Positions 1-64,000 of a stretch of DNA of 64,000 nucleotides are shown here, one piece after another. How positions within the stretch are numbered: position 1 is the first letter of the stretch; each line of letters starts with the position of its first letter. A program made the position numbers and the translations under genes. Source of the DNA: Diphasiastrum complanatum (Eukaryota > Streptophyta > Lycopodiopsida > Lycopodiales > Lycopodiaceae); contig CM055102.1 of assembly GCA_029204225.1 (NCBI GenBank), positions 27,952,969 to 28,016,968 of the forward strand. Direction: 5' to 3'. Below the pieces are notes generated by a model, which saw only the letters and a program-made list of their open reading frames with translations, was not told where the DNA came from and did not search any database.

Positions 1-453
1 TAGGTTCTCCTGGGCACCATGCTATAAAAATCGGGTCAATCATCATAAGTGGGATGATGGGGTGTATCAATGTCTGTAGAAGATGGGAGAATATCCACAG
101 CTTCTGCAGCAGTTTCGATACGACATCGATTGGAATCAACACAGTCCACAGTGGCTAGTGCCTGTCCCCAATTGATTATGTCTGTTGATCTCGTATAGTG
201 GCCTTTGGGTTGGATCAGGACACTCTCTGATTCGTCATATGTTGTTGATGACCAATCATCATAAACTTTAGCAGGCTTGACATGGCCAGTTGAGTCAACA
301 GTGACTCATTTGTCGTGATTGCCAAAGGTGATTTTGCTATGCTTCCAATCTTGGACAACACCTGCGAGCCAGGGTGTACCAAGAAGAAGTTTTAAGTATT
401 GGCATCTTCTGGTAAGTCAAAGATGACACAATCGATCACAAATTTGACACCTG

Positions 454-760
454 CTATTCGAACTTTAATATTTGATAAATGACTAGCAGGGTCTGTAACA
501 CGTTGATCAGCATGTGAAGTTTGTATCGTGGTTGATCGAGGGTATGGAAGCCCCATGACTTTGCCAAAGACAAAGCCATTGTGTTAACGCCTGATCCGCT
601 ATCAAGGATAGTAGATACTGCGGGATAGTCTTTATAGGACAAAGGCAAGGTGATGCTAGTCCCCTTAGCAACACCTATATTCAGTAGATTCATAGGAATC
701 TGGGGAATTTCAGGAATCTCTTCTGTTTTTCGTTGTTCATCAGGAATAGTAGGCAGCTGA
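454..760 (-). pseudogene. Aspartic protease fragment of element A
   Basis: A 166-residue minus-strand frame (454-954) has a convincing retropepsin core in its second half: MNLLNIGVAKGTSITLPLSY, then YPAVSTILDSGSGVNTMALS. The catalytic triad is DSG, with the Asp codon at about 601-603, preceded by the hydrophobic strand usual for these enzymes. The first third of that frame reads over a different gag frame and is probably not translated as such. The protease would release gag and pol products in the particle. Confidence 0.65.
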
Positions 761-1129
761 AAACTACGATGGATATATCGTTGAAGCCCGGTGAAAGATT
801 TTAGCGCACTATGGAATGGCATAGTGAGTTGAGCTTGCAAGAGAATCAGAAAATACTTCAAGTCCCTATAGAGATTGCTCTTTGTCAGGGATCTGAGCAG
901 ATAACAGACTTTTCGTATGTCCTTCCTCTCGCAAAAACTCCTCTCGAAATTCATTGTATTGCCGTTGTTCCACGTTTGGGTCTGGGTAGTCTTTGGGTAA
1001 TGTGGAAGCGGTCAAGTGGCTTCCATTCGGGTCAGCTGATTGTTCATTGTTTTGCTGCTGTTCTTGTTGTTGGCGTTGTGCTCTAGTTAGAACTCTAACA
1101 GGTTCGGATGATATATGACGTGCTGGAAG

Positions 1130-1850
1130 GATCCTGTTAGGTTGTTTAGGGCAGTCTTTGAAGCTGTGTTTGCGAAACACAGTTTGGGCACTCCGCATGG
1201 TATTCGTTCTTAACTTTACACTCAACCATGAAGTGGCCAGTTTCGCCACAAATAAAATAGCGGTTACTCATTGGGCTTGTGGCAATAGCATAACCATCTT
1301 GGATGGTTAGCTGTGCTGAATTTTCCGGTGGTGTGGAATACTCTATCCCGTTTGCACGAGCATGAGTTGTCGGTTGGATATTGTTGGGAACTAGTAGATG
1401 GAAGTGTTGTATCGTGATGATATGAGTGATCGTAGGAGTTTTCTACAAGATGTGTTTGTGCAGATTCTCGAGGATGTCGATGTTTTTGTGCTCCTAGATC
1501 TTGTTGTCCCCTTGGAGGTGGTCCTAAGAGCGCCAACTGTGGTTGAGGTTCATGTCTAGATTGTCTGGCAACTCTTGTATATGGACTTGGTTGTTTCGTG
1601 ATGGATAGTGCTGATTTTGATTGTGTGAAGCAAACTGGTGTCTGGGAGGTTGATAATGTCCCCCTGACTGGTTTCGAGGTTGGTTTCGCGGGTTGTAATA
1701 GCAATAGAGTGATGTATGACCCATAAAGTCGCAGATGTCAAATTTGATCCATGAAGTATCTGGGACCGATTGGTATGAAGGGCACTCATTGCCAGTGTGT
1801 CCACCTCGACAGTGAGGGCACCATGTGTTCTCTCGTCTATGGTGGATTTG
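1130..1850 (-). pseudogene. Zinc-knuckle nucleocapsid region of element A
   Basis: Three CCHC-like knuckles can be read in minus orientation, in shifting frames. CPHCRGGHTGNEC lies near 1800-1840. A degenerate CDFMGHTSLYC near 1690-1735 has lost its first Cys-pair spacing. ICGETGHFMVEC, near 1215-1255, is followed by a Cys-containing tail. Knuckles of this type bind the RNA genome. Between them lies Gln/Asn/His-rich sequence. More than one knuckle per gag is unusual for plant gypsy elements, although the frames are broken. Confidence 0.6.
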
Positions 1851-2082
1851 GCCAGTGGGGTAACTGACCTGGCATCGAACTCTGGATAGACTTAAGAGTG
1901 TTTTGAAACTCTTTCGTGAGTTTCTCCATCTGTTGTTGGTGTTGCTGGTTAAGCAACTCCATCTGTCTTTTCCACAACTGTTCTCGTGTTTCCTCGTTTG
2001 GTCGAGCTCTTGGATAGCACGATGTGCTCTTCGTTCACGCGGCTCATCGACATCTGAGCCCTCGTCTTCCTCCCGAATGGCA

Positions 2083-2805
2083 TCAGACATGGCCTTGTTT
2101 CAAGGATGTATATTCATCATTGGAATGAAGTTCACGTCGTATCCATCGTGGGAGTCCAACGAGGAACCAACTTATGAGCATAGACTCAGTGGGTTGCTCT
2201 TGTACTTGACTTTTCAATCTTTTAAATCGTTCAATGTAGTCACGTACTTTCTCATCTTTTGTCATTTTGATGTTACTTAGCTTGACAAAAGGACTTTCGA
2301 TCAAGCGAAATGGCTTGAAGCGTTTGATAAATGCCTCCTTCAAGAGTGACCAGTCTCGTTTATCTTCACGATCAAGGTTAAAAAACCATTCTTGTGCTCG
2401 ATCAATCATGGTCATCGAGAAGAGCTGTACCACGGCGTCTGGTGATGTCTCGCCATAGACATCACATGCATTCTCAAAGACTTGAAGAAATCTTTGAGGA
2501 TCAGTGTTACCGTCGTACTTAGGTAAATCTAGCTTTGGAGTACGTTTTTCAGTATGCGGAACATTATTTGCAAAAGCTCCATTTAAGTGAGCTCGTGCAT
2601 GTGAAGATTCTACAGCATGAAAATGTGGTCGATCGTATGGAGCTTCAAAAAGCATTGGTTCCCATCTGTCAAATGGGTTGGTGGATGGCTCCTGGACTTG
2701 GGATTTCATCCTAGAATATCTATAAAATTGAGCCTGTTCGGTGGATGGGGAGACCATCTTTGGTGGATAGTCCTCTGTGGAATTCGGATCGTAAGGACGA
2801 TCCAT
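2083..2805 (-). pseudogene. Gag capsid region of gypsy element A
   Basis: The 240-residue frame starts at an ATG at 2805 and contains the retrotransposon gag domain from about residue 90: LDLPKYDGNTDP, a region with AQEWFFNL, WSLLKEAFIKRFKP, and VRDYIERFKRLKSQV...MLISWFLVGLP. This order is the classical Retrotrans_gag fold of Ty3/gypsy elements, which assembles the virus-like particle. Translation leaves this frame at 2083 near codon 240, and downstream gag continues in other frames, so the copy looks defective. Confidence 0.82.
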
Positions 2806-2869
2806 AACAACTCTAGAGTACCTTAGGATTGTGGAAATAGGCCTGTTAGACTCTTTGGTAGTGCAGGTG

Positions 2870-3535
2870 TGGTCTATTGCGGTGGTAATGTGGTGCGAGT
2901 GCGGTGGTAATGCGATGCTATTGTAGTGGAATGTAGTGCAAGGTTAGACTGTGGTGCAAAGGTGGTCAAAAAACAGTGGATGCGGTGGGAATGCGATCTG
3001 TTCGTAGTTGAGTGCGGTCGCTACGGTGCAACAGTGTATGCGGTTGGATTTCTAGCTGGTTATAGTCTAAATGCGGTTGAGTGCGGTCGCTACGGTGCAA
3101 CAGCTGATGTGGTTGGGGTGCGGTTGAATGCGTTCTCCACGATTCAAGGGTGGAGGCAGTCGGTGTGCGGTCTGTTACGATGCAAGAGTGGATGTGGTTG
3201 GAATGCGGTCGCTACGGTTCAAGGCGGTCGCCGCGGTCCAATGCAATCATTACGGTTCAAGGATGGTTGCTATTGTCCAATGCGATCGTTACGGTTCAAG
3301 GGTGGAGGTGGTTTGAATGCGGTGGCTACAGTTCAAGGCAGTCACTACGGTTCAATGTGGTCGCGGTTGGAATGCGAGTTGTTTGCGGTTGAATGTGGGT
3401 GTGATGGTTCAAAAGTGGATGCGGCTGGAATACGGTCTACGGTGGTTGGTGGTCTCTTGCGAGTCAAGGCGAATGCAGTTGGGGTGCGGTTGAATGCGGT
3501 CTGTTGTACTCGTCAGTTCCAATCGTCGTTTTGAA
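2870..3535. repeat. Degenerate tandem repeat block 1 (GCGGT-rich)
   Basis: On the plus strand, variants of GCGGTTGGAATGCGGT and CGCTACGGTTCAAGGGTGG recur throughout this block. One 67-68 bp stretch is nearly duplicated (about 3012 and 3079). The long open frame 2926-3534 is a product of this repetition and not evidence of a gene. The block lies directly upstream of gag of the minus-strand element A, where a leader or 5' LTR would be expected. Confidence 0.7.
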
Positions 3536-3554
3536 AGTTCTGTGGTCTGGCGTG

Positions 3555-4080
3555 GATTTGGTCCGGTTGAGATTGTGAGGAATCCCTTCGGTCGAGATTG
3601 AACCTAGAATCTCCGGTCGAGATTTGATCGAGACTCTTCGGTCGAGATTTGATAGAGTCTCTTCGGTCGAGATTTATCTCTTCGGTTAAGATTTAATAGA
3701 ATCTCTTTGGTTGAGAATTGAGCAAGTGGGCTTCGGCTACCGGTTGAAATTTGAACGAGCGCTCCAGCTCCCGGTTGAGATTTGAACGAGCGCTCCCGTA
3801 GAGATTTGAATGAGCGCTACCCGTTGAGATGGAGCGATGGGCTCCGGTTGAGAATTGAGCAAGTGCTTCGGTTGAGATGGGCGCGATGGGCTCCAGTTGA
3901 GAATTGAGCAAGTGCTTCGGTTGAGATTCAAAGGGGCTCCCCATTGAGATTTCAATGGGGCTCCGGTTGAGATTTTACAGAATGCTTTGGTCGAGATCAA
4001 GACTTAAGGCTCCGGTTGAGATTGAACATGAAGCCTTCGGTCGAGATTTAACAGAAGGCATCGGTTGAGTTGCGACGGAA
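3555..4080. repeat. Degenerate tandem repeat block 2 (CGGTYGAGATT, ~25 bp period)
   Basis: About 20 units with a spacing of roughly 24-26 bp share the core CGGT(C/T)GAGATTT followed by variable GA(G)C-rich sequence. Looser copies continue to about 4270. The unit differs from block 1, but the two blocks are contiguous and both are GT/GA-skewed on the plus strand. Confidence 0.75.
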
Positions 4081-5545
4081 GGTCTGTGAAAGGCTCGGTC
4101 GAGATCTGATCGATGAGCGTCGGTTGAGGTGTAACTCAGGATATGGCAAGATATTTAAGTACGTGACTCGGTCGAGAGTTGGTGTGTAGCGGTCCGGTCC
4201 AGACGAGAGTCGTGGATCTCGGCTTGGTAAGGAGCATGAAGCCTCGGTCGAGAACTGAGCTGCACGTCGATCAGGACCAAACTGGCGAGCTCGGCAAGGA
4301 TGCGCGTGTGAGACTTCAGAGTTATGATTTGGCAGCATAGATCGGAAAGGTTTGGCTTAGTTTAGTGTCTGTGTAGCTGTGGAATGGCGCCAAATATTCA
4401 CAGATTCCACTGAATCTGTGAACACGGTGTCTTTTTTATCTTTCTTTCTTCTTTTTACTTCCGTTGGTTACGGTTCTTTACGGTTTGGTCTTCTTGTTAG
4501 AATGGTCTCCAAGCAGAAGTGTTTCTCAGAGAACAAAGTGTATTCCCAGCTTGTCAGTGGGGAGAGACGGATATGTTACTCAGCTACATGCATATACAAG
4601 CCATGCAACCAGTCCTAGCTCAGTATAGATCAGCGTTCTGAAACAGAGAGCAAATCTACAATTTATCTACCAAAATCAGAGAACAAAGCAATGACAAGAT
4701 TAAGCTACTCAGCAAGGAACAAGAAACAAGAAAACTAGTTTCCTAACAGCACTCTAGCAACCCAAGAATCAAGAAACACCCATTTCTTGATGCTTGGAAT
4801 GCCCCAAATCAGATCCACAATCTCAGCCCTCTATAGTTTACCTGCATGCTGAACTACAATTCAAGAAACAAGAAAGTTAATCCACTTCTACATTCCACAA
4901 GCAAGAGAGAAAGCAAGAAAGCTATTTAATCCACAAACACAAAAGGAAATCAGAACATGCTCATAGAAATTTCACTCAAGAAGATTGCCATGAACAAGGA
5001 GCTTTATGACTATCAAAGCTCCCTCACAAGAGAGGGGGACCCTTAAATAAGCAAGAAGGCTACCCATGTGGAGCCCAAGTGGCAATTCCACTAATTTGGA
5101 AAATACAAGTGGAATTTGCCCTTCCACTAGAGGTTGCCATCAAAAAGGTGGCTCACTCTAAATTATTTAAGGGGTCTACGCTTATTTACAATGCCTAGGA
5201 AATATTACTAGCTCCTACATGGTTGTTCCTTCTCTGGGATACACCATGTAGGCTCACATAGATAACTGACTGTCATCCTAGCTAGTAATTTCTTGGCTCT
5301 CATGCTCGGCTCTCAGCTTCTTCTACTCTCCTCCTTCTGAAACCTCCTCGGTCATGGGTGAGAGATAATCTATGTCTTCAGCTTGGCTTGGCATCTGGGG
5401 ATTCCCTGGAATCTGCCAACAGGAGAGAACTTCTAGACACAATCGGGTGAGCTTGTAGAGGTTCTTCGACCTATCTTCTATGTGCTGCGCCTAGTAGACT
5501 GAGAGGGGTGCACTCTCGGTCTCATATACGAGTTCATGGACCGCA
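4081..5545. other. Non-coding interval, nothing recognised
   Basis: After the fading repeat units (to about 4270) this interval shows no protein similarity, LTR termini or primer-binding site that I can support. An A-rich, CAAG-rich stretch at about 4620-5030 could be an old LTR or leader, but no partner copy is present in the window. Confidence 0.5.
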
Positions 5546-6935
5546 TTGGTGAGGCGATTCAGAGATCTAACTTGGACGATGATACATATTACTCCTCCCA
5601 CTTTCTTTTCGTTTCAGTTTCACTTTGCTTTCGTGCTTTCAAAGATGACTAACCATTTGCAATGTCACTTGCGCAAGAAGGACGAGCTACTCAATGTTTG
5701 GGAGACAAGGTGGGACTTCTTCCATAGACCCATCCATGTGGTAGCCCACATGATGCACCCCTTGTGGTGCTCTGCCAGACGTCCTGGCGTGATGAACTCC
5801 ACCGAGGATGGGTGGAGGACACTGAGCGTGTATGGCCCGACGCAGGTATTGCAAATATTGTTGCCAGTCTCCTTGTTTATATTAGCATAGGCATTAGTTT
5901 GTGGCCTGACACATGTTCTGTTTCTTTTTCCAACAGGCCCAACTCTAAGGAACATAGAGCGAGATATGGTAAAGTTTGAGTGGGGCCCGTATCCTTTTAA
6001 TCGAGAGCAGTGTAGAGTTGACTAGTTGGCGCCTGTGACATGGTGGAGCTTTCATGGCCGCAGTACTCCTGACCTTCAGCGATTGGCAGGGAGAGTCCTC
6101 TCACAGGACTGTTCAGCTTCCGCCTGTGAGCAGAACTAGAGCATATGGGCCAGCCATCACACAAAGAGGAGAAACAGACTCTCCATTTGAGCAGTGCAGG
6201 CGGTTGGTGTTCGGGAACACCAACGGACGCATGCTGAGACGGACACGCACATAGGGTGACCGCTTGATCGAGGTGAGTTAGTTAGTGACATACTTAGTAT
6301 TGCTTGATGTACCTGCGTTTCAAGGATACCTATCTGACAAATGGATAAGTTTGCTAACCATGCCTGTTTGTTTTTGCAGGTGAACCGTGACCCCTGCATG
6401 GTACAAACGACAGTTGCTGCTCCTTGGGTACCACCTACAGAGGAGGAGCTCAAAGATGAGATCTATCGTGACCTGCACAGGCAGGCAGATGCAAAGGCAC
6501 GGTCCTGCGCAACGCATAGGAGAGCAACTCGACATCAAGAGAGAGGGGAGGAGGGAGATGATGAGTTGTCGGGGGGTGGAGAGGCATTTGGGCCTGGTTA
6601 CGAGGAGGAGTGGATGGAGGAGGGGGATACAGAGGAAGAGGATGAGGGTGAGCGTGAGGGAGGGGTGGACATACAACACTTATTCGTAGACCCCGATGTT
6701 GAGACACAAGAGGAGCCAACCATTCTTGCACCTAGACATAGAGGGTGACCTAGGGGGAGTGGGTTGGGGGCATTGTTTGTAGAGCAAACTGGAGTATCAC
6801 AGGCAGTTGAGGGCCAGGACGACCCTGAGTTTATAAGGCCTTCCCAGGGTACGAGATCACAATTGAGAGGGCAACCTAGAGGGAGCAACAGAGGAGGAGC
6901 AGTTGGAGCCAGCCAGGAGGGGGCAGGACGGAGAG
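5546..6935 (+). pseudogene. hAT-family transposase relic, C-terminal part with introns
   Basis: The sequence encodes WDFFHRPIHVVAHMMHPLW, then DELHRGWVEDTERVWPDAG. Next comes an intron (5846-5936: donor CAG|GTATTG, acceptor TTTTTCCAACAG), then PTLRNIERDMVKFEWGPYPF and the hAT dimerisation core WWSFHGRSTPDLQRLAGRVL plus SQDCSASACE. RRNRLS and QCRRLVF follow in two frames. A second intron (6272-6380; donor GTGAGT, acceptor TTTGTTTTTGCAG) leads to an acidic tail (EEEWMEEGDTEEEDEGE). These are the hallmarks of the hAT C-terminal dimerisation domain of cut-and-paste transposases. A frameshift near 5770 and at least two in-frame stops (within 6024-6140) make it a pseudogene. The N-terminal BED and catalytic parts were not seen. 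The tail probably resumes at about 8480. Confidence 0.75.
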
Positions 6936-6965
6936 AAAGGAAGAAAGAAAGAAAGCTTTATTAAC

Positions 6966-6995
6966 GTCCTTTGGGCACTCGTGGGCGCATAAGAC
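6966..6995 (-). promoter_or_regulatory. LINE 3'-UTR hairpin, copy 1
   Basis: In sense orientation, GTCTT at one end pairs with AGGAC at the other through one G-U wobble. The inner stem is GCGC with GTGC (one G-U), with a CCACGA loop. It is followed by GTTAATAA. The same structure with different stem bases occurs at 23516-23544 and 30155-30191, which suggests selection on structure. Confidence 0.55.
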
Positions 6996-7479
6996 CAAAA
7001 AGAAAATATGTACAAGCAACAGTGGGAGCATCATCCATAGGAGGATGTGGCCGTAAAATGCTATAAACTAGCTACGAATGAAAGTACAACAAAGTAGAAG
7101 TGAAATAAGCCCACAACCCGGGCCAGGTATAATAGAAGAACTACAGAAAAAGTACCAATGCCCACAACTCGGGCCAGGTGGAGAATAAGTACATATCAGC
7201 GAAAGTAAGTGCGAAGTGTCCGCTGAGTGGAGTGTACAGTGGGCCCTGATGGAGGCAAGTGGCGACTACATCTTGGCTTTTTCCACGGTGGCACAGGGAT
7301 GGGAATCTCATCGTCGGAGTCATCAGCATGTGCTCGAGTCCAAAAGAAGCCAGTGAGAAGCAACTCCTGGGAGTCTAACCCCAGGTGATCTTGTACAGGC
7401 AGATTGAGACTGACGGAGAGTAAGCATCTCATGAACAAGAAGTCCCAAGCAACGAGCATCTACATAGACGTGGTGTCTA

Positions 7480-8015
7480 AGGAGGGTGCTACAGAAAGAC
7501 GAAGAGGTGGTAGATGATCTCAGGATAGAAGCCCATGATTTGGTCTCACGTACTTCTTGCTCGAGATTAGGTACCTTCTGTACATGTTCCACCGTCTCAT
7601 GAAGCCGCTGTTCAAGAACGGGAATCCGGGCAGTGCACTCAACAGTGTCATATATTTGGCGCTCAAGTAGGGGAAGCTTACTCATGGATGCCTTAGTATC
7701 CTCAACATCACAGGAGATATCAGGGATGATGTCCCTCTGCAAAGCACTAAGCGCAGCACGAAGAGAAGTAATTTCAGTCTGTTGAGCGTCAATCGTGGCA
7801 GTCTTAGTAAGCAAATCCTCACGAAGTTCATTGAGTTGTGAAAGAAAAGCGACAAATTGCTTAGAAATGTACTCATTCAGCGAGGAGATGTTCTCGGGAG
7901 TGGTGTGCCGCATGTAGGTGTGGCATGTGTCTCCCATAGCAGCTGAGGACGAAGCAGTGACCTGTGGCAGTCGAGCGCTGACAAAATCGGTAGGCATGGT
8001 TGACGCAATTTCCAA
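7480..8015 (-). pseudogene. LINE ORF1 N-terminal coiled coil (copy 1)
   Basis: The frame begins MEIASTMPTDFVSARLPQ and runs into heptad-like sequence (residues about 40-160). It ends VRETKSWASIL, equivalent to VEETKTWATLF in ORF1 of LINE copy 2. In plant L1-type elements this Trp-Ala motif follows the coiled coil and precedes the RNA-binding part of ORF1. Here the RNA-binding part is absent, because the frame runs across the deletion junction into ORF2 3' sequence. Confidence 0.62.
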
Positions 8016-8479
8016 AGTACGAAGATGTTTGCGAGAGCCTCATAAACTTCTTAGCACGCTTTGTGCGCAAGACAAAGCCTAGAGGTAGGCGAAACGAAGC
8101 CGTAGGATGATTTGCAGGAGAGATGAGAGAGGAAGCAAAACCCTAATCAAGTAGTTTTACGGAAATGAGCGTAACTTTTTCATACGAAGTCCGATTGACC
8201 CGAAAATTGATTCAGATCGTAGGTAAGACAAAGCACTACATAGTTGTCAGACCGTACTTGCAATACGGTACCTATACGTACGTATTGTACGGCTTTTACA
8301 GACAGAAAATTTTGAGATCAAGAAAAATCAAATTTTCAAAACTCAAACTGTTGAGGATCTATTGCAAAAGGATAGCAGCAATAAAATCTTGAGAAACAAG
8401 CTTAGAGTAGCTAAAAGTGATGCAAGAAAGTGTCATGCACAAAAAAGGTAGATCTAGCCACAAAGAAAGCTAGAAAGAA

Positions 8480-8716
8480 GTGAGAGTTGCAAGGAGATGG
8501 AAGCAGTGAGGAGATGATGGCTGCGTGGAGATGGAAGCGTGGAGAGAGAGAGGGAGAGGGAGAGGTAGGGGACAGGGTGGAGGCAAAGGCAGAGGCAGAG
8601 GCAGAGGCAGAGGCTCACCACGACACATGACACCCTCAGCGTCATCCGTAGACTCCTTATTTGGCAGTTCCACAGACTCCGATGACTCAGACTTTGAGTT
8701 AGAGGACGAGTGTTAG
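8480..8716 (+). pseudogene. Probable hAT transposase tail, RG-rich and acidic end
   Basis: A purine-rich run encodes Arg-Gly repeats (RGRGRGRGQGGGKGRGRGRG), then SPRHMTPSASSVDS and an acidic end STDSDDSDFELEDEC with a stop at 8714-8716. It continues the Gly/Arg-rich frame (QLRGQPRGSNRGGAVGAS) that precedes LINE copy 1. The simplest reading is that the LINE split the last hAT exon. The link is inferred from composition and order only; the sequence is low-complexity. Confidence 0.4.
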
Positions 8717-8888
8717 TTGTCAATGTTTATGAGACATTGTTTATCAAACATCACTGTACGTTCTTTCGGCCTTGAGCCCGACATTATATATTTTCACGTT
8801 TCTACATTGTGTCTTGTCGGTTTGTGTTTCGATATGGTTTTTTTCAGCATGGTTTACTTCAGTATAGTAATTATCACATTCTACATGC

Positions 8889-8892
<4 letters not shown>

Positions 8893-8980
<88 letters not shown>
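8893..8980. repeat. (AG)44 microsatellite
   Basis: An uninterrupted AG dinucleotide run of 88 bp. Unlike the three (GA)n tracts at 23.4, 28.3 and 30.1 kb, no LINE 3' end (AACGTC motif) follows it on the right. Confidence 0.97.
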
Positions 8981-8984
<4 letters not shown>

Positions 8985-11247
8985 AATATGGTTTCAATGC
9001 TTTGCTCTGCACATAATTTCATTTCACACAATATAGAGATTCATGTTCCTGGAAACCCTCATCGAAAATCTCAGATCGTGATCCGGAACATGGCCTGCAA
9101 CTTTGAGTGAGTTGATGAGAGGAGGCTAAGAATAATTTCAAAATGAGAATCTGTGCCCTATAGGGAAAATTGTGGCCAAAAGAAGAAAATTACACTCAAA
9201 AGCTGCATAAAGAATAAGTAGTGTCCTTTGTAGATGGATCTCTGATGCCTGTAGAATATGGCTCCCACTTCGTCTCTGCCCAAAAACTGCTCTGGCACCA
9301 AAGTTATGACATAACAAATCATCACAACAGAACACATAGAAATGACTGTAAATATATAGGTCAAGTACAATGATTGTGATGTGAGAACCTGATAATCAAT
9401 TTGAGAACAATGATCCAATAGCAATCTGTTTTATCTAATTTGAATCCATGTAAGCTAAGCCAGCTGCTATTCTAAAGCTAACCAATGTAACTGAACTAAG
9501 GAACTAGTATCCAGTCTATGAATCATGATATTGAGGACAAAATGCCTAATTATAGAGTCTGAGGCCAAGATTAGGTCTAGCATCGACATGCCACATCTAG
9601 GGCCCAATAATAGACAAGTAAACTCTCTGTACTAAACGAGAGATCCAAATGTTCAAACTTAGAATAATATGGTTCAAATAACATCTACTTGAAGCACAAG
9701 ATATCCATGTCCACAATCTGGCACATAACTGGTGTTCTGACAGGCTGTTGGAGCAACACAACACATGATATAAACTGACCAGCTAGCAAAGCAGCTAAAA
9801 CATTTCTGCAAAAATGTTCTGAAAGAAGTTAATCGAAGAACCCTGGGCTGCAGAATCCCTGAAAAACTTGCAAATCCATCAGTGTGGCTCCCTTTACAGG
9901 GCTAAATATTAAGTTTCATAGAAACATATCTTTTCTGTTCTAGGACACCAAAAAGACCGCTTTGCAAAATTGTTGCTCTAGGACTTACAAGGCGGTTCTT
10001 TTAAACAAAATTGATCTTGTGAATGGCCTAAGCATATAACACATTTGTTTCTAGTACCTTTATCATCTAAGAAAGAATATCCTACCCCCCAGTAATGCTT
10101 GGCCAAACCTGCCAATGATGAGAACCAACCAGGTTTGATTTTTAAACTAGCAATTGTGCCTATGAACTATCCAAATCATGGTACACAATTTCTGCAGCAT
10201 ATGAAATGTCAATCAACTCATATGAATTGTAGCAATGACATATAATAAGATTTAAGAAAATAATATATAAGGCTCAGTTGCTACATATCAACATCAACAT
10301 TTATTTATGAACAATCAAGTTGGAGTCAGGGTTGTAAAAGCTTAGCTGGAGTGATAAAGTAAAATTGCTACAAATGGAAAACTGTGAGAGAACCTCATAA
10401 TATAAAATATAAGAAACTTACATATATGAGGCATTTAGTGCATGTCTTAAAGAAAGAGAAGGTATCACAAGCCCAATAGATTGTCAGTGGAAGAATTTGC
10501 TGCTACCATGAAAGATTCTACAGAAGTTACGTGTTAACTTTTGAAGAAGTTTTTTTGGCAAATAGTCTTATGGCTATCCAAGTTTTTTTCAGCTGCTACA
10601 TAGTAATCGTAATACTGCGACAGGTTACCTGGTGAAGGTAAGAAAAATGACATTACAAAGTTTACTACTAGATGGTTACAGGTATGTGGTACATAAAACG
10701 ATGAGATTAAATCCCTCCACTCTTCCATTGCAATATGTTACAAGACCTGTATTCATAATCATAACAAACTGCAGATGATTATATTGTCTGAGATTTATTT
10801 CCAGCTTTATAGAATCGATTCAAGTATAGATCTAGATTCCGAGCATGCAAGAATGTGTGTCAATTTAAGGAGGATCGGATGTGCTATTATTGTTCATCAA
10901 ATGACATTCAATTCAGTTCAAATATAAAAAGGATCTCTATGAAAGGTTAGTTAGGATTTATGTGGAGAGTCCAATCATGCAGTTTACTTTGAATAACATG
11001 ACGTGGCATGGCATTTCCATTACTTTGAAGCTTCAATATTTGACGAAACATGCAAAGGGTGCTTCTGTTTATTCATGCATACAAATTCACCAAAGCTAGA
11101 AACAAGCAAAAAGTAGTTAGTGTTCTCATTGTAATTTGTTAAGTTTGATATGATGAGATTTTTTTATGTATTCATCCTCAAGAAGCCAACTCTTAGTGGG
11201 GATGCCACATCACTTTGAATCTGGGAAAGAAAAAGCAAGCTCATTAC
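8981..11247. other. Intronic sequence downstream of FAM91 exon d, no gene recognised
   Basis: AT-rich sequence with only short chance frames. A minus-strand frame at 10534-10728 has an acceptor-like TTACCTTCACCAG before GNLSQYYDYYVAAEKNLD, but it matches no FAM91 segment I know and has no donor, so I do not call it an exon. No LTR, LINE or transposase similarity was seen. Confidence 0.5.
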
Positions 11248-11370
11248 CCTATACTCGTCAGATGTCAGATTGACAATTGCAACAGTCCACCACGGGTCAA
11301 TAGGTATATCCAAGGGCTGTGCAGGCAACATATCTTTCACAATTGATTTGTTGATTTTCCACATAAGCTT
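11248..11370 (-). CDS. FAM91: FAM91-family protein, internal exon d (last recognised)
   Basis: This exon has 41 codons: KLMWKINKSIVKDMLPAQPL, then DIPIDPWWTVAIVNLTSDEYR. Plant FAM91 continues from the IMNKCR block with K.MWK.NKSI.K..LP..PVD.PI.PWW...LVN.T.EE, so this is the next expected segment in order and in phase. The acceptor is TTTGAATGCAG|AA and the donor TATAGG|GTAATG. The following exon of the family (a LSE.E.ATIDK.C-like sequence) was not found between here and position 1. That intron is therefore over 11 kb, or the gene is broken downstream. Confidence 0.88.
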
Positions 11371-11929
11371 CTGCATTCAAAGTAGCTAGTCATAATATAC
11401 ATTGCTGAAGGACAAAATAGAAGCTATAAGACTGACATAACACACTCTTGAAGGTTATTTTCACAGGATATCCAACTGGCATCAAGGAGCTAAACATGAT
11501 GTCAAGTAACTATAAATTGAACTCACTCTGTACAAGACAAGCTGATGATGGAAAAAGAGGTGACTCACCCTTTTCTTTTATTGATTCTAAATCCAATAAA
11601 AACTTTTCGAGGTAATACTTTCCGCTTACAAGGCATGTTTCTAGGTACTCCTAATGACCCTTGAGGGTTTCCAGTCAACCAAGAGTGAATTCACTGATTA
11701 CTAATCATAGATCAACTTTCCTATAGAAGAATAGATAGGCATGGAAACAAAATAATGCAGCTCTCTTGTATTTGACACATAATAAGATCTCAGCCACTGG
11801 ACATCAGAATTAAATGGACCGCTTCAATTGAGTAGCAAAGTCGGAGACCACCCAAATAGTAGAACGACTGACCACTCCACGAAGCAGTGTCTCTTTTGCC
11901 ATCTTAACTCAAAGCAGTCAGGGAAGAAT

Positions 11930-12287
11930 TGTTACGAGCTCGTAACCAGTGCCGAACCCTAGAGAACACAGATAGGTCAGATACCACAGTCAGGGTCGTG
12001 TCCAGCGTACATGACCAACAGGGCAAGACAGTGTGAGTAGTGTGCCCCAGCACAGTCCATAGCCATGGCGGGCCTAACACAACCTAGGGACCCTGTCAGC
12101 AGGATAGGGCCCTGAGTTGGGTCCCGACGTGCAGTCGGCCACGTCAGTGCCACGTGGCCGACACTTGGCAGTAGCATGCTACCAGTCCTCACACTGGGCT
12201 AGGAGGGGCTTACTCTATATCAGGGAGTAGGCAGGGTTGGGTGGATCAGTTAGTGTTTGCCCTACTGTGGTGTTAGGATCTATTACA
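11930..12287 (+). repeat. 5' LTR of element B (358 bp)
   Basis: Begins TGTTACGAGCTCG and ends TCTATTACA. It contains an inverted repeat GTCGGCCACGT (12134-12144) with ACGTGGCCGAC (12152-12162) holding a CACGTG G-box core, and a TATA-like CTCTATATCA downstream near 12212. The same LTR sequence flanks element D. Confidence 0.95.
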
Positions 12288-12288
12288 C

Positions 12289-12301
12289 TGGTATCAAAGC
12301 C
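12289..12301 (+). promoter_or_regulatory. Primer-binding site of element B (tRNA-iMet)
   Basis: TGGTATCAAAGCC lies one base after the LTR end. Element D has TGGTATCAGAGCC at the same place, the standard initiator-Met primer site, so B has one change. Confidence 0.9.
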
Positions 12302-13190
12302 ATCTCCATCCTAGGGAACTCAGTTTTCAGCAGTGGAGAAAGTAGCTAGATTGCTCAGAACTTCTTCAAGTTCTCAGAAAGAAATAGAGGAGGAGACTCG
12401 CTGTAGGAACAGTCTCCTACTGAGGAAATCTCGGTGGATTTACTTGCTTTTTTGATAGAATCCGAACCAGAATTCAGGGGTAGTTCCATCGCTGCAAAAT
12501 CAGATAATTACTTCTGATTTTTGAGTGTACAACACTGTTATCTGAGCGGAATTTCAAGGGAAAAAGATGGGCAGATCCATCGCTGTATAGACAGCCCTCA
12601 ACTCTGAAATTTGTATGAAGTTTTGAGTAAATTAGAGCAAGTCCTAATCTGAATTAGTGTAGCAGGGTCAGCGCTGGACAGGGAGGAGAAAAGGTGAAAA
12701 TTCATTCCTGTGTTGAGAATTCTCAGGAGTTTGAGCTTCAAACTTACTTGCTACAGACCAGCGACCTACAGGCTTGGGTCAAATTGGAGATTTGACGTGA
12801 TTTTAGAGCTGTAAATTGGACAAATCGGGCCAGACAGGTTGCTGTCCAACCAACGAGGGCAGGGACTTCAAAAATTCCGGATTTCTTTTTGTAAATTTCC
12901 GGTTTTTACTCGGTTTGTTGGAGCCCCACACCTGAAATCAGATCAGTTAGTTACTCTACTCAAGAACCGGGAAATTTGGCACCGTTTTGAAGCTTCAAAC
13001 TGGCATTTTCCGGGACAGCAGGTCTGAAATCTTGGGTAAAAGAGCTGAGAGGGTTCCTCTTCATTCTTTCTTTGGAAGTACATTCCTCAGAAACAGCTAA
13101 GTCATCTTTCCTTTCCCTTGTACAGTTGTAAATTAGTCTTTTAGACTTTTTTCCTTCAGAGGTTAAGGTAGCTCTCTTTCAGTTCCGAAG
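12302..13190 (+). other. Untranslated leader of element B
   Basis: About 890 bp between the primer site and the gag ATG. It contains several phrases resembling CCATCGCTG and CAGCGCTGGACAGGGAG that recur in the leader of D, where the middle part has diverged strongly. No coding frame is supported. Confidence 0.7.
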
Positions 13191-16100
13191 ATGACCACTC
13201 CTCAGGGACCTGATCAACCCAAGGAGAGAGGCTTCGACGAACTTGAAACAGAATCCTTGGCTTACAGAAAAGGGAAGGAACCCATGGAAGTGGAAGAACA
13301 GGAACAGTTCGCCGAAGAACTCGACGAACTGGTTACCAAGGAGCAGTTTCTCCAATTGGTAACAGAAGTGGATGAACTGAAGTTGGCATTAGCCAATTTC
13401 AAGTCCAGTGTGGACGACTTGTTTGCTGAACTCAAAAACTTGATTTTGAGTTCCGCGAAAGGACGTCTTCCCTCCACTTCTCAGTTATCCCCTTCTCCAC
13501 TTCCATCAGTTTCGGGTGAGACTTTACGGTCTCACCCCAGTGTTTTTAAAGATTTAAAACCTCCTACTTTTAATGGGGAAGAGAAGGATAGAAATGCAGA
13601 TATTCTACAAAGCTTCCTCAGCAAATGGAAGAACATTCATGCTCTTAAACAGACCCCTGACAATTTGCAAGCTATTGAGGCCAGTCTTTCCTTAGGGCCT
13701 ATGGCCTATAAGTGGTGGTTAAATCTCCAGGAGACTGGGCAGACTCCCCGGTCATGGAAAGCTTTTGAAGAATCTTTCCTAAGAGAATTTCTACCAGAAA
13801 ATGAACTTGATAGAGCCTGGGAAGCCTGAGAAAGAACAGTAATGGACAAGTCCCTCATCCAATATATCTCGCAGTATCGAGAAGCAATTTTAAAGATTAA
13901 AAATATGGATGACTATCAGAAAATTACGGGATTTGTCCGTGGCCTCAAAGATGAATATAAAGTAGAGGTCCAGAGAAACTCGCCTACTACCCTTGAGCAA
14001 GCTCTCAGATATGCTCAAATCTATGATGATTCAGTGGGTAGGAAGAGGGCGAGACAACAACCACTTTCTGAGCAGCCTCCTCATAAAGACTTTCAATTTA
14101 AAAAGAAATTTTTAAAAAGAAAGAAAGAAGATAAATTTAAAGGTGAAGCTCCTCAGAAACGTCCTTCACTCATACAGCCCTTAAAACCGGATGATTTTGA
14201 GAAAGCCAAACAAGAACGTTTGTGCATTGTGTGTATGGGCAAGGGACACACAGTCAGACAGTGTCCCAAGGGGCCTTTCACTAAAAAAGATAAGAAAGAT
14301 AAAAAACAAGTTCATCTTGTTCAGACTGTATGTTTCCCCAGTGACTTTGCAGCTTCCGAGATCAAAGTGTATCATGAAGATCATGAACACTGTTGCCAGC
14401 TGACCTCTGCAATGCTAGTGAGACCCTTCAGCTTTGGGCCGCATGACCTAGTACGTATGCATGGGAAAGTTGGTAACCAGTCAGTAAGAGTTATGGTTGA
14501 TGATGGGGCAACCCATAATTTCATCAACTACACCCTGGTTAAAAAGCTTAAACTACCAGAAGTACCTAGTCAGCATAGGTACATAGTTTCATTAGCCAAG
14601 GGTGAAGATAAAAAAATATGGGAAACTATGGTAAGTAGTTTGAATCTTGGTATTCAGGGGTACCAAGATGAAATAAACTTTCAGATAATGCACCTGGATC
14701 GTACAGATATTGTTCTCGGGAGAGATTGGCTCTACAGTTTAGGACCTTCCCTCCACAGAAACTATCAGGAGAACACCCTCAGCTTTCAGCATAAAGGCCG
14801 AGAGATCCAGTTACATGGGGAGCATGATGTTCCCAACAGTCCTATGGTCTGCAGTTCAGAGCTCTGTCAGCTAATCGGAGACGAAGACCATCAGGTATTC
14901 TTATGTGACTTTCAGTTTATTCCTGAAGTTTCTATTTTCAGTTCTATTCAGCAGAAAATCAGTAAATTAGAAACTTTATTGTCTAAATTTAAAGATGTTT
15001 TTCCTGAAGATTTACCACATGGTTTACCACCTAGCAGAGAGGTAGATCATGTAATAAACCTAGTACCAGGTACAACACCTGTTTCTAAACCTCTGTATGG
15101 GGTCAGCCGAACAGAGGATGAAGAAATAACTAGGCAGTTAACAGATTATCTTGGGAAAGGCCAAATTCAGACCAGTAGTTCACCATGGGCCTCACCAGTC
15201 CTATTGGTGAGAAAGAAAGAGTGGTCTATGCGTCTTTGCGTAGATTACAGAGCCCTCAATAAAGTCACAATTAAGAATAAATACCCTATGCCTCGGGCAG
15301 ATGAGTTGTTTGATCAACTCGACGGGGCTAAGTTTTTCAGCAAAATAGACCTCAGATCGAAATATCATCAAGTCCGTATAAAATCGGAAGATGTCTCGAA
15401 CACAGCTTTTAGGACTCGTCACGGTCATTATGAGTTTAAGGTGATGCCATTTGGGCTCACAAATGCTCCAGCTACCTTTATGACCTTGATGAACAGTGTC
15501 CTCAGACCATACTTGGGTAAGTTTGTAGTCGTATTTTTAGATGACATCCTCGTCTACAGCAAAACGAGGAAGGAGCATCTAAAACACCTCAGAAAGGTGT
15601 TTCGACTGCTCAGAAAGCATAAGCTTTATGCTAAACAATCCAAGTGTGAATTCTTCGTTGAAGAAGTAGCATATTTGGGTCACATTATCTCTTCAGATGG
15701 GATTAAGATGGACCCAAATAAGGTTAAAGCCATACTGAGTTGGCTGAGACCTCAGAATATTTTGGAACTTCAAATCTTTCTTGGTTTGGCGGGATATTAC
15801 AGACGATTTGTCAAGGAATATGCTCAGATAGCAGTTCCTATGACAAATCTTCTTAAGGGGAAGGGAAAGGAGTTCATTTGGGAGTCCGCACAGCAGGAGA
15901 GCTTTGATGCTCTCAAAACAGCCTTAGCTACAGCACCAGTTTTAAAAGTCGTCGACCCCAATCAGCCATTTGTGGTCGAAACAGATGCTAGCGACTTTGC
16001 AGTAGTTGTTGTGCTAACTCAGGGTGGACGACCAGTTGCGTTCGAGAGTAAAAAACTCGAGCCAGCTCAGACTAGGTACAGTGCCTATGAAAAGGAACTC

Positions 16101-17967
16101 TTTTCTATAGTCCATGCCCTTAAGACTTGGAGGCATTATTTGTATGGTGCCAACTTTGAGGTCCTGACAGACCATGAGAGTCTCAGATACCTTTGCAATC
16201 AACCTGAGCTTAGAGGTCGGAAAGCTCGTTGGGCAGAGTTGATGCAAGAGTTTGACATGTCTATCAGATATAGACGTGGAAAATTCAATACAGTAGTAGA
16301 TGCCCTTAGCAGAATGCCTATGATAAACGAGCTTAGTTTTACTCAAATTCGTAATGAGTTACTCGAGTCCTTGAGAGGGAAATGCCAGCATGATGCATTC
16401 TTCTCTACTATCTGGAACTCAGTCCAGAACAGACAGTTACAGACTCCAGAACCAGTTCCCGGGGCTGGTGCCAGTTCATCCAAGAATACGGCAGCTTCTG
16501 TTGAGGATGATGATGAGTCCGAGTATACGTCGTTAGATGACGTTGAGGATTCTGAGCCTGTATTACCCAAGCAAACCCTAGTGGTTGAGGGTCAGTTGAC
16601 TCAAGAATTCAAATGGAAACAGTATTCCATTCAGGATGAGTACTTGCTCTATAGAGATAGAGTATGTGTCCCCAATTCAGAGGATTATAGGCAGCAGGTC
16701 CTATATGAATGTCATGACAATCCTAGTGCGGGACACCCAGGCATACAGAAGACCTATGAGCTTCTTCGTAGGCAATTTTTCTGGCCCAGTATGAAAAAGG
16801 ACGTCCACTAGTATGTAACCAGTTGCCAGAAATGTCAAGTAAATAAACCAGAGCGTTTAAAGGCAGGAGGGTTGGTGCATCCCTTAGAAATACCAGCTGG
16901 TAAATGGGAGAGTATCTCCATGGATTTTATAGTAGGCCTGCCTAAAACCCAAAAGGGTAATGACGCTATATGGGTCACAGTTGACCGTCTGACCAAAATG
17001 GCTCATTTTATTCCGACCAAAACAACCGTCAGAGCTCCAGAGTTAGCGAGGTTGTTTGTAGACGGGCTATTTAAATTGTACGGTCTACCTTCCGGAATAG
17101 TCAGCGACCGGGACAGTAAGTTTACTGGAAATTTTTGGAGGGCAGTATTCCATCATCTCCATACTAAACTTAATATGAGTATCACCGACCATCCACAGAC
17201 GGACGGTCAAACAGAAAGGGTAAATCAAGTGCTGGAGGATATGCTTCGTGCATACGTCAACAAGAAGCAGACTAATTGGGAGGAGTATCTCTCGATATTA
17301 GAGTTTGCTTACAATAGTACCAAACATTCAGCTACGGGATACAGCCCATTTATGCTGATGTACGGTTTTTCAGCCACGCTCACCCACAGTTGTAGGGTTT
17401 AAACAAGAAAAAGTTGAAGCAGCCAGAAACGTTTTAGAGGACCTAAACCAGATGATAGAACATGCTAAGCGTAGCATTAGGCAGTCCCAGGATCGAGCCA
17501 GGCATTATGCAGATCCACACAGACGGGATGTGCAGTTCTCCACTGGTGAGAAAGTCTACTTGAGAGTCCCAGTTGACTCTAAAACCCTCAAATCAGGAGT
17601 GTGTGCCAAGTTATCTCCAAGGTATTGTGGTCCCTTTACCATCAGTAGGAGACTAGGCGAGGTCTCCTATGAACACAACAGTAAGGTTTTTCCAGTCTTT
17701 CATGTAAGTCAGTTACGAAAAGCCTTAACCAGATCAGACAATCTGGTAGGGGACAGTGTTCTAGTTCTCCCATTGGATCCTCAACAACCTCCACATGAAC
17801 CAGAGGAGATTCTTGATAGTAGAGAGATGCAGACTCGTCATACTCTATACCGAGAATATCTGGTTAAGTGGAATGATCAGCCTGTTGAGAATGCCACTTG
17901 GGAAAGAGGCAGCGTCCTTTGCAAGATTTTTCCAGACTTTGTCTTAGAGGACCAAGACGATTCTTAA
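13191..17967 (+). pseudogene. gag-pol pseudogene of element B
   Basis: Starts at the ATG beginning MTTPQGPDQ and shows, in order: a gag domain (ending near 13829, where TGG became TGA), a CCHC knuckle [14 protein letters not shown], a protease core [13 protein letters not shown] with FLDD, RNase H (ETDASDFAV), and HHCC zinc finger and integrase core (D in MDFI, D in SDRDSKF, E in TERV). A C-terminal chromodomain (EYLVKWNDQPVENATWE) follows. A CAG-to-TAG change stops the frame at 16809-16811 inside the integrase zinc finger. An extra T near 17369 shifts the frame by one. A 12-bp in-frame deletion near 17672 removes part of the pre-chromodomain barrel. The RNase H motif is also altered (FAVVVV against FAVGAV in D). 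Confidence 0.93.
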
Positions 17968-17978
17968 GGGGGAGGGAG
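17968..17978 (+). promoter_or_regulatory. Polypurine tract of element B
   Basis: AAGGGGGAGGGAG lies immediately before the 3' LTR and overlaps the end of the pol stop region. The same tract precedes the 3' LTR of D at 60926-60938. It would prime plus-strand synthesis. Confidence 0.8.
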
Positions 17979-18325
17979 TGTTACGAGCTTGTAACCAGTG
18001 CCGAACCCTAGAGAACACAAATAGGTCAGATACCACAGTTAGGGTCGTGTCCAGCGTACATGACCAACAAGGCAAGACAGTGTGAGTAGTGTGCCCCAGC
18101 ACGGTCCATAGCCATGGCGGGCCTAACACAGCCTAGGGACCCTGTCAGCAGGATAGGGCCCCCAGTTGGGTCCCGATGTGCAGTCGGCCACGTGGCCGAC
18201 ACTTGGCAGTAGCATGCTTACAGTCCTCACACTGGGCTAGGAGGGGCTTACTCTATATCAGGGAGTGGGCAAGGTTGGGTGGATCAGTTAGTGTTTGCCC
18301 TACTGTGGTGTTAGGATCTATTACA
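17979..18325 (+). repeat. 3' LTR of element B (347 bp)
   Basis: Same termini as the 5' LTR. It is 11 bp shorter because one period between two GCCACGT direct repeats is missing. This turns the interrupted inverted repeat into an 18-bp perfect palindrome GTCGGCCACGTGGCCGAC at 18183-18200. Confidence 0.95.
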
Positions 18326-18330
18326 AGAAT

Positions 18331-20460
18331 GCCCACCACTAATTATGCTCCCCAACTCCAAGCTAGGATGCCTCCACCTGCAAGTAAGGATCTGCAAGCC
18401 TCCAAGGATCTCTCCTCCACCTGTGTCCCTACTCTTTAAACACAAAGATAGATAACAAGCTGGCCTTAAGTATTCACCAGTCAACCATAGCTAGATCCAA
18501 GCTCCAAGCAAGACCTATCTAGCACCACCTTGCTAACCATAAACAAATCACAAGCATACCACAATTGACTATAGCATACTCAAGATCCAAACCCTACTTA
18601 TGTCCCATACCATAAGCAAGATCCAAACCCTAAGCATACTACAACACTCCGTAGCATACTCAAGATCCAAACCCTACTTATGTCCCATACCATAAGCAAG
18701 ATCCAGACCCTAAGCATACTACACACAAGAAAACACTCTACACCCTAGTAGCCACACTAGAGCATAAGCAAAGCAAACAAGAGAGATCTCCCCCTCCCAA
18801 TGGGCGCCCTACTACCCTCATATAGATGGCCCATGGACCCCTCCAGTGCACTATGGAGTTCCATGCTCATCCAATGAGAGAGAGAGAAGCCTAGGGGAGT
18901 TAAAGAATCTTCAAGAGCCTCCATAGGCTTATGGAAGGTTAAGAGACTCCTTCCATAACCTATGACTCTTTGAATGCCTTTCTTGTGGGAGTTGGGAACT
19001 CATTGGACCCATTGGAAGTGCGGCCTCCCACTAGGTCCCAATGCCCAAGTTGTGCATGTATACTTTGGTCCTAGACCAATTAAGTGATATGGTGCAAGGT
19101 TGAGGCCCAAGGTTCAAAAAAATAGTCATCCAATGACTTTCTAACACCTCACTAGGTTCCATACCTCCATCCAAGGCATAGACACCTACCTGCCCTTAAC
19201 CAAGGACATTAGTACCTTAATCTAAGGTACCTACCCTTAATCCTAAGGGTACCCCTTATCCAAGGGTCACGTGACTCCATACCTCCGACCAAGGTATAGT
19301 CACTTGCCTGCCCTTATCCAAGGGCACATACCCTAAGGGTAACCCTTATCCAAGGGTAACTTGCCCATTAGCCCCCAACACTAAATGGACCAATAGAGGT
19401 CTGAAGTACTGCTAGTTACATAGGTATGTAACAAGGAATCTTTATGATACCCCTAAAGTCAACATTATAAACTATTTCTAACTATTTTACACATGTAGGA
19501 ACATGCTCCACACATGTGAAATGTACTGACAAACATAAAATCATAAAATCACCAAGATAGATTTTTGACTATTTTTCACACTGATGACACACATATTCAT
19601 AAAGATCAAAGACAATGCATCACTCAGTACCATGCTACAGTTAGAGTTATTCGATCTATCATTAGGAGACACTTCTCATGCAAGAGAACTATGGTGTATC
19701 AAACAATGTGCATTATCTTATCTACTTCAAATTGAAAGAGAAGGAATGCATAGAAAGAAAATATTTCAGTATGAAGTGCACTTTCCATCTAAGATACTAC
19801 CAAAAGTGTCCTTTTTCATGCACTCCCTCTTGCTTTGGTTTGGTAGTATTCAAAAAAAAATTCTACTAAGTATATGCTCTGGAAAAGAATTATATATGGA
19901 ACTTAGAGATGAAAGAATTATCCATTCCCATTCTTCCATCTTGCTAAAAGAAATTTCTCCCTTCTCTATCTTTAAGTCTCACTCCTAGTGAAAAGTTAAC
20001 ATTTCCAACTTTTGAACACTTGAAATGGATATACTTGCAATTTTAAGTTTTGTCTTTTCAACCTCAAGTCATCGGCTAGAAAAAAGTTTAACACAATAAA
20101 GTATTTTTGGACCACCTTTAAATAGATTCCCCATGTAATATATACATCAACATGAAGGTGCAAATAGTGCTTTGGGCACAAATATTACACATCGAATATT
20201 AAAAAGAATCATAAAAAATTGACTTTCTGTGCAATAGTACTATGTAATAAGGGCACTTTTGAATGTTGTACTTGAATCAAAATCACCTGTCAATGTTAAA
20301 CCATGAAAACAATTTTAAGGCCAATAAAACAAGAAAGTAACTACTCTAATGGTCCAAGTGATTTCTTTTCAATAGCACAAGAGTGAAACTTTTTCAAAGC
20401 TTAATTGACTATTCCATAAATTATAAGCAATACGTGTAGCAAGTTAAAGAATGCAGATAC
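18331..20460. other. Intronic sequence, no gene
   Basis: Contains an 80-bp tandem duplication (18573-18652 and 18653-about 18727, unit starting AGCATACTCAAGATCC). At 19140-19370 there is a stretch of short self-complementary phrases such as CCCTTATCCAAGGG, repeated at least five times with variation. The remainder is AT-rich. No coding similarity was seen on either strand before exon c. Confidence 0.6.
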
Positions 20461-20567
20461 CTTGGCTCGACATTTGTTCATGATTGCAATGAACTCATTT
20501 CTCCCAATCCCTGTAACTCTCAAAGCATCAGCAGCACTGAAGTTGGGAATTGAGTCATATGGTCGTT
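20461..20567 (-). CDS. FAM91: FAM91-family protein, internal exon c
   Basis: This 107-bp exon has two nucleotides completing the Glu codon from exon b and then 35 codons, with PYDSIPNFSAADALRVTGIG and RNEFIAIMNKCRAK. The motif PYDSIPNF.AAD..R.TGIGRNE(F/Y)I.IMN.CR is the most strongly conserved N-terminal block of FAM91 proteins, shared by plants and animals. The acceptor is TTTTGTGACAG|AA and the donor GCCAAG|GTATCT. It ends in phase 0, as exon d requires. The 9.1-kb intron that follows holds retrotransposon B. Confidence 0.9.
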
Positions 20568-21134
20568 CTGTCACAAAACTCTTTTTAAACGTCTCTCTTC
20601 ATCTCATCCACCTTTCAAAGATTTTATGTTACTCTAGTGCCTTTCATTAGCTTATCAATTCAGCTACGGTTTACATCTCTTTTGTTCTTTTGTTCTTTTG
20701 ATCTTTTGTTTACTCTCTTCAACCTCCTGTTTTACATTTATGCTTGCTATTTGCTTAGCCTACTCTGATCCTCACATTACTTGCAATCTTTTACACCTAT
20801 TTGCTTCAATAAAAGGCAAGTTACTATTCATAGCTTGCTAGCAACAAAGAAATTTATAAATGTAATTTGAATTCAATCAGGTGAAAAAGGTTCTACTGAG
20901 TAGCAAACTTGGTTGTCGACTGTCCGTAAGGGGAGTTTGAAATGAACCTTATCCACTATGCTTGTAGAATATCAAAGCACAGTATACATAGTAGATTAAA
21001 GTTGAAACTTGAATTCTAGCAAAGACATAATACACCTCACTAGACACATAAGCAACCTAACTGGGCCACCTCATCCACTTCTCCTATTAGTCACTGTTAG
21101 ACCCATACAAATCCACCGTCTTCAGTTTTAGGCC

Positions 21135-21235
21135 TCCAACCTTTAATCCATGAGGGCCCCAACCCCTCATAAACATATTCAATTTACAGGTCGAGGTAGG
21201 CCTACTGACCTCATTATAGGATAATAAAATGAGAT
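21135..21235. repeat. Second copy of the GAGGGCCCCAACCCCTCAT repeat
   Basis: Shares CCATGAGGGCCCCAACCCCT and GGTCGAGGTAGGCCTA with the 22.0-22.17 kb segment but has only one arm of its inverted repeat. It may be the partner LTR fragment of the integrase remnant between the two copies. Confidence 0.5.
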
Positions 21236-21289
21236 CAACCAAATGTTATTCAAGTTCTGTCCTCAGAACTTATTAGAAAAGTTCTTTTT

Positions 21290-21950
21290 CAGGCTTCCTT
21301 CTTGTTCCCAGGAATCGTCATTGTTTGTATGACCTTTCCATTGAACCAGATGCTCGGTAACTATACGATTCGCAATCGTTTAGTTTTAATATCCAAGATC
21401 TTTTCAGGTTCAAGTCGAGTCACACCTGATGATTCTTGTGAGAGGTCCGATCGATCTCCGGAACCAAGATGATCCCCTTCACGTTGACCTTTCTTAAGTC
21501 GAATTATAGCAGATACTGGGTGTACTTGAGTTCCTTCCTGGAGGTCCAATTGGTAAGCCAAGGACAATTTTACTCAAAAACCTTCGGGATTCGCAAATAT
21601 ACCCAATCTCGAGGCGATCTTTTCAGATTAGCATAATGTATATCCCTATCTTGGGCACATTGGACATTCTCACATGCTATTTGTAGCATTTCTTGCACAT
21701 CGTGCAGGAAATCCGCTACCTTTTGAAACTTGATCGTTTGAGTTTCAACTGAAATGTGTGATCTAGGTACATATCTATACATAAGCATAAACCGGTATCC
21801 GAATGCTTACTACTATTATAGGCAAACTCAATCAAGGGCAAATACTTCTCCCAATGAGATTGTCGTCGAAAAACATATGCTCACACCATTTGTTCCATCG
21901 TCTAATTAGTTCTTTCCGTTTGACCGCCCTTCTCAAGATGATCAGAAGAA
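21290..21950 (-). pseudogene. Chromovirus integrase/chromodomain remnant
   Basis: Read on the minus strand from right to left: a GGQTERTN-like integrase end, KYLPLIEFAYNSSKHSDTG, then the C-terminal domain AQDRDIHYANLKRSPRDWVY and YQLDLQEGTQVHPV. LEPEKILDIKTKR follows and, in another frame, EHLVQWKGH with SWEQEG, a chromodomain core. This is the end of a Ty3/gypsy chromovirus pol, unlike B/D in sequence. Frames are broken repeatedly. No upstream RT was seen. Confidence 0.68.
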
Positions 21951-21987
21951 CAGAAGCTAAAGGTTGTCTAAAAATGGGGGGAGGAAT

Positions 21988-22170
21988 GTCATGCCCACAT
22001 TTGGACTGATTTCAGATTATTATCCCGAAAGGAGGTCAGTAGGCCTACCTCAACTCGTAAATTTATTATGAGTTCAATTCCATGAGGGCCCCAACCCCTC
22101 ATAATCATAATTAAATTACGGGTCGAGGTAGGCCTAGTAACCTCCTTATGGGATAATATTCTTAGGGAAG
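21988..22170 (+). repeat. LTR-like segment with ~58-bp inverted repeat
   Basis: A purine tract GGGGGGAGGAA ends just before TGTCATGCCCACATTTGG, a typical purine-tract and LTR-start pattern in plus orientation. Inside, about 58 bp starting ATTATCCCGAAAGGAGGTC pairs imperfectly with sequence ending CTCCTTATGGGATAAT, separated by a roughly 35-bp loop containing CATGAGGGCCCCAACCCCT. A related right arm with the same loop sequence occurs at about 21135-21235. Confidence 0.55.
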
Positions 22171-23432
22171 TTCATTTTCAGTTTCCTTGCACTATCAAAT
22201 CCAACCCTTTGAAAAGCAAATTTCTAGCCTTTAACCAAGGGCAACAACCCCTCTTCAAGGCTGAAATTTTGCCTTACATTCAAATAGCAGACAAGCAAAG
22301 GCAAGTTGCAAAAACTTTTGGCAAAGAGTGAATTCACACCCCTTCCAAACTCACTTTCCAAGAGCCCGATTTATCAAACTTTGTAGTGCACTTACCTTGC
22401 AACCAAATCCTCTCAAAAACATCATGTGTACCAGCTAAAATCTATCATAGCAACTTGTCTTTCAGATCTTGAAGCCCTAGACTATGAACTCAATCAAAGA
22501 TATTGGCATCAAATGAAGTCTAAAAACAACAAATAGCATTCACAAAGCATTCTCCAACCAAGAAAACAAAATGAACAACAATGGCTACCAGTAGCTCAAG
22601 TAGATCTTCAACTAAGATCACCAAAAATAGAACTCCTTTACAAGAAGCTTAGAACACCAAACTCCATAATCTAAGATATGAGAATCTCTTGCTCCTATTC
22701 ATACTTACTCAAAAGCATCTTGGAAGGTTCTAGAAGGGTCCTACCTTAAATTAATCCTTTCTTATAAAGAATCCCAAAACTATCAAAATAGTACCATAAA
22801 ATAGTTGTGAGTCTCAAGAGTAGTAGTTGCAAGACATGCATATAGAGAAGTATGGAGTTCTATGTCAATAAGAGGTACCAACATAAGCTTATCTTGCGAT
22901 GCAGTTGTTAGGTCATGTTATTAACAGTTGTTAGGTCATGTTATTAACAAAGGAGGAAAATCATGGCCATATTACGAAATAGACAACCTTCACTAGTTGC
23001 GGTGAAAAGATGAAACATCATCAAGGCATGTTAACAAAGTACCATCTCATATATCGGTCACATCCACAACATTTTTTATTTGAGGTTTGGTTCACATACT
23101 TCCATCATATGGCTCCAATTTTTCTCAACTCCATGTATTGATGTTGTCACTCATGATTCATGGCAAGTCTCCATTCTCCCATAAGATAATATCGATAAAT
23201 TTAGTTGCCTACCCTACCCAGATGGATCAAGTTGACAAGACATCCCAAGCAAAGACACTCATGGTCACTGAACCATGATTCTTGCTTAGAATAATCGCGA
23301 TTCGTTCAATTCATATGTGAAAAAATTGGGCCCTTTCTTGATTAGTCCCAAGAGTAGCGTTAGCTCATTTTTTTGTGTCAAAATAGCGATTTAAGCCCAA
23401 TGAAGAGAGGAAGGAGAGAAGCATCCGTTGTG

Positions 23433-23434
<2 letters not shown>
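22170..23434. other. Intronic sequence, no gene; short tandem duplication
   Basis: No coding or transposon similarity was seen. A 23-bp unit starting CAGTTGTTAGGTCATG is duplicated exactly in tandem at 22902-22924 and 22925-22947. Confidence 0.6.

Positions 23435-23494
<60 letters not shown>
23435..23494. repeat. (GA)30 microsatellite at the LINE 2 3' end
   Basis: A 60-bp GA run immediately left of the LINE 2 terminus. In LINE sense orientation this is a (TC)n tail after GTTAATAATAATAATTC. Confidence 0.95.
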
Positions 23495-23497
<3 letters not shown>

Positions 23498-23515
23498 AGA
23501 ATTATTATTATTAAC

Positions 23516-23544
23516 GTCTTTTGGTACCCAACGGTACATAAGAC
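23516..23544 (-). promoter_or_regulatory. LINE 3'-UTR hairpin, copy 2
   Basis: In sense orientation: outer pair GTCTT with AAGAC, inner stem GTACC with GGTAC around loop GTTG. It is followed by GTTAATAA. The inner stem differs from copy 3 at both sides, keeping pairing. Confidence 0.6.
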
Positions 23545-23647
23545 AAAAGAGAGTACAAAAAGTGAGGAGCATTGTCTGCATACGGACTTATTTACTAGTA
23601 AAAGAAAAAAACTAGCATATCTATCTCTCTATCTCTAAGAAGAAGTA

Positions 23648-24284
23648 TCAAAGCTTGACCTCTAGCTTGTGAGGGTACAATGCAAGAGCTTGACCACCTG
23701 CTCTGCGAAGGAGACTAGCTATGAGCAAGCTGGAAACAGTGAGTGATAGTAGTAGCGGAGCGTGTTGTAGACTGGCGGGAAGCACGTGAAGATCTGGTGA
23801 TCCTGGATCTAGCAGAAGTATGTGAGACCCTTTGTGTCTTCGATCTCCGAATGGGGACTTCAAAATTCACAACTGAAATATCCTCTCTGTCTCGCTTCTG
23901 GAAAAACTGGGTAATATGAGCCTGACTGGGATCCATATTTGGGGTAGGTAGAAGTGAAGCTCATATAGTATACATCTCTCCCAATTTTAGACCTACACAT
24001 CTAGGGTCTGGATACTCAAGGAAGGATCACAACGTGAGAGGAGTATCTCTGTATAAACAGTGGTATCGCCCTCTGATCGTATAATATACCGGACAACGAA
24101 TGATGAAATGGAACTCATCCTCCACCTCCTGAAGAGAACAAAGCTGACATATCCTCTGCAATCTGGGTATATCCATAGCCAGCTGATGAGAAGAGACTCG
24201 AAGTTGTCCCATACGGTTCCTCAGACCAAAAGATAATGGTTGTGTAAGATATGCTAGAAGGATAGGAGTACCCGTAGTATCCAA
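23648..24284 (-). pseudogene. LINE 2 ORF2 C-terminal Cys/His region
   Basis: Contains RICQLCSLQEVEDEFHFIIR and CPVYYTIRGRY, the CxxC...H....C motif (zf-RVT-like) found after the RT of plant LINEs. The last segment (MDPSQAHITQFFQKRDREDI, RRSKTQR) corresponds in position to the basic tail of the other copies but differs in sequence. Frames are broken near 24030 and 23930. Confidence 0.72.
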
Positions 24285-25943
24285 CTATAGTAGATGTGTG
24301 CCGTAGAAATGTATCTTGACCTTATCAGGGTCAGGCTGTGACCATGTAGTGAGTATGTAGCTCCGATAAATATGTTGTCTGATATAAGCATGGGTCCCGC
24401 TCGGAAGATCAAGTACAGATAAGCCCCAAGTCTGAAGAAGGGTTGAGACACTGCCAAACCAAGAATGCTTAGCCCCCTGTCCAGCAATGGTGCGTGATGA
24501 AGAGAGAGCAACAACAGCATATCTGGAAGTGTCTAACTCTGATATCTTGTGAAGAAAGGTAATGATCTGAAACATAGCACCTATAACCAGTGGAGGAGAA
24601 GCAAACTCTGCTAATATGATATCATGTGGTACCGAGGGCTTAGCCCTAATCATCCTACTGAGCATGAAAATCTGGATACGGGTAAGATCCCTCCAAGTAT
24701 CATGTGATAAATCCGGGCACCAAGTCTCAACAGAGTATAGAACAACCGGGGAGACAGTGGCAAAAAATAGCAAGCATCTGGTAGCAGGATCATGTACATA
24801 ATACGTGGAACAGAATCTCTCCATATGAACAAGAGAAGTATGCCCCTTACGGAGTCTGGTGAGGGCTGTCGATCGAAATGTGAGTAGTGGACCAGAGAAA
24901 AGTACTCCTAAATAAGTGTAAGAGAACACAATCTCACTCGGCAACCCATCATAATAGAAGGTCACATCTCTCATATGCTGTCTATTGGTGTTGAACACCA
25001 TAATCTTGGTCTTCTTAGCATTAACCGTCAATCCCCAAAGCTGACAGAAGCGATGTAAAGTAGAAAGGTGTCTTTGTAAGCCAGCTACAGAGGATGAGAG
25101 AAGAACCACATGATCAGCGTATAGGAGAATGGGGATAATAATATCTGCTAAGGGACGGCCCTCTCCACCTTCCTCGCGAATAATCCGCTCGAGGTCATCG
25201 ATATATAGTGAGAGTAGGTGATAAGGGGCAGCCCTGCTTCACTCCAATGGTAGAGTGTATCAGCGGGGACCAACCACTACCGTCCCTGAAACGCGCCCAA
25301 ACTCGCTCATATAAGGTAATGATCGTGGCAATAGTCTCGTCTGTGAAGCCAAGTGAAGATAATCTCTGGAGAAGGAGATGTCTCGGAACTGAGTCAAAAG
25401 CTTTGAAAAAATCCACAAAGCAGCAATAAACTCTCTGTCTCTGATGTCGTGCCTCCTCAATGATGCATCTCAAAATGAAAATCTGATCTGAGGTAGAGTA
25501 TCCGGGTCTGAACCCAGCCTGACCCATAGCATGTAAATCCTCAGTCTCAACAAAAGATATAAAATGGAACCATAAATCTTAGACAAAGTCTGACCAATCA
25601 TAATAGTGCGGTAGTTTTCTACATTCATGGGATCACCTGCCTTGAAGATGGGATGAAGGATATTAGTACACCATGCGCTAGGAAAACCATAGGTCACAGC
25701 GGTGTTAAAAGCGTGAGCAATATAGGGCGAGATAAGGTGTGCTACAGGTTTTAGAAAATCTACATTTAGAGAATCATAGTCAGTGGCTTTATGAAGTTTG
25801 GCATGTGTAATGGCATTTTTGACCATGTGCGGAGTAAAAAGCGTACAGTGGGTAGGTTGTGGTGAGAGTAAGGTAGGAGGGGAGTCTAGGGTGTAAAGTT
25901 TCGTGGCATATTCGACCCAAGATTCGATTGCTATGGGGGACAA
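24285..25943 (-). pseudogene. LINE 2 ORF2, reverse transcriptase domain
   Basis: In sense order: MSPIAIESWVEYATKLYTLD, ITHAKLHKATDYDSLNVDFL, NYRTIMIGQTLSKIYGSI, then QAGFRPGYSTSDQIFILRCI and CCFVDFFKAFDSVPRHLLLQ. GVKQGCPLSPTL follows, then the region after the catalytic DD, reading VVLLSSSVAGLQRHLSTLHR and KTKIMVFNTNRQ. These are the non-LTR RT blocks. The YADD/FADD block at about 25110-25130 reads through a broken frame. Several frameshifts separate the 25470-25943, 25195-25527 and 24285-25109 segments. Confidence 0.85.
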
Positions 25944-26061
25944 AGTCGAAGAGGATCTGGTGAAATGTTTCTAGAAAAAGGAGGAGGAGGGGGAATCTAA
26001 AGAGTCGATCAACCTTTGGCAGAGTGATCGCAGGTATGTTATCTTCTTTGTTCTGGTGGCT

Positions 26062-27142
26062 CTATGATACTTTTTCTAGTGTTGCAGGGGAGTGTAATCT
26101 GGCATATACCACATGTTTGTGAAGAGAGCGACATTCTGCATCATACCAGCGGTTGTGAACACGTTTATGAGATGATATCGTATTGGTGGGGAAAGATGAG
26201 GACACATCAGTTAAGAGGGATTTAGAGAGGAAAGAGGCTTGTTCAACTGATGTCGTGAAAGGGAAGTAAGTAAGTAGTTGAGACAGGGTTGTGGTGTAGT
26301 TTGCGAGTCCAGAGTGAGTAAAAGGGACACGGTTGTGAGTGGAAGATGAGCGTGGAACTTTAGAAGACGGGGTTATGTGACCAAGTGAGAGGTGTAAGAG
26401 TGAGTGGTCAGAGATGTGCGAGATCAAAGCAGGTGATCCAACAAAGTAGTCAACCTCACTATGTCCTCCACCATGAGGATAACATGTAAATGCTGATGAG
26501 GAAGGCCACTGTGTGAGGCCATTCAGGATGGCCAGAGAATGTGTCTCCGCAAGAGTAATCAATTGCTCTCCAAAAGATGTAACTGTAGTGTGTGCATCCT
26601 GTGATACTCGATCTAGTCCCATATCCTGAGGGTGAAGCCGGAGAAAGTCAATATCTGCATGAAATTTTATCTGTCTGGAGCTAGTACGGGCGTTGAAATC
26701 TCCTGCTAATAAAATGTAGCCCTGCTGAGAAAAAACGGCAATATCATCGGAAAGTGCCTGAAATGGGTCTCCACCAAATTCAGCAAACGCCGAAGTCTAT
26801 GGAGCGAAATAACATACATCCATATAAATGTTTAGAGGTAATCCCAATAGTGAACCAATAGTATGTAGCCATATATAGCGAGCATATGGATCTTGCTTAA
26901 CCATCTTAACTGCGGTGGCTCTGTATAAAGAAGCTACTCTGCCAGATCCACGACATGTTTTTCCCACCGAATGGGCGGAAAACAGAATGCCAAGAGTAAT
27001 CCTGTATATGTGGAAGAGGATGATATAAAGACTCATGGGTTTCAGCCAATAACAAAATGTCACATTTGCTAATAAAATCAGCAAAATCTCCTGCTGATGA
27101 TGATGATAAAAAACCATTGCAATTCCAGAAGCCAAGCCTCAA
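26062..27142 (-). pseudogene. LINE 2 ORF2, AP-endonuclease domain
   Basis: The ORF2 frame opens with LRLGFWNCNGFLSSSSAGDF and DILLLAETHE, holding the first catalytic Asn and Glu blocks of APE-type endonucleases. Further on it has LLAGDFNART and SEVDYFVGSPALISHISDHS, the DFN and SDH blocks. This enzyme nicks target DNA to start target-primed reverse transcription. The frame is interrupted between about 26800 and 26650. The open frame begins with TTG rather than ATG and overlaps the ORF1 stop. Confidence 0.78.
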
Positions 27143-28025
27143 AGTGGTAGGGGATCTTGGGCAACTTCTAAACCCGGGGGCCCCGAGTTCCTAGTGTGAG
27201 AGGAGGTTGAAATATCTCGGTTTGTCGTCGATAAAAACGACCTTTGTCCTTTTTCTTTTGCTTCGTGAATAATCTTTTTCCTTGCTAGCCATTGGGTATT
27301 TGTCAAATCATCATCCATATATATGAAAGTGCCTTTGAGTTTTGCTCTAAGCCGAAGGTCTGCATTGCGGTGTTTTAAGTGAGCGAAATTTGATAAAAAG
27401 AACGTTGTCATTAAATTTACTACGCCATGCCGTATCAAAACCATCAACAACATGAGATAATGGGGGTGATTACCTTGTTTGAGGATCGATGTCGTTTCTT
27501 CAACCTGTTTTGCAAGGGATGAGAGTTTGCTGCCCCCATATCGTCCGGTTTGAAGAGTGTTGCCCATGTCTTCGTCTCTTCGACTTGTTTTTCCAAGCAA
27601 GATATTTTGTCGGAAGTTTCGTCCGAAGGAGGTACATGTTCTGCAATCCGTTGCTTGAGATATACATTTTCTTGCTCCAGCTGCTCCACCCGTTCTTTGA
27701 CACCCACGAGATCCGTAACCAACTTGCCATTTGCCATTTCAAAGAAGTGTAGTTGTTTCTTAAGGCTGAGGATTTCGTTTCGAATGAAACCGATATCATA
27801 GGCATAAAGACTCTCCATAGGCTTGGAAGGAGTGTAATCGACCGTGGGCTGCTGATTTGCAGGCGTTTCTGTGACAGAAAGTATATTGGCGATGAAAATA
27901 GAGGGTGCACCAGTGATGGAGCCTTCTGCAGCCAGCGGTGAGGTTGCTGTAGGTGAAATAGCATCCCCCTCCATCGTAGATGATGGGGGAGGCGTAGGGG
28001 CACCCCCCTTTTTCTTAGGCGCCAT
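27139..28025 (-). pseudogene. LINE 2 ORF1 (coiled coil + RNA-binding part)
   Basis: Starts at the ATG MAPKKKGGAPTPPPSS. A heptad-rich coiled coil spans about residues 70-160 (RNEILSLKKQLHFFEMANGK, ERVEQLEQENVYLKQRI), followed by VEETKTWATLF, the conserved junction to the RNA-binding domain in plant LINE ORF1. The frame changes near 27450-27480. The rest reads MTTFFLSNFAHLKHRNADLR and KGTFIYMDDDLTNTQWLARK, typical of the C-terminal end of this protein. Its stop codon TGA (27141-27139) overlaps the first codon of the ORF2 frame. Confidence 0.78.
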
Positions 28026-28326
28026 GTGGGAAGGCAGCCCTGGATAGAGGGCACTAGTTCACAGTTCAAGAGCGCTCAAAAAGAGCAGGGCAATCAGCGC
28101 CAGCAAGGCAGCCTCAGCGTGTGCCAGCAGGGTCAGCACCAGTAGGGCGTTGGGCCTCGGCGTCAGCAGGGCATAGAGCCAGGTGCGCCAGCAGAAGATC
28201 GGGCCAGATCAGCTCATGCTAAAATCCACCAGGAGGGAAGCTCCAGCAAGGCGGCCGGGCCAGATCTGCGCCAGCAGGTCATCCAGACAGATCAGCGCTA
28301 GAGAGAGGGCATCGGGGCAGATCAGC

Positions 28327-28332
<6 letters not shown>

Positions 28333-28418
<86 letters not shown>
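28333..28418. repeat. (AG)43 microsatellite between LINE 2 and LINE 5
   Basis: An 86-bp uninterrupted AG run. It abuts the leader side of LINE 2 on the left and the 3' end of LINE 5 on the right. Confidence 0.95.
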
Positions 28419-28421
<3 letters not shown>

Positions 28422-30069
28422 CATTTACTAACGTCCATGGAAGCCAATATACCAGTAGTCAAGTACAATATTCATGTCTTAAAATAATATAATGCAAAGA
28501 CCACTCGAAGATCACAAATCGATCTTGCTATGGTCTAGAATAGTTTTACGCAAATTATGAGCTTTTAGCAAAAAATTGCAAAGCAAACTACTATCAACTT
28601 TATCAAATAAAATAAGCAATGTCACTATAGTTCCTCGAGAAGCTTACATCACTCTTGCAAAGAGGGCATGGCATGTTCGCTCCTCCCAAGGTATTTTCGA
28701 AATGTTCCATCTTGTTTCCGAACGTAATTCATGAGACTTTGTCCTTGAGAGTGAAATGGCATGTTTTTCTTCATGGATATATCGGCAACAATGTGATGTT
28801 GAGGAGATCCTATTATATGGTTGAGACATTCTTTGTACTACTCCACTTTACACATCAAAGAAAGCTTCCATAACCCCTCATTGAACTAAGTATGTACAAA
28901 AGATTTCAGCTCCTTATTACAAAAGACAAACCAGTTTGTAATGTCCGGCCACCATCCACTTTCTAGCCTTCGAGGGAGCATGCAACAATGTACAACCACC
29001 TTACATAACCTAACATCTTCCAATTCTTCTACTCTTTCAACGTAGCTAATCATTTTGATAACCGCCAAAGCTTCCAATGAAAGGACATTCGTTTCAGCCA
29101 ACAAGATAGGAATTCGCTTTACACCTAGATGAGTGCATAAAAAACATTCTTATATTCTTTCAATTTCTGCCCACTTGGTGTGAGCAATGTTGCCTCCTGT
29201 ATGTTGCATGGAAACTAGAGTCACCAATGTATCATTTAACATTTTGATTTCTCTCATGTCCAAAGTTCTAGTTTTTGCAAGCAGTTTCCATTCTATAGAA
29301 TGATTTCCAGCAACCTACAAGTCTTTTGTCCAAACAAGAGTCCCATCTCAAGTTATGTGATATCTCTATCCCCAGGTTATTTGTGCTCTTTAGATACTTC
29401 CACACGTTCCTCATCATATAGCAATAGAGGATCTCCTATCTTCTTGGATTGAAAAGAATTACCTTAGTTTTACTAAAGTTTACCATTAGACCAGAATTTT
29501 CACAGAACTTGTTGTTGGAGGCTATGAATGGTATTTGCAAACAAGACAACATCATTGGCATAAAGTAAGAACTTGACAACATAATCCAAGATTCTTGCTC
29601 CCCCTCCACTTTCCTCATTTAGACAATCACTAAGTTTGTCGATGTATATACCAAATGAAGTAGGAGAAAGATGACATCCTTGTTTCACACCAACAATGCT
29701 AAAATTGCCTTAGAAAAGCCACTTTTGCCACCACTTTTTCGTAGAGTTGTCCCACTATATGTCAAATGTCCAACGGAACACCAAGCTCGTGCATTCTATC
29801 CTCAAAATTTCTCCTAGAGACTATATCAAAGGCTCTGCAAACATCCACAAAGCAACAATAGAGATTCAATTCCCTCCTTCAGCTATCCTCTATAATGCTC
29901 CTCAAGGTAACAAGATGGTCAATTTGAAATTTTTTTTTCCAATATCCAGCCTACTCTTTTGCTCTAAGATCATTAATTTCCAACGAAGTATCAAGTTTTT
30001 TCTCTACAATCCTATCTCATAGTTTTGCTAAAAAGTGACCAATCATGATTGTTCTCTAGTTAGAGGGAT

Positions 30070-30070
<1 letters not shown>
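28419..30070 (-). mobile_element. LINE copy 5, 5'-truncated, divergent family
   Basis: The minus-strand RT relic begins abruptly at the right end with NPSN-RTIMIGHFLAKL. It continues with a degenerate CCFVDVCRAFD block, MKQGCHLSPTSFGIYIDKLS, LLYANDVVLFAN (the A-N-D-D-type catalytic block, here YAND), and GLMVNFSKTKVILFNPRR. More distal sequence (28640-29400) ends near WEERTCHALFARVM, a decayed Cys motif. The endonuclease and ORF1 are absent. The 3' end reads ACGTTAGTAAATGTAATC into (TC)n, similar to the other copies, but the hairpin is weak. It is more decayed than copies 2 and 3. Confidence 0.72.

Positions 30071-30133
<63 letters not shown>
30071..30133. repeat. (AG)n microsatellite between LINE 5 and LINE 3
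   Basis: A 62-bp AG run followed on the right by AAAGAAAGAAAGCTTTATTAACG, the inverted 3' terminus of LINE 3. Confidence 0.95.
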
Positions 30134-30137
<4 letters not shown>

Positions 30138-30154
30138 AAGAAAGCTTTATTAAC

Positions 30155-30191
30155 GTCTTTTGGGCACCCATGGGCCGTGGGTGCATAAGAC
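30155..30191 (-). promoter_or_regulatory. LINE 3'-UTR hairpin, copy 3
   Basis: In sense orientation: outer GTCTT with AAGAC, inner perfect 7-bp stem GCACCCA with TGGGTGC around loop CGGCCCA, followed by GTTAATAAAGC. It is the longest stem of the three copies. Confidence 0.62.
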
Positions 30192-30254
30192 AAAAACAAA
30201 TATGTACAAGAAACAGCGGGAGCATCATCCATAGGAGGACATAGTCGTAACATG

Positions 30255-31080
30255 CTATAAACTAGCTACGAATGAAAGTACAACAAAGCAGAAGTGAAAT
30301 AAGCCCACAACCCAGGCCATGTATAATAGAAGAACTACTAAAAAGTACCAATGCCCACAACCGGGCCAGGTGAAGAATAAGTACATATCAGCGAAAGTGA
30401 GCGTGAAGTGTCCGCTGAGTGGAGTGTACAGTGGGCCCTGATGGAGGCAAGTGGCGACTACATCTGGGCTTTTTCCACGGTGGCACAGGGATAGGAATCT
30501 CATCGTCGGAGTCATCAGCATGTGCTCGAGTCCGAAAGAAGCCAATGAGAAGCAACTGCTGGGAGTCTAACCCCATATGATCTTGTATAGGCAGATGAGA
30601 CTGACGAAGAGTAAGCATCTCACGAACAAGAAGTCCCAAGCAACGAGCATCAGGATAGGAGACAAAACTGCAAAAAATATCGCGAAAGAGACACTAATAC
30701 CTCCCCCGTATCTCATAATACAAAGGACATCTGAGGAGGAAATGGGCTTCATCTTCCACCTCCTGCAACGAGCACAAGCGACATAGACGACGTTCCCGGG
30801 GGACATCCCATGCACGACCGGCCTCAATAGCAAGTCGATGAGAGGAAATGCGCAATTGCCCAAGAAGATAGCGCAGGCCGTGTGATAGGGGTTGTGAGAG
30901 ATAGAGCGGAAACAATGGAAAACTAGAAGGATCCAAAGAGAGGAAGTGTGTCTGGTAATAGCTCAATCGAGTGCGGGAAGGTGGGAGGGAGCTCCAAGTC
31001 TGCTGCATATATCGACGGAATAAATAGCCTCGGATATATGAATGCGTACCACGAGGAAAATCCATGATAGAGATGCCCAT
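30255..31080 (-). pseudogene. LINE 3 ORF2 C-terminal region and tail
   Basis: Contains GLRYLLGQLRISSHRLAIEA, RRLCRLCSLQEVEDEAHFLL and CPLYYEIRGRY (CxxC...H...C). In later frames it has CLGLLVREMLTLRQS and IPIPVPPWKKPRCSRHLPPS, shared with copy 1. Frame changes occur near 30690 and 30640. Confidence 0.75.
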
Positions 31081-31602
31081 ATGTCGTAAGAGATCAGACG
31101 CCTGCTCGTACCAGGAGAGCTTGGCATGGGAATCAACTAGGACACGTGAAGAAGTAACCGCAGCAACTATGTATCTATCCGGGTGAGATGCACGAATCTC
31201 CTGAATCCACTAAAGAAAAAGAATAAGGCGGAAAAAGCCCTCAAGGATGATAGGAGGAGTAGCAAACTCAGCACATAGGATATCATGAGGGGTGGTAGTC
31301 TTGGCACATATCATGCTACCCAACATAGTGGCCTGAATGCGGGAAATGCCTGCCCAGTCCTGGAGAGAAAGTCCTAGCAACTAGATCTCAAAGGCATACA
31401 TCATTGCTGGAACCACCCGTATGTGAAACAACTAGCATCTAGTAGTGGGATCAAAAACATGATTCATTGTACAACCACGCTCGAACTGGACCAATGTTGA
31501 AAGACTGAAGGAAATGTGCGCAAATACAGCCTGGCGGAAACCAAGAAGGGGTGCAATAAACAGGACTCCCAAGTAAGTATAAGAGGCAACAATGTCAACT
31601 TC

Positions 31603-32727
31603 CTAGCCGTCAGAGAAGAATTGATAATTGTGAAGGCTCTGTCGATTGGTGTTGAAAATCATGATCTTCATCTTTTTTAAGTTAACAGAGAGACCCCAAG
31701 CAACACAAAACCGATGTAAGACCTGTAAGTGGCACTGCAACCCTTCTCGTGAGGGAGAAAGTAGGACAATGTCATCAGCATAAAGCAGAATGGGGATGAG
31801 CAAATGAGCCAACGGGCAACCATCTTCACCTTCTTCACAAATGAGGCGCTCAAGATCATCAATATAAAGTGCAAAAAGTGGAGGGGACAGTGGACAGCCT
31901 TGCTTGACACCAACACTGTTACGAATGGGAGAAGACAAATCAGTACCCAGCCGAAGAACTCTCTCATACAGAGCAGCCACTGTCACGAGAATAGAGTCGG
32001 AAAAGCCAAGCTGACGTAGTCTGTTGATCAAAAGATGACGGGGAACAGTATCAAAGGCCTTAGAGAGATCAACAAAACAAGCAAATACCTTCTTGCCCAT
32101 ATGCTTTGCCTCCTCAATGATAGTACATAGGGTGTGGACATGATCAACAGTGCTATAACCCCGGCGGAAGCCAGCCTACAACTTGGCCATGGTATGGCCA
32201 ATCATACTAGTGCAATAGTTGTGGACATTCATGGCATCGCCTCCTTTGAGAATGGGGTGAAGGAGATTGGTGGCCCAAGGTATGGGGAAACCATCAACGA
32301 CAGACGTACGATTGTTCTTGAGTTTGCAGATGATGGCTTCAACCATGTCAGGAGAAAAGAGGTCACAGTGGGTAGGACAAGAAGAAAGAGAGATGGAAGG
32401 GTGAGCAATTGTATATAGGTTGGTTGCATAGTCGACCCAGGATTGAAGAGGGATGGGTGCAATGGATAGGGGCTTATGAAGAAAGATCTTCCAAAAAGTA
32501 GCCGAGGAAGCTGAGTGGATGGAGCGAAGGAGGTAGGAGGAACGGGAAGAAAAGTAGGCCACTTTCCTTTTGCGGAGAAGGGAACGAAGCTGCTTTTCAG
32601 CGGAAGAAGAAAGTGTAGAATTGGAGAATTTGAGGAACTCCACATATTTCTGGAAGAAAGAACAGTCGTTGTCATACCATTTATTATGGGTACGACGATG
32701 AGAAGAGAAGCGGCAAAGTTGACTCAA
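31603..32727 (-). pseudogene. LINE 3 reverse transcriptase
   Basis: A long frame, 31603-32100, keeps the central RT blocks intact: VFACFVDLSKAFDTVPRHLL, SVGVKQGCPLSPPLFALYID, the catalytic LLYADDIVLLSPSREGLQ, and VNLKKMKIMIFNTNRQSLH. Upstream, 32176-32727 encodes the thumb-side linker and the N-terminal RT block ending GDAMNVHNYCTSMIGHTMAK. A break near 32130-32176 separates the two. The active-site YADD is present, so the catalytic centre has not decayed, although the whole ORF cannot be translated. Confidence 0.86.
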
Positions 32728-32730
32728 AAT

Positions 32731-33720
32731 CTATAAGAGGATGATGTTTGAGAAAAATGTGAGTAAAAGGCTATATATATTTGGATGGAGTAAGTGTTGT
32801 GGCACATATCCCTCCTGAGCTGAAACATTTGTTGTATCATCAAGGCTACACACCTCTGATCCTCATATGCTACCCTCCATGAGCTGAGAGTGATTGGCTG
32901 ATCACGAAAGAGGTGGCAATACCTTTCTCTAATCTCAAGATAATAGGGCATCGAAAGACAAAATAATACTCTATCTCAACCTCACCCAGAGTACACAAGT
33001 AACAAATCTTCTCAGTTGAGGGGATCCCCACGAAGCAACATGTTTTCACATGTGATTGATGAAAGAAAACTCTAAGCTATCCCAAATTGAAACTAAGACT
33101 ATGTGATAACCCAAATCTAGATATCGTAAGAGGGTGGGATGGTCAAAGTCACCTACTGCATCTGAATCCAAAAAGTGGGCCCTAACTTGACCCAAATTAC
33201 CCGACCAAACTCGACGAGTGCATGCTTATGAGAATGTTTGAATAAGTCCCCATCGGAAGGCATGGAATAGATATGCCAAATGAGTCTCGTAGGTGTGAGG
33301 ATTGGCAGTACCATGACAATCAATGCCCCTGCTCATAGATTGCATGTGGTGATGTAAATGTTAACCCTGGACATCTTTCTCTCCTTGTATCAGTAGCTCC
33401 AAACTCCAAAACTCTTTGAATGTAGATAATTAATCTAAAGCTAGCCTCCATCTAAATAGGGTGCATTGTGAACTTGGCTAGGACAATCTCATGTGGAACA
33501 ATTAGCTTGGCCTATATCAAACATAAAAGCATAGTAATTTGGAGTTGGCGGGCCACAATTTCTAATGTAGCTTCACAACGGATCATCTTTGGAGAAATTG
33601 GTCGATGCAATGAAGATGAACTTACAGGATAGAAGTTAAAACTCACCAACAATGGCAACAAAAGATGGAATGTGCTCAACAAGTACAAGTGCCACATTCC
33701 AATAAAGTCTACCACTAAAA
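32731..33720 (-). mobile_element. LINE copy 4, decayed fragment
   Basis: The minus-strand text includes SPKMIRCEATLEIVARQLQI (33512-33715, the region after the RT catalytic block). Leftward it has a Cys-motif relic CYLCTLGEVEIEYYFVF and MPYYLEIRERYCHLFRDQP (about 32720-32990). The order matches the ORF2 end of copies 2 and 3. It ends where LINE 3 begins, with no (GA)n or 3' UTR of its own visible, so its 3' end is missing or was removed. Confidence 0.66.
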
Positions 33721-35152
33721 GAGGAAGCTAGGATCCTTTTCAATGTTGGCCACCAGGGATACACACATGCCAGATTTCCTAGTCGGTTTTACAAGATGCT
33801 AGAAAAGTCTAGCATTAAGGGGCTCATGTCCAAAAATCGACTGGTCACAAAACAAGAGAAGAATTTCATGCATACTTCTCTGGGTGCTCAAGGCAAAGAT
33901 GTGGTTGATCGAAGGCGAAATCAAGGAAAACCTAGTTTAACCATTATAAACAATACATGTTCGTCACATGCTCTACTGATGCATCATTACAATGGCTACA
34001 TTATATTACTTTCCATAATAGCATATCATTAGATAGTGTCAACAACGGACATACACTTTTAATTGTATTTGACAAATCCAAGACCTATATTTTAATCTCC
34101 ATATTTTCCTCCAGTCAATTGAAGGGAGGTAGGTTTTGATTAATATAAATAGCCACAAGGCTCCTCATTTGGTAGCTTGTTATTCTAGAAATCTCTCCTA
34201 TATTGCTCAATTAAAGCTTTAGCCTTAGACATCTATGATATTCAGGTTATGTTTTCAAGTAAGGATACCATTTGTTGTCATTTTTATGTCTATCGTTCAT
34301 CATACGATGCCATGAATTGGAAAAAAAAATAAAAATGAAATAAAAGATAAAAATTTGTTCATACATGAAATATGGGTATTAGTAAAAAGACAAAAAATAG
34401 AGGAGTAAGATTAAACATGTTCTAGTAGTTTTTGGTCCGATTCCGGGTAGTTAGGTGAGATCTTGTTTACATAAAATAAGCTATGTAAACTTGATCCAAC
34501 TACCATCAGCTTGCGTAAACCTAAATGCAAAAGTCATGACCCAACTGATATCAAAACTTAATGCGTACCGAACCATATGCACTAAACCTTACTAAACCCA
34601 CAACGAACCTTATTGAACCATATTAAACTTGACGAAACCGTAGAAACCCTATTGAACCACAACAAGCCATTTTGAATCATCGTATCAAACCCTAATAAAC
34701 CGTAGCAAATGCTTGCTTTGGAATGACAAAGATGGCTACATAACTCCAATTTATTCTATACAAAAGCAAAAAAAAAATTAAAATTGTTTTTTTTTTGCGA
34801 TTCACTACAACCACAATTCAAAGATGTAAAGTTCCATATTTTCCTAGAAACGTCCCAAAAATTCTCCTTTCTCTAATGTAATTATGATTGCTTAAAAATC
34901 ATGACAAGAGCTCTTTCAAAGTTATGGGCATGCATAAAGGAAGATCAAAAAGTTAAAATGTACAGCACAATGGTAAAACACAATCAGCATGAAAACAAAG
35001 TACTAGAATCGTTCACACTAAAAAACTACAAACCATTTTAAAGTAGAAAATAGATTGAGCACATTGTAGGAAAGAAAGTTGTTCGTCATTGTTGTCCATT
35101 ATAAAATTTGTCAAGTACTTATGAAGGTTCTTGTAGAAAGGCAAAGGCATAC
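33721..35152. other. Intronic AT-rich sequence, no gene
   Basis: No coding similarity. At about 34555-34710 there are repeated AACC(A/T)TATTGAACC-like phrases with occasional AAACCCTAATAAACC, a degenerate short repeat. Poly-A tracts occur near 34320 and 34770. Confidence 0.5.
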
Positions 35153-35249
35153 CATCTTTCATGACTTCATATAGCATATCACCATAGTATCGAAAAGGTA
35201 AGATTCTCAATGTATGGCAAATGTATTCCGCCAAATGATACGGAAATAG
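35153..35249 (-). CDS. FAM91: FAM91-family protein, internal exon b
   Basis: This 97-bp exon encodes 32 residues, LFPYHLAEYICHTLRILPFR followed by YYGDMLYEVMKD, plus one nucleotide of the next codon. Plant FAM91 proteins have LFPYHLA.YVCRVMR.SPF.YYCDMIFEVMKNE at this point, directly after the sequence of exon a. The acceptor is CATGACAG|CT and the donor AAAGATG|GTATGC in sense orientation. The phase-1 end is completed by the AA that opens exon c, giving a Glu codon. The intron to exon a (35250-37770) is about 2.5 kb and the intron to exon c about 14.6 kb. Confidence 0.87.
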
Positions 35250-37770
35250 CTGTCATGGAGAAGGAATAGTTCTTCAAATGGCAAAAACAAATGAAGGTAC
35301 ACAACAAAACTGTTGTACGAAAATCAAGGTTCGCAAAGGTGAACCAAAATGAGAAACTATTGTTTAGCATCATAGCTACATGAATGAAAAGCATCAAAGT
35401 AAGTCTGCTACTTCTAAAAGGAAAATCGAATATTACTTAATTCTACTAATAGAACAAGAAGAATCATCAATTCAAGATAGCTTAAGCCTTCGACATAGTC
35501 ATCATGCAAAGTGAGATTCAAGTATATACATTCTTAGTTCCTATGATTCTCCAAAATAATCAAAACAAGTCTTTGGAATTGGAACTTATTTTTACTCGAG
35601 ACCAAGAGATTAGAAGCCACCAATTCACTCTCCGAGACTCAAGACCCAAACATGGGTGCTTTGACAAATTGAACTCGCATATAAATGTTTATTTTGCCTT
35701 CATAAATAAGATGGTGGAGCTTGGTCTTTTGAAATGAAAAACATACAAGTCCAACCTAATGGATTCATATGTGATAAACTAAGATTTCAAGTTATCTCTA
35801 GAGGTAATAATTTGTACATCTATTGACAAAAATAAGAGGATAAATCTAAAGACCTTTCCACGGTTTCATATGGCTTATATTGATTTTAAAAGACCATGTG
35901 TTAATAAGTAGCTTGTCCTTCCAAAATTATGCTCCAGTCTTGGTCTAGATGACAAGTGGAAATGATGTTGCATGCTATACTATGAATCACTAAATCTAAA
36001 AGATCTTAGTAAGCCAAAATAGAACCATCTACTTTGTAATTTGCTTATTCTTTGAAATATGTCCACTTTGCAATAAAAGTTAGGTTTCCATTCTTAGACT
36101 TGAAATCATGGTGTCCAATTTAAAAAAAAAGTTCTTTAAGGACTTCTACATATGCACCAGAAATATCGTGTGGTACTTGATTTGTTGTCCTTCTTGCTAC
36201 TGATCGTCCAGATCTAAGATTCATCCGATGGTGGAGTCCAAAGTAGTTGGATCTCTTAACTGGCCAAAACAGCTTGATAAGAACCTTTCATCAATAGCAG
36301 TTTCCTTACGTCAAGAAGGACATAAATTGGTCATCATTCATTCTTTTTAAGATTGTGTGTAGGATCACCATAGCCTCAAGAAAGTAGCAAAAAACCATCA
36401 ACACCAATAGAAAGACCATAGGAACCTAATTGGCACACGCGCGCAGACACACACATACACAATGTACAAATCTTTATCAATGAGAGAGAAGACAGAAGCA
36501 AAACCTGTACCTTACCGCACGTGTGGAGGGAAAACACGTTTGGGCTAACACTGAAGAATCCAACTTAAGACTAAACTAGCTTGAGGATCTCGATTTATCC
36601 ATTCTTGGGAGCAAGAACCTTGATCATGGGATTACTTTCCACAAGTGCCACTTGGCATCCATGATTAATTACATATGTCACTCTAGAAGCACCTTAAGCT
36701 CCTCATAGAGGTCTAGCCCTTGAGCTCCTCTACTTGGTACCATCAAACTTAATCATTGTACTTGGGGGTCATTTTGTCAATAAAAAAATGACTTGGGGCC
36801 TTAACGAGACACATTGTAAAATTAACAACAACAAAGACCCCAAAATACGTAAACATTGTTATCTAACGATACAAGCTATTTAATTTGCAATTTTTGCATT
36901 AAAAATGACGTGTAATTTATGATCTCATGAGATCCCAAGTTTTCCCAACTCCCCGTTTCATTGTGGTGCATTAGAAGTACCATACTTTCTCTTATATTCC
37001 ATTTTCCTTACAAAAGTTCATGAAGTCATGTTATGTGTATCATCTCACTTATTATATCTTAAGATCTCTTTATTTTCTTTCATTTTTCCTTCCCCGCAAT
37101 GGTCTTAAATTGCTTATAGCATTTAAGAGCTTTTAAGTTATGTTCAAAAGCTGGCCCTTAGTCTTGGGTACGTGCCCATGCTAGCAAGGATGGAACCTTG
37201 TTCCATCTTAACTCACCTACCTCTAGTATTCAACTTTTAATGTCGAAGGTTCAAGGGTATAGCCTGGTGTGGGACACGGACTCAAAGATGGGGGAGGTCC
37301 CGAGCTGAATGATAGAGATGGCACATGAATACAAAGAAGCACAACAACTGCATAAGATTCAGATCTATCATGTGGGGTTTTTTTAGCTGGTGTCATAACC
37401 AGATTTGTTGCTTGTCTAGAAGTAAGAATGAATCAAATTCCATCAAGTACTTAACCAAACACACTGATGTTTCATTGTCCTACTTCGTGTACTATTCCAA
37501 ATGTATAGCATGAAAACAAGCAAAATTGAATTGAATGGAAAACAATATAGATGGCATTAAATTTCTTCATCCTATACTTTGCTTGCCTTCTAGAATCAAC
37601 ATTCTCATCAATGAGATAATCTAGTCGTTGGTTTTTAGGTGTAAAACATAAAAATTCAGGGGTATAGCCTTTAAGTCAAATCAGCAGATGCCAAGCAATA
37701 CAAGTATCAGGTACAAATAAAGATAACCAGGTTTCACATGTTGGCCATCGTCTTGAATGATACAACGTAC
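35250..37770 (-). other. FAM91 intron between exons a and b (2.5 kb)
   Basis: AT-rich, bounded by the GTACGT donor of exon a and the ATGACAG acceptor of exon b. No mobile-element coding sequence was recognised in it. Confidence 0.7.
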
Positions 37771-37888
37771 CGCCAATTTTTTTCGTAAATATTGAATGAG
37801 ATCTTCATAATACTCAGATTCTTTGAAAGTATTTCTTGAAAGACAATTACTCCACTTGCATTGCTTCTTAATACAAAATTCCTTGACC
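37771..37888 (-). CDS. FAM91: FAM91-family protein, internal exon a (first visible)
   Basis: This 118-bp exon has one leading nucleotide and then 39 codons, including CIKKQCKW and KESEYYEDLIQYLRKKLA. These match the plant FAM91 N-terminal region around HCIKKR..W and KEGEYYE.MMRYLRKNLA. In sense orientation it is bounded by an acceptor ending CTCAG and by a donor TTGGCG|GTACGT. FAM91 proteins in animals are trans-Golgi trafficking factors that bind TBC1D23 and the WDR11 complex; the plant role is less defined. It ends in phase 0, and the next exon starts exactly with the next expected residues (LFPYHLAEY). There are no stop codons. The middle part (SNCLSRNTF) is more divergent than usual, so a diverged paralogue or recent pseudogene cannot be excluded. 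Identification is from remembered family sequence, not a search. Confidence 0.83.
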
Positions 37889-38819
37889 CTGAGGAGCAAT
37901 AGCCAATCAAGCTCTAAGACAATAACCGGATGATGCATATGCCAAAGTTCATAGTCCATAACCTAGCTGGTGTGCAATATGTTCTCAATTTCTTTGGAAA
38001 ATGCCTAAGATGTTGATTCAATTGAAGGTCAGCTAAAAAATGTACAAAAGGAAGGGAAAAAACACATACGATAAACCTTTAAAATATTGCATTTCATGTA
38101 TGTTGATGTAATCAATTGTTTGAAAAATTTCGTCATGCGAAAATCAGAGACCTTAGTTTTTTCTAAATGTTTATGTTTGAAGTTTCCATGTAAATGAGGA
38201 CGATACTAATAGAGGATCACTTGAAAGAACCTTAAAATACATGAGCATAGAGTAGTCAATGTATCATGATGGAAAACATTAGACAATGCATTGATTGCTA
38301 CTAATAAGGACTTTTACAGACACTATAAGAGGCTTTTCTTCATTTGGCCTCTTAGACATTGTTAATCACATGGTTGGACTTATGGTACTTAGTTTTATTT
38401 GCACAGTCGATAACCTTAGGCTAACTAGACAAGGGACCAAATAGTAAGTGCATAGCTTCTTAGGATTCGTACCATATCCTTGTCTTTCATATGGTTAGAC
38501 ACTTCTATTACACTTTATTGCTCTTCATTTGGTTTCTTAGAGGTTAAGATACTTGAATTTCTAGTTCCTCAAGTTAATGGAACTTCATCTTTTTTGTTTG
38601 TTTTGTAGTGGTAACTTTCAAAATCTTTTTCAATCATTGTTCTTCCGATTGTAGAGGCTTCTAAGGTAGTTCACAGCTCATCAATATGACATTTAGAGAT
38701 TAGGGAAATCAAAATTCATACTTTAGAAAACTAAAGGCGCACTTGATGAATAGCGATAGGAAGAAAGGGAAAGAGCTGGATTCTCTAAAAATGTATTAAA
38801 TCAAGGGCGGCTCATAGTA
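37889..38819. other. Sequence upstream of exon a, no gene recognised
   Basis: Presumably further FAM91 intron. The expected preceding segment of the protein (a WENLPKRLQ.TL..KEEWHRR-like block) was looked for on the minus strand here and elsewhere to the right and was not found. Confidence 0.5.
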
Positions 38820-40870
38820 GGCTCACATGAAAAATATCACAAGCACATGTCGTCAGAGGTAGCTAAAGATGATATGTAACTGGACTAATATGCAGAGAAT
38901 TTGAAAAGGCCCATAGTGGCGTGGAGCAAGCTTTTCAATAGAAGCCTAGCCTTAAAAGCTCAAGCATATTTGAACCATATAACCCTCCTGAAACATGGCA
39001 TGGCGACAATGCTAAAATTTATACTACTAATGTAACTATAGTTGCCTAGGAACAAGAACAAGGGAACATCTAGACCCCCAAGAATGGGAACATTCCCTGG
39101 GGAGGGACGATCAAGGGAACACCACATCATCATATATAATCATTTTCTAAAACACTATGTATTCTTTACAATAAAGTTCAAGCACTCAAATTGTAGAATA
39201 TGTAAACTGGGAGGGCAAAAATAGGCCATACACGCAAAAAATTGGGCCAAAAAAAAGGCCAAAAGGGACAAAAATTGGTCCCAAACTTAAATTGCAAGGG
39301 GAATGGCCGAGAACTGCTTGGGGAAGGCTTGGGAATGATTTCTCCTTGCTTTGGGAAATTTCCCCCACATTCACTCACGTTCCCGTGTTGGGGAGCAGGT
39401 GGAAACACGTTCCTTGGTAACTAGTTGTATCTTTAGTAAATGGAGACTAGCCCAAGCAATAAGATCACAAGCACCTGAAAGGAAAGAAGCAATTACCATT
39501 GGAGCATCATCAGGTGGAAGAGGGATGCTTGGAAGTAGATGAGAGTAACCGCATGCCAGGAGAAATGGAAAAATAACGGTACTGGAGCTCACAGAACTAT
39601 TATAATTATATTCAACAAGGCATAAGTGTAGATCTAAATCTCTACCAGTGGTAGTAGAAACAACATGACTCGGATAGTCCTCAAGGATATGATTAAGGAC
39701 CTCAGGCTAGCCATCAACAAAAGCATTAGAAGCCGAACCCACGAGGACCTGAATATCCGGAATACGCATCAGCTCCATCCAAAAAACAAACGTAGACTTA
39801 CTATCCTAATCAATGAGGATAGAATGAGGCAAACCATGCAGGTGAAAGATCTCTGAAATGAATATGCGGCCACACTAGGCTACAGTAATAGTACCTCTAA
39901 TCAAAATGAAGGGTGCCTATTTTGATAACCTATCCACAACCACCAAACAAGAGTCGTGACCATGTTGTGTACGAGGTAGGCCAAGGATGAAGTCCATGGA
40001 AATATATTAGTAGGTCAGCTTTCAGTGACAGCAAACAAAAATAGTCAAGGACACGGGCTAAAGTCTTCTAAAAACCAAAGGGGCCACCAATAGGAGAAGA
40101 ATGAGCATTGAAGAGCTTCGCACAGAGGTCAAGAAAACTAGGAATGCACAATGCACCATAATGATAAAGACGATGATTATGAAGGGAACCGAAGAGCACA
40201 TTGACACCTTGTGGACTGCATGCTTCATAAGCCGCATATAATGGACCCACATACAAGCCAAATGGGTACGAAAAGCGATATTGTATTCATCAACGAGATG
40301 CATACGGATTTGACGGTAGCCACGACGAAGATCAATTTTAGAAAAGAGCACAAGGAGGACAAGGGCACCGAAAGGAATATGACTGGGGATAATAAGACTC
40401 TGTTATGAACGGGCATGGACTTGACACGATAAGGAGCGCAGGAGCAAGGAGAAGAACTAAGAAGCAAGTCAATGTGGTGAGTCATGACTTGTATTGGTGG
40501 TAAGGAAGTTGGTTCATCAAAAAAAGACACAAACTCATGTAAAAGGTCAAAAATCACGTTAAGGAACTGATGCAGCTACTAAAACTATCAGGCTCGAGTT
40601 CTTGAAATCAAAAAACAGTCACATACGGCAGGCTACAAATGAACGGCTTATCAAAAATACGTTGGTAATCATGTGAAAAGAATCAATGTCGATCAAAGTA
40701 TGTGGGTTGTCATCATCAGTTGTCTACTGCTAAAGATCCAAAGCCATGGTGGACAAAGAAGAAAACCAATATGCACCAAGGATAATGTCATTACTCAATG
40801 GGTATGAAGTAACCACATGCATGCCACTTGTCGTAATTAGGGATATGTGCTTGGCATGGAGGCTCCCACC
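38820..40870 (-). mobile_element. Ty3/gypsy remnant H (C/E family), pol part
   Basis: The minus strand aligns by eye, patchily, with pol of element E. Near 38875 is the counterpart of the integrase C-terminal segment (GATATGTAACTGGACTAA). At 39440-40050 are integrase core pieces. At 40058-40351 FSKIDLRRGYRQIRMHLVDE is RT. At 40380-40560 is the RT N-terminal flank, and at 40700-40860 the protease end (CACCAAGGATAA). RT sequence is joined within about 130 bp to the integrase-side sequence NHRLYHYGALCIPS, so the catalytic RT and RNase H parts are deleted. It is older than C and E and carries a MITE-like insert. Confidence 0.72.
39022..39438. mobile_element. MITE-like element inside remnant H
   Basis: Sequence with no counterpart in C or E interrupts the H integrase region. 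Its ends form an imperfect inverted repeat: left TACTAATGTAACTATAGTTG and CCTAGGAAC, against right GTTCCTTGGTAACTAGTTG and TATCTTTAGTA. Internal phrases (GGGAAC, CCCCAA) extend the complementarity to about 60 bp. No open frame is supported. The exact ends and a target duplication could not be fixed because H itself is decayed. Confidence 0.5.
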
Positions 40871-41373
40871 TTGAAGGTATACAAGGGAAGGAGATCTCAG
40901 TTACCATTCATTCTATCTACCTAGGAGTTGGTAGATGGTAGTGCGCATGTACATAGCTAGGATGGTGCTGGCTAGGGGAAGGAGAAGACCAAAGGTGCTG
41001 GCAGCAGTATGGGACATCATTAGGGCTGGAAGCTAGATCTCACTTGTTTTATTGGGCTCACGGCACGGAGGGTGGATCTGGATTGGATCCTACGTTGAGG
41101 TGGATCATGAGCATTCAGTTTTTTGTGCTGACCGGCACTTGGCGTTTTCTATTAGTGTGGTCGTAACAGTTGGTATTAGAGCCACCGAAAACCATAACAA
41201 GTCTGATTGATCCATCTCGGTCAACTGTAGGTTAAATTTCATTGCTTTTGAAATTTTTTTAAAAAGTGAATCATCGAAACCCCAAAATTAGGGTTACGGA
41301 AGTTTTTTAAGTTTTTTCTTTTTTTCGAAGAACTAAAAAAAAAAAATTGTAGGCTGCAGGTCCTAGCAGCCCT
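40871..41373 (+). other. LTR-like end, primer site and leader fragment of element F
   Basis: The 46 bp at 41123-41168 (ending GTGGTCGTAACA) recurs at 48175-48221 (ending GTGGTCATAACA). The first copy is followed by TGGTATTAGAGCC (41171-41183), a one-base variant of the initiator-Met primer site. This fits the 5' LTR end of a small or internally deleted LTR element that inserted in H and was then hit by element C. The LTR start is not clear; 40871-41122 shows nothing else. Confidence 0.5.
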
Positions 41374-41825
41374 AGTTATGGACTCGGCTCATTACATTCG
41401 CCATGTCCATTTACATTTAATTTCCTTTATGCATAGGCAGGCTTTGGGCCTTTTTTTATTCATTATTTGACATTTAGACTATATGGTTGGCCTTAAGCCC
41501 TATTATTGACGTTTAGACCATATTATTGGCCTTGAGCCCTATGATTCACTATATTGGTTATTTGGTCATATTACTGAGAGTGGGGGGCCTTCTTGGAGGG
41601 CGAACTATTTTCCCTCTCAGTTTGGCCCTAGCCACTGGAAGCTTCCTTTTAGGGCTTCCTCTTGGCTATAAGTAGGGATTCTGTGTCATTTGTTACTTGG
41701 CTTATGATATGATCTCCTTCTTTAGTCTCTTTGAGCTTTCTCTCTCCTGCTTTCTAGGGTTAAGTCTTGCTTATGTGATGCTTTCATAGACTAAATCTAG
41801 ATCAGCCGTGGCTACGTTCATAACT
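41374..41825 (+). repeat. 5' LTR of element C
   Basis: AGTTATGGACTCGGCTC ... TACGTTCATAACT. It contains repeated phrases TTGGCCTTGAGCCCTAT and GACATTTAGAC. The match with the 3' LTR is close, with scattered substitutions and small indels. Confidence 0.93.
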
Positions 41826-41838
41826 TGGTATCAGAGCA
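41826..41838 (+). promoter_or_regulatory. Primer-binding site of element C
   Basis: TGGTATCAGAGCA starts immediately after the LTR and is complementary to the initiator tRNA-Met 3' end. The mirrored site in E lies just left of 63023. Confidence 0.9.
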
Positions 41839-42843
41839 CTTTCCTGAGCATCTCCATTCAGCAGATTTTTCTCTCACAGGAGGGCGCCCATCTTTAGCTT
41901 GGATCTTCACCATTTTTCAGCCGGATCTTCAGCATTTCTCCACACTTGTCTTGCAGATTTTCACGACGGATCGGAGGAGGACAGGCGCCCACTTGCTGCC
42001 CATTTCTAGCGCCCTCTTGCTGGCTGCCTACTGCTGCATTTTCAGCCTTTTTCCTCCCCTATTTTGGGCACCCTACTGCCTCCTATTTGCTGCCCTATTG
42101 GGCGCCCTCATGCTTGCTGACCAGCGCCCTACTGCTCCTTCCTTTGCTGAAAATTTCCGCTTTTTGCTGCCCCTATTCGCCACCTTCCATCAGCCACTCC
42201 TAGCGCCCTACCAACCCATCTTTTTTATCCAATTTTTTTTTGCCGTTTACTACCTCTCTTGGACGCCCACACTCCACCATAGCTGGCGCCCTACATCCGC
42301 CTCAATTTCAGCTCACCTTCCTACACTGTTGTCTGTGTTCGCAACCCTACCCCGGACAATACAAACACGCCTAGATGCTTAGAAAGCCACTCCCACCCAA
42401 CTTCATCACGCATCGGGATTGCTCCCCGTCTTTATCGCAAACTTTTTTTTACCCTTGAAGGGCGATCTCTGATTTTTCAGCCTTGTTTCCTCGCTTCCCA
42501 TACCTCCTTTTTGTTATCACTTCCTTTCCTTGGCTGCTCCCTTTCCAGCCCCATAGTCCATTATTGTTTCCCATACTTTTACCCACCATTTACTCCACGT
42601 TGTCGGGCCCTTAGCATCTTTTTTGGAGGCTGCTCGGTACCTCGACATATCGCCGCTATTTTTCAGCTCACTTCCGGTTGCGGTTACGAGGTATTTCTTA
42701 CTTAGTTGTCCTTTCCGTTCATCTTACATCGCGAGTTCTATTGTGTCTTTTCATTGGCGTGCCTGTTGTGACGACTTATGTCCTCTCCTTCAGTTCGTCC
42801 AATTGTTTAGCACATTTCTTTTCTCGCTTACTTTTTCTTCCAC

Positions 42844-45800
42844 ATGGCTAGCTCACCCACTACACCTGCGAGTCATTCCGGACCTTTAGATGAACAGTTT
42901 GCTGATGTGCGTGACTCTCTTACTCTCCTCAGTAGTTGTTTCGACCAAATGATGACCGGTTTTACCACTCTACAGACCGGCTTTACCGCTATGCAGTCAC
43001 AGATTGATTCCTTACAGCCACATGGACCTGGCAAAGCCCCTGTTCATTCATCATTTGGGTCTCCATTTGGACTTCCATCCTCGTCTACTTCCTTTGGCGG
43101 TGGGCCTCATTTTCCACCTAACCCACCGCCCGGTTTTCCACCTCCTACAGCTCCTGAGTCACATCTTCCACGACATCTAGCTCCTGAGACACATTTTGCT
43201 CGAGATTTTCGTGATCGGGTACAGCTTGCCACCTATTCTGGTTCCTCTGACGAGAACTTGTTAGAGAATTGGTTTGCAAAGCTTGATACTTATTTTCAGA
43301 TTTACCCTAAGACTGATCCTCAGAAGATCCAGTTAGCTGCCTTACATTTAGATGGACGTGCTGCCACTTGGTGGCGGGTCTACCGACTTGACCCTGATCG
43401 GGACGGTCTCCAGTTATGGCCTACCTTTCGTCGTGATCTTCGTCATGCTATGATTGACCCTCGGTGGCTGAGCCGCCAACGTGATATATTCCGTAGTCTT
43501 ACTCAGACTGGTGATCTTTCTTCCTATACATATCAGTTTATGGACCTTTCCTACCTCTTTACAGATCTTCAGCCCACCGAGCTTATTTCTCGCTACATTG
43601 CTGGACTTCGTGGTGCTCTACGATACGATGTCTCTTCTTTCCGTCCACCCACACTTGTTGAGGCCATGTCCCTTGCTAGTACTTTACAGCATAAGTACCC
43701 TGATCCTGCTCCCTTTCGCTTTTCCCGACCCCGTCCATCTCTTTCACCTCTACCATCTCCGGCCCCATCTGCCCCATCCACTGTCGTCCCGACCTCTTCT
43801 CTTACTTCTCCCACTCCTCGCCCTCCGCCTCCTCGTCCTGCTTTTGTCCGACGTTACACGTCTGCAGAGTTCGCTGACATTCAGCATAAGCGTCTTTGCT
43901 TTCGTTGTAAGAGTCCTGACCACATTGCTCGTGATTGCCGCCAGCCCCTGCCTACTTCTACTGCTATTTTCTACCATGAGGGCACTACCCCAGATGAGTC
44001 CGATATCTACATTCATATATCTGATGAGCCTGATCTATTTCCTGAGCCTTCTACTGATTTACTTCCTGCTACTTGCCATGCTCAACTTGCTTATGCTACC
44101 TGGACAGGGTGCCCCGATCCTCGCTCCATTCGGCTACGTGTGCGCATTACTGGTCGTGAGTATATTGCTTTAGTTGATACCGGCAGCACTCATTCCTTTA
44201 TCAGCAGTTATGTTCTCAGCCGGATACGCGCTTCACCTATTCCTGCTCCACAGCCTCTCACAGTCGAGGTTGCCAGTTCTCACTCATTTCCTAGTTCTCA
44301 GATGTTTCAGGGATTATCCTACCGCATTGGTGATTTTTTTGGACAGGCAGATCTTTATATCATTCCTCTGGAGCGCTATGACCTTATCCTTGGTGCTGAT
44401 TGGTTTGCTTCATTGGGAGTGGTTACTTTGGACCTGGCTCAGCAGACATTGACATTTGTTCATGATGCAGTGACCCACTCACTTGCTGGTATTGATTCTC
44501 AGGTAGATTTCCAGCTAATCAGCGGGAAGCAGTTTATCCGCAGCCTACCTAAGGCTCATTGTGCAGCTTTATTATGTGTTCAGCGTGCTGCAGCAGATTC
44601 TCCAGTGACTACCTCTCCTCCAGCAGCTGTTCCTCAGGTGATCTCTGACTTATTACATCAGTATGCATTTGTCTTTTCAGAACCTACGACGCTACCACCA
44701 TTGCGTGATGTGAACCACCATATTGATTTGCGTCCTAGTTCTGCTCCTCCCTCCCGGCCTCCTTACCGTATGTCTAAGTCTGAGCGTGATGAGGTTGAGC
44801 TTCAGATTACTGCTTTTCTAGATCAGGGCCTTATTGTTCCTAGTCACAGCCCTTTTGGTGCCCCTGTTCTCCTTGTCAGTAAGAAAGATGGTTCCAAACG
44901 CCTCTGCATTGATTATCGTGCCCTCAATAAGTTGACCATCCGTAACCAGTATCCTATTCCTCATATGGATGATCTCTTTGACCAGTTAGGCACCTCTCAT
45001 CTTTCTCTAAGATAGACTTATGTTCCGGCTATCACCACATTAGGATGCATCCTTCGGACGAACACAAGACTGCGTTTCGTACCCATCTTGGTTTGTATGA
45101 GTTTCGTGTTCTTCCTTTTGGTGTTACTAATGGTCCACCTACGTTCCAGAATGTGATGAATAACATCATGCGTCCTCTCCTTGGTCGTTGTGTTTTAGTT
45201 TATTTTGATGATATTCTTGTTTTTAGTAAGACTCTTGATGAGCATGTGTTACATCTTTCATCTGTTTTTCGATTGCTTGTTCATCACCAGTTGTTTGCTA
45301 AACTTTCTAAGTGTTCCTTTGCTGTTGTTGAGATTGAGTTTTTAGGATTTCTCATTTGTGATGGTCGTATTCGTTTGGACCCTCATAAGGTTCGGGCAAT
45401 CGCTGATTGGCCTGTTCCCACAGATGTCCACCATGTTCGTATGTTTCTTGGTCTCGCTACTCACCTTCATCGTCCTATTCCTCACTTTGCCACTGTGGCT
45501 GCCCCTCTTCATGCCCTTTTGAAGAAGTCTAGTGCATTTGTTTGGACTTCTGATTGTCAGTTCGCCTTTGACTCTCTTCGTCGTGCTGTTGTGGAGGCCT
45601 CTGTCCTGTGTTTACCACAGTTTGATCAGAAATTTATTGTTGAGACCGATGCTAGTAATGTTGGTTTGGGTGCCTTGCTTCGTCAGTCTCAGTGTATTAT
45701 TGCTTATGAGTCGCGTCGTTTACGCTCTTATGAGCAACGTTATTCTGTCCATGAGAAAGAGCTTCTTGCCATTATCTATGCTCTTAAGAAGTGGCGCCAT

Positions 45801-47383
45801 TACCTGTACCGTGTTCCTTTTGATATCGTTACTGATCATCAGTCCTTACATTATCTCTTCTCCCAGCGTGATCTTAGTGATCGTCAGTTTCGTTGGTTGC
45901 AGTTTTTACAATCTTTTGATTTTTCTATTTTGTATCGTCCTGGTCGTGCTAACACTGCTGCTGACGCATTGTCTAGACTTCCTGCTTTATTGAATACCCT
46001 TGTTGCCACGATCCCTTCCTGGTTTGATGATCTTCCATCTGCTTATCTTACATGTTCTGATTTTCGTGATGTTTATAGTTCTGCTCCACCTATGTCGTCT
46101 TCACCTCATCAGGCTTATTCCATTGTTGACCACCGTCTTTATCATTATGGTTCTCTTTGTATTCCTAGTTCTTTGGGTATCCGTTCTCAGTTGTTGTCGG
46201 ATGCTCATTCGTCCCCAGTTGGGGGTCATTTTGGTTTTCAGAAGTCTTATGCTCGTCTTAAGGATCATTTCTATTGGCCATCCCTTTGGAAAGAGCTTGT
46301 TGTACTTATTCGTACCTGTCCTTTCTGCTTACATAATAAGTACTCCCGTGCTAAGTCCGCTGGTTTGCTCCAGAGTTGGCCTATTCCTCACCGCCAGTGG
46401 ATTGATCTATGGACTTCATCATTGGCCTTCCCCGCACCCGTTGTGGTCACGATTCATGTATGGTGGTAGTTGACAGGTTCTCGAAACAGGCACATTTCAT
46501 ACCCGTCCGCAGTACTATCACAGCAGAGCAGTGTGCACGCTTGTTCCTTTCAGAGATATTTCGCCTACATGGGTTTCTTCGTACTATCCTTTCTGATCGG
46601 GATAGTAAGTTTACATCATTGTTCTGGACAGAGCTTATGCGTATATTGGATGTACAGCTTTTTATGGGGTCTGCTTATCATTCTACTTCTGATGGGCAGT
46701 CTGAGGTCCTTAACAGGATCCTTGAGGATTATTTGCGCCATTTTGTTACTCCTTCAGGGAAGGATTGGGATCAGCACTTATGTTTGGCAGAGTATAGCTA
46801 TAACAACTCTGTTAGTACCAGCACCGGCGTTGCACCATTTTTATTATCTCATGGTTATGCACCTCTTTTACCTGGTATTCCTCTTCCTCCCGAGGATACA
46901 CCTGTGACACTGTCTTCATTTCTATCAGGTGCTCGCGAGCTTATTTTCCAGGCCAGTTCCCATTTGCAGCAGGTCCAGCGTTATCAGGCTTCAGTTGATC
47001 GTCATCGACGTCATGTTGGTGATATGGTATATCTACGCCTACGGTTTACACGTCATCATTTTATTCAGGGCCATGCTTCTACTGAGAAGCTTGCACCACG
47101 TTATTATGGGCCTTATTGTATATTGGAGGTTCTTAGTCCAGTTACATATCGTCTTCAGCTTCCTGCTTCCACACGTGCCTGTGATATATTCCATGTCAGT
47201 TTATTACGTGCTGCTATTGAGGATGATGCTCCTCGTGATGCTGAGTTTCCTACTGCACCGGATCTCTTTCCTTTATTACCTGCTGCTATCCTTCAGGTGC
47301 GTTTGCATCATAGTCGATGCCGCCGGCAGATTCAGTTCCTAGTCCAGTGGGATGGTCGTCCTATTGAGGAGGCCACATGGTAG
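42844..47383 (+). pseudogene. gag-pol pseudogene of element C
   Basis: Starts [20 protein letters not shown]. Gag (capsid region around [20 protein letters not shown]) is followed by a Pro/Ser-rich linker, one CCHC knuckle [14 protein letters not shown] (about residues 352-365), and a protease core [13 protein letters not shown] (Asp near residue 445). Next come RT with YFDD, RNase H (ETDASNVGLGALL), an integrase zinc finger and core (MDFIIGLP, SDRDSKFTSLFW, SEVLNRILEDYL), and a chromodomain-like end FLVQWDGRPIEEATW. Compared with E, one T is missing near 45005 and four bases near 46408, each shifting the frame, and GAG became TAG at the end (47381-47383). A 12-bp in-frame loss lies near 47010. 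Confidence 0.93.
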
Positions 47384-47577
47384 CCTATTGATGTTTTTTA
47401 TCATACATCGTCACTTGTGGATCAGGCTCGTGCTCTTGCCGCACTTGTTGACTCCTCTACATCAGCTGTTGCTCCAGTTGTTACTACACCAGATGCTGTT
47501 CCAGTTGATCCTCCAGGGCTTGCTGTTACTTGATCCAGTCCTTTATGGCAGTTGGGTCTTATTTTTGTGTCGGGGAG

Positions 47578-48027
47578 AGTTATGGACTCGGCTCATTACA
47601 TTTGCCATGTCCATTTACATTTACTTTACTTTATGCATAGGCAGGCTTTGGGCCCTTTTTTATTCATTATTTGACATTTAGACTATATGATTGGCCTTGG
47701 GCCCTATTATTGACATTTAGACCATATTATTGGCCTTGGGCCCTATGATTCACTATATTGGTTATTTGGTCATATTACTGAGAGTGGGGGCCTTCTTGGA
47801 GGGCGCACTATTTTCCCTCTCAGTTTGGCCCTAGCCACTGGAAGCGTCCTTTTAGGGCTTCCCTTGGCTATAAGTAGGGATTCTGTGTCATTTGTTACTT
47901 GGCTTATGATATGATCTCTTTCTTTAGTCTCTTTAAGCTTTCTCTCTCCTGATTTCTAGGGTTAAGTCTTGCTTATGTGATGCTTTCATAGACTAAATCT
48001 AGATCAGCCGTGGCTACGTTCATAACT
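47578..48027 (+). repeat. 3' LTR of element C
   Basis: Same termini as the 5' LTR. The preceding purine stretch GTCGGGGAG is a short candidate polypurine tract. Confidence 0.93.
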
Positions 48028-48174
48028 GCCCTCCTCTGCTTGCAGCTAGCAGGGCCAGCAGGCCCTTGTTGGCCAGCCAACAGGGCATAGAGGGGTAGGG
48101 GGGGTGGATTGTCCATCCTAGCTCCTAGCCTATGTGAAGAAAAGGGGGGGAGGGGGTGGTGGATTGCCACTCAC

Positions 48175-48221
48175 TTGTGTTGACCGGCACTTGACGGTTT
48201 CTAGTTAGTGTGGTCATAACA
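48175..48221 (+). repeat. Second LTR end of element F
   Basis: TTGTGTTGACCGGCACTTG ... GGTCATAACA repeats 41123-41168 on the far side of element C and is immediately followed by resumed H sequence. The G-rich stretch 48033-48174 between C and this point belongs to F internal or LTR sequence but matches nothing else here. Confidence 0.5.
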
Positions 48222-48234
48222 AAGACACTCAACA

Positions 48235-48400
48235 AGGAGGGGTGTCTCAAAAGGATCCTCTATGTAGGACGCCATGGGCAAGCTCATGCAAAATGATTAG
48301 GACTCTTAAAATGAAAACATAAACGCTTATCGCACATCTCCACAAGCTTAGCACGAGGTACTTGACTAAAAAATGTAGGTCAATAAGAGGAGAAACCATG
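48235..48400 (-). pseudogene. Gag zinc-knuckle fragment of remnant H
   Basis: The minus strand reads KLVEMCDKRLCFHFKSPNHF, equivalent to the [18 protein letters not shown] knuckle of element C, with the second Cys changed to Phe and a stop after it. It lies upstream (in minus sense) of the H protease at 40.8 kb. This shows that H was split by the F plus C insertion. Confidence 0.65.
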
Positions 48401-48890
48401 AGTATCGCATATTAGGCATGCAAAGATATCTATTGAAGCAGGACAAATCTCAATTCAAACATCAATTGATTCTATATTATCTAGTTGAAGAGCTCTTTTT
48501 AAGACTTGAAGATGGAAAAAGAAGAAACCAGACACATCACCTCTGTTAAAGACTTAAAAAAGCAGCTCACTCGTGTTGGTGAAGAAATAAGAAATAGAGA
48601 GCTTATGTTTATTACACTGAATGATCTTGCTCCTTCATTTCAGACTTTTGTTACTGTTTTGAGTATTTCTCTAAGGAAAAATCTTGAGAACTTTAAAGTT
48701 CTTGTCAGAATGTTGTTTCAAGAAGATCTAAGAGTTAGAGATTATGTATACAAGCAAGCTTTTCAAGCTATGGAAACTAAAGAGAAATTCATGGCATCCA
48801 GAGAAGGATTTTTCAAACTCTTTGTGGAGTCCAAGACATCCTACACATTCCAGAGACACAAAGGCAATGAGTGATCACCCTAGCTCTTGC

Positions 48891-49295
48891 TGGAAATATC
48901 AATCCACACTCTAAAGAGAACCATCAAATAGGGTAGATAACTCAATGTAAGAGCATTCCATCCAATATGAGGGAGGTATTGGGTTTAAATCCTAGTCTGT
49001 GAATTCAAATTATGATTTATGGATTCTTAACATGGTATTAGAGCCAAGTTAGAACTAACAGTTCATGGTGTCAAAGACATGGTTAGGAGTGGCCCAAGTT
49101 GTAAGGCCAGTGACAACCAGGACCTCAACCAAGTGTGGCTTGAGTGGGGTTGTTGGACATTTCAATCCACACTCTAGAGAGAACCATCAAACAGGGCGAA
49201 TAGCTCAGTGGAAGAGCATCCCATCCGGTATGAGTGAGGTCCTAGATTCGATTCCTAGCAAGTCCATCCATATCATGAATTATGCATTTCTAACA
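48891..49295 (+). mobile_element. TRIM-like element with tRNA-promoter-bearing terminal repeats
   Basis: Two direct repeats of exactly 142 bp (48891-49032 and 49154-49295) align without gaps at about 77 percent identity by hand count (33 mismatches). Both start TGGA and end TAACA, giving TG...CA ends. Directly after the first comes TGGTATTAGAGCCA, a variant of the initiator-Met primer site. The internal region is only 121 bp and non-coding. This is the architecture of a terminal-repeat retrotransposon in miniature. Each repeat has a tRNA-like Pol III promoter, clearer in the second. No clean target duplication was found (CTTGC against GCGCT), so two adjacent tRNA-derived SINEs remain an alternative. 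Confidence 0.68.
49201..49255 (+). promoter_or_regulatory. tRNA-like Pol III promoter (A and B boxes) in the TRIM 3' repeat
   Basis: TAGCTCAGTGG at 49201-49211 is a perfect A box and GATTCGATTCC at 49245-49255 is a B box with one mismatch. The D-arm GCTC...GAGC and four of five T-arm pairs (CTAG with CTAG around TTCGATT) are retained. The 3' acceptor half is not complementary to GGGCGAA, so this is not a functional tRNA gene. The equivalent boxes in the first repeat (about 48938-48992) carry several changes. Confidence 0.65.
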
Positions 49296-49479
49296 GCGCT
49301 TTCAAGTCTTCATCAAATCAAAAGAAGGAAAGGCGTCAATTACTATTGTCTCAAATTTGGCCATTTCATAATACAATGCAGAAGTGACATTTTGCACAAA
49401 ACAAGAGAGATCCAAAGAAGTAGAAAAAAAATAGGGAGCGGACATGCAATTAACCAATCCAACCATAGAGCATAGACAT

Positions 49480-49926
49480 TGTGTATACACTCACCCCCAA
49501 GGGGGAGTTATCCCATGAAAATATCCAAGGTCTCTCACCTAGGGCATGACTATGGCATCCCATATTAGAATATCCCACCTCGCAATAGGGTGGTGCCACA
49601 CCTAGCTCTAGGAGGACCAATAGGCATATCCCATAGTCCACCATCCTGGCAAAGGAACTAGTGAATCATAAAACTCACATCGTCCACCACTCTTATGTAG
49701 CCATAATGCAAGAGTGCTTATGGGATAAACAACTCCCCATGCAGGTTCATTCTGCTGGTCCTAGGAATCACCTTTAACTTAGAGTCAAAATCCTAACCAC
49801 TAAGGGTATCCCTTGAATGTAGGTCCTATACCAGCTAAGTTATGCTAGGCCCTAGATAAATACACTTGAGTAACCCTAGTATGGCCCTAGTCACTTAGGG
49901 ATGTGTAACACACTTCCCCCCTTTAA
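49480..49926 (-). repeat. Gypsy LTR-like fragment with polypurine tract
   Basis: On the minus strand GAGGACAAAAATGTTC is followed by TTAAAGGGGGGAAG (49926-49913) and then TGTGTTACACATCC. This arrangement is typical of the end of a plant gypsy pol, its purine tract and the 3' LTR start. The LTR would extend leftwards over CCCTAAGTGACTAGGGCC-type sequence; its end is not defined. Sequence 49927-50101 would be the pol terminus but is too decayed to read. Confidence 0.45.
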
Positions 49927-50101
49927 GAACATTTTTGTCCTCAAAAATGACGTATCATAAAATAGGCTCCCCATAAGATCTTTCAAGAATCACCATAGTT
50001 TTGATTAAAAAAACACTCTTGTTATGATTCCCTACTCACGCACACGTTTAGATCGTTAGAAAAACAACAAAAAATATAAATAGCAACTTCTTCACTCAAA
50101 C

Positions 50102-50394
50102 TGTTAGACGCCGGTTAGGGTATTCCACAGGTACGACCAATTACTAGGGGCCAAGGGCCATGGTATTGGCAAGGGCTAGTAACTGGAATGGACACCCATT
50201 GGGTTCGATGCATCACCGGCAGTGACCCAATGTGACTGCCTGACAGGATGTTAGTAAGCGAAGTTATGACCGTATGGACCCTAGCCATCAACAGCGGACA
50301 AGCTTATGTTGGACGAGCAGCTAGCTAGCAATATGTTGGATGACCGTGTGTGTCACAGGTCCATGACAAGGCATGGGGGGGGGGGGGGGGGGGT
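50102..50394 (+). repeat. Left part of a split LTR, element G (inferred)
   Basis: TGTTAGACGCCGG at 50102 could be an LTR start, and the right part would be 63479-63678, ending GTGCCA before a primer site. Joined across element E this gives an LTR of about 490 bp. The inference rests on the TG start, the target duplication of E on both sides, and the primer-like site on the right. Confidence 0.42.
50375..50393. repeat. (G)19 homopolymer at the left junction of element E
   Basis: Nineteen consecutive G residues, ending one base before the E LTR and overlapping its GGGGT target duplication. The run length may be inexact in the assembly. Confidence 0.9.
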
Positions 50395-50845
50395 AGTTAT
50401 GAACGTAGCCACGGCTGATCTAGATTTAGTCTATGAAAGCATTACATAAGCAAGACTTAACCCTAGAAAGCAGGAGAGAGAGAGCTTAAAGAGACTAAAG
50501 AAGGAGATCATATCATAAGCCAAGTAACAAATGACACAGAATCCCTACTTATAGCCAAGAGGAAGCCCTAAAAGGAAGCTTCCAGTGGCTAGGGCCAAAC
50601 TGAGAGGGAAAATAGTGCGCCCTCCAAGAAGGCCCCCACTCTCAGTAATATGACCAAATAACCAATATAGTGAATCATAGGGCCCAAGGCCAATAATATG
50701 GTCTAAATGTCAATAATAGGGCCCAAGGCCAACCATATAGTCTAAATGTCAAATAATGAATAAAAAAGGGCCCAAAGCCTGCCTATGCATAAAGTAAAGT
50801 AAATGTAAATGGACATGGCAAATGTAATGAGCCGAGTCCATAACT
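50395..50845 (-). repeat. 3' LTR of element E
   Basis: Plus-strand text runs AGTTATGAACGTAGCC ... GAGTCCATAACT. The opposite LTR at 63023-63473 matches closely. Confidence 0.93.
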
Positions 50846-51087
50846 CTCCCCGACACAAAAATAAGACCCAACTGCCATAAAGGACTGGATCAAGTAATAG
50901 CAAGCCCTGGAGGATCAACTGGAACAGCATCTGGTGTAGTAACAACTGGAGCAACAGCTGATGTAGAGGAATCAACAAGTGCGGAAAGAGCACGAGCTTG
51001 ATCCGCAAGTGACGGTGTATGATAAAAGACATCAATAGGCTCCCATGTGGCCTCCTCAACAGGACGACCATCCCACTGGACTAGGAA

Positions 51088-54000
51088 CTAAATCTGCCGA
51101 CGGCGTCGACTATGATGCAAACGCACCTGAAGGATAGCAGCAGGTAATAAAGGAAAGAGATCCGGTGCAGTAGGAAACTCAGCATCACGAGGAGCATCAT
51201 CCTCAATAGCAGCACGTAATAAACTGACATTGAATATATCACAGGCACGTGTGGAAGCAGGAAGCTGAAGACGATATGTAACTGGACTAAGAACCTCCAA
51301 TATACAATAAGGCCCATAATAACGTGGTGCAAGCTTCTCAGTAGAAGCATGGCCCTGAATAAAATGATGACGTGCAAACCGTAGGCGTAGATATACCATA
51401 TCACCAACATGAAACTCAACATGACGTCGATCACGATCAACTGAAGCCTGATAACGTTGCTGGACCTGCTGCAAATGGGAACTGGCCTGAAGAATAAGCT
51501 CGCGAGCACCTGATAGAAATGAAGACAGTGTCACAGGTGTATCCTCGGGAGGAAGAGGAATACCAGGTAAAAGAGGTGCATAACCATGAGATAATAAAAA
51601 TGGTGCAACGCCGGTGCTGGTACTAACAGAGTTGTTATAGCTATACTCTGCCAAACATAAGTGCTGATCCCAATCCTTCCCTGAAGGAGTAACAAAATGG
51701 CGCAAATAATCCTCAAGGATCCTGTTAAGGACCTCAGACTGCCCATCAGAAGTAGAATGATAAGCAGACCCCATAAAAAGCTGTACATCCAATATACGCA
51801 TAAGCTTTGTCCAGAACAATGATGTAAACTTACTATCCCGATCAGAAAGGATAGTACGACGAAACCCATGTAAGCGAAATATCTCTGAAAGGAACAAGCG
51901 TGCACACTGCTCTGCTGTGATAGTACTGCGGACGGGTATGAAATGTGCCTGTTTCGAGAACCTGTCAACTACCACCATACATGAATCGTGACCATGACGG
52001 GTGCGGGGAAGGCCAATGATGAAGTCCATAGAAATATCAGTCCACTGGCGGTGAGGAATAGGCCAACTCTGGAGCAAACCAGCGGACTTAGCACGGGAGT
52101 ACTTATTACGTAAGCAGAAAGGACAGGTACGAATAAGTACAACAAGCTCTTTCCAAAGGGATGGCCAATAGAAATGATCCTTAAGACGAGCATAAGACTT
52201 CTGAAAACCAAAATGACCCCCAATTGGGGACGAATGAGCATCCGACAACAACTGAGAACGGATACCCAAAGAACTAGGAATACAAAGAGAACCATAATGA
52301 TAAAGACGGTGGTCAACAATGGAATAAGCCTGATGAGGTGAAGACGACATAGGTGGAGCAGAACTATAAACATCACGAAAATCAGAACATGTAAGATAAG
52401 CAGATGGAAGATCATCAAACCAGAAAGGGATCGTGGCAACAAGGGTATTCAATAAAGCAGGAAGTCTAGACAATGCGTCAGCAGCAGTGTTAGCACGACC
52501 AGGACGATACAAAATAGAAAAATCAAAAGATTGTAAAAACTGCAACCAACGAAACTAACGATCACTAAGATCACGCTGGGAGAAGAGATAACGTAAGGAC
52601 TGATGATCAGTAACGATATCAAAAGGAACACGGTACAAGTAATGGTGCCACTTCTTAAGAGCATAGATAATGGCAAGAAGCTCTTTCTCATGGACAGAAT
52701 AACGTTGCTCATAAGAGCGTAAACGACGCGACTCATAAGCAATAATACACTGAGACTGACGAAGCAAGGCACCCAAACCAACATTACTAGCATCGGTCTC
52801 AACAATAAATTTCTGATCAAACTGTGGTAAACACAGGACAGAGGCCTTCACAACAGCACGACGAAGAGTGTCAAAGGCGAACTGACAATCAGAAGTCCAA
52901 ACAAAAGCACTAGACTTCTTCAAAAGGGCATGAAGAGGGGCAGCCACAGTGGCAAAGTGAGGAACAAGACGACGAAGGTGAGTAGCGAGACCAAGAAACA
53001 TACGAACATGGTGGATATCTGTGGGAACAGGCCAATCAGCGATTGCCCGAACCTTATGAGGGTCCAAACGAATACGACCATCACAAATGAGAAATCCTAG
53101 AAACTCAATCTCAACAACAGCAAAGGAACTCTTAGAAAGTTTAGCAAACAACTGGTGATGAACAAGCAATCGAAAAACAGATGAAAGATGTAACACATGC
53201 TCATCAAGAGTCTTACTAAAAACAAGAATATCATCAAAATAAACTAAAACACAACGACCAAGGAGAGGACGCATGATGTTATTCATCACATTCTGGAACG
53301 TAGGTGGACCATTAGTAACACCAAAAGGAAGAACACGAAACTCATACAAACCAAGATGGGTACGAAACGCAGTCTTGTGTTCGTCCGAAGGATGCATCCT
53401 AATCTGGTGATAGCCGGAACGTAAGTCTATCTTAGAGAAAAGATGAGAGGTGCCTAACTGGTCAAAGAGATCATCCATATGAGGAATAGGATACTGGTTA
53501 CGGATGGTCAACTTATTGAGGGCACGATAATCAATGCAGAGGCGTTTGGAACCATCTTTCTTACTGACAAGGAGAACAGGGGCACCAAAAGGACTGTGAC
53601 TAGGAACAATAAGGCCCTGATCTAGTAAAGCAGTAATCTGAAGCTCAACCTCATCACGCTCAGACTTAGACATACGGTAAGGAGGCCGGGAGGGAGGAGC
53701 AGAACCAGGACGCAAATCAATATGGTGGTTCACATCACGCAATGGTGGTAGCGTCGTAGGTTCTGAAAAGACAAATGCATACTGATGTAATAAGTCAGAG
53801 ATCCCCTGAGGAACAGCTGCTGGAGGAGAGGTAGTCACTGGAGAATCTGCTGCAGCACGCTGAACACATAATAAAGCTGCACAATGAGCCTTAGGTAGGC
53901 TGCGGATAAACTGCTTCCTGCTGATCAGCTGGAAATCTACCTGAGAATCAATACCAGCAAGTGAGTGGGTCACTGCATCATGAACAAATGTCAATGTCTG

Positions 54001-54846
54001 CTGAGCCAGGTCCAAAGTAACCGCTCCCAATGAAGCAAACTAATCAGCACCAAGGATAACGTCATAGCGCTCCAGAGGAATGATATAAAGATCTGCCTGT
54101 CCAGAAAAATCACCAATGCGGTAGGATAATCCCTGAAACATCTAAGAACTAGGAAATGAGTGAGAACTGGCAACCTCGACTGTGAGAGGCTGTGGAGCAG
54201 GAATAGGTGAAGCGCGTATCCGGCTGAGAACATAACTGCTGATAAAGGAATGAGTGCTGCCGGTATCAACTAAAGCAATATACTCACGACCAGTAATGCG
54301 CACACGTAGCCGAATGGAGCGAGGACCGGGGCACCCTGTCCAGGTAAAATAAGCAAGCTGAGCATGGCAAGTAGCAGGAAGTAAATCAGTAGAAGGCTCA
54401 GGAGATAGATCAGGCTCATCAGATATATGAATGTAGATATCGGACTCATCTGGGGTAGTGCCCTCATGGTAGAAAACAGCAGTAGAAGTAGGCAGGGGCT
54501 GGCGGCAATCACGGGCAATGTGGTCAGGACTCTTACAACGAAAGCAAAGACGCTTCTGCTGAATGTCAGCGAACTCTGCAGACGTGTAACATGGGACAAA
54601 AGCAGGACGAGGAGGCGGAGGGCGAGGAGCGGGAGAAGTAAGAGAAGAGGTCGGGACGACAGTGGATGGGGCAGATGGGGGCCGGAGATGGTAGAGGTGA
54701 AAGAGATGGACGGGGTCGGGAAAAGCGAAAGGGAGCAGGATCAGGGTACTTATGCTGTAAAGTACTAGCAAGGGACATGGCCTCAACAAGTGTGGGTGCA
54801 CGGAAAGAAGAGACATCGTATCGTAGAGCACCACGAAGTTCAGCAA
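51088..54846 (-). pseudogene. pol and distal gag of element E
   Basis: In sense order: the gag end with knuckle [14 protein letters not shown] (about 54550), protease [13 protein letters not shown], a CAG-to-TAG stop (54144-54142), and a TGG-to-TAG stop (54042-54040). The RT-RNase H frame 54030-52555 ([43 protein letters not shown]) ends at a CAG-to-TAG stop. The integrase frame 52545-51088 (GGHFGFQKSYARLKDHFYWP, MDFIIGLPRTRHGHDSC, SDRDSKFTSLFW, SEVLNRILEDYL) ends at another CAG-to-TAG, just before the chromodomain-like LVQWDGRPVEEATWE. RT and integrase are otherwise intact within their frames, better than in C. Confidence 0.93.
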
Positions 54847-54897
54847 TGTAGCGAGAAATAAGCTCGTGGGCTGAAGATCTGTAAAGAGGTAGGAAAG

Positions 54898-55255
54898 TGT
54901 TACGAGCTCGTAACCAGTGCTGAACCCTAGAGAACACAGATAGGTCAGATACCACAGTCAGGGTCGTGTCCAGCGTACATGACCAACAGGGCAAGACAGT
55001 GTGAGTAGTGTGCCCCAGCACGGTCCATAGCCATGGCGGGTCTAACACAGCCTAGGGACCCTGTCAGCAGGATAGGGCCCCCAGTTGGGTCCCGACATGC
55101 AGTCGGTCACGTCAGTGCCACGTGGCCGACACTCGGCAGTAGCATGCTACCAGTCCTCACACTGGGCTAGGAGGGGCTTACTCTATATCAGGGAGTAGGC
55201 AAGGTTGGGTGGATCAATTAGTGTTTGCCCTACTGTGGTGTTAGGATCTATTACA
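54898..55255 (+). repeat. 5' LTR of element D
   Basis: TGTTACGAGCTCG ... TCTATTACA. The inverted repeat with the CACGTG core is present, with one substitution in the left arm (GTCGGTCACGT). Confidence 0.95.
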
Positions 55256-56159
55256 CTGGTATCAGAGCCATCTCCATCCTAGGGAACTCAGGTTTCAGCA
55301 GTGGAGAAAGTAGCTAGATTGCTCAGAACTTCTTCAAGTTCTCAAAAAGAAATAGAGGAGGAGACTCGCTGTAGGAACAGTCTCCGACTGAGGAAATCTT
55401 GGTGGATTTACTTGCTGGTCAGAGAGAAATTAGTTAAAATTTCTAGAGCAGGTCCAGCGCTGTAAATTTAGTCTTCATCTCTGATTTTTGCCATCAGATT
55501 CAGAGAGTCAGAGCTGATTTTTGAGGAGAAAGGGTGGTGCTGATCCATCGCTGAGGGATCAGAAATCTACCTCTGAAATTTCAGAGAAATCTAAGGAAAT
55601 TTGAAGGGTTTTCAAACACTTTTTCTTAGCAGGGCCAGCGCTGGACAGGGAGATGAAAAATTAGTTTTTCATCACTGTTTTTGAGGATTTTTCAGTAGTT
55701 TGAACATCAAACTAGATTGCCACAGACCAGCGACCTACTACTTGAAGTCAGATCAGAGTTTCAAGCAAGTTTTGGGCCTTAAATTTTAAAAAATTGGGCC
55801 AGACAGGTGGCTGTCCAGCTAGCGAGGGTAGGGAGACACCAAAATCAGAAATTGAAATACTTTTTGGGTCTCAAATCAGAAGTAAACGAGCCAGTTGGGT
55901 TGCAATCAGACTAGCGAGCTACTATCCTCAGAGAACCGGGAAATTTGGCACCGTTTTGAAGCTTCAAACTGGCATTTTTCGGGACAGCAGGTCTGAAATC
56001 TTGAGGAAAAGAGTTGAAAGGGTTCCTCTTCATTCTTTCTTTGGAAGTACAGTCCTCAGAAACAGCTAAGTCATCTTTCCTTTCCCTTGTACAGTTGTAA
56101 ATTAGTCTTTTAGACTTTTTTCCTTCAAAAGTTAAGGTAGCTCTCTTTCAGTTCCGAAG
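55256..56159 (+). other. Untranslated leader of element D
   Basis: 904 bp from the LTR end to the gag ATG, nearly the same length as in B but strongly diverged over about 55430-55800, while both flanks are almost identical to B. No coding frame is supported. Confidence 0.7.
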
Positions 56160-59100
56160 ATGACCACTCCTCAGGGACCTGATCAACCCCAGGAGAGAGG
56201 CTTCGACGAACTTGAAACAGAAGCCTTGGCTTACAGGAAAGGGAAGGAACCTATGGAAGTGGAAGAACAGGAACAGTTCGCCGAAGAACTCGACGAACTG
56301 GTTACCAAGGAGCAGTTCCTCCAATTGGTAACAGAAGTGGATGAACTGCAGTTGGCATTAGCCAATTTCAAGCCCAGTGTGGACGACTCGTTCGCTGAAC
56401 TCAAAAGCTTGATTTTGAGTTCCGTGAAAGGAAGCCTTCCCTCCACTTCTCAGTTATCCCCTTCTCCACTTCCATCAGTTTCGGGTGAGACTTTACGGTC
56501 TCACCCCAGTGTTTTTAAAGATTTAAAACCTCCTACTTTTAATGGGGAAGAGAAGGATAGAAATGCAGATATTCTACAAACCTTCCTCAACAAATGGAAG
56601 AACATTCATGCTCTTAAACAGACCCCTGACCATTTGCAACCAATTGAGGCCAGTCTTTCTTTAGGGCCTATGGCCTATAAGTGGTGGTTAAATCTCCAGG
56701 AGACTGGGCAGACTCCCCGGTCATGGAAAGCTTTCGAAGAAGCTTTCCTAAGAGAATTTCTACCAGAAAATGAACTGGATAGAGCCTGGGAAGCCTGGGA
56801 AAGAACAGTAATGGATAAATCCCTCATCCAATATATCTCACAGTATCGAGAAGCAATTTTAAAGATTAAAAATATGGATGACTATCAGAAAATCAGGGGA
56901 TTTGTCCGTGGCCTCAAAGATGAATATAAAGTAGAGGTCCAGAGAAACTCGCCTACTACCCTTGAGCAAGCTCTCAGATATGCTCAAATCTATGATGATT
57001 CAGTGGGTAGGAAGAAGGCGAGACAACAGCCACTTTCTGAGCAGCCTTCTCAGAAAGACTTTCAATTTAAAAAGAAATTTTTAAAAAGAAAGAAAGAAGA
57101 CAAATTTAAAAGTGAAGCTCCTCAGAAACGCCCTTCACTCATACAGCCCTTAAAACCAGATGATTTTGAGAAAGCCAAACAAGAACGTTTGTGCTTTGTG
57201 TGTATGGGCAAGGGACACACAGTCAGACAGTGTCCCAAGGGGCCTTTCACTAAAAAAGATAAGAAAGATAAAAAACAAGTTCATCTTGTTCAGACTGTAT
57301 GTTTCCCCAGTGACTCGGCAGCTTCCGAGATCAAAGTGTATCATGAAGATCATGAACACTGTTGCCAGCTGACCTCTGCAATGCTAGCGAGACCCTTCAG
57401 CTTTGGGCCGCATGACCTAGTACGTATGCATGGGAAAGTTGGTAACCAGTCAGTAAGAGTCATGGTTGATGATGGGGCAACCCATAATTTCATCAACCAC
57501 ACCCTGGTTAAAAAGCTTAAACTACCAGAAGTACCTAGTCAGCATAGGTACATAGTTTCATTAGCTAAGGGTGAAGATAAAAAAATATGGGAAACTATGG
57601 TAAGTAAGTTAAATATTGGTATTCAGGGGTACCAAGATGAAATAAACTTTCAGATAATGCACCTGGATCGAACAGACATTGTTCTCGGGAGAGATTGGCT
57701 CTACAGTTTAGGACCTTCCCTCCACAGAAACTATCAGGAGAACACCCTCAGCTTTCAGCATAAAGGCCGAGAGATCCAGTTGCATGGGGAGCATGATGTT
57801 CCCAACAACCCTATGGTCTGCAGTTCAGAACTCTGTAAGCTAATCGGAGACGAAGACCATCAGGTATTCTTATGTGACTTTCAGTTTATTCCTGAAATTT
57901 CTATTTCCAGTTCTATTCAGCAGAAAATCAGTAAATTAAAAACTTTATTGTCTAGATTTAAAGATGTTTTTCCTGAAGATTTGCCACATGGTTTACCACC
58001 TAGCAGAGAGGTAGATCATGTAATAAACCTAGTACCAGGTACAGCACCTGTTTCTAAACCTCCGTATCGGGTCAGCCGAACAGAGGATGAAGAAATAACT
58101 AGGCAGTTAACAGACTATCTTGGGAAAGGCCAGATTCAGACCAGTAGTTCACCATGGGCCTCACCAGTCCTATTGGTGAAAAAGAAAGAGGGGTCTATGC
58201 GTCTTTGCGTAGATTACAGAGCCCTCAATAAAGTCACAATCAAGAATAAATACCCTATGCCTCGGGCAGACGAGCTGTTTGATCAACTCGACGGGGCTAA
58301 GTTTTTCAGCAAAATAGACCTTAGATCGGGATATCATCAAGTCCGTATAAAAGCGGAAGATGTCTCGAAAACAGCTTTTAGGACTCGTCACGGTCATTAT
58401 GAGTTTAAGGTGATGCCATTTGGGCTCACAAATGCTCCAGCTACCTTTATGACCTTGATGAACAGTGTCCTCAGACCATACTTGGGTAAGTTTGTAGTCG
58501 TATTTTTAGATGACATCCTCGTCTACAACAAAACGAGGAAGGAGCATCTAAAACACCTCAGAAAGGTGTTTCGACTGCTCAGAAAGCATAAGCTTTATGC
58601 TAAACAATCCAAGTGTGAATTCTTCGTTGAAGAAGTAGCATATTTGGGTCACATTATCTCTTCAGATGGGATTAAGATGGACCCAAATAAGGTTAAAGCC
58701 ATACTCAGTTGGCTGAGACCTCAGAATATTTTGGAACTTCAAATCTTTCTTGGTCTGGCGGGATATTACAGACGATTTGTCAAGGAATATGCTCAGATAG
58801 CAGTCCCTATGACAAATCTCCTTAAAGGGAAGGGAAAGGAGTTCATTTGGGAGTCCGCACAACAGGAGAGCTTTGATGCTCTCAAAACAGCCTTAGCTAC
58901 AGCACCAGTTTTAAAAGTCGTCGACCCCAATCAGCCATTTGTGGTCGAAACAGATGCTAGCGACTTTGCAGTAGGTGCTGTGCTAACTCAGGGTGGACGA
59001 CCAGTTGCGTTCGAGAGTAAAAAACTCGAGCCAGCTCAGACTAGGTACAGTGCCTATGAAAAGGAACTCTTTTCTATAGTCCATGCCCTTAAGCCTTGGA

Positions 59101-59384
59101 GGCATTATTTGTATGGTGCCAACTTTGAGGTCCTGACAGACCATGAGAGTCTCAGATACCTTTGCAATCAACCTGAGCTTAGAGGTCGGAAAGCTCGTTG
59201 GGCAGAGTTGATGCAAGAGTTTGACATGTCTATCAGATATAGGCGTGGAAAATTCAATACAGTAGCAGATGCCCTTAGCAGAATGCCTATGATAAACGAG
59301 CTGAGTTTTACTCAGATTCGTAATGAGTTACTCGAGTCCTTGAGAGGGAAATGCCAGCATGATGCATTCTTCTCTATTATCTAG
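56160..59384 (+). pseudogene. gag-protease-RT-RNase H polyprotein of element D
   Basis: A single 1074-codon frame from [15 protein letters not shown]. Gag capsid is at about residues 110-310 ([20 protein letters not shown]). The CCHC knuckle [14 protein letters not shown] is at 345-358, the protease [11 protein letters not shown] with Asp at about 437, RT with [20 protein letters not shown] and FLDD at about 782-785, and RNase [18 protein letters not shown] near 930. A TGG-to-TAG change at 59382-59384 stops the frame before the integrase; B has TGG there. Gag and pol share one frame with no slippage site, as usual for chromoviruses. Everything up to the stop looks coding-competent. Confidence 0.94.
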
Positions 59385-60927
59385 AACTCAGTCCAGAACA
59401 GACAGTTACAGACTCCAGAACCAGTTCGCGGGGCTAGTGCCAGTTCATCCAAGAATACGGCAGCTTCCGTTGAGGATGATGATGAGTCCGAGTATACGTC
59501 GTCAGATGACGTTGAGGATTTTGAGCCTGTATTACCCAAGCAAACCCCAGTGGTTGAGGGTCAGTTGACTCAAGGATTCAAATGGAAACAATATTCCATT
59601 CAGGATGAGTACTTGTGTCCCCAATTCAGAGGATTATAGGCAGCAGGTCCTATATGAATGTCATGACAATCCTAGCGCGGGACACCCAGGCATACAGAAG
59701 ACCTATGAGCTTCTTCGTAGGCAATTTTTCTGGCCCAGTATGAAAAAGGACGTCCACCAGTATGTAACCAGTTGCCAGAAATGTCAAGTAAATAAAGCAG
59801 GGCGTTTAAAGGCAGGAGGGTTGTTGCATCCCTTGGAAATACCAGCTGATAAATGGGAGAGTATCTCCATGGATTTTATAGTAGGCCTGCCTAAAACCCA
59901 AAAGGGTAATGACGCTATATGGGTCACAGTTGACCGTCTGACCAAAATGGCTCATTTCATTCTGACCAAAACAACCGTTAGAGCTCCAAAGTTAGCGAGG
60001 TTGTTTGTAGACGGGCTATTTAAATTGTACGGTCTACCTTCCGGCATAGTCAGCGACCGGGACAGTAAGTTTACTGGAAATTTTTGGAGGGCAGTATTCC
60101 ATCATCTCCATACTAAACTTAATATGAGTACCACCGACCATCCACAGACGGACGGTCAAACAGAAAGGGTAAATCAAGTGCTGGAGGATATGCTTCGTGC
60201 ATACGTCAGCAAGAAGCAGACTAATTGGGAGGAGTATCTTTCGATATCAGAATTTGTTTACAACAGTACCAAACATTCAGCTACGGGATACAGCCCATTT
60301 ATGCTGATGTACGGTTTTCAGCCACGCTCACCTACAGCTGTAGGGTTTAAACAAGAAAAAGTTGAAGCAGCCAGAAACTTTTTAGAGGACCTAAACCAGA
60401 TGATAGAACATGCTAAGTGTAGCATTAGGCAGTCCCAGGATCGAGCCAGGCATTATGCAGATCCACACAGACGGGATGTGCAGTTCTCCACTGGTGAGAA
60501 AGTCTACTTGAGAGTCCCAGTTGACTCTAAAACCCTCAAATCAGGAGTGTGTGCTAAGTTGTCTCCAAGGTATTGTGATCCCTTTACCATCAGTAGGAGA
60601 CTAGGCGAGGTCACCTATAAACTAGAACTCCCACACAGCAGTAAGGTTTTTCCAGTCTTTCATGTAAGTCAGTTACGAAAAGCCTTAGCCAGATCAAACA
60701 ATCTGGTAGGGGACAGTGTTCTAGTTCTCCCATTGGATCCTCAACAACCTCCACATGAACCAGAGGAGATTCTTGATAGTAGAGAGACGCAGACTCGTCA
60801 TACTCTATACCGAGAATATATGGTTAAGTGGAATGATCAGCCTGTTGAGAATGCCACTTGGGAAAGAGGCAGCGTCCTTCGCAAGATTTTTCCAGACTTT
60901 GTCTTAGAGGACCAAGATGGTTCTTAA
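59385..60927 (+). pseudogene. Integrase and chromodomain of element D
   Basis: After the stop, a 20-bp deletion near 59616 (relative to B at about 16652) shifts the frame; the rest reads continuously from 59605. It has the HHCC zinc finger (H at residues 20 and 27 of that frame, C at 57 and 60), then catalytic D90 (MDFIVGLP), D151 (SDRDSKF) and E187 (TERVNQVL), spaced as DD35E. The C-terminal barrel is GEKVYLRVPV and the chromodomain EYMVKWNDQPVENATWE (about 405-425). The chromodomain probably guides integration to specific histone marks. The frame ends normally at 60925-60927, beside the purine tract. Confidence 0.92.
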
Positions 60928-60938
60928 GGGGGAGGGAG

Positions 60939-61296
60939 TGTTACGAGCTAGTCACCAGTGCCGAACCCTAGAGAACACAGATAGGTCAGATACCACAGTC
61001 AGGGTCGTGTCCAGCGTACATGACTAACAGGGCAAGACAGTGTGAGTAGTGTGCCCCAGCACGGTCCATAGCCATGGCGGGCCTAACACAGCCTAGGGAC
61101 CCTGTCAGCAGGATAGGGCCCCCAGTTGGGTCCCGACGTGCAGTCGGCCACGTCAGTGCCACGTGGCCGACACTTGGCAGTAGCATGCTACCAGTCCTCA
61201 CACTGGGCTAGGAGGGGCTTACTCTATATCAGGGAGTAGGCAAGGTTGGGTGGATCAGTTAGTGTTTGCCCTACTGTGGTGTTAGGATCTATTACA
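60939..61296 (+). repeat. 3' LTR of element D
   Basis: Same termini as the 5' LTR. It keeps the full GTCGGCCACGT ... ACGTGGCCGAC inverted repeat. Nine substitutions against the 5' LTR. Confidence 0.95.
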
Positions 61297-61301
61297 GAAA
61301 G

Positions 61302-62004
61302 GTCCATAAACTGATATGTATAGGAAGAAAGATCACCAGTCTGAGTAAGACTACGGAATATATCACGCTGGCGGCTCAGCCACTGAGGGTCAATCATAGC
61401 ATGACGAAGATCACGACAAAAGGTAGGCCATAACTGGAGACCGTCCCGATCAGGGTCAAGTTGGTAGACCCGCCACCAAGTAGCAGCACGTCCATCTAAA
61501 TGTAAGGCGGCTAACTGGATCTTCTGAGGATGATGTCTTAGGGTAAATCTGAAAATAAGTATCAAGCTTTGCAAACCAATTCTCTAACAAGTTCCCGTCA
61601 GAGGAACCAGAATAGGTGGCAAGCTGTACCCGATCACGAAAATCTCGAGCAAAATGTGGCTCAGGAGCTAGATGTCGTGGAAAATGTGACTCAGGAGCTG
61701 TAGGACGTGGAAAACCGGGCGGTGGGTTAGGTGGAAAATGAGGCCCACCGCCAAAGGAAGTAGACGAGGATGGAAGTCCAAATGGAGACCCAAATGATGA
61801 ATGAACAGGGGCTTTGCCAGGTCCATGTGGCTGTAAGGAATCAATCTGTGATTGCATAGTGGCAAAGCCGGTCTGTAGAGTGGTAAAACCGGTCATCATT
61901 TGGTCGAAACGACTACTGAGGAGAGTAAGAGAGTCACGCATATCAACAAACTGTTCATTGAAACGTCCGGAATGACTCGCAGGTGTAGTGGGTGAGCTAG
62001 CCAT
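61302..62004 (-). pseudogene. Proximal gag of element E, up to the D insertion
   Basis: Begins at the ATG at 62004 with [20 protein letters not shown], continues through [20 protein letters not shown] and [20 protein letters not shown], then shifts frame near 61533 (one extra base against C). In the second frame it reads [20 protein letters not shown] up to [11 protein letters not shown], where D is inserted. The sequence resumes at 54897 with the gag codons that follow in C ([14 protein letters not shown]). Confidence 0.88.
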
Positions 62005-63022
62005 GAGGAAGAAAAAGTAAGCGAGAAAAGAAATGTGCTAAACAATTGGACGAACTGAAGGAGAGGACATAAGTCGTCACAACAGGCACGCCAATGAAAA
62101 AACACAATAGAACTCGCGATGTAAGATGAACGGAAAGGACAACTAAGTAAGAAATACCTCGTAACCGCAACCGGAAGTGAGCTGAAAAATAGCGGCGATA
62201 TGTCGAGGTACCGGGCAGCCTCCAAAAAAGATGCTAAGGGCCCGACAACGTGGAGTAAACGGTGGGTAAAAGTATGGGAAACAATAATGGACTATGGGTC
62301 TGGAAAGGGAGCAGCCAAGGAAAGGAAGTGATAATAAAAAGGAGGTATGGGCAGCGAGGAAACAAGGCTGAAAAATCAGAGATCGCCCTTCAAGGGTAAA
62401 AAAAAGTTTGCGATAAAGACAGGGAGCAATCCCGATGCGTGATGAAGTTGGGTGGGAGTGGCTTTCTAAGCATCTAGGCGTGTTTGTATTGTCCGGGGTA
62501 GGGTTGCGAACACAGACAGCAGTGTAGGAGGGTGAGCTGAAATTGAGGCGGATGTAGGGCGCCAGCTATGGTGGAGTGTGGGCGTCCAAGAGAGGTAGTA
62601 AACGGCAAAAAAAAATTGGATAAAAAAGATGGGTTGGTAGGGCGCTAGGAGTGTCTGATGGAAGGTGGCGAATAGGGGCAGCAAAAAGCGGAAATTTTCA
62701 GCAAAGGAAGGAGCAGTAGGGCGCTGGTCAGCAAGCATGAGGGCGCCCAATAGGGCAGCAAATAGGAGGCAGTAGGGTGCCCAAAATAGGGGAGAAAAAA
62801 GGCTGAAAATGCAGCAGTAGGCAGCCAGCAAGAGGGCGCTAGAAATGGGCAGCAAGTGGGCGCCTGTCCTCCTCCGATCCGTCGTGAAAATCTGCAAGAC
62901 AAGTGTGGAGAAATGCTGAAGATCCGGCTGAAAAATGGTGAAGATCCAAGCTGAAGATGGGCGCCCTCCTGTGAGAGAAAAATCTGCTGAATGGAGATGC
63001 TCAGGAAAGTGCTCTGATACCA

Positions 63023-63473
63023 AGTTATGAACGTAGCCACGGCTGATCTAGATTTAGTCTATGAAAGCATCACATAAGCAAGACTTAACCCTAGAAAGCA
63101 GGAGAGAGAAAGCTTAAAGAGACTAAAGAAGGAGATCATATCATAAGCCAAGTAACAAATGACACAGAATCCCTACTTATAGCCAAGAGGAAGCCCTAAA
63201 AGGAAGCTTCCAGTGGCTAGGGCCAAACTGAGAGGGAAAATAGTGCGCCCTCCAAGAAGGCCCCCACTCTTAGTAATATGACCAAATAACCAATATAGTG
63301 AATCATAGGGCACAAGGCCAATAATATGGTCTAAATGTCAATAATAGGGCCCAAGGCCAACCATACAGTCTAAATGTCAAATAATGAATAAAAAAGGGCC
63401 CCAAGCCTGCCTATGCATAAAGTAAAGTAAATGTAAATGGACATGACGAATGTAATGAGCCGAGTCCATAACT
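63023..63473 (-). repeat. 5' LTR of element E
   Basis: Immediately to its left on the plus strand is GTGCTCTGATACCA (63009-63022), the inverted initiator-Met primer site, which fixes the LTR end and the orientation. Confidence 0.93.
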
Positions 63474-63478
63474 GGGGT

Positions 63479-64000
63479 GGTGCCTCAAAGTCACTCACTG
63501 AATGCGGGTAGTGGATTTCATGAAACCATGGGCACTGATCAACCCTTGCATGGCAGCCATGTGTACCTAGCCCAGAATAGTAAATAGACTCAAGAGGAGG
63601 GCGCCTACGGTTGGGTGGATCATTCTACACACTGACCTATCAAAGTTTGGAGAGCCTCCTAGAGATTGGAGAGTGCCATTTGGTATCTGAGCCTAGTTCT
63701 AGAGAGAGAATGCCCTCTTTTAGAGAGAGAAAGTGGAGAAATCTCTGATTTTTGCGGGATTCTTGAAGGATTTGAGGGGAAAAGTGGGAGAGACAGCACA
63801 TAGGAGCAGTAGGAGCTCCAGCGCCTAGTTGCAGCCAGTTTTCAGAGTTAGAAATCATCATTTTAAGCTTCCCATAGATGATTCCAACCAACGATGGACT
63901 GTAGAGGGGGGGCAGCGCTCAAAAAACAACCTGTCACAGGGGCCAGAGCACCCTTTTGAGGCCCATCGCACTTTTTTTCTCTCTCTCAGATTATTCAGGT
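63479..64000 (+). mobile_element. Right LTR part, primer site and leader of element G (partial)
   Basis: GTTGGGTGGATCA near 63614 is also found near the end of the B/D LTRs. At 63681-63693 TGGTATCTGAGCC is a one-base variant of the initiator-Met primer site, two bases after a possible LTR end GTGCCA (63678). The following sequence has CAGCGCC- and TCTGATTTTTG-like phrases, as in the leaders of B and D. No gag start is reached before the window ends. Confidence 0.45.

Follow-up and report, generated by a model that had tools for sequence, protein, structure and literature searches.

Two multicopy TRIM families with tRNA-like modules in their LTRs in Diphasiastrum complanatum, probably of the Helenus type

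The stretch of Diphasiastrum complanatum DNA analyzed here (64,000 nucleotides of contig CM055102.1, positions 27,952,969 to 28,016,968 of assembly GCA_029204225.1, referred to below as the window) contains a small LTR element that is very probably an old copy of a multicopy TRIM of the Helenus (TRIMp3) type, an assignment made by structural features. Common ends, a primer site (PBS), a polypurine tract (PPT), 5-bp target-site duplications, and arrays of LTRs and cores together show that the family is replicated through an LTR-type cycle. The tRNA-like A and B boxes within the LTRs make initiation by RNA polymerase III (Pol III) reasonably probable. Elements of this kind are already known; by the structural features tested, the family of the window copy, here called F1, and a second TRIM family with an LTR of 153 bp, here called F2, are new plant families of that kind.

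RESULTS

Anatomy and setting of the window copy

Self-comparison of the window revealed two direct repeats with a spacing of 263 bp and 77% identity over 146 bp (E 1e-24). A first-pass annotation made from the sequence alone had described a unit from 48891 to 49295, with TG...CA direct repeats of 142 bp each around a 121-bp noncoding core. The TG...CA termini, the equal length of the repeats, and the right end stand; the repeats are 145 bp each, the left start having been placed 3 bp too late, and the core is 118 bp (Table 1). With a start at 48888, the left and right LTRs begin with TGCTGG and TGTTGG, respectively, and both end in TAACA. A start at 48891 leaves no 4-of-5 duplication when paired with the end at 49295 and was rejected, as the family LTR limits and the target duplication both point to 48888. 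Because a 4/5 match is also reached by chance with several alternative pairs of ends a few bases away, the limits of the window copy were chosen from the LTR ends of the family. The noncoding core opens, as had been proposed, with an initiator-Met (iMet)-type site: it begins with TGGTATTAGAGCCAAG, one change from the TGGTATCAGAGCCAAG that a family copy has at this place and that we take to be the plant iMet primer site.

The window copy is old and decayed, with 34 of 145 sites differing between its LTRs (K2P 0.29). In the left LTR, 15 of the 27 changes relative to the family are C to T or G to A, which explains why the boxes of this LTR are hard to read, and 15 of the 73 positions of its tRNA-like segment differ from the family majority.

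Table 1. Features of the window copy and its flanks (positions in the window)
Feature	Position	Strand	Remarks
Whole element	48888-49295	+	408 bp (LTR + core + LTR), without coding capacity
Left target-site duplication, GCTCT	48883..48887	.	4/5 match to GCGCT at 49296-49300
5' LTR	48888..49032	+	145 bp, TG...CA, decayed; limits as in family copies
Decayed tRNA-like segment of 5' LTR	48931..49003	+	Homologous to 49194-49266
Decayed boxes of 5' LTR	A ~48938, B ~48982	+	Box pair at positions equivalent to those in the 3' LTR
Noncoding core	49033..49150	+	118 bp
Primer site (PBS)	49033..49050	+	TGGTATTAGAGCCAAGTT, adjoining the LTR end; TGGTATCAGAGCCAAG in a family copy
Polypurine tract, decayed	49140..49150	+	TTGAGTGGGGT; TTGAGGGGGG in a family copy
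3' LTR	49151..49295	+	145 bp, TGTTGG...TAACA; limits as in family copies
tRNA-like module of 3' LTR	49194..49266	+	Rfam RF00005, 25.6 bits, below gathering score
A box of 3' LTR, TAGCTCAGTGG	49201..49211	+	0/11 positions off family majority
B box of 3' LTR, GATTCGATTCC	49245..49255	+	2/11 positions off family majority (family mostly GGTTCGAATCC)
Right target-site duplication, GCGCT	49296..49300	.	Pairs with GCTCT at 4/5

The first-pass annotation had also placed tRNA-like A and B boxes in each repeat, and this applies to the right copy, where the box pair scored 1.90 against consensus boxes; this was the best pair in the 64-kb window, compared with 1.70 for the best of 20 Markov-shuffled windows. 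The left pair lies at the same positions but is decayed, and its score of 1.47 is within the chance range. The only match at an E value of up to 1 in an Rfam scan of the window was the tRNA model at the right LTR, which remained under the gathering score of 29 bits and had an E value of 0.51 for the whole library over 64 kb, or about 1e-4 when divided by the 4227 families. ARAGORN found no tRNA in the 64-kb window, and single-strand folding of segments of the window copy was no better than that of shuffles. The acceptor stem of the window copy is broken, its right B box reads GATTC, and it contains no TTTT, a lack shared by 344 of 1000 shuffles and so unremarkable. A 24-base pattern taken from the tRNA-like segment matched two prokaryote records, both in bacterial tRNA-Val genes, which tells us no more than how closely the segment resembles a tRNA; no matches were obtained from two pattern scans of viral contigs.

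Around the element lie the decayed remains of a Copia-type gag (48515-48868 and 49296-49400; Pfam Retrotran_gag_2, E 2e-4, below the cut-off), and at the inferred empty site, gag-like frames lie on both sides, out of step by one base. Other mobile elements crowd the window. One Gypsy element is present in pieces that are 98% identical (41370-48034, 50388-54897, and 61297-63477) and that lie in opposite orientations around the TRIM. A different Gypsy element occurs at 11927-18325 and, with 94% identity, again at 54895-61296, where it splits one piece of the first; a Gypsy protein search gave one match. LINE reverse transcriptase fragments are found at 24285-25970 and 31603-32730 (minus strand), and the best named match for the reverse transcriptase at 31606-32175 is from the fern Adiantum nelumboides (52%).

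Family F1 in the genome

A search of the 1.74-Gb assembly with the unit gave at least 54 matches from the 40 candidates scored out of 1133, and full-length F1 matches outside the window were 82 to 88% identical. We fetched 39 F1 loci, drawn from the best matches, so that older copies are perhaps undersampled. The order LTR/core/LTR, with at least two LTRs, is kept in all 39, and the outermost LTR ends fall at the same points as in the window copy, save for damaged ends in L024 and L048. The LTR is 144 bp long in 82 of 89 cases and 140 to 146 bp in the remainder. The 34 copies with two LTRs measure 403 to 406 bp. The F1 cores, that of the window copy included, are 115 to 118 bp long, and in a family copy the core is bordered by TGGTATCAGAGCC... 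(PBS) and ...GAGGGGGG (PPT).

Five-base-pair duplications flank the 39 loci exactly in 30 cases, at 4/5 in 3, and with fewer matching bases in 6, compared with 14 exact among 1482 cross pairs of all 39 loci, a number that includes repeats of one flank. When each flank was counted once, exact duplications were found in 24/33 (control, 2/1056), and when near-identical flanks were merged as well, they were found at 23 of 32 distinct sites (cross-paired control, 1/992), with no duplication at 6 of the 32. Multiple genome copies with common ends and 5-bp duplications, as the first-pass annotation had anticipated, are thus present (39 loci, with exact duplications at 23/32 distinct sites), and the TRIM architecture that it proposed is borne out by the common ends, duplications, primer site, and purine tract of these copies. 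The fetched copies include none of the forms that it had named as evidence against an LTR element, namely copies that end elsewhere and lone tRNA-like units bearing their own tails and duplications. Its expectation of solo repeats was not borne out: no solo LTR was present among 29 loci inspected from an LTR-only search (40 scored of 616 candidates; some of the 29 are among the 39). In each of these 29 loci, the core lies within 800 bp of the repeat, and at least 4/5 duplicated bases were found in 14 and not in 15, many of the latter being incomplete. A search with the core (40 scored of 1091 candidates) gave 40 matches outside the window; we inspected 9 of these loci, and each held the same TRIM and no autonomous partner.

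The LTR pairs of the 34 two-LTR loci are 0 to 7 substitutions apart, with 0 to 1 substitutions in four loci, two of which represent one duplicated site. If decay rates are alike, the fetched copies would be much younger than the window copy.

Arrays of 3 to 5 LTRs are present in 5 of the 39 loci (L013, L031, L032, L038, and L043), two of which (L031 and L032) have a common flank. In a set that includes L107 in addition to these five, tandem LTR-core-LTR-core arrays carry one exact flanking 5-bp duplication in 4/6 cases. A second primer-site-like stretch, TGGTGTCAAAGCCATGG, lies at about position 34 of the F1 core and aligns with the start of the F2 core, hinting at an inner duplication.

The tRNA-like module across F1

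The tRNA-like character of the LTRs, which is faint in the window copy, is clear in the family. The fold check that had been suggested for the repeat gave a consistent outcome: the Rfam tRNA threshold was passed by 44/44 LTRs in the 20 of 39 loci scanned (30.5 to 53.0 bits). ARAGORN reported a tRNA at every one of the 39 loci and assigned the anticodon variously to Thr (GGT, in most cases), Ile, Ser, or Pro. The cloverleaf is complete, with a 7-bp acceptor stem, and each pair of the acceptor, D, and T stems is formed in 66 to 75 of 75 LTRs. At one position of the anticodon stem, however, there is an A-A mismatch in 75/75 LTRs, which makes a working tRNA unlikely.

An exact A box, TAGCTCAGTGG, is found in 69/89 LTRs, and the B box reads GGTTCGAATCC in 67/89 and GGTTCAAATCC in 12/89. 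Conservation within F1 is 97.8% for the A box and 97.9% for the B box, compared with 98.9% for the LTR upstream and 98.6% downstream, in copies that are too young for these values to tell much. A TTTT stretch occurs in 6/89 LTRs and in 0/50 cores.

A second family, F2

At L013, the F1 array is inserted, with a GTGGT duplication, in the 3' LTR of an F2 element of about 379 bp (1131-1479, minus strand; LTR, 153 bp; core, 73 bp). With this element as the query, at least 41 matches were obtained from 40 scored of 681 candidates. Besides the query, 19 F2 loci (L087 to L105) were analyzed, 18 of which have two LTRs of 152 to 153 bp and a core of 72 to 73 bp, the exception being L096 with its truncated second LTR. 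Each of the 18 cores opens with TGGTATCAGAGCC and closes with TTGAGGGGGAG, or with close variants of these. Exact 5-bp duplications were found at 14/19 loci, or at 10 of 14 distinct sites (control, 1/182), and no duplication was found at 4 of the 14.

The A box is exact in 33/37 F2 LTRs, and the B box GGTTCAATCCC is present in 34/37. Rfam gave 18 tRNA matches with 39.6 to 57.8 bits in the 9 loci scanned, and anticodon calls were nearly all undefined in 14 scanned F2 loci. A TTTT stretch occurs in 32/37 LTRs and only at LTR positions 145 to 149, starting at 146 in 31 LTRs and at 145 in 1; it stands four bases before the LTR end and is followed by CACA or a similar sequence. It is possible that this stretch acts as a Pol III terminator.

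In a comparison of one copy from each family, alignment of the F1 and F2 LTRs was confined to the module and the roughly 20 bp that precede it, with a score of 47 against a shuffle maximum of 14; the 5' and 3' parts scored 7 and 4, respectively, against shuffle maxima of 11. The cores, again one copy each, gave a weak alignment with a score of 18 versus a shuffle maximum of 16. Since the LTRs align over the module region alone, the module is the lasting part.

The Rfam scan of L013 gave four further tRNA matches, from elements outside F1. Diverged, tRNA-like and LTR-like pieces at 1494-1556 (minus strand) and 1838-1910 (plus strand) of this locus reached 34.0 and 31.6 bits, respectively, and are perhaps more families or old copies.

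DISCUSSION

TRIMs with tRNA-derived LTRs were named Helenus by Kojima in 2024, and TRIMp3 was proposed there as a name for any TRIM that has a Pol III promoter, a function that is described for Helenus as expected and not proven (PMC10886601). The first-pass annotation, which knew of no established TRIM family that uses a tRNA promoter, is therefore out of date on this point, with the proviso that Pol III activity is unproven in that description too. Helenus elements, as described, are similar to F1 and F2 in being TRIMs of <1 kb with tRNA-derived sequence in both LTRs, a PBS, and a PPT; the plant elements have 5-bp target duplications, as do F1 (23/32) and the window copy (4/5), and the Helenus A box TRGCY plus YGG and B box GGTTC recur in F1 (TAGCTCAGTGG in 69/89 LTRs and GGTTCGAATCC in 67/89). 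The hosts listed are fungi, animals, and, among plants, only Selaginella moellendorffii (PMC10886601). The family of that plant, Helenus-1_SMo, has an LTR of 120 bp and a core of 85 bp (PMC10886601) and thus differs by description from both F1 (LTR, 144 to 145 bp; core, 115 to 118 bp) and F2 (LTR, 153 bp; core, 72 to 73 bp); the elements found here are also set apart from its description by an iMet primer site and by arrays with 3 to 5 LTRs. For a zebrafish Helenus family, tandem arrays are described too (PMC10886601). By title and abstract, no other open-access paper on tRNA-carrying TRIMs was found among the matches listed.

Cassandra, as described, resembles F1 in having the promoter of a small-RNA gene in TRIM LTRs, a Met primer site, and tandem arrays, but its module is 5S rRNA, whereas that of F1 is a tRNA. 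Rfam scans of the window and of 20 F1 loci gave no 5S match, and with no 5S rRNA-derived sequence in the LTRs, identity with Cassandra was rejected. The plant TRIMs and SMARTs of Gao 2016 (PMC4717578) are similar to F1 in size, two LTRs, a noncoding core, and LnIn tandem arrays; a tRNA module is unreported in the main text of that work, from which the words tRNA and polymerase III are absent.

The anatomy of the copies suggests how such an element may be replicated. Transcription by Pol III would begin a short way before the tRNA-like module in the 5' LTR, at about LTR position 40, and would proceed across the core as far as the 3' LTR and into it, giving an RNA that has the module region at both ends (R). 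A tRNA-iMet would then prime the first strand at the core start, the strong-stop DNA would jump to the 3' LTR, and the purine tract would prime the second strand. Reverse transcription and integration would be completed by the enzymes of an autonomous Copia element, a partner to which the iMet primer site and the 5-bp length of the duplications point, as also for fungal Helenus in its description (PMC10886601). In F2, termination within the 3' LTR could take place at the TTTT at LTR positions 146 to 149. TTTT is missing from most F1 LTRs, and the F1 RNA would thus have to end in the downstream flank; such an end should be tolerated because the 3' LTR is rebuilt from strong-stop DNA.

The repeats could be read instead as two tandem tRNA-derived SINEs, which have A and B boxes of tRNA origin like those of F1. 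SINEs lack LTR ends, a PBS, and a PPT and insert by target priming, and a SINE-like head is seen within each repeat when it is taken alone. A core nevertheless stands between the repeats in the 39 fetched loci and within 800 bp in each of the 29 LTR-only loci, it is bordered by the primer site and the purine tract, and the duplications flank the whole LTR-core-LTR unit, so that tandem SINEs are ruled out for the copies seen and are extremely improbable overall. Hardly any likelihood attaches to a real tRNA gene cluster or a tandem tRNA gene duplication, even though ARAGORN calls tRNA-Thr(GGT) in most copies; dispersal with target duplications, the anticodon-stem A-A mismatch in 75/75 LTRs, and anticodon calls that are inconsistent across the F1 loci (Thr, Ile, Ser, and Pro) and almost always undefined across the 14 F2 loci scanned led us to reject it.

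Harder to dismiss, yet in our view rather unlikely, is that the module is a passenger, an old SINE or tRNA insertion hitchhiking in a TRIM that is transcribed by Pol II from the LTR. This would fit with the lack of TTTT in 83/89 F1 LTRs and with F1 boxes that are no better conserved than the remaining LTR. On the other hand, a passenger would not lead one to expect near-consensus A and B boxes in both families, a TTTT placed only just after the module in F2, or an alignment of F1 with F2 that is confined to the module and the 20 bp or so before it (score, 47, versus a shuffle maximum of 14; one copy each). The tRNA-like RNA might also serve in processing, through RNase P or RNase Z cuts, or in packaging, either instead of promotion or besides it. 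A whole cloverleaf with a 7-bp acceptor stem goes beyond what a promoter needs, and the terminator is mostly missing in F1; the pairing is accounted for just as well by a recent tRNA or SINE origin, however, and such a role seems to us quite remote. Initiation by Pol III from the tRNA-like boxes continues to be the reading that we favor.

A more speculative extension, which we put forward as doubtful, is that TRIM families can exchange the tRNA-like unit as a promoter cassette and that Pol III-driven LTR retrotransposition persists by the swapping of modules, with no need for a terminator in the LTR and perhaps with RNA ends made by RNase P or RNase Z. The idea stems from the presence of at least two TRIM families that have unrelated LTR ends and a common tRNA-derived module, with TTTT near the LTR end in one, where it would define R, and mostly none in the other.

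In summary, Selaginella is the sole plant among the Helenus hosts of the 2024 description (PMC10886601), to which F1 and F2 add further plant families. Genomes of this sort can yield many false tRNA-Thr(GGT) calls. With at least two multicopy families, young copies, arrays, and a well-placed TTTT in F2, this genome is a good system for addressing the question of Pol III-driven LTR retrotransposition.
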